A stretch of 25,066 nt of DNA from positions 1 through 25,066 of the IMG/VR virus record IMGVR_UViG_3300025616_000039; one strand, 5' to 3'. Shown one piece after another: positions 1-25,066 of the stretch; within the stretch, counting starts at the first letter, position 1, and each line of letters begins with the position of its first letter. The DNA is from a virus. Both the position numbers and the translations under genes were made by a program. The notes under the pieces are model-generated. The model searched no databases and was not told the origin of the DNA. It saw only the letters and a list, made by a program, of their open reading frames with translations.

Positions 1-127
1 TGTTTATATGCACAAAATCCAATAAAAGCCTTGATTTATTTTTACGCCATGTTATGCTTCTTTCTAGTGGATAAATTGGTATATTTCTTCATGACTTTTC
101 ATGATTCTATATACCAGATAAAGATAC
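1..127. repeat. Left copy of 127-bp terminal inverted repeat
   Basis: Positions 1-127 read as the exact reverse complement of 24940-25066. I compared every base, and the match breaks at 128 (a) against the complement of 24939 (c). The left copy carries the start region of the first + strand gene. The length equals a common assembly k-mer size (127), so the repeat may reflect an assembly-graph junction rather than true genome ends. Confidence 0.97.
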
Positions 128-417
128 AGTTTAGTGAGGATTTCGCTAAAGCCTTGGCCAAAGAAGTGTCTAGGCATATGCAAATATTAGATGAATCAAA
201 ACAGCCTATCAAAGACTTGCCAGAGAAGTTTCTTAAAGCTTTGAAGTTTGAATTGGTCGAGTTGACCGAAGGAAAGACTAAGCCAAAACCTACTCAATTA
301 GATCTAATGCCACGTAAGAAGTGGAACATGAATCCAGTTACTAGAGTACATCAGGATGGCAAGAAGGGCGGATATAATAGATCTAGAGATAAGACAGATT
401 GGAAGAAGGAAGCGTAA
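91..417 (+). CDS. Unrecognised small charged protein, 5' end uncertain
   Basis: This is a 108-residue protein if it starts at ATG 91. The frame is open back to base 1, so the gene may be 5'-truncated, or may start at TTG 31 or ATG 49. I prefer 91 because the residues upstream of it are an odd hydrophobic run (about 18 residues) and the protein from 91 on is soluble-looking. No Shine-Dalgarno site precedes any candidate. A TATATT at 80-85 lies 5 bases before ATG 91. The C-terminal third is rich in Lys, Arg and Pro and looks disordered, possibly nucleic-acid binding. The stop TAA (415-417) directly abuts the stop of the convergent primase gene with no terminator between them. The family is not recognised. 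The first 37 bases of this reading lie inside the terminal repeat, so the N-terminus could be an assembly product. Confidence 0.5.
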   Translation: MTFHDSIYQIKIQFSEDFAKALAKEVSRHMQILDESKQPIKDLPEKFLKALKFELVELTEGKTKPKPTQLDLMPRKKWNMNPVTRVHQDGKKGGYNRSRDKTDWKKEA

Positions 418-1431
418 TTAGATTTTTTGGCATAATTCTTTGAGTTTCATTTTTGCCGCCATTCCATTATATGTATTATTCAATATAAATTTAATAGGAA
501 TTGTATCTTTGCCTGTAGCTACACACACATCATTGAAGTCTTTGAATTCTTTGAATTCTGATGGCCAAAAGAATATTTTCTCTCCACGATCTACAACTTC
601 ATTATATTTCTTTACAACGTCTTTGTTATCCAGTTGATTATCCAATATCCATACTTGATCAAATAGGCGATACTTATCTAGCTGATCTACTTGTTTTTCA
701 GATAGTGAAAGACCACAGGCAGCAACTCCATTTTGGCAGAAACATGAGTCGATTGGACCCTCGAACTTGAATATATATTCTAAATCTGCTGATATATTTC
801 CAATTCCATATAAGGATTTCTCACTTCCACTCTTGCATAGATACTTTGCAATCATTGCGTCACGTTCAAACAATGCACGAGTTTGATAATATATAATCTT
901 ACCATCGGCATCGAAGAATGGGATACAAAGCCTATTTTTGTGGATTTTGTCGGATAGAGAAAGATAAAACGTTTTAGGTTTATTGATAGCAGTATTGAGA
1001 CGACGATCTTTTATATATTGTAAGCAGTATTGAACTTCTTTTGAATCTTTATAATAGTGTAGTTGAATTGGATCGTTGAGATTTATGCTATCATATGGTA
1101 ATGAATATTGTTTTGGTTTTTCTGTTGGAGATTCGGTGTGCTTATCTATAACTTCGTTAAATGTGTTTCCATGGTCGTTTGCCTCTCTTATCACTTGTTT
1201 GAATGTAAGTCCTTCAACTTCCATGATCCAGTTAATTGGTGACCAAGACTTTTGGCAATTCTGACAATAAAAGTAGTCGTCTTTTACGAAATAATATCCT
1301 CTACGCTTGGTTTTAGATTTACCTTCGTTGCAGATGCAACACTCGAAGTTATATACTTGGTGACTCTTATTTTTAACACGTTTACAGTTCTGGTATATAA
1401 CGTCTAATATATAGTTTACTGGAAGTTCCAT
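418..1431 (-). CDS. DnaG-type DNA primase, T4 gp61-like
   Basis: This 337-residue protein would make RNA primers for lagging-strand synthesis at the phage replication fork, normally with a replicative helicase. The N-terminus has a zinc-binding module with C31-x2-C34 and C56-x2-C59. The C-terminal half has a TOPRIM-type metal site: FEGPID with E224, then LDNQLD with D264 and D268. Length and domain order match T4 gp61 (about 340 residues). It is the second of two - strand genes, but has its own near-perfect promoter (TTGAAA, 17-base spacer, TATAAT) ending only 6 bases before ATG. No Shine-Dalgarno site is visible between the -10 box and the start. What is seen are the two motif sets; the gp61 assignment is from family knowledge. 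The partner helicase (gp41-like) is not in the window. Confidence 0.87.
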   Translation of the reverse strand: MELPVNYILDVIYQNCKRVKNKSHQVYNFECCICNEGKSKTKRRGYYFVKDDYFYCQNCQKSWSPINWIMEVEGLTFKQVIREANDHGNTFNEVIDKHTESPTEKPKQYSLPYDSINLNDPIQLHYYKDSKEVQYCLQYIKDRRLNTAINKPKTFYLSLSDKIHKNRLCIPFFDADGKIIYYQTRALFERDAMIAKYLCKSGSEKSLYGIGNISADLEYIFKFEGPIDSCFCQNGVAACGLSLSEKQVDQLDKYRLFDQVWILDNQLDNKDVVKKYNEVVDRGEKIFFWPSEFKEFKDFNDVCVATGKDTIPIKFILNNTYNGMAAKMKLKELCQKI

Positions 1432-1437
1432 GCTAAT

Positions 1438-1466
1438 ATTATAGCTGGTATATGCCTACATTTCAA
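1438..1466 (-). promoter_or_regulatory. Sigma70-like promoter of the primase gene
   Basis: On the - strand there is TTGAAA (complement of 1461-1466), exactly 17 bases, then TATAAT (complement of 1438-1443). The -10 box ends 6 bases before the primase ATG (1431). Transcription starting the usual 6-8 bases after the -10 box would begin at or next to the start codon, giving an essentially leaderless message. Confidence 0.6.
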
Positions 1467-1472
1467 GAGATT

Positions 1473-1943
1473 TCATGTGGTCAGCGAAGATATTTTGTCT
1501 TTGCGATCTTTAGCAGCATCATGGATTGCAAGTTTAATCGTTTCCTTTAAATCATCTACCTGTGACGAAAATCCGCTAAGATCAGTCTTAATCTTTAATG
1601 CATTCTTCAGAAGGGCGGTGAACTGGTCTGATCCGGTTGAACCTGCTATTTTTTCTTTTGAGATCGTATCAATAATTTCTGCTAATAGACTAATAGTAGT
1701 TTTCATACCAGTACCCCATTTGGTTATGGTTTCTGAGTACTTATCTAGTTCCTCTTTAGGCATTCCTTCTGTTTTGAACTTATTGCCAAGTTCTTCATTA
1801 TCCACAATTTTAGGATTTCCCGTGTTCCACGCATTTTGATCTGATACCTCAGGAGATGCTTCCACAGGGGCTTCTGGCGATACGTTCACAGATGTGTCTT
1901 CTTCTCTTAGAAGCGTCTTTTTGAAAAGTTGTTCATAATTCAT
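1473..1943 (-). CDS. Small acidic coiled-coil protein, unknown function
   Basis: This protein has 156 residues from the chosen start at 1943. An in-frame ATG further upstream (1979) would add 12 residues, but the 1943 start is preceded by GGAG at good spacing and gives the N-terminus MNYEQLFKKTLLREED, a style common in T4-like virion or core proteins. A Pro/Glu/Ser-rich linker (residues about 20-45) is followed by a long predicted helical, coiled-coil region. No catalytic motif is seen. It lies upstream of the primase on the same strand with 41 bases between them, and shares the late-type TAAATA element used by structural genes, so a virion or assembly role is possible. The family is not recognised. 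Confidence 0.6.
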   Translation of the reverse strand: MNYEQLFKKTLLREEDTSVNVSPEAPVEASPEVSDQNAWNTGNPKIVDNEELGNKFKTEGMPKEELDKYSETITKWGTGMKTTISLLAEIIDTISKEKIAGSTGSDQFTALLKNALKIKTDLSGFSSQVDDLKETIKLAIHDAAKDRKDKISSLTT

Positions 1944-1962
1944 AGATATACTCCGTTTATAA

Positions 1963-1970
1963 TATTTAGT
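1963..1970 (-). promoter_or_regulatory. Late-type promoter element ACTAAATA
   Basis: The - strand reads ACTAAATATTATAAA and then CGGAG, 20 bases upstream of ATG 1943. The core resembles the T4 late -10 box TATAAATA, and the same TAAATATTA string recurs before other late-type genes in the window (10278, 15480, 18633). Confidence 0.5.
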
Positions 1971-2020
1971 GGTCTTCATTAATATTTATATAATTTCCGC
2001 AAAAAAACCACGACATCAAA

Positions 2021-2043
2021 CCCAGCCATCTTTAGTGGCTGGG
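2021..2043. promoter_or_regulatory. Perfect 8-bp inverted repeat between divergent genes
   Basis: CCCAGCCA (2021-2028) pairs perfectly with TGGCTGGG (2036-2043) around a 7-base loop. It is the only GC-rich patch in the AT-rich 150-bp divergent region. No T-run follows on the + strand. On the - strand the nearest T-run is about 12 bases beyond the stem. It covers the expected -35 position of a TATAAT box at 2053-2058, so an operator or an mRNA hairpin is more likely than a simple terminator. Confidence 0.5.
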
Positions 2044-2060
2044 TAGTTCATATATAATAG

Positions 2061-2088
2061 TTGATTTTTTCCAGTAATAGTGTAAAAT
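2061..2088 (+). promoter_or_regulatory. Sigma70-like promoter for the 2095 operon
   Basis: TTGATT (2061-2066), 16 bases, TAAAAT (2083-2088). The -10 box ends 6 bases before ATG 2095, as at the primase gene. A second possible -10 box, TATAAT, is at 2053-2058. Confidence 0.45.
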
Positions 2089-2094
2089 CATAGG

Positions 2095-2352
2095 ATGAGC
2101 ACAAATATATTTTGGATGATTGGATTCTATATCATGGGTACTTTATCGATTCTATGGATGAGATCCACAGAATTTAAGAATCTAAAAAACAAACACGAGC
2201 AGATACTAGAAGAAAATAAGCAACTTAAAGAGACCGTTATAGAAATTTCGGCTACGCTGGAACATATATCAAAGGAAATTGCAATAGAGGCATTATCTGC
2301 CATAATAGAAGAAATACAGAAATCCATGTCAAAGAAAGAGGAAGCTACGTGA
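2095..2352 (+). CDS. Small single-pass membrane protein with coiled coil
   Basis: This 85-residue protein has one hydrophobic segment at residues 5-21 (FWMIGFYIMGTLSILWM), then a charged helix from about residue 25 to the end with Leu/Ile heptad spacing, predicted to be a cytoplasmic coiled coil. No catalytic motif is seen. It is the first gene of a tightly packed + strand run and overlaps the next gene by 4 bases. No clear Shine-Dalgarno site is present; the start sits just after a promoter-like -10 box. The shape resembles phage inner-membrane proteins such as spanin-like or inhibitor proteins, but there is no evidence for a particular role. Confidence 0.6.
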   Translation: MSTNIFWMIGFYIMGTLSILWMRSTEFKNLKNKHEQILEENKQLKETVIEISATLEHISKEIAIEALSAIIEEIQKSMSKKEEAT

Positions 2353-2900
2353 TTATTACTAGAGAACAATTAAAAGAAGTTACTGGATATGATTATTATA
2401 ATGAAGACATCATCCAAACAAAAATCGCATATAAGTTCTTTAAAGACAAAGTATATCCATTAGGTAATATAGTATCATTCACGGCACCAGCTACCCAGTT
2501 TAGTAATATGGTTCACTTCTGTATAGAACTTCCAACTACCAGCATATGGGGCGGGGTAGTCTTTCAAAGATTATATAATACTATAATTGCAGAGATGTTA
2601 TCCGAACTGGTGGGGTCTTCGGTAGAAGTGGAAGATGGCGAATTGTTTATCAGGAAAGAATTTACTAGCCAAGGTGTGATCATTTCTCGTGGAAAGGTTA
2701 GTATAAGTTCTATAACAGAACGGCAAAGAAATGTTTTGATACACATCGGAATTAGCATACTAGCAAATAAGAATGCTCCAGTATATACTTATTCAACTAA
2801 TATAAATGATGATCAAATTAAACGGTTACAGAGTCAATGCATCGAGGCATTCTATCATACAGTATTATCAATATTCATATCAACTACGAGGATCGGTTGA
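2349..2900 (+). CDS. Conserved-looking phage protein of unknown function
   Basis: This 183-residue protein starts at GTG 2349. The start is supported by GAGGAA (2338-2343) and by the 4-base GTGA overlap with the preceding stop. The sequence is a compact mixed alpha/beta soluble protein with no signal peptide. It begins MIITREQLKEVTGYDYY and contains a long strand-rich middle. It reminded me of small proteins of unknown function encoded by T4-like phages, but I cannot name the family with confidence. Its stop overlaps the next start (TGATG), so it is translated together with the gp62-like subunit and may belong to the replication set. Confidence 0.7.
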   Translation: MIITREQLKEVTGYDYYNEDIIQTKIAYKFFKDKVYPLGNIVSFTAPATQFSNMVHFCIELPTTSIWGGVVFQRLYNTIIAEMLSELVGSSVEVEDGELFIRKEFTSQGVIISRGKVSISSITERQRNVLIHIGISILANKNAPVYTYSTNINDDQIKRLQSQCIEAFYHTVLSIFISTTRIG

Positions 2901-3310
2901 TGAATATTTTTGATCAATTAAAAGATATCATAACTGATAAGAAGAATAAATTATCAGAAGACTGTGACATAGAGAAGGAGTTTGTTCCATACATGATCCA
3001 GCGGTGGTTGAGCTTTTATTCTCCTCAATTTGCACAAATAGTAAATCAATCATCAAATGTTTTGTGGAAGGCTATTGACGAGAAGCAGATGTGGTATAAG
3101 TTATTTACGGGAATCATTCCGAAATCGAAAAATAAAAGTATTAGATATATAAAGAAGAATAAGGAAGAAAAGAGTAACGTGACTATAGATAAAGATATGG
3201 TAAAATATTTGGCCGAAAGATTTGAGTTATCAGAGAAAGAAGTAAAGAGTTACCTCGATTCTGGTATTGTAGATATAAAGTTACTAAAAAAACAACTGGT
3301 GAATAACTAA
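2900..3310 (+). CDS. Probable sliding-clamp loader small subunit, gp62-like
   Basis: This 136-residue protein starts at ATG 2900, chosen because it overlaps the preceding stop as TGATG and has GAGG about 10 bases upstream; a longer in-frame reading from 2837 has no support. In T4, gp62 joins gp44 to load the gp45 clamp. The features seen are an N-terminal helix (MNIFDQLKDIITDKK), an EFVPYMIQRWLSFYS segment of the type found near the start of marine T4-like gp62 proteins, a basic middle with IPKSKNKSIRYIKK, and a C-terminal helical part. The resemblance is by eye only and gp44 and gp45 are not in the window. The alternative is an unrelated small helical protein. Confidence 0.5.
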   Translation: MNIFDQLKDIITDKKNKLSEDCDIEKEFVPYMIQRWLSFYSPQFAQIVNQSSNVLWKAIDEKQMWYKLFTGIIPKSKNKSIRYIKKNKEEKSNVTIDKDMVKYLAERFELSEKEVKSYLDSGIVDIKLLKKQLVNN

Positions 3311-3317
3311 TATTATT

Positions 3318-3506
3318 ATGAGAGACTGGAACATTGAACAAGAAGAAGATCACGTACATCGTGGTCGTAAAATCAACAAAGAACGATTTTGTAAAAAAAA
3401 TAAGTTAGACGGAAACCAATACGGATCACATATATACGAGAACGGAAGATGTTCTCTGTGTAACAAAGTAGATCCATTAGAGAAAAACAACAAGGAAACA
3501 CAGTAA
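3318..3506 (+). CDS. Small basic Cys-containing protein, unknown
   Basis: This 62-residue protein is highly charged, with a C-terminal CSLC pair and a single earlier Cys (FCKK) that could form part of a half zinc site. No Shine-Dalgarno site is seen; TAATAT lies just before the start. Its stop overlaps the next gene's start by one base (TAATG), which supports it being real. The function is not recognised. Confidence 0.55.
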   Translation: MRDWNIEQEEDHVHRGRKINKERFCKKNKLDGNQYGSHIYENGRCSLCNKVDPLEKNNKETQ

Positions 3507-3907
3507 TGACAAAGTTGGCCGAGATGGTTGAAAATAGTGGACGGGGTTCGTTGCCTCGTGAGAACATGGGGTTGCCTTCGTTGGACCTAACGGAGATGCA
3601 AGGTATCGCTATACCTACGTCATATGAAGTTGATAAGGTACTGGGCGATACTCTCATGTGCGAATTGATTGACGAGAACAAAGAAGGGGAAGTTCAGAGA
3701 GATGGCATCTGGCTTAAGCAAGAGATCAACGGAAAGATGTGGAGAGTAGCAAAGGTTGTCAAGATTGGACCTCAGTGTTCTGGTGTTGTACAGGTAGATG
3801 ATTGTGTCATGTATCCCTCAGACAAGGGTCTTCCTATGATTAGCTTGAAGAAGAAATATATCTTTTTAAACGAATCTAGAATATTTGCGGTGGTCAAGCC
3901 AGCCTAA
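3506..3907 (+). CDS. GroES-like co-chaperonin, T4 gp31-like
   Basis: This 133-residue protein would cap host GroEL and help fold the phage major capsid protein, as T4 gp31 does. The evidence is the GroES-type beta-barrel pattern: a GDTLMCELI strand, a mobile-loop-like stretch with EVQRDGIWLKQ, then WRVAKVVKIGP, VQVDDCVMYP (the dome/barrel V-x-V-GD-like turn) and KYIFLNESRIFAVV at the end. Bacterial GroES is about 95 residues; here about 40 extra residues precede the barrel. The start is coupled to the preceding stop (TAATG) with AAGGA upstream. The assignment rests on pattern rather than a search. The alternative is another small beta-barrel phage protein. Confidence 0.6.
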   Translation: MTKLAEMVENSGRGSLPRENMGLPSLDLTEMQGIAIPTSYEVDKVLGDTLMCELIDENKEGEVQRDGIWLKQEINGKMWRVAKVVKIGPQCSGVVQVDDCVMYPSDKGLPMISLKKKYIFLNESRIFAVVKPA

Positions 3908-3910
3908 ATA
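3903..3910 (+). promoter_or_regulatory. Late-type element CCTAAATA close to a start codon
   Basis: CCTAAATA ends 5 bases before ATG 3916 and overlaps the stop of the GroES-like gene. No Shine-Dalgarno site lies between it and the ATG. It matches the core of the other TAAATA elements in the window, but the downstream TTA is changed to GTTA. Confidence 0.35.
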
Positions 3911-3915
3911 GTTAC

Positions 3916-4647
3916 ATGAACGATTTTTTTACGAAATATCTATCGAAATTTTTGTTTTCTGGATTATGTGAAGCATTATTGCTAGAAGGGCAATATGCTT
4001 CGTATAATGCTGATAAACTTATCGATACTCTATCGAAACATTTTCGTGGAAGATTAGATATAGAATCAACGGTTAGGCTTCCAAGAGAACTTACTATCAC
4101 AAAATATGGAATAGTATTTTCCTTTTCGATAAATATTAAAAGACCAACTTCAACAGATTATGATTTTTTGGACAAGACCCTAAATCTGTTTGGTTATTAT
4201 CTTAGTAAAAAAACCAACAAGTTAACAACAGTCGATATTCAAATAGAACCACGACATCCATCAAAAATTAATAACATATTAAACAGAGATAGTATTAAGA
4301 GGTTTTATCATATTACTCATATTTCTAATATGCCAAAGATAAAGCGGATTGGACTGGCCCCAAGGGGAACAGAAACTACGTTTTACCATCCAGACGATAG
4401 AATATATTTATTTTCTACGAATAAAGATAGTGTATTGCGTTCCTTTAAAAAAATATTATCACGAGATAAAGGTTTACCTATAGAGGAATTTAAAATATTA
4501 TATGTTCCAGTTTCCGATAAATATACTTATTTCTTAGATGATACGGCTACTAATTTAAAGCATGATGCTCTGGCATGTTTTGTATTACAGAATATACCAC
4601 CAGAAGAGATATATGATCACGAAACAGGAGATAAGATAAGAGAATGA
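3916..4647 (+). CDS. Protein with ADP-ribosyltransferase-like C-terminal half
   Basis: This 243-residue protein has two parts. Residues 1-125 form an unrecognised alpha/beta region. Residues about 130-240 start with RFYHITH, then an I-x2-IGLAPRG turn, HPDDRIYLFST and, near the end, LQNIPPEEIYDH. A YHxT start, a GL-x-P turn and an RIYLF strand occur in KptA/DarT-type ADP-ribosyltransferase folds, where the early His helps hold NAD and a late Glu is catalytic. Here H at YHIT is seen and late Glu candidates are PPEE. This is fold-level inference; no activity is shown. It could be an injected or early host-modifying enzyme, or an inactive structural relative. It overlaps the next gene by ATGA. 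Confidence 0.4.
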   Translation: MNDFFTKYLSKFLFSGLCEALLLEGQYASYNADKLIDTLSKHFRGRLDIESTVRLPRELTITKYGIVFSFSINIKRPTSTDYDFLDKTLNLFGYYLSKKTNKLTTVDIQIEPRHPSKINNILNRDSIKRFYHITHISNMPKIKRIGLAPRGTETTFYHPDDRIYLFSTNKDSVLRSFKKILSRDKGLPIEEFKILYVPVSDKYTYFLDDTATNLKHDALACFVLQNIPPEEIYDHETGDKIRE

Positions 4648-5027
4648 GAGTATCACAAGGACAACTTTTAGCTTTGCTAGAAAGAAACGTATTAGAACTA
4701 CGCTTCTTTCGTAGGCATCCAAAGGCTGGATGGAATGATACTAGGCGTATGCTGGTGACAAATGATCGAATGATATTAAATTCTGCTCCGGGAAGAATAG
4801 CATTACACTTTAAACCGCCCACTCATGCACCCGCATATAACTGGGCTATGAAAAATTTGGCGTGTGGATGGGATTTATTTTGGGCTGAATATCGCATGAT
4901 TGATTGCAATACATGTGACGTAGTTACTATTATACCAACAATACCAGAAGAGAAGTTTTGGAATTATTTCAATTTATACCTGCAAGCTATGAGTGCCAGC
5001 GATAAAATAAGTTTTATGAATCAATAG
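4644..5027 (+). CDS. Conserved small phage protein, possible SH3-like fold
   Basis: This 127-residue protein has an ATGA overlap with the preceding gene and a GGAG-like site upstream. It has a strand-rich N-terminal half with VLELRFFRRHPKAGW and a RRMLVTNDRMILNS segment, then a WDLFWAEYRMID segment and a helical tail. The arrangement resembles small proteins of T4-like phages that are annotated as SH3-like barrels acting on an early Arg/Thr-rich strand pair, but I cannot confirm this. No catalytic motif or export signal is visible. Its function is unknown. Confidence 0.6.
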   Translation: MRVSQGQLLALLERNVLELRFFRRHPKAGWNDTRRMLVTNDRMILNSAPGRIALHFKPPTHAPAYNWAMKNLACGWDLFWAEYRMIDCNTCDVVTIIPTIPEEKFWNYFNLYLQAMSASDKISFMNQ

Positions 5028-5079
5028 GAATATTTCGTAAATCTTGCCAAATAAACGGTGTGATTTGATAAGTATTTAT

Positions 5080-6363
5080 ATGAATGAATTAACTTGTAAG
5101 ATATGTAATCAAATAAAAATCAGCAAAGCCGCATTATTTATACACATAGCTCAAAAACATAAGACTACAAAATATGACTATTACAACAAATATCTTAAGG
5201 AGAAAAATGATGGCATATGTGTAATATGTGGGAAAGATGCTAAATGGGTTTCTTCTAAAGGGAAATATAATAAATACTGTAGTATAGTTTGTTGTAATTC
5301 TGATAAAATCAAGCACAAGAAACATTCATTAGATTTACTAACTAGATCAATGGGTATACGTCCAACTATAGAACAAATTAAAGATATGCAATTAAATCGG
5401 AAGGGACACACAGAAAAAAATATATGTATAATTTGCAACAAAAAATATAAGTCATTAAGGGGAGTTTCCTTTCATTGCACTACTAAGCATCTAATAGGTA
5501 GCAAAGAATATTATGATTTATTTTATAAACAAGAAAAAGACGGAACCTGCTTAACGTGTGGAAAAGAAACAAAGTGGTCGAAAGATACCGTAGAATATTT
5601 AAAATATTGTAATAGTATTTGTTTTGGTGCAGATAATGAACAAATAAAACGGCGTGAACATACCTGTCTAGAAAAATACGGGACAGCAAATATCAATGCA
5701 CTACCAGAGAAGATAGATAAGACAAAGCGCACATGTTTCGACAAATATGGTAATGTGTGTGCTGTCCAAGCAAAAGATATACATAAAAAGGCTGAACAAA
5801 CGTGGATGTATAAATATGGAGTAGACCATTTTGCAAAGGCAAAAGAAGTACGAGATAAGATAAAGAATACACTGCAACACAACTATAACGTAAATTCTCC
5901 GTTCGATTCCCCTATTATTCGTCAACGCAGTAAGAATACCATGATCGAAAGATATGGCGTTAGTTATGCGATGCAAAATCCCGACAGTCACAAATTAAAC
6001 CAAAAAAATAACTACAAAGCAAAACAATATAATCTACCATCTGGTACTATAGTTAATCTTCGTGGGTTTGAACCAAACTTCTTAGATTTTGTATTCCAAA
6101 ATAACCTTCTACATGAAAAGGATATTGATTACTCTCCAAAGACCGTGAAGTACATAAATCGAATAGGAACGTCAGCATATTATTATCCTGATTTTCATAT
6201 ACCCAAGCTAAATCTCATAGTTGAAATTAAATCAAACTATACAGTAAAACTAGATAAGAACCTAGAACAGAAGAAAGAAGCGTGTTTACAGAAAGGGTTT
6301 AACTACATATGCATCGTAGATAATAATTTCGAAGAGTTCAAGCAATTAGTTGACAAATCATGA
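5080..6363 (+). CDS. Free-standing homing endonuclease, PD-(D/E)XK type
   Basis: This is a 427-residue protein. I chose ATG 5080 (MNELTCKICN) over the earlier TTG 5044 because the zinc finger begins directly there; no clear Shine-Dalgarno site is seen. Domains in order: residues about 4-70 form a CxxC/HxxxxH finger plus a CxxC...CxxxC knuckle. This module is duplicated at about 110-190, so the N-terminus is a tandem repeat. Five degenerate KYG-type DNA-binding repeats of about 25 residues follow (about 195-310). The C-terminal nuclease core has YPDFHIP, then VEIKS, which is the PD-x(n)-EIK signature. Family knowledge: such phage proteins cut intron- or HEG-less alleles of neighbouring sites and spread themselves. 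It sits between two small phage genes without breaking either. Confidence 0.8.
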   Translation: MNELTCKICNQIKISKAALFIHIAQKHKTTKYDYYNKYLKEKNDGICVICGKDAKWVSSKGKYNKYCSIVCCNSDKIKHKKHSLDLLTRSMGIRPTIEQIKDMQLNRKGHTEKNICIICNKKYKSLRGVSFHCTTKHLIGSKEYYDLFYKQEKDGTCLTCGKETKWSKDTVEYLKYCNSICFGADNEQIKRREHTCLEKYGTANINALPEKIDKTKRTCFDKYGNVCAVQAKDIHKKAEQTWMYKYGVDHFAKAKEVRDKIKNTLQHNYNVNSPFDSPIIRQRSKNTMIERYGVSYAMQNPDSHKLNQKNNYKAKQYNLPSGTIVNLRGFEPNFLDFVFQNNLLHEKDIDYSPKTVKYINRIGTSAYYYPDFHIPKLNLIVEIKSNYTVKLDKNLEQKKEACLQKGFNYICIVDNNFEEFKQLVDKS

Positions 6364-6392
6364 ATATCTTTAAGTAATTTCGAAGGACATTT

Positions 6393-6740
6393 ATGATCAC
6401 TATAACCGATACCGAGCTAGAAGATACCCTAAAGACTTTATTGCAACAGAAAATCGATTTCATAATACATAAAAATAAGTGGAGATCTGGAAAAGTATTA
6501 CTTTTTAAACAAAATGGATTCTATATTGAATTTACAATAAAAACCAATAAAAACAAGATTGAACGATTTGAGGTACCCATCCCATTTAACGTAACAAAAA
6601 AATTAAACGTTATTAAATTTTCATATGAGCTAACTTCATTAGTATGTAATAATAAAGAAATAATAGATGAAATAAAAAAGGTAGAACCGAACTGTAGAAG
6701 TAAGTATTTTAACAGCTATTTGGAGATGCATGTATCATGA
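6393..6740 (+). CDS. Small unknown phage protein
   Basis: This 115-residue protein has a GAAGGA ribosome site 8-10 bases upstream. It contains a helical N-terminus, a strand pair around KVLLFKQNGFYIEFTI and a basic C-terminus. No motif is recognised. Its stop overlaps the next start (ATGA), placing it in an operon with the next protein. Confidence 0.6.
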   Translation: MITITDTELEDTLKTLLQQKIDFIIHKNKWRSGKVLLFKQNGFYIEFTIKTNKNKIERFEVPIPFNVTKKLNVIKFSYELTSLVCNNKEIIDEIKKVEPNCRSKYFNSYLEMHVS

Positions 6741-7090
6741 CAGTAGGAAATAAATTCAACGCACTATCAAACGCAATCAGCGAGAACACTTCATATAAAT
6801 TAAATAATAATGGAGTACAACTAGTACAACAATATCATACACTAATAAGCGGAGTCGAGAAGGCAGTAACTCCCTTACTTCAGAATTTGACAAAAGATCC
6901 CACTAAGATTGCTAAACAGACGGCTATACAATGTGTATCCACTATAAATTCTGGAAAGGAAGGAACCGAAACCTTTGATATAATGTCAAGGCTGGATACT
7001 CTAACAAATGGTGGAAAGACGCCTATTCAAGGAAATTCGTTTTCCTTTAATCAAAATGATAAAATTCTGCAATATCTTGAAAAAGTTTAG
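6737..7090 (+). CDS. Small unknown phage protein, helical
   Basis: This 117-residue protein has an ATGA overlap with the preceding gene and GGAG about 11 bases upstream. The first 70 residues look helical and are rich in Asn, Ser and Thr; the rest is a Gly/Ser/Asn-rich region. There are no Cys, no signal peptide and no recognised motif. The end of the gene contains the -35 box of the next promoter. Confidence 0.55.
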   Translation: MTVGNKFNALSNAISENTSYKLNNNGVQLVQQYHTLISGVEKAVTPLLQNLTKDPTKIAKQTAIQCVSTINSGKEGTETFDIMSRLDTLTNGGKTPIQGNSFSFNQNDKILQYLEKV

Positions 7091-7105
7091 AAAGTATGGT
7101 ATCAT
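7077..7105 (+). promoter_or_regulatory. Sigma70-like promoter ahead of the helicase operon
   Basis: TTGAAA (7077-7082), exactly 17 bases, TATCAT (7100-7105). The ATG at 7116 follows after a 10-base alternating AT run, with no Shine-Dalgarno site. As at the primase and 2095 genes, transcription would begin almost at the start codon. Confidence 0.45.
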
Positions 7106-7115
7106 ATATATATAT

Positions 7116-7391
7116 ATGAGTGAAAATATCAAAAGACAGCTAATGTTTTCCCTGATAACAGGGGACATCTATGAAATCGAATCTGATGAATATAAAAATA
7201 TGGATAGATATCAGATTCCATTAACGAAACGACCATCTTCTTCATGCAAGAAATGTCATGGACGAATGTATTCTGGAAAGAGTCTGACATTGGGTATATA
7301 TGTACCATGCAGTAGATGTATGAATAAATGTATTGACCACGCCCTTCTTAATATGGATAATCTCGAAATAGAAACAATCAAACATGCTTAA
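7116..7391 (+). CDS. Small zinc-ribbon protein
   Basis: This 91-residue protein starts at ATG 7116; a longer in-frame reading from 7008 would lie inside the preceding gene. Residues 44-71 hold CKKC, about 21 residues, then CSRC and a further Cys (MNKC), a four-Cys zinc-ribbon layout. The N-terminus has a strand pair with LITGDIYEIES. It overlaps the helicase start by 8 bases. A DNA- or RNA-binding helper of the helicase is plausible, but only from context. Confidence 0.6.
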   Translation: MSENIKRQLMFSLITGDIYEIESDEYKNMDRYQIPLTKRPSSSCKKCHGRMYSGKSLTLGIYVPCSRCMNKCIDHALLNMDNLEIETIKHA

Positions 7392-9024
7392 TCTACTATC
7401 TCACTTCCCTTCTGGTGATGAACCTAGGCCAGAACAAACAAAGTTATTGACTGATATTCAATCTGCAATAGAAGCAGGAATCAAGTACATAATTGTACAA
7501 GCTCCAACAGGCGTAGGTAAGAGTCATCTATCGGCTACTCTTGCTTCTGCAAGTAATTCACCCCATCCTAATATTGTCAATCTCATAGATTTATACGAGA
7601 TAACTAAACAAGACAAGGATGGTGTTTATCTGCACGAGGAGGAGTTCTTGGGCCATCCTGCATATGGTGCAGCAGTAATGACGGTAACCAAGCAACTACA
7701 AGAACAATATCAAAACCTGTTTAAAACAGCATCAGTCGTAAAGGGCAAGGTAAACTATGTATGTGCAGTAGATGAAGATTTTGATTGCGATATGGCCCCT
7801 TGTCTATTGACTCCTAAGCTGTTGGACGAATGTAAGCGTGATAATAAATGTCCTATGTTGCTTGCACGTAGGGATGCATGGAAATCCAAGTTTGGTGTGT
7901 ATAACTATAGTGCATTTCTTACCTTACCAGATTTTCTAAAGAAGCGTCAATTCTTCTTATGTGATGAAGCATCCGAATTGGAAGATGAGTTGGTTAAACA
8001 TTATTCATGTAATATCGAATACTCTAAAATCAAACTAGCCGAACTCGGAATGGATAAACTCCAGACTAATATAAACGGAGAAGCCTATAGGTGGTTGACT
8101 GATTTGCTTGGAGCGTTAAAAGGACAAATCGAAATAATGGAAGAGATGTTTCAGGCGCATAAGAAGAAAAAGAAATCTATCTTAGGGCAAATATCCAAAT
8201 ATAGACAGTATAAGAACTTAGCTGATACTATCTCTTCTGTTTTACAGAGTTGGTATAAGGCTGAATATATTACAGAGATAACTAAAGATGAAGCTATATT
8301 CACTCCGCTATATGTTAATGTATTGGCCCAAGATTTCTTCAAGTGGGGCGATACTGTTATTCTTATGTCTGGAACTATAATCGATCCTGAGACATTCGCG
8401 CAGACCTTGGGAATTAAGAAAGATGAGTATCGATATATAGAAGTAGATTCTGGATTCGATCCAAACAAGTCTCCTATATATTGTGATACTAAATACAAAC
8501 TCAACTACAATAATATAGATGGATTGTTGCCTAAATTAATTGAAAAGGCATTACTGATATGCGAACATTTCAAGAAAGATAAGGGTATTATTCATACACA
8601 TACATTCAAAATAACTGAAGCGTTGGTGAAGAAAATTCACGGGCAGAGTAGGTTTTTGGTTAGAAGAGAAGGATCAACGAACGAAAATATATTAACTGAA
8701 CATGCACTGAGAATTGATAGTACTGTTCTCATAAGCCCAAGTTTGGGATATGGAACGGACCTGAAGGATGATCTTGGACGATTTTCAATTATTATGAAGA
8801 CTCCGTATCTTCCTCTTGGATCGGAAAGAATTAGAAGATTAGCAGAGAAAAATAGGCAATGGTATACAGCGGCTGCATTGAAAAATCTTGTACAAATGTG
8901 CGGAAGAACGACTAGAAGCATCGATGACCATAGTTCTACATTTATATTAGATGGAACTGCCGCAGATCTAATTATAAAGAACAAACATCTATTACCTAAA
9001 TATTTTATAAAAAGACTACATTAG
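7384..9024 (+). CDS. XPD/DinG-family superfamily 2 DNA helicase
   Basis: This 546-residue ATP-driven helicase is probably a 5'-3' DNA unwinder in phage replication or repair. The motifs are seen directly: Walker A APTGVGKS (residues 40-47), DEAS as the DEAH-like box (194-197), LMSGTI (motif III region) and QMCGRTTRS (motif VI). Between motifs I and II there are five Cys (127, 135, 140, 150, 156), matching the four-Cys [4Fe-4S] insertion of XPD/DinG enzymes. The overall length fits a compact DinG-like enzyme without an exonuclease domain. The start overlaps the zinc-ribbon gene by 8 bases and has no obvious Shine-Dalgarno site, so it is probably translationally coupled. This differs from the well-known T4 helicases gp41, Dda and UvsW. 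Confidence 0.85.
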   Translation: MLNLLSHFPSGDEPRPEQTKLLTDIQSAIEAGIKYIIVQAPTGVGKSHLSATLASASNSPHPNIVNLIDLYEITKQDKDGVYLHEEEFLGHPAYGAAVMTVTKQLQEQYQNLFKTASVVKGKVNYVCAVDEDFDCDMAPCLLTPKLLDECKRDNKCPMLLARRDAWKSKFGVYNYSAFLTLPDFLKKRQFFLCDEASELEDELVKHYSCNIEYSKIKLAELGMDKLQTNINGEAYRWLTDLLGALKGQIEIMEEMFQAHKKKKKSILGQISKYRQYKNLADTISSVLQSWYKAEYITEITKDEAIFTPLYVNVLAQDFFKWGDTVILMSGTIIDPETFAQTLGIKKDEYRYIEVDSGFDPNKSPIYCDTKYKLNYNNIDGLLPKLIEKALLICEHFKKDKGIIHTHTFKITEALVKKIHGQSRFLVRREGSTNENILTEHALRIDSTVLISPSLGYGTDLKDDLGRFSIIMKTPYLPLGSERIRRLAEKNRQWYTAAALKNLVQMCGRTTRSIDDHSSTFILDGTAADLIIKNKHLLPKYFIKRLH

Positions 9025-9026
9025 TT

Positions 9027-9034
9027 ACTAAATA
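9027..9034 (+). promoter_or_regulatory. Late-type element ACTAAATA ahead of the gp15-like gene
   Basis: ACTAAATATTTATA (9027-9040) runs directly into the GTG start at 9041. The TAAATA core ends 6 bases before the start codon and there is no Shine-Dalgarno site. It overlaps nothing coding, and the helicase stop is at 9022-9024. Confidence 0.45.
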
Positions 9035-9040
9035 TTTATA

Positions 9041-10261
9041 GTGAAGAATTATACATTCCATTTTGAGGTTGAAGACATACTGCAACAATTTGCCGCAGCA
9101 CTCAACGATATTATTGTTAAAAGATATAACAAAGACAGAGAGCCTGAGGATCAGATACATGTTAACTTCGTATATGCGCCAAAATCGAGAACAATTTTTG
9201 ATTTAGTTAACAAGAATCAGATGCACAAAATGCCATGTATATCTATCTCAATAGGTGGAATTAGACGCAATACTAACAGAGTCTTCAATAAATTGGATGG
9301 ATCGTCTTGGAGTAATACCTTTACCAAAACGCCATCTACTGCCAATTGGATTAATTTATTACAGCCAGTTCCAATAGACATAACAGTTAATGTTTCTATA
9401 TTAGCAAGACTTCAATCTGATATCGATCAGATAGTAGCCAACTTCGTTCCATATACAGATCCATATTTTGTTATTTCTTGGAAATGGCCCGATATTATCC
9501 CATTTGCTGACTTTGAGATAAGAAGTATAGTAAAGTGGGGAGAAAGCATAAATTTTCAGTATCCCTCGGATTTTGGAAAAGAAACTCCATATTGGACAAA
9601 TGCGGATACTTCATTCACAATAGAAAGTTGGATGTTCAAAAACAAACAACCAGACGGAAAGCCTATTTATGTTATCAATCATACCTTTAATGCTGTTAGC
9701 GCAATAGAAGATTATAATATAATGAAATCGCTAGAAAGCGAATATATTACAGATTATCGTGTTATTTCTGCTAGGCCACAGAGTATGCTAATAGAACCTT
9801 TTTATACATATATCGGGTCTGAGGCAATACCATATGATAAAACATTTAAAATAATTGGAAAGATGATGGATTATGTGGATACAGTTTATTTGAGTTCTGT
9901 TAACTGGAATATGTTCAATTATACCACTACTGGAGATTTTATAACATCTGGTCCATCTATTGTAGATAATTTCTCAGTTAGTAGCTTTTATGCATCTGCG
10001 GATTATCCACCATTTTCTGGTATAGAGATGCTATCTTCTATGTGGAACATAATTGATAAAAATCAAATAGAGTTTACATTTACACCACAACAAACGGGTA
10101 TTTTTGATATCATATTACTAAATACGGCTGGATATGGAATTTTGTCCAAAGATGTTGTTAGACCAACATTAAATCCATATAAAGAAGGAACCGTAGAATA
10201 TAATAATTATACGGAATTTCAGTATCCATATGTGAGTGGAGTTGAAATTAAATATACTTGA
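9041..10261 (+). CDS. Tail sheath stabiliser/tail completion protein, gp15-like
   Basis: This 406-residue virion protein starts at GTG 9041; no nearby ATG has a better site. T4 gp15 caps the contractile tail tube and sheath where the tail meets the neck. The pattern seen here is an ordered set of strand-rich segments typical of gp15: VNFVYAPKSRTIFDL, then MPCISISIGGIRRN, then LQPVPIDITVNVSILARL with a helix DIDQIVANFVPYTDPYF, then a FADFEIRSIVKWGESINF strand. T4 gp15 is about 270 residues. Here about 150 extra C-terminal residues form a beta-rich extension not explained by the family. The assignment is by remembered family pattern; confidence is moderate. It is followed by virion-type genes. 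Confidence 0.62.
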   Translation: MKNYTFHFEVEDILQQFAAALNDIIVKRYNKDREPEDQIHVNFVYAPKSRTIFDLVNKNQMHKMPCISISIGGIRRNTNRVFNKLDGSSWSNTFTKTPSTANWINLLQPVPIDITVNVSILARLQSDIDQIVANFVPYTDPYFVISWKWPDIIPFADFEIRSIVKWGESINFQYPSDFGKETPYWTNADTSFTIESWMFKNKQPDGKPIYVINHTFNAVSAIEDYNIMKSLESEYITDYRVISARPQSMLIEPFYTYIGSEAIPYDKTFKIIGKMMDYVDTVYLSSVNWNMFNYTTTGDFITSGPSIVDNFSVSSFYASADYPPFSGIEMLSSMWNIIDKNQIEFTFTPQQTGIFDIILLNTAGYGILSKDVVRPTLNPYKEGTVEYNNYTEFQYPYVSGVEIKYT

Positions 10262-10277
10262 TATGAGATCATGAAAC

Positions 10278-10294
10278 GATAAATATTATAAATA
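10278..10294 (+). promoter_or_regulatory. Late-type element GATAAATATTATAAATA
   Basis: GATAAATA (10278-10285) and an exact TATAAATA (10287-10294) overlap in tandem and are followed by GAGG and the ATG at 10304. The exact TATAAATA is identical to the T4 late consensus but is only 9 bases from the ATG, so the upstream GATAAATA is the better placed of the two. Confidence 0.5.
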
Positions 10295-10303
10295 GAGGAA
10301 TAT

Positions 10304-10750
10304 ATGGCAATTATAACAAAAGAAGCATTAAAGGATTATTTCAAAACAGGAAATAAACCTATAGAATCAAATTATACAGATTTAATAGATACTTTATCTA
10401 ATGTAACTAGTGGTATACTAATTGTTAATCTTGATTCAAGAGTAGCGTTTTCATCCACAGGAGATACATTAGAGTTTGAGTTAGATGTTTCAATCTCATC
10501 TACGTTTTCTCCTCTTATAGTGTCAGCTGCCACATATAACGATCAAACGAATTGGGAGTATTTTAATCAAGTTTCGATGATGCATCCATTTCCTTTAGGA
10601 GGACTTCTCCCACAATATCAGAATACTACATACGGTAAAGTCGCCTATACATGGGATAGTGCAGAGCGAAATACGGAATACTATATAAGATATAGATCAT
10701 ATGCGGATGGTATGTATTCACCGTATATAGCAGAAAAAAAGAGTATATAA
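10304..10750 (+). CDS. Small virion-type protein, unknown
   Basis: This 148-residue protein has GAGG upstream. The N-terminus (MAIITKEALKDYFKTGNKP, then IESNYTDLIDTL) is a short helical motif often found at the start of phage tail or fibre proteins. The rest is beta-rich, with a fibronectin-like strand pattern near the end (EYYIRYRSYADG). It follows the gp15-like gene and its stop overlaps the next start (TAATG). It is likely a small tail or fibre attachment protein; the exact role is unknown. Confidence 0.6.
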   Translation: MAIITKEALKDYFKTGNKPIESNYTDLIDTLSNVTSGILIVNLDSRVAFSSTGDTLEFELDVSISSTFSPLIVSAATYNDQTNWEYFNQVSMMHPFPLGGLLPQYQNTTYGKVAYTWDSAERNTEYYIRYRSYADGMYSPYIAEKKSI

Positions 10751-11496
10751 TGCAGAATTACATAAAATGTATGATATATATACTATTTTGTATTATATAT
10801 ACAAATAGTGCTATGAGCTGGTTTGGTCCACCTCCGGGAAATTATGGAGCAATAGCTATAACCAGAGTTAATCAATATAATACATCAACAAATCCCAGTC
10901 CATGGGATATATCCGTAACTGATGTATCGATATATGAAAAGACATTTTTTGATTATGGGGATACTAATTATATTCCAGATCATGTAGCGGGACGCATGGC
11001 TACCAATGCATTTTATTGCGGTTATCCTATAACATTTAATATATGGATACGAAATTCTAGTACAGCACCGTCTGGATATAGTAGTGCCACGCTAGAATAC
11101 TTTCAAGGTACTAATAGTCTTAATAGTACAAATTGGATTAATATATCCACAATAACCAATTTTATTCCCGTGCAAGGAATAGAGGGCGCACATTTTGGTG
11201 TATTAACATGGACACCACCATATAGGACAAATGAGTTATATCTTGTAAGAATATGGGCGGGTTTGAAGAACGGAATGCAGAGTGCCGATAAAAAAGAAGA
11301 GAACATAGACAAAGATGGAAATGCACAAACATGGAAGGATTCTGAGGTTGTACTTATAAAGGTTAGAGATAAACAGGTTCCAGGATATGTTGAGCCTTTA
11401 CTAATTATAGATAACGGTATAGTAAAAGAAACAAAACCTAACATATTTACTAAATGTTTTAGGAAGTTTATAGCATTATTTAAAAAGGAGAAATAA
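10750..11496 (+). CDS. Exported or surface protein with N-terminal signal, unknown
   Basis: This 248-residue protein has a hydrophobic N-terminal segment (residues 6-18, CMIYILFCIIYTN), then SAMSW, which fits a Sec signal peptide cut near residue 21. The mature part is beta-rich with a fibronectin/Ig-like look (ELYLVRIWAGL) and a basic C-terminal helix (CFRKFIALFKKEK). No enzyme motif is seen. Its start is coupled to the preceding stop and only one base separates it from the next gene. An export signal on a gene in a phage virion cluster is unusual and suggests action in the host envelope or periplasm. Confidence 0.6.
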   Translation: MQNYIKCMIYILFCIIYTNSAMSWFGPPPGNYGAIAITRVNQYNTSTNPSPWDISVTDVSIYEKTFFDYGDTNYIPDHVAGRMATNAFYCGYPITFNIWIRNSSTAPSGYSSATLEYFQGTNSLNSTNWINISTITNFIPVQGIEGAHFGVLTWTPPYRTNELYLVRIWAGLKNGMQSADKKEENIDKDGNAQTWKDSEVVLIKVRDKQVPGYVEPLLIIDNGIVKETKPNIFTKCFRKFIALFKKEK

Positions 11497-11497
11497 A

Positions 11498-12526
11498 ATG
11501 AAGAATAGGATAGTTATAGGATTGGTATTAGGATTGATTATAGCAAGCACAAGTTTTGCAGCCGTAGATACTCAGATGTTAGTTCAAGTTGATGCACGAA
11601 TGAAGGAGGGAACTAAATTCCATAACGAGAATAAGGCAAATAAGGCGATTAGCGTATATGAAAGCATAATTAAAGATTATCCAACAGCTTCTGAAGATAT
11701 CTTATTCTTGGCTAAACTTTCTATAGGTAAATGTATGGCTATTACGAATTTTTCATCATCTTTTAATTATGTGGAAAATCTAATACAAACATCACCAACA
11801 ACCAACAAAAGTCTCATGGCAAACGCTAAACTTCATATGGGAAGATGTTTGGATTCTACCGGAAGATTGGGAGAAGCTAAAGAAATCTATGATGATATAC
11901 TTGTTAAATATTCGGCAGATACAAATATAATAGTGGAATATGTATATGAAGCTAAAAGACAGATTTGTGTACTTTTAGTTACTCAGAAAAAATATGCAGA
12001 TGCTGAAATTAGTTTTAGAAATGTTCTCAAGGAATATCCACAAGGAACCCCATTTTATGTAAATGTAAGCAAATTGCTTGGAAGTTGCCTATTGAAACAA
12101 GAAAAATATTCAGATGATCTAAAATTAATATTTGAACCCACATACAAGGTAGTGGGATTAGTTGATGAGTTTAAGGCATGTATTAAAACCATATCTCCTA
12201 AGGCATTAAAGAAGAAAATGTTTGCAGACAAACGTTCTTTTACTGGAGAAGAAGGCAAAAAGTATATGGATGATACGCTTGGAGCACTTGTTGTTGCTAT
12301 GAATGATCCCATGATGAACGGAATTGAGAAGGCTTTATTGGATATTGGCATTAATATCCCAGAACAGAACAGAACAGACTTTTCCACTTTTGCCAGTAAC
12401 GTATTAGTGCAAGTTAATAATATTGACGCTGATCCATCCGATGATAAGGTTACTGGGGTTCTCTCACTCTATATGGGTGTTGATGCATGGAATAGTTTTG
12501 TTAAAACATATAATGGCGAAAAGTAA
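11498..12526 (+). CDS. Secreted TPR-repeat protein
   Basis: This 342-residue protein has a clear Sec signal: basic start (MKNR), hydrophobic core VIGLVLGLIIAS, then SFAA before the mature protein (about residue 24). The mature part has several TPR-like helix pairs (NKAISVYESIIKDYP, AKEIYDDILVKYS, AEISFRNVLKEYP), resembling YbgF/BamD-type periplasmic TPRs. A strong AGGAG site is upstream. Such domains bind protein partners in bacterial envelopes. It is unusual in a T4-like cluster; it may be acquired from a host. The function is unknown. Confidence 0.7.
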   Translation: MKNRIVIGLVLGLIIASTSFAAVDTQMLVQVDARMKEGTKFHNENKANKAISVYESIIKDYPTASEDILFLAKLSIGKCMAITNFSSSFNYVENLIQTSPTTNKSLMANAKLHMGRCLDSTGRLGEAKEIYDDILVKYSADTNIIVEYVYEAKRQICVLLVTQKKYADAEISFRNVLKEYPQGTPFYVNVSKLLGSCLLKQEKYSDDLKLIFEPTYKVVGLVDEFKACIKTISPKALKKKMFADKRSFTGEEGKKYMDDTLGALVVAMNDPMMNGIEKALLDIGINIPEQNRTDFSTFASNVLVQVNNIDADPSDDKVTGVLSLYMGVDAWNSFVKTYNGEK

Positions 12527-12542
12527 ATCCATAGGAGAGATG

Positions 12543-14141
12543 ATGAGGTTTAAATATCATATCTTTTGTGGAATTATGGGTTTATGTTTTGTTGGGTGTT
12601 CTAGCGTACCCCAACAAAACAATATTCGAATATCTTCTACGCCGCAAATAATTAACAAAACTCGCTTATTGCCTATAGATAGTATAAAAATAGATGTACC
12701 AAATAGTGATAAAATATCTAAAATATCTAAAATATCCTATTTGGGTATTACAAATAGCACAACAGATATAGACTCAGCTATTATCGTTTACATGGAATAT
12801 CAAAAAATATCCGATGTTCAAATAAATCGTTCAATAGCTATTAGTAAAGAATATTTAAATAATATAGATATAAATACATTATCTAATGCACAAGCTACTC
12901 TATCTAGAAAAACTTACAGCACACCATCAGTTCAATCAGATAAAACTTTTATTGTGCCAGCTGTTCAATCTAACGAAACATTTATTATACCCACGGTTAT
13001 GTTTAATGAATTAGCTAACACATCATTGGTTATATCGATAGAGACAGATAATGCACAAATCGTCCAGTCTATTAAACCTTCTATTATACAAGTTATTCAA
13101 TCTATGAAAACAGTTATACATACGATATTTAGTAAGCGAACAGAGATTTCAAATAAAACTACAAAAACCAAATTAGCAACATCAACAGAAATCATGGATA
13201 ATGCTAGAAAAGAATTATATAGTAGACAGATGGATGCACGATATATTAACATAGATAATATGAGAAGTTTGGAAGGTACAAAGGTATTAGATTGGTGGTA
13301 TCAAAAATTATCTGGAGATCCAATAGCTATAAGTACGGCCTCTATTACTAATATCAATAATTTACGTATGATTGGACAAGTAACAACTCCAATAGATGCG
13401 GCCTCTGAGAAGAATCAATTAGATGAACTAGCGTGGTTCAAAGAACGGGGATTTAATGGGGTATTATTAGTATGGAAGGGAGAACCAATAAATAAATTGT
13501 GTCTTATAGCAAGAGCACTAAAACAGGATGGATGGGTGGTTGCTGTTACGTATGGTCCAGAAGAAACTTCAGATACTGAGATTTATGTAGATCCTGCTAT
13601 TTATTATGATATGTGTTCTATGATGCTTCCTTATTGCGATTTTGTAATACCCGTATGGCGCAAAGCTACAACACATCACTTAAAAATCAATGGAAATATA
13701 TATCACAATATATTATCTGGAATAATAAGAGAAGTCGCACCCAATATTCCTATTATTGGTGAAACATATACAGGTATCAGCAAAGATGGATTGCTAGAAA
13801 TGCAGTCTAGTGAATTTACCGGAATGGCCGGAACTTTGGTGTTTAATGCATCTTATAATAATATGTCTTCAGATAAAATGATAGAATTGTTAAATATTAA
13901 TAAAATTCCAAATCCCTTTATATTTTGCGTTGTCGGACCCCAGCCTTACTGGGAATGGTATCCAGGCGTACATATATCTCCTAATGAAGCTATTGAATAT
14001 AATATCGTAAAGGGTAAAGAATTGAATAGCCTTGGTCATGGTGCGTTAGTGTTGGCTGGTGGCGGCGGCGGCACTCGGAAATTGAATGGAGTTGATGTGA
14101 CTGATGATTTAGTCAATACTAAGTGGAGAGCTGGGAGATAA
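12543..14141 (+). CDS. Predicted lipoprotein with barrel-like hydrolase-type domain
   Basis: This 532-residue protein starts at ATG 12543, 5 bases after AGGAG; ATG 12540 would be too close. A signal peptide ends in FVGC with lipobox Cys at residue 19, so the mature protein should be lipid-anchored. Residues about 30-240 are Ser/Thr/Ile-rich and look disordered, with short repeats (KISKISKISYLG). The C-terminal about 250 residues alternate strands and helices like a (beta/alpha)8 barrel: FNGVLLVWKGE, WVVAVTYGPE, CDFVIPVWR, IPIIGETYTG, FIFCVVGPQPYWEW, GALVLAGGGGG. This resembles glycoside-hydrolase-type barrels; E in GETYTG and others are candidate catalytic residues. The 3' end overlaps the convergent homing nuclease gene by 33 bases. 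The assignment is inference; it could be a cell-surface or lysis-related enzyme or an inactive adhesin. Confidence 0.45.
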   Translation: MRFKYHIFCGIMGLCFVGCSSVPQQNNIRISSTPQIINKTRLLPIDSIKIDVPNSDKISKISKISYLGITNSTTDIDSAIIVYMEYQKISDVQINRSIAISKEYLNNIDINTLSNAQATLSRKTYSTPSVQSDKTFIVPAVQSNETFIIPTVMFNELANTSLVISIETDNAQIVQSIKPSIIQVIQSMKTVIHTIFSKRTEISNKTTKTKLATSTEIMDNARKELYSRQMDARYINIDNMRSLEGTKVLDWWYQKLSGDPIAISTASITNINNLRMIGQVTTPIDAASEKNQLDELAWFKERGFNGVLLVWKGEPINKLCLIARALKQDGWVVAVTYGPEETSDTEIYVDPAIYYDMCSMMLPYCDFVIPVWRKATTHHLKINGNIYHNILSGIIREVAPNIPIIGETYTGISKDGLLEMQSSEFTGMAGTLVFNASYNNMSSDKMIELLNINKIPNPFIFCVVGPQPYWEWYPGVHISPNEAIEYNIVKGKELNSLGHGALVLAGGGGGTRKLNGVDVTDDLVNTKWRAGR

Positions 14142-15371
14142 ATTAAACCAATCTAAGAAACATTGTTTGTCATAAAAACACAAGAAGTCTAAGTTGTTCT
14201 TAATCGCATAAGATATCTTCATCGGATCTCTTTCGGTCCATATATGAATAGCATCTCTATAAGAAGTCTTTTCTTTGCCTTTGGAATTAATTTCTTTAGA
14301 TTTGGCAGACCACGACTTAATCATATCAAGCTGTTCCGGTGATCCTATATAAGGAGATTCACCATGCATCCAAGTGAAATTTAATTCAATATATGTGTTC
14401 GTTGAAGGAATAAAGAAATCACACACAAATGGGTAATTTTCGTCCTTGTGGTGATGAATCGCATCTGGGTACTTTTGTAGAAGTAATTCATATATCATGT
14501 CCTCTTCTTTTGATTTTCCTAATGAATTGTTAGCTTTTTTTGTTTTATATATTTTTTCTTGGGTGGCACCAGAGTCATAAAGAAATTTTATCTTTTCTTT
14601 GATCTTTGGAGATTTTAATGGATGATCTACTCCGTAATTTTGCAAACAAGTTGCCTTTTTTTTAGCTTTAATGATGATAGATTGGCTTGCGTTTTTGACA
14701 CCATATTTATCAAACATGGTATGTTCCATTTTGTCTTTGATTTCAGTAGATTGGATTGGATATAAAATCCCATAATGTTTCATAGAAGTTTGTTTTTTCT
14801 TTTCTTTTATCGAGTCGGCCTGACTTGCGTTTTCTACACCTAATCTATTAAAAGTAGTTTGTTTTGATATTTGTTGTATAATCGCACTTTGCATAGGATT
14901 TTCAACACCATAATGTAGAAGAGTGGTTTGTTTTTTCTGTTCTTTGATTATGTTTGATTTGCTTGGATTATCTACGCCAAACTTTTGGATGCATGTTGAT
15001 TTATACTTTTCTTGTATTTCTTTTGATTGCGCTGGGTTTTCTACCCCATAGTTCTTCAAAGTGGTTTGTTTTTTCTGTTCTTTATTATCTGGATGGTTTG
15101 CAGAACATTTTAGCGAACAGACGTTTAAATTATATCCAAGACTCAACGTAATGATGTTTCTTTTGTTTTCTTCACCACACACTTCGCATTTAGGAAATTC
15201 TGTAATATCATTTATATACCAATATATTTTCTGTTTATATGGATAATCCTTTATGATTGGACAGAAGTTATCAACTATATCGTATATGTTTCTATGGTTG
15301 CGTTTTAAATCGTGAGTTAATCCTTTTGTTAATTTTGATCTAAGAAAATTTGCAATTTCGGTATCTATCAT
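14109..15371 (-). CDS. Free-standing homing endonuclease with YGV repeats
   Basis: This 420-residue - strand protein has AGGAG 7 bases before the ATG. The N-terminus has a zinc knuckle (CEVCGEENK, later CSLKC). Seven repeats of about 25 residues follow, each with an LKNYGVENPAQS-like core, probably DNA-reading units. The C-terminal nuclease core has CDFFIPS then YIELN, with an upstream EEDMIYELL helix, a PD-(D/E)XK/Vsr-like arrangement in which the usual final Lys is Asn. Followed by FTWMHGESP, typical of phage nucleases of this kind. It shares repeat architecture with the nuclease at 5080 but is not a close copy. It lies directly beside the intein-bearing portal gene and is transcribed against it. 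Confidence 0.78.
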   Translation of the reverse strand: MIDTEIANFLRSKLTKGLTHDLKRNHRNIYDIVDNFCPIIKDYPYKQKIYWYINDITEFPKCEVCGEENKRNIITLSLGYNLNVCSLKCSANHPDNKEQKKQTTLKNYGVENPAQSKEIQEKYKSTCIQKFGVDNPSKSNIIKEQKKQTTLLHYGVENPMQSAIIQQISKQTTFNRLGVENASQADSIKEKKKQTSMKHYGILYPIQSTEIKDKMEHTMFDKYGVKNASQSIIIKAKKKATCLQNYGVDHPLKSPKIKEKIKFLYDSGATQEKIYKTKKANNSLGKSKEEDMIYELLLQKYPDAIHHHKDENYPFVCDFFIPSTNTYIELNFTWMHGESPYIGSPEQLDMIKSWSAKSKEINSKGKEKTSYRDAIHIWTERDPMKISYAIKNNLDFLCFYDKQCFLDWFNLSPSSPLSID

Positions 15372-15460
15372 TTTATCGCTCCTTAATAAGTATATGTAAC
15401 GGGACAGCAGTTAGATCGCTCCAACTGTTTCTCATTAACTTAATTTAATGGGATTACCGT

Positions 15461-15487
15461 TATAAATACTTATGGGTTTAGTAAATA
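15461..15487 (+). promoter_or_regulatory. Tandem late-type elements ahead of the portal gene
   Basis: An exact TATAAATA (15461-15468) matches the T4 late consensus and lies 38 bases before the ATG. A second AGTAAATA (15480-15487) lies 19 bases before it, followed by AGGAG. This is the best placed of the late-type elements in the window. Confidence 0.6.
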
Positions 15488-15506
15488 TTAATAGGAGAAT
15501 TTATTT

Positions 15507-18500
15507 ATGGCAGTGAACGGCATGGGAATGGGTAACGCAGGGACTTCATCGGCTGGGCAGAGTTTCCTATCAACATTAATTGCTAGAATGCCGTATACAT
15601 ATAAAGTTTTACAAAATGCCATAGAAGCAAATCCAAAATATGAACTATTCAACAGTCTAACCTCTAGAAAAGAACAGCGTCTACGTCAGCAATCTATACT
15701 CCAAACGGATGAAGGCGGGGCTGGGATGATGATGCTTGATAAGCGTTATCATCAGATTATGTATGCGGATGTAGATACAGACAAGGTTAGGCGTATCATG
15801 GAATATCGCAAGATGGCTGGGTATGCCGAATTGGCAGACTGTATTGAAGAAATTGCAGATGAAGCATTAGTTAAGGATGAGCAAAGCGAAATCGTCAAAC
15901 TATTCCTCAAAGGTGATCATGATAAGGTTATTGTAAAGGCTGTACAGCAAGAATGGAATAAATTTGTAACGAATTTTGATTTAGACAATAAAGGATGGGA
16001 ATTGATACGCCAGTTCCTTGTAGAAGGTGAATTATACTTCGAAAACGTAATTTCTGAAGAAAGACCAGATTATGGCATTATTGGCATTATAAGAGTTCCT
16101 ACAGAATTGATAAATGTTGTATATGATAATCTACAGAATCAGATGATTCGTGGATATTTACTGCGTAAGCCTATAGTAAATCCAAAGAAAACCATATCCA
16201 ATCAGGCACAGGAAGAATTGATTATTCTAGACAAGAACCAGATTACTTATGTGCATTCGGGCTTATGGAACGAAGACAGGACAATCAGATTGCCCTATAT
16301 AGAGAACTCCAGAAGGGCATACAAGCAGTTGTCCTTGGTTGAGGATAGTATCATCATCTATAGATTAGTACGTGCCCCAGAACGCCTTGTGTTCAAGGTA
16401 GACGTAGGCAACATGCCAGTTCCAAAGGCCGAAGAGTACATCAAGAAGCTGATGCAACAGTATTGGTCTAGGAAGAATTTCGATAGCTCACAAGGGCGAG
16501 TTGGCAACGTATACGACCCACAGAGTATGTTAGATGCATATTGGTTCACGAAGAGAGGAAACTCTTCTGGTACGGAAGTTACCCAGCTTCCCGGTGGTTG
16601 TTTGGCGATGGACACTAAAATACCACTACTCGATGGGCGAGAGCTGACATTGACTGAAATGACAAAAGAATTCAACGAAGGAAAACAAAATTGGATATAT
16701 AGTTGCAATCCAGAGAACGGTCATATAGTTCCCGGAAAAGTGTCATGGGCTGGAGTTACGCAGAAGTCGGCCAAGGTATTGAAGATTACGATGGATAATG
16801 GCGAGTCCCTGATTTGCACACCAGACCATAAATTTCCTACAGTACTAAGGGGTAAGCAGAGGGCTGACGAGTTGGTGGTTGGGGATAGTGTACATGCATT
16901 ATATAAGCAAAACAATAAAATAAGTAAGAAAACATCTGCGTATGAACAAGTTTATCAACACGATACCAAGACATGGGAATTTACACATAGAATGGTTTCT
17001 GAAAATACGATCAACGGAACACCCGTTTATATCCATGATTCAAATAACATAAGAAATGATAGATACACAACAATACATCATATTAACTTCAATCGATTTA
17101 ATAATGAACCATCAAATTTATGCAAGATGAATTATTGGGATCATTTAAAAATGCATTCTAACAAAAAAACAGATATCATACGAGAGAATATATCCAAAGG
17201 CGTAAAACAGTCATGGGACAATATGGACCCACAGGAAAAACAAACTCGGGGAAACCATATATCCAATATCGGAAAAATTTGGAGAGAGACAGCAACACCA
17301 GAACAAAAGAAAAAATATTCAGAAAAGATGCGAATTGCGTCTAGTGATAGATTCATTAATATACCAACTCTCAGAAAACAACTTTCAAATATTTCAATAG
17401 AAACTTGGAAAGATAAAGATATACGCAAGGACAGAACAGATAAGATAACAGCTAAATGGAAAGATCCTATATACAGAAACAAGATGATATCGCATAAGGG
17501 CTTAAAATGTTCAGAAGAGGCTCTTCGCTATTTAATCGATATTATTAAACAAAACGATATAAAAACACAAGTAGCGTTAGTCAATTACTTGTCTGTACAA
17601 AATAAACAAAATATATTTAATCAACAATTACTTTCTGATAATAAAGGAATCTACTGGAAAGGTAATATAACCGAAAGCAACGTAAGATTTTTTATTAAGA
17701 AACATGGATACACTAGTTTTAAACATTTTATGGATGAAATTAGCGTGTTTAATCATAAGATAGTTTCTATTGAGTATTTGGCCGATTCTATCGAAGTAGG
17801 TACCCTGACCATCGACAAAGATGAAGAAATACACAACCATCATACATTTGCGATTGGGTGTGGGATATTTACATACAATTCGAATTTAGGACAATTAGAT
17901 GATTTAATGTATTTCGTAAAGAAACTTTACAAGTCGTTAAAAGTACCTGTAAGTCGTCTTGATCCAGCCGATCCATTCAAGGATGGAAATGAAATCACTC
18001 GCGAAGAATTACGATTTGCTCGATTCATTATTCGTATTCAGAACCAGATTGCACAGGGATTCAAACAGGCGTTCATTACGCATTTACAGTTAAGAGAAAA
18101 GGACAAGAGAGATCCAGAGAGCAAGAGTATATGGGAGAAGTTCAAGTTACGTGAACATCATATTAACGTAGTATTCAATCCACCTTCTTATTTTGCTACT
18201 ATGCGCGAACAGCAGATATTCGACTTGAAGTCTAACAATTTCCAAAAGTTGACTGGTGCGGAATTGATTTCAAATAGTTTTGCACAGAAGTACTATCTTG
18301 GATTAACTGAAGAGCAGATGGCAGAGAATCGTGAATGGTTGAGAAAGGATGCAGCACTATCTTGGGAAATTCAGAATATTGTATCTAGTGGTCCTGATTT
18401 TAGAAAGCAGATGTCAGCTATGGCAGATCTTGAGAATGTTGGTCAGGGTGCTGCTTTGCCTACTGGAGGAGCACCTGGGGGTGGTGGAAGTGCATTACCC

Positions 18501-18623
18501 AATGGTGGAGAAGCTCCTCCAGAGTTTGGTCCCGGCCCAGAAACTGGAACAGAAGGAGCTACGACACCAACTGGAGGTGGAGCAGCACCAGTACCAGCAG
18601 CATCCGCGCCACCAGCAGGATAA
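15507..18623 (+). CDS. Portal vertex protein, T4 gp20-like, split by an intein
   Basis: This 1038-residue precursor; removing the 427-residue intein (residues 365-791) leaves a 611-residue portal protein. The portal forms the DNA gate at the head vertex and a nucleation point for head assembly. The T4-family pattern includes ELADCIEEIADEALVKDE (residues 108-125), LVEGELYFENVI, and LPGG just before the intein, with SNLGQLDDLMYFVKKLYKSL just after it, which together restore a continuous conserved portal motif. A Gly/Pro/Ala-rich tail (about 60 residues) follows and exceeds T4 gp20 (524 residues). The start follows AGGAG and late-type promoter elements. Splicing is required for a functional portal. 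Confidence 0.9.
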   Translation: MAVNGMGMGNAGTSSAGQSFLSTLIARMPYTYKVLQNAIEANPKYELFNSLTSRKEQRLRQQSILQTDEGGAGMMMLDKRYHQIMYADVDTDKVRRIMEYRKMAGYAELADCIEEIADEALVKDEQSEIVKLFLKGDHDKVIVKAVQQEWNKFVTNFDLDNKGWELIRQFLVEGELYFENVISEERPDYGIIGIIRVPTELINVVYDNLQNQMIRGYLLRKPIVNPKKTISNQAQEELIILDKNQITYVHSGLWNEDRTIRLPYIENSRRAYKQLSLVEDSIIIYRLVRAPERLVFKVDVGNMPVPKAEEYIKKLMQQYWSRKNFDSSQGRVGNVYDPQSMLDAYWFTKRGNSSGTEVTQLPGGCLAMDTKIPLLDGRELTLTEMTKEFNEGKQNWIYSCNPENGHIVPGKVSWAGVTQKSAKVLKITMDNGESLICTPDHKFPTVLRGKQRADELVVGDSVHALYKQNNKISKKTSAYEQVYQHDTKTWEFTHRMVSENTINGTPVYIHDSNNIRNDRYTTIHHINFNRFNNEPSNLCKMNYWDHLKMHSNKKTDIIRENISKGVKQSWDNMDPQEKQTRGNHISNIGKIWRETATPEQKKKYSEKMRIASSDRFINIPTLRKQLSNISIETWKDKDIRKDRTDKITAKWKDPIYRNKMISHKGLKCSEEALRYLIDIIKQNDIKTQVALVNYLSVQNKQNIFNQQLLSDNKGIYWKGNITESNVRFFIKKHGYTSFKHFMDEISVFNHKIVSIEYLADSIEVGTLTIDKDEEIHNHHTFAIGCGIFTYNSNLGQLDDLMYFVKKLYKSLKVPVSRLDPADPFKDGNEITREELRFARFIIRIQNQIAQGFKQAFITHLQLREKDKRDPESKSIWEKFKLREHHINVVFNPPSYFATMREQQIFDLKSNNFQKLTGAELISNSFAQKYYLGLTEEQMAENREWLRKDAALSWEIQNIVSSGPDFRKQMSAMADLENVGQGAALPTGGAPGGGGSALPNGGEAPPEFGPGPETGTEGATTPTGGGAAPVPAASAPPAG
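16599..17879 (+). mobile_element. HNH homing-endonuclease intein in the portal gene
   Basis: This 427-codon in-frame insertion splits LPGG from SNLG in the portal. The N-terminal splicing block begins with Cys1 (CLAMDTKIPLLDG). Block B is TPDH (intein residues 74-77). The C-terminal block ends HNHHTFAIGCGIFTYN (Asn427) followed by Ser+1. The residue before Asn is Tyr rather than the usual His. The nuclease is HNH type: TTIHHINFNRFNNEPSNL (intein residues about 157-174) and DHLKMH (181-186). A Lys-rich DNA-binding part follows. The borders were set from the conserved extein motif and block residues; confidence in the borders is high. Confidence 0.92.
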
Positions 18624-18632
18624 TTAATATTG

Positions 18633-18640
18633 GATAAATA
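18633..18640 (+). promoter_or_regulatory. Late-type element GATAAATA ahead of the long fibre gene
   Basis: GATAAATATTAT, then CAGGAG and ATG 18656. The TAAATA core ends 15 bases before the start. It shares the full TAAATATTA with 10278, 15480 and the - strand element at 1963-1970. Confidence 0.5.
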
Positions 18641-18655
18641 TTATCAGGAGTCTAA

Positions 18656-21600
18656 ATGCAACAATTTATTACAAACATCTCCGAAAGAGACACATGGAAC
18701 TTTCAGTCAACGGCATATTTCAATGTCATTTGGGTAGATGGACTATCTGGTACAGATGGTGCCATATATCTCAATGGACAGAACGTTTATGGTATATTAT
18801 CGGGTAATGCTTTTCTTATAAGCGAATTACAGGGCTTATCTGGTAATTGGCAGGATACTTATTCTATTGTTCAACAGAACAGTGCAGATTGGATTTCAAC
18901 TTATACTACAGTTCAAGCTAACAGTTCCAACTGGACTAATTCATATACCAAAGTAGCATCTACTTCAGCAAATTGGGATTCCGTTTATTCTACAGTTAAA
19001 AACACTTCTGGTGATTGGGAATCGGTTTATTCTACAGTTAAAAGCACTTCTGGTGATTGGGAATCGGTTTATTCTTCGGTTAACAATACCAGCGCAAATT
19101 GGAATTCTGTTTATTCACAAGTATGTTCATTAAGTTCCGTGTGGGTAACTAATATATCCGCACTTTCTACTTACACCCAGAATCTTTCTACTGCTATACG
19201 TGACCTAAGCGGAAAGTATTTAACGATTGTTGATGCTGGATTAGAATATCAGGCAATTGGCAGTTACTTATCGGGGAATAGTGTACTAACGGATTTAAGT
19301 GATGTTACAATTGCTTCACCTGATTTGGATCAGATTTTAAAGTTCAATGGTACGGAATGGATCAATGGAAGTCAGTCAACGGTGAATGGTGGTGCTGGCA
19401 TTGATTATTTCTATTACGATTATAATTCAGATATATCTCCTTATTTAACATTAAACAAAACTCCATTTATTGGATCTGAATTGTTAGAATCTGTATCGGC
19501 TGTTAATGAAAAAGTATTATTAGATGGATATCTTACGCCACTATCTGGCATAGGTGGAACACAGATTGATGCTGGTGTATGGACATTTGATATCTGGGGA
19601 TATGTTGATGTAATGACGGACGATTCACATATTATTTGTGATTTATATACTAGAAATCTAACAGGTGGCGAAACATTCTTATTTGGGGCGTCGAGTGGAT
19701 TTTTGACTGATGCGTTAAGTCTATTCAGCACAACAACTATTCAACCCGAATTTCCAATTATACATACAGATAGATTATTAATTAAGATTTATGGTCAAAC
19801 GAATGCATTAGTCAATAGAACAATATATTTTGTTCATGGCGGCAATGCACATTATTCGCATTTCAATGCACCGCTGATAACTCGCCACAACGATTTGGCT
19901 GGATTGCAGGGTGGTGGAGCAACTGAGAGATATCATCTCAATTTAAATACGTATAATAATTTAAACAATAATTTAGATAGTATCATGTCAACGGATACTC
20001 AGGTTAGATCATTGAGTTCAGGCTGGGCGGGTACTCAGACAACCGTTAATTCAAATAGCGGAAGATGGGAAAATGCTTACACTAATTTAGTTAGTAATAG
20101 TGCGGCTTATTTACCTACTGGTGTTACTGTTTGGGATATTAGTGGTAATTTTATAGCAGATTATGGTATGAATTTAATTGCCGCAGTATCTTCTACTTCA
20201 GTGCCTATAAGCGTTAATGCTACAAATGTTACAATTAAGTTAGGCGTAGGGACATTTTATGTTGGTGATACTAACTTATTACTCAACGATAAAGTAAATT
20301 TAATAGGATCTGATAGAACTACTACTTTAATTTCCTTTATATCAACTGTACCAGATCATCCACAATATGGTTGTGTTAATCCCGGTGAAAATTCTACTAT
20401 CGCTAACTTATCTATTATAAATACCACACATAATAATACAGTTAATGAATTGAGTTTTGCAAATATAAATAAAAATAACGTAGTAGTTGAATCTTGCGAT
20501 TTTTATGGTGGTCGAGATAACTTAGCGTTAGACGGCGGAAGTATTACATTCAAAAATTGTACCTTAAATAGCCATTATGATAATTTAATAATGGGTAGTG
20601 GTACTAATACTTTTGAAAATTGTAGAATTATAACGACTCAGGGTACATTTGATTCTTTTAAACGTAATATTGTATGTTTTAGTGGTACACTTAATATATT
20701 TAATTGTGAATTTACTGCTCAGAATAATTCACTTATGTTTGAAACACATAATATAATGGGTTCAACTGGTGGAATTATCAATGCTTACAATAGTAAGTTC
20801 AGTTCAACAGGTGGTTCATCTAATTATAATTTTTATAATAATGGTAATACTGCAACATTTAATATTTGGAATAGCCATTATACTGATCCTGTATTTGGTA
20901 TAGTTAATGGTGATGGTGGAACTCACTATACATCAGATTTATCTTTAGTTGCTTCTACTTCCGGTAATTGGAATTCAACTTATACAACAGTCCAAAATAA
21001 TTCGTCAACTACTTGGCTTGGCGATAGTGCTGTCGATTCTTTAGTTCATAGTACTTCTGCTAATTGGAATAATGCGTATACTAATTTAACAACTAATAGT
21101 GCGGCGTATTTAACTGCTGTCGATATTTCTTTGATAGCTTCAACTTCCGGTAATTGGAATTCTACTTATACAACTGTTAATACAAATAGCGCAACTACTT
21201 GGCTTGGCGATTCAGCAGTTGATAGTTTAGTCCATAATACATCGGCTACTTGGAATAATGTTTCTGCATTAAGCCAATATTTGCCTTTGTCTGGTGGAAC
21301 AATTACTGGTAATCTATCTGCATTAGGAACTACTTATTTATCAGGTGATGTTGGTATTGGAACTACAACACCAAACGAAAAATTAACAGTATCTGGTAAT
21401 ATATCTGCTAGTGGAACTCTAAGTGCTTCAAATATATTTTCAACTACTTCTGTTATAACTCCAAAAGTTATTGGTGGTAATACAACTACATCTGATTTAT
21501 ATTTACAAACAACTACAAGAGCTGGGGTTGCAGGTGCAGATATGCATTTTCTTGTTGGGAATAATGGTGGAACTGAAGCAATAACAATTTTGAATAATGG

Positions 21601-22078
21601 TAATGTGGGGATTGGAACAGCGAGTCCTACAGTAGCTTTAGAAGTTAATGGTGATTTATTAGTAAATGGAGCGAATGGAAGAATTTGGGGTATCAAAGGG
21701 CTAGTAGGCACTGTTTATTTTCAATACGGTGGCGATCAGTATAATCGTATAGAAACAACAGGAGGTCAGCCAGCAGCATTTAGAGCCTATCATGGAACAA
21801 TATTCTACGGACAGGCAGGAATAGCTGCAAGAATAGGCCTATCGGATACCAATATAGGTTCTTGTTTTTATGGTGATGTTGGTATTGGAACTACAACACC
21901 AAACGAAAAATTAACAGTATCTGGTAATATATCAGCATCAGGAAATATTTCAACAAACAATATCAGCGTAAGTGGATATCAAGGATATACACATCCAAAC
22001 TCACTTAAATTAACAGATTCGGTTACTGGTGGAGTAATTGAAGTTTATTTGCGTGGCGGTATTTTGACATTAGCATAA
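18656..22078 (+). CDS. Long tail fibre protein with 14-residue repeats and beta-helix
   Basis: This 1140-residue probable trimeric fibre has GGAG 6 bases upstream. Residues 62-159 are seven 14-residue units with the pattern S-(A/G)-x-W-x3-Y-x2-V, with sparser copies near residues 465-495 and 765-870. Residues about 515-760 look like a right-handed beta-helix (short strands with stacked Asn, as in TIFENCRII-type turns), a fold common in receptor-binding and glycan-cleaving phage proteins. The C-terminus has two GIGTTTPNEKLTVSGN units, a common phage fibre motif, and no autocleavage motif is obvious. It lies after the portal and before two more adhesin-type genes. There is no signal peptide here, unlike the next two genes. 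Confidence 0.72.
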   Translation: MQQFITNISERDTWNFQSTAYFNVIWVDGLSGTDGAIYLNGQNVYGILSGNAFLISELQGLSGNWQDTYSIVQQNSADWISTYTTVQANSSNWTNSYTKVASTSANWDSVYSTVKNTSGDWESVYSTVKSTSGDWESVYSSVNNTSANWNSVYSQVCSLSSVWVTNISALSTYTQNLSTAIRDLSGKYLTIVDAGLEYQAIGSYLSGNSVLTDLSDVTIASPDLDQILKFNGTEWINGSQSTVNGGAGIDYFYYDYNSDISPYLTLNKTPFIGSELLESVSAVNEKVLLDGYLTPLSGIGGTQIDAGVWTFDIWGYVDVMTDDSHIICDLYTRNLTGGETFLFGASSGFLTDALSLFSTTTIQPEFPIIHTDRLLIKIYGQTNALVNRTIYFVHGGNAHYSHFNAPLITRHNDLAGLQGGGATERYHLNLNTYNNLNNNLDSIMSTDTQVRSLSSGWAGTQTTVNSNSGRWENAYTNLVSNSAAYLPTGVTVWDISGNFIADYGMNLIAAVSSTSVPISVNATNVTIKLGVGTFYVGDTNLLLNDKVNLIGSDRTTTLISFISTVPDHPQYGCVNPGENSTIANLSIINTTHNNTVNELSFANINKNNVVVESCDFYGGRDNLALDGGSITFKNCTLNSHYDNLIMGSGTNTFENCRIITTQGTFDSFKRNIVCFSGTLNIFNCEFTAQNNSLMFETHNIMGSTGGIINAYNSKFSSTGGSSNYNFYNNGNTATFNIWNSHYTDPVFGIVNGDGGTHYTSDLSLVASTSGNWNSTYTTVQNNSSTTWLGDSAVDSLVHSTSANWNNAYTNLTTNSAAYLTAVDISLIASTSGNWNSTYTTVNTNSATTWLGDSAVDSLVHNTSATWNNVSALSQYLPLSGGTITGNLSALGTTYLSGDVGIGTTTPNEKLTVSGNISASGTLSASNIFSTTSVITPKVIGGNTTTSDLYLQTTTRAGVAGADMHFLVGNNGGTEAITILNNGNVGIGTASPTVALEVNGDLLVNGANGRIWGIKGLVGTVYFQYGGDQYNRIETTGGQPAAFRAYHGTIFYGQAGIAARIGLSDTNIGSCFYGDVGIGTTTPNEKLTVSGNISASGNISTNNISVSGYQGYTHPNSLKLTDSVTGGVIEVYLRGGILTLA
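18839..19132 (+). repeat. Seven in-frame 42-bp (14-residue) tandem repeats
   Basis: Each unit encodes S-(A/G/S)-x-W-x3-Y-x2-V-x3. The fifth and sixth units share a 31-bp identical stretch at 19004-19034 and 19046-19076, so at least that step is a recent duplication. Confidence 0.85.
20942..21258 (+). repeat. 186-bp in-frame duplication in the long fibre
   Basis: Codons from 20942 (SLVASTSGNW) match those from 21128 (SLIASTSGNW) with a 186-base offset. Both carry TTWLGDSAVDSLVH. DNA identity is high but interrupted by mostly synonymous changes; the second copy fades at about 21258. Confidence 0.8.
21344..21405 (+). repeat. 62-bp perfect direct repeat, first copy
   Basis: Identical to 21872-21933 over 62 bases, encoding the GIGTTTPNEKLTVSGN fibre motif. 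The copies flank a unique stretch of about 466 bases (21406-21871). Confidence 0.95.
21872..21933 (+). repeat. 62-bp perfect direct repeat, second copy
   Basis: Second copy of the repeat at 21344-21405. Recombination between the copies would remove the intervening 528 bases in frame, because 528 is divisible by 3. Confidence 0.95.
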
Positions 22079-22087
22079 GAGGAATAT

Positions 22088-23479
22088 ATGAAGAAGAAAA
22101 TTTTAAGTTTAATTTTAGGTTTATTTGCGATTGGATTAAGTGCTGGCCCTTGGGAACCAGTTAATATTAATACCAATACTGGTTATTTAAATCAGACGAA
22201 TATTAGTATTCAAGGCACTGGAACATTTTCTATGGTGAATATTATTACAACCAATCAGAACGCAGTAACTATCATAGGCAACGTTCCGGGCTATATGCAA
22301 TTAAATCTCAAGAACACGAATTCAGGAGCATTTGCTTCTGGTGATTTGGTGATAACAGCCAATAACGGATCAGAGACAAATCATTATATGGACTTAGGAA
22401 TAAATGGAAGTGGTGGCGGCTTATCTCCATTTACTAACGCTAATGCTGCTTATCTGTACTCTTCTGACGACAATATGAACATTGGAGCAGTAGGGACAGG
22501 CGGATCGGTTAGGATATTTAGTGGTCAGGCAACACAAGCACAAGTAACTATATCTAGTACTGGCGTTGGAATCAGTAATAATGTTACGATTGAAAATGTA
22601 TTGAATGTAGGTGGAAGTTCTACGTTTAGGACTAATCTGAATGTGCTAGGTACTTTATCTACTTCCAACGGCATATACATGGAAAATGCCGGAATAACTA
22701 TAGTAAGCGGTAATGGCTTTGGAGAATTACAATTTATAGGCGGTGGTGCAGTGGGAATTACTGCTGATAGTGCCTTAAATATTGAAGCGGCCAATTCTCC
22801 TCTTAATATTCAGACTCGTAATACTGGCGATATAACTATAAATCCAGAACATGACGGCGGATCAACGCTTTATCTTGGAAAACTAGGTGATGAAGATAGG
22901 ACCGTGGTTAATGGAACTCTTACAGTAACAGGCACAACCAATCAGAACGCAGTAACTATCATAGGCAACGTTCCGGGCTATATGCAGTTGAACCTAAAGA
23001 ATACGAATTCAGGAGCATTTACTTCTGGTGATTTGGTTATAACTGCTAACAATGGATCAGAAACTAATCACTATATGGACTTAGGAATCAATGGAAGCGG
23101 CGGTGGCTTATCTCCATTTACTAACGCTAATGCTGCTTATCTGTACTCTTCTGACGACAATATGAACATTGGAGCGGGTTGTGCCTCTAACATCAACGCT
23201 ACAGTTAATATCTATGGCGGTCAGGCAACACAAGCTCAGATAACAGTATCTAGTACTGGCGTGGTATTTGTGGGGACTGTGACAGCTAATGGTAGTACGG
23301 TACTGACCACCAACTCCCCCATCGCGGCGAGGCAGGTGACGAACGCGCCGTGGATGCTCGCAAGCTTCATCCCGACAAACTGGACGTTCACCATTTCCAA
23401 TAACATCGCCGTTTTCAACGTGGGTTCATGCACCGGCCTTCAATTCGTATGGAGTTCCACCAATGCGTACTTGCCTTAA
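22088..23479 (+). CDS. Signal-bearing fibre/adhesin-type protein with internal duplication
   Basis: This 463-residue protein has GAGG before the start. It begins with a textbook Sec signal (MKKK, ILSLILGLFAIG, then LSA before GPWEPV). The rest is strand-rich, Asn/Gly/Thr-rich fibre sequence. A block of 81 residues occurs twice (residues about 54-134 and 283-363), matching the 242-bp DNA duplication. The C-terminal about 60 residues are in clearly GC-richer DNA than the rest, as if replaced. The C-terminal style (TANGSTVLTTNSPIAA) is that of phage fibre ends. A signal peptide on a fibre-like protein is odd for a virion part. The end overlaps the next gene by 17 bases. Confidence 0.65.
   Translation: MKKKILSLILGLFAIGLSAGPWEPVNINTNTGYLNQTNISIQGTGTFSMVNIITTNQNAVTIIGNVPGYMQLNLKNTNSGAFASGDLVITANNGSETNHYMDLGINGSGGGLSPFTNANAAYLYSSDDNMNIGAVGTGGSVRIFSGQATQAQVTISSTGVGISNNVTIENVLNVGGSSTFRTNLNVLGTLSTSNGIYMENAGITIVSGNGFGELQFIGGGAVGITADSALNIEAANSPLNIQTRNTGDITINPEHDGGSTLYLGKLGDEDRTVVNGTLTVTGTTNQNAVTIIGNVPGYMQLNLKNTNSGAFTSGDLVITANNGSETNHYMDLGINGSGGGLSPFTNANAAYLYSSDDNMNIGAGCASNINATVNIYGGQATQAQITVSSTGVVFVGTVTANGSTVLTTNSPIAARQVTNAPWMLASFIPTNWTFTISNNIAVFNVGSCTGLQFVWSSTNAYLP
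22247..22488 (+). repeat. 242-bp internal duplication, copy 1
   Basis: Matches 22934-23175 at a constant 687-base offset with no indels. By hand I count 18 substitutions, all within 22300-22417, of which 17 are synonymous; the outer 53 and 71 bases are identical. Confidence 0.92.
22934..23175 (+). repeat. 242-bp internal duplication, copy 2
   Basis: Second copy of 22247-22488. The single amino-acid change is Ala to Thr (GCT to ACT) in the SGAF-x-SGD segment. Confidence 0.92.
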
Positions 23480-24500
23480 AATCCTCTTTGCGCTTTTACC
23501 CATTATCGCTTTCTCCGCAACCCTGCCGGGGCATATCGACATTCAGGGCGGTCATGTCACGATCGCGGCGGGGCGTGTGGCGATTGGGCCTCCTGCTCCT
23601 GCTGCTGATACCTTTATTTATGTTGGGAATTCCTCTGGCTATGTTACAAAAAATAATGCAGATACTCTACTTACGGTTGCAGTAGGTCAACTAACACCTT
23701 ATCTAATAAATAATATTCGCATTTCTGGAAATTTTGTATATGCCTTGTTAAGTGGTCCTAGTCAAGGAGTTGAGAAATTAACATCTACGAATTTAAATAG
23801 TATATCGTCTAGCGTTTATAGTTATAATATGGCAACACCTTATGCTTTGTGTATCTATGGTAGTTTTATTTATATGGGAGGAGGTGGAAGCTTTGAGGCG
23901 GGTGATGCAAATATAAAAAAGTATAATTTATCCGATCTTTCTTTTGTTACAAATTCTCCAGCTTATAGCGATAACAATCAATTACGTACTCTCTGTACAG
24001 ATGGTACCTTTATTTATGCTGGTGGTTTCGGAGTACAATGTATAAAAAAGTATAATTTATCCGATCTTTCTTTTGTTACAAATTCTCCGTCTTATGGCGG
24101 CAATATAAGAGATATGGTTACTGTAGGACCGTATATATATATTGGGGGCGCAGTAACCAACGTAATAAAAAAATATAATACATCCGATCTTTCTTTTATT
24201 ACAAATTCTCCGTCTTATGGTGGCCAAATAATTTCATTAATTACTAATAATTCTAAAATATATGCCGCAGGTGGAACGGCTCAAATGATTAAATCATATG
24301 ATATTGATACGCTTGCATTTATTACTAATTCTCCAGCCTATGGCGGATCAATTAATTCCATAGCCATTGTAGGAGACTATATCTATGCTGTTGGACTGGG
24401 TGCTGGGGTAATTAAAAAATATAAGTTATCAACACTTGAATTTGTCTCGGCATCAACTAATGTTGGTATTACTCTGACAAGTGTGGTTGCGGCACAATGA
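23463..24500 (+). CDS. Signal-bearing seven-bladed beta-propeller protein
   Basis: This 345-residue protein has GGAG 7-8 bases before ATG 23463. N-terminal Sec signal (MRTCLKILFALLPIIAFSA) and a Pro/Ala linker are encoded in GC-rich DNA; from about 23611 the DNA is AT-rich. Residues 50-345 are repeats of about 41-43 residues, each with an aromatic-Ile/Val-Tyr strand (FIYVG, FVYAL, FIYMG, FIYAG, YIYIG, KIYAAG, YIYAVG), seven in all, fitting a closed seven-bladed propeller. Most later blades share IKKYNLSDLSFVTNSPSYGG. No catalytic motif is seen. It could be an adhesin, tail tip or secreted binding protein. It ends in an ATGA overlap with the next gene. Confidence 0.6.
   Translation: MRTCLKILFALLPIIAFSATLPGHIDIQGGHVTIAAGRVAIGPPAPAADTFIYVGNSSGYVTKNNADTLLTVAVGQLTPYLINNIRISGNFVYALLSGPSQGVEKLTSTNLNSISSSVYSYNMATPYALCIYGSFIYMGGGGSFEAGDANIKKYNLSDLSFVTNSPAYSDNNQLRTLCTDGTFIYAGGFGVQCIKKYNLSDLSFVTNSPSYGGNIRDMVTVGPYIYIGGAVTNVIKKYNTSDLSFITNSPSYGGQIISLITNNSKIYAAGGTAQMIKSYDIDTLAFITNSPAYGGSINSIAIVGDYIYAVGLGAGVIKKYKLSTLEFVSASTNVGITLTSVVAAQ
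23912..24088 (+). repeat. Near-identical propeller blade repeats
   Basis: 48 bases at 23912-23959 are identical to 24041-24088 (offset 129 bases = 43 codons). A third, diverged copy starts near 24165. The DNA identity suggests recent blade duplication or gene conversion. Confidence 0.88.
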
Positions 24501-24646
24501 CCACCCCACAACCATCCTCGCCCCGCACCGCTCCCGCCCCTCATCCCGGCGCGGACGGCGTGAATCGTCCTCGCCGCCTCATCCCCGGCCCGTCTGGAAA
24601 GTCCGCGCCATCCTCGCGGTGGGGCACTTCTTTGGCGGGGAAATGA
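24497..24646 (+). CDS. Small Pro/Arg-rich protein, unknown
   Basis: This is a 49-residue reading frame coupled at both ends: its ATG overlaps the propeller stop (ATGA at 24497-24500) and its stop overlaps the next start (ATGA at 24643-24646). It is rich in Pro, Ser, Arg and Gly, with RPRRLIPGPSGKS in the middle. The DNA is GC-rich (42 G+C in 60 bases at 24541-24600). Two ATGA couplings in a row are good evidence it is translated, though composition alone could produce an open frame here. The function is unknown. Confidence 0.5.
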   Translation: MTTPQPSSPRTAPAPHPGADGVNRPRRLIPGPSGKSAPSSRWGTSLAGK

Positions 24647-24960
24647 CAATGTGTGAATGGGGCAACCATATTAAATGCCGGGTAAGGATGCGAGCGCAAG
24701 ACCCCTGCACCGGGAAAACCCGATGGCGCGTAATAGGCGTTGACGCCTGCCTTGCCCCGCTTGTGAACGCGCTGAATGGGGCGTGGATGAATGTAGCTAC
24801 GGGGCAGAGGGGCAACTTCCCAGCTGGATCAACGGGCGAAAAGTTCGATCTGGCCATTCGGGGTACCCGATGGGCTACCGCGATGAATGGTTACTCACAA
24901 ATGAGTGCCAACATCTACGTTGATGGTAAGCGTACGACGGTATCTTTATCTGGTATATAG
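24643..24960 (+). CDS. Small CEWG-type protein, apparently chimeric
   Basis: This 105-residue protein starts at ATG 24643 with ATGA coupling and a G-rich upstream site. The first about 45 residues (MTMCEWGN, then TGKTRWRVIGVDACLAPLVNALN) look like a small phage/metagenome family beginning M-C-x-WG and containing DxCI-x2-LV-x-AL. Members I recall continue into a Cys/His cluster (CCGHGK-like), which is missing here; instead an unrelated Gly/Thr-rich strand-type sequence follows. The last 7 codons lie in the terminal repeat. It may be a recombinant gene or an assembly joint. The function of the family is not known to me. Confidence 0.5.
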   Translation: MTMCEWGNHIKCRVRMRAQDPCTGKTRWRVIGVDACLAPLVNALNGAWMNVATGQRGNFPAGSTGEKFDLAIRGTRWATAMNGYSQMSANIYVDGKRTTVSLSGI

Positions 24961-25066
24961 AATCATGAAAAGTCATGAAGAAATATACCAATTTATCCAC
25001 TAGAAAGAAGCATAACATGGCGTAAAAATAAATCAAGGCTTTTATTGGATTTTGTGCATATAAACA
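24940..25066. repeat. Right copy of 127-bp terminal inverted repeat
   Basis: Exact reverse complement of 1-127. It includes the stop of the CEWG-type gene and about 106 bases after it with no convincing gene; a 16-codon frame from ATG 24975 is too short to support. Confidence 0.97.

What the first reader, a model, noticed from the sequence alone, without database searches (positions are those of the whole stretch)
10750..24500. Five proteins with export signals inside a T4-like structural gene block
Three genes after the gp15-like gene (signal-bearing unknown, TPR protein, lipoprotein) and two fibre-type genes (22088, 23463) start with Sec or lipoprotein signals. Virion proteins are normally assembled in the cytoplasm and lack such signals. 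The phage may therefore secrete adhesin-like or surface-modifying proteins into the host envelope during infection (superinfection exclusion, receptor masking, biofilm or envelope remodelling). It may also use an unusual route for fibre addition.
Basis: partly seen in the sequence, partly recalled or inferred. Interest (0 to 1): 0.72.

Follow-up and report, generated by a model that had tools for sequence, protein, structure and literature searches.

The report
Phage fibre cassette with export signals
In an uncultured T4-like phage, and in several of its relatives, fibre-like and other accessory genes wedged between conserved virion genes begin with the signals that send bacterial proteins out of the cell, so the phage probably places these proteins in or outside the envelope of the infected cell, or dresses its particles with them after lysis.

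Summary
All five genes start with Sec-type signal peptides (one with a lipobox), and a rule-based detector finds exactly these five among 26 genes; shuffled proteins give about 1%. The detector found 12 of 14 known exported E. coli proteins and wrongly called 1 of 21 cytosolic ones. The window is a 25-kb IMG/VR contig of an uncultured T4-like lineage. Comparison with about 90 related loci shows a backbone, gp15–gp20–neck, with two cargo slots: A (gp15|gp20) and B (gp20|neck). All five genes lie in these slots. Signal-bearing genes also occur there in relatives L022, L004, L043 and L072. Inserted gene clusters carry signals in 10 of 38 cases, against 5 of 295 elsewhere (p 2e-7; without the window 5/29 vs 5/291, p 8e-4). 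In L043 the signal precedes a fibre-region domain 53–57% identical to signal-less cyanophage proteins. In L022 it probably precedes an N-terminal fibre module that signal-less fibres carry (weak match, E 0.005). The signal-bearing genes follow late-promoter-like motifs of the structural block. Real late export is therefore likely. Whether the proteins stay on the host or dock onto released virions is open.

The parts
9041..10261 (+). gp15-like tail sheath stabiliser; left border of slot A
   Evidence: Pfam T4-gp15_tss 7e-13, PHROG 227 5e-12; up to 73% identity in relatives
10280..10287 (+). late-promoter-like TAAATATT (followed by TATAAATA 10287-10294), 24 nt before orf10304
   Evidence: same motif 12, 25 and 21 nt before gp15, gp20 and fibre 18656. 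Consensus match only.
10304..10750 (+). 148-aa protein without signal; fibre-type N-terminal anchor motif (MAIxxxxxLKxxFxxxxKPxxxxxxDLIDS-like)
   Evidence: aligns with N-termini of long slot-B proteins of relatives L055 and L064; no family hit
10750..11496 (+). signal-bearing protein 1, 248 aa, secreted, unknown family; start overlaps the upstream stop by 1 nt
   Evidence: no Pfam, PHROG, NCBIfam or PDB match of value
11498..12526 (+). signal-bearing protein 2, periplasmic-type TPR protein
   Evidence: Pfam TPR_6 5e-8; TIGR02795 YbgF/CpoB-type 2e-12 but below its curated cut-off; signal score 6.3
12540..14141 (+). signal-bearing protein 3, lipoprotein (FVG|CSS, +2 Ser), 533 aa, C-terminal alpha/beta domain
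   Evidence: lipobox; RBS-like taggagag before ATG 12540; AF2 single-sequence model of the C-terminal part low confidence, 35 pLDDT
14109..15371 (-). homing endonuclease (DUF7487), convergent with the lipoprotein gene, in slot A
   Evidence: Pfam DUF7487 3e-34, PHROG 3339 1.5e-27
15507..18623 (+). gp20 portal interrupted by an intein with an HNH-like insert; right border of slot A, left border of slot B
   Evidence: Portal_T4 1e-92, Intein_splicing 6e-9
18656..22078 (+). long fibre gene without signal, first gene of slot B
   Evidence: N-terminal module shared with L004:4100 (E 9e-21) and the 236-kb relative (E 6e-10); repeats; distal part weakly matches a Thermus phage distal tail fibre (E 3e-5)
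22088..23479 (+). signal-bearing protein 4, fibre-like, two internal copies of a 242-nt unit (93% identical)
   Evidence: slot B by comparison with relatives
23463..24500 (+). signal-bearing protein 5, beta-propeller/kelch-like with about 41-aa blades; start overlaps upstream gene
   Evidence: Kelch_6 4e-8; four repeats; propeller-type matches by Foldseek on a low-confidence model

Best explanation
The five genes are true Sec substrates (one a lipoprotein) carried as cargo in two insertion slots of a T4-like structural operon, between gp15 and gp20 and between gp20 and the neck gene. They are read with the structural genes late in infection. The host Sec machinery moves them into the periplasm and beyond; the lipoprotein is likely anchored in a membrane. 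There these adhesin-like, propeller and TPR proteins act on or in the infected cell's envelope. For the fibre-like ones the most likely job is binding the receptor or surface glycans that the virion fibres recognise, so that sibling particles are not lost on the dying cell, or being released at lysis next to the virions. Shown by sequence: the signals, their position, recurrence in relatives, and union of a signal with a cyanophage fibre-region domain in L043. Inferred: late timing, export in vivo, and the surface function.
For: Five of 26 genes with signals versus about 1% in shuffles and 2/122 in classical T4-like blocks (calibrated in 94). The backbone gp15-gp20-neck is conserved and usually adjacent in the loci; slot genes carry signals in 10/38 clusters versus 5/295 elsewhere, p 2e-7; excluding the window 5/29 vs 5/291, p 8e-4. 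Independent cases: L022 two fibres, L004:5033, L043:276, lipoprotein L072:1514. The L043 domain is 53-57% identical to signal-less proteins in four cyanophages, three of them with annotated tail-fibre genes nearby. The L022 first fibre has an H_lectin/gp53-like C-terminus. Late-promoter-like motif before gp15, orf10304, gp20 and fibre 18656, none just before the signal-bearing genes.
Against: No neural signal predictor and no proteomics. None of the five window proteins has a detectable homologue in IMG/VR, INPHARED or species genomes with the searches made, so none can be shown to be conserved or under selection; 10750 was not scanned for in the collections. Function at the envelope is inferred. 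Most relatives have no cargo in the slots. Host unknown, so Sec/Lol behaviour is assumed.
Confidence: 0.55

Rival explanations
1. Exported virion fibres: the signal-bearing fibre-like proteins are real virion components that are secreted, mature in the periplasm, and dock onto the virions (or onto the signal-less fibre 18656) when lysis mixes the two compartments.
For: In L022 both fibre-like genes of slot B carry signals and no signal-less fibre is there; the module right after the signal aligns with the N-terminal module of the signal-less first fibre of L004, though weakly (E 0.005), and that module in turn matches window 18656 and the 236-kb relative. T4 short tail fibres are annotated as addable after phage completion. 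Tip adhesins encoded after the fibre gene are known in T-even phages (gp38; own knowledge).
Against: No case of a Sec-exported fibre in a tailed phage was found in the papers searched. A lipoprotein and a TPR protein in the same phage fit the envelope better. The linking alignment is short.
Confidence: 0.2
2. Passenger genes (morons): exported host-type genes picked up by recombination or with the homing endonuclease at tolerated sites, with no role tied to fibres.
For: Slot A holds a DUF7487 homing endonuclease; G+C jumps to 0.56-0.57 at 23300-23600 and 0.53-0.69 after 24500; TPR, propeller and lipoprotein genes look host-like; slots in relatives also hold non-fibre genes (L057, L062).
Against: Signal-bearing cargo recurs with fibre-type domains (L022, L043), not with random host genes; genes are tightly packed, some overlapping, behind structural promoter-like motifs. 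This rival also implies real export.
Confidence: 0.15
3. The N-terminal hydrophobic segments are not signals but virion anchors or membrane-penetrating segments that stay uncleaved in the particle.
For: The detector cannot tell a cleaved signal from a short N-terminal anchor; all evidence is sequence only.
Against: All five have basic n-regions and small residues at -1/-3 or a lipobox; the four cyanophage homologues of the L043 domain do without such a segment.
Confidence: 0.06
4. Assembly artefact: host DNA joined to a phage contig.
For: Composition shifts at 23300-23600 and after 24500; no orthologues of the genes found.
Against: Cargo is flanked on both sides by phage genes in slot A, lies behind the same promoter-like motif as gp15 and gp20, and the same slots hold signal-bearing genes in other contigs.
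Confidence: 0.04

Closest known systems
Lambda Lom (and Bor-type morons)
   Same: A signal-bearing envelope protein encoded among the tail spike and tail fibre genes and placed in the host outer membrane (Lom described in PMC12309495)
   Different: Lom is a beta-barrel expressed in lysogeny; here several unrelated secreted proteins, some fibre-like, sit in T4-like structural operons; no barrel family hit
T4-like neck/fibre region (gp12, wac, gp13-gp15, gp20)
   Same: Homologous gp15 and gp20; a fibre-type gene stands next to a neck gene, as wac does beside gp13 in T4
   Different: Gene order differs (gp15-gp20-neck adjacent, no gp16-gp19 between), and the T4, P-HM1, nt-1 and S-CAM7 blocks hold no signal-bearing fibre
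YadA-domain structural proteins of cyanophages
   Same: Large adhesin-like virion proteins thought to serve in fibres (PMC6224464); relative L029 slot-B protein has YadA heads, 1e-58
   Different: L029's protein has no signal, whereas the L022 protein that matches part of it does; passages read in PMC6224464 mention no signal peptide
Phage lipoproteins of superinfection exclusion (e.g. T5 Llp, own knowledge)
   Same: Phage-encoded lipoprotein sent to the host envelope
   Different: 12540 is 533 aa with a large C-terminal domain and no detectable relationship; exclusion untested

Membership tests
T4-like (Straboviridae-type) structural module | gp15 and gp20 homologues above curated cut-offs | tested here: met
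   Pfam gp15 48.7 bits (cut-off 25), Portal_T4 311 bits (cut-off 22.9)
T4-like (Straboviridae-type) structural module | T4 gene order gp13-14-15-16-17-18-19-20-21 | tested here: not met
   Order in this lineage is gp15-gp20-(cargo)-neck-... against T4; so distantly T4-like, not filed as Straboviridae
Sec/SPI or SPII exported proteins | basic n-region, hydrophobic core, -3/-1 or lipobox cleavage site | tested here: met
   calibrated
Sec/SPI or SPII exported proteins | cleavage and translocation in the cell | not testable with these tools
   needs experiment
Lom-type outer membrane moron | transmembrane beta-barrel of the Ail/Lom family | tested here: not met
   no Pfam, PHROG or NCBIfam hit of that kind for any of the five
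Superinfection-exclusion lipoprotein | blocks receptor or DNA entry for related phages | not testable with these tools
   needs experiment; no family hit for 12540; padloc library not searched
Phage tail fibre (22088) | homology to a virion fibre | tested here: inconclusive
   repeat architecture and position only; no match in INPHARED or IMG/VR
Kelch/beta-propeller (23463) | repeated 4-strand blades, kelch profile | tested here: met
   Kelch_6 33.4 bits against cut-off 25.3; blades in model, local Foldseek matches only, TM about 0.17

The most novel reading that the evidence does not exclude
Tailed phages of this lineage make part of their fibre or adhesin set outside the cytoplasm: fibre proteins are secreted by the host Sec system, mature in the periplasm or on the cell surface, mask receptors there, and attach to virions only at lysis.
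Probability: 0.2. Interest if true: 0.87.

Novelty: new variant of a known kind. Interest (0 to 1): 0.6.

Why it matters
Tailed-phage fibres are held to be folded and attached in the cytoplasm. A phage lineage that repeatedly puts export signals on fibre-like proteins, at fixed places in its structural operon, either uses its fibre repertoire on the host surface or assembles fibres in another compartment. Both can be tested directly, and either would change how virion genes are annotated: a signal peptide in a structural block would no longer be read as an error or a non-phage gene.

Tried and rejected
Searches for homologues of the lipoprotein, TPR protein, 22088 and the 23463 repeats in IMG/VR, of the lipoprotein, 22088 and 23463 in INPHARED and of the 23463 repeats in species genomes found nothing; a host search through gp15 in species genomes also found nothing, so no host is named. 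Megablast of the window against INPHARED gave no match. Lipoprotein matches in the PDB (an outer capsid VP5 at E 0.005) and 10750 matches (picornavirus VP1 at E 0.2) were judged chance. AF2 without an alignment failed for the lipoprotein domain (35 pLDDT) and gave only local blades for 23463. The 7008 ORF scored as a weak signal from an internal start and was rejected. L045:3264, L041:587 and the 'VPIGNI' hits of L021 and the 236-kb relative are likely false positives of the detector. A chimera was considered and rejected for slot A. Relatives cannot be drawn for a virus record.
Full report
WHAT THE WINDOW IS. The window is a complete IMG/VR record of 25,066 bases, with no nucleotide match in INPHARED. 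It encodes T4-like functions: primase, clamp-loader-like, GroES-like and helicase proteins, a gp15 tail sheath stabiliser (7e-13) and a gp20 portal (1e-92) split by an intein. Portals of isolated phages are only about 29-32% identical to that of the close relative L003, while IMG/VR holds relatives at up to 73% in gp15. It is thus a fragment of an uncultured T4-like lineage. One relative's contig is 236 kb long.

CHECK OF THE OBSERVATION. Shuffled proteins scored 0.7-1.1%; the 236-kb relative scored 10/323 (6/323 at a stricter cut); four classical T4-like blocks (P-HM1, nt-1, T4, S-CAM7) scored 2/122, one of these an antisense ORF in T4. On an annotated E. coli K-12 segment the detector found 12 of 14 exported proteins, called 1 of 21 cytosolic or non-Sec proteins and none of 8 inner-membrane proteins (the exported/cytosolic labels are from my own knowledge of these genes). 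The lipoprotein should be read from ATG 12540, which has a ribosome-binding-like taggagag, not from TTG 12423. 23463 is a repeat protein of about 41-aa blades with a kelch profile above its cut-off and propeller-like local matches on a weak model; calling it a fibre is not supported.

WHERE THE GENES SIT. Scans with gp15, portal and neck alignments gave about 90 related loci. With profile searches for the three proteins, the order gp15-gp20-neck is kept in nearly all loci that cover it (L048 is an exception), and in most of them the three genes are directly adjacent. The window departs from this at two places: slot A (gp15|gp20: orf10304, three signal-bearing genes, a DUF7487 homing endonuclease) and, by comparison, slot B (gp20|neck: fibre 18656 and two signal-bearing genes; the contig ends before the neck gene). 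In close relatives L002/L003, at 73% in gp15, both slots are empty of genes.

RECURRENCE. L022 has two signal-bearing fibre-like genes in slot B, 751 aa from its internal ATG and 2210 aa. L004 has a signal-less fibre followed by a signal-bearing gene at 5033. L043 has a signal-bearing 360-aa gene where its relative L045 (the other end of the 236-kb contig) has a signal-less 655-aa gene, beside the same type of 170/171-aa neighbour. L072 has a 356-aa lipoprotein with further hydrophobic segments in slot A. After clustering, inserted genes carry signals in 10 of 38 clusters against 5 of 295 for other genes on the same contigs (p 2e-7). Without the window, which prompted the question, it is 5 of 29 against 5 of 291 (p 8e-4). 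Slot assignment in L043, L045, L004 and the window was set by hand because one border lies off the contig.

LINK TO FIBRES. The main domain of L043:276 is 53-57% identical to proteins of cyanophages KBS-S-2A, S-SRP02, S-CBWM1 and S-CBS4; in the last three, annotated tail fibre genes lie nearby, and none of the four homologues has a signal. The L022 751-aa protein ends in an H-type-lectin/gp53-like fibre tip (7.7e-5, just under the curated cut-off), and after its signal carries a module that aligns with the first 45 residues of L004:4100 (E 0.005), which matches window 18656 at 9e-21. L029 has a signal-less slot-B protein with YadA heads (1e-58) that shares a region with the signal-bearing 2210-aa protein of L022 (1e-4). 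Orf10304 of the window shares an N-terminal anchor motif with long slot-B proteins of L055 and L064. So the slots look like fibre or adhesin slots in which signals have been joined to fibre-type modules.

EXPRESSION. The octamer TAAATATT lies 12, 24, 25 and 21 nt upstream of gp15, orf10304, gp20 and fibre 18656; the window has 9 copies on the + strand against 3.4 expected, and the 236-kb relative 83 against 42. It resembles a T4 late promoter in position and A+T-rich make-up (own knowledge). None lies just before a signal-bearing gene; these follow closely behind, or overlap, the previous gene. Late co-expression with virion genes is therefore inferred, not shown.

INTERPRETATION. The simplest account is real export of slot cargo late in infection. 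Two readings of its use remain. In the first (about 0.55) the proteins act on the infected cell's envelope or surface. In the second (about 0.2) fibre-like ones dock onto virions at lysis. The first is favoured because a lipoprotein and a TPR protein of the YbgF/CpoB type (below cut-off) are in the same set; the second draws on L022, whose slot-B fibres both have signals, and on the known late addition of some T4 fibres (record note). Both predict cleaved signals and differ in the fraction where mature chains are found.

PRECEDENT. Lambda Lom is a signal-bearing outer membrane protein encoded between tail spike and tail fibre genes (PMC12309495). A signal-bearing gene among fibre genes is thus known in kind. 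Signal-bearing fibre-type modules recurring at fixed slots of T4-like phages were not found in the papers searched, which is a limited search.

LIMITS. No orthologue of the window proteins was found, so conservation and selection cannot be tested. No host is known. Signal calls rest on one home-made detector with modest calibration.

Noticed in passing
window 23300-23600 and 24500-24950: G+C rises from about 0.35 to 0.56-0.57, and to 0.53-0.69 after 24500; the first block spans the end of 22088 and the signal of 23463, the second holds short ORFs, one starting MCEWGN at 24649. Suggests recent recombination.
   Followed up: partly
window 22247-22488 and 22934-23175: Internal 242-nt duplication, 93% identical, inside signal-bearing gene 22088, as if recently duplicated.
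   Followed up: partly
window 14109-15371, 5044-6363 and 15507-18623: Several mobile elements in 25 kb: a DUF7487 homing endonuclease, an intein with HNH-like insert in the portal, and a second gene (5044) that looks like the same endonuclease type (not profiled).
   Followed up: partly
L015:16229-16747 (minus strand of the 236-kb relative): Type IV prepilin-like N-terminus (MKNKGFTFIEVLIVLAIIGLLLALFVPS) encoded by the phage contig; two short lipoprotein-like genes lie at L014:10034-10852.
   Followed up: no
L031:7508-12696 (also L032): Two diverged gp15 copies flanking a 949-aa gene, followed by a 339-aa gene before the portal: slot A cargo with a duplicated border gene.
   Followed up: no
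L057:6997-9379, L062:4056: Genes that look like radical-SAM activase and ribonucleotide reductase (by eye) inserted between portal and neck genes.
   Followed up: no
L057:11295-12197: Lipoprotein-type gene just after the neck gene, outside the two slots.
   Followed up: no
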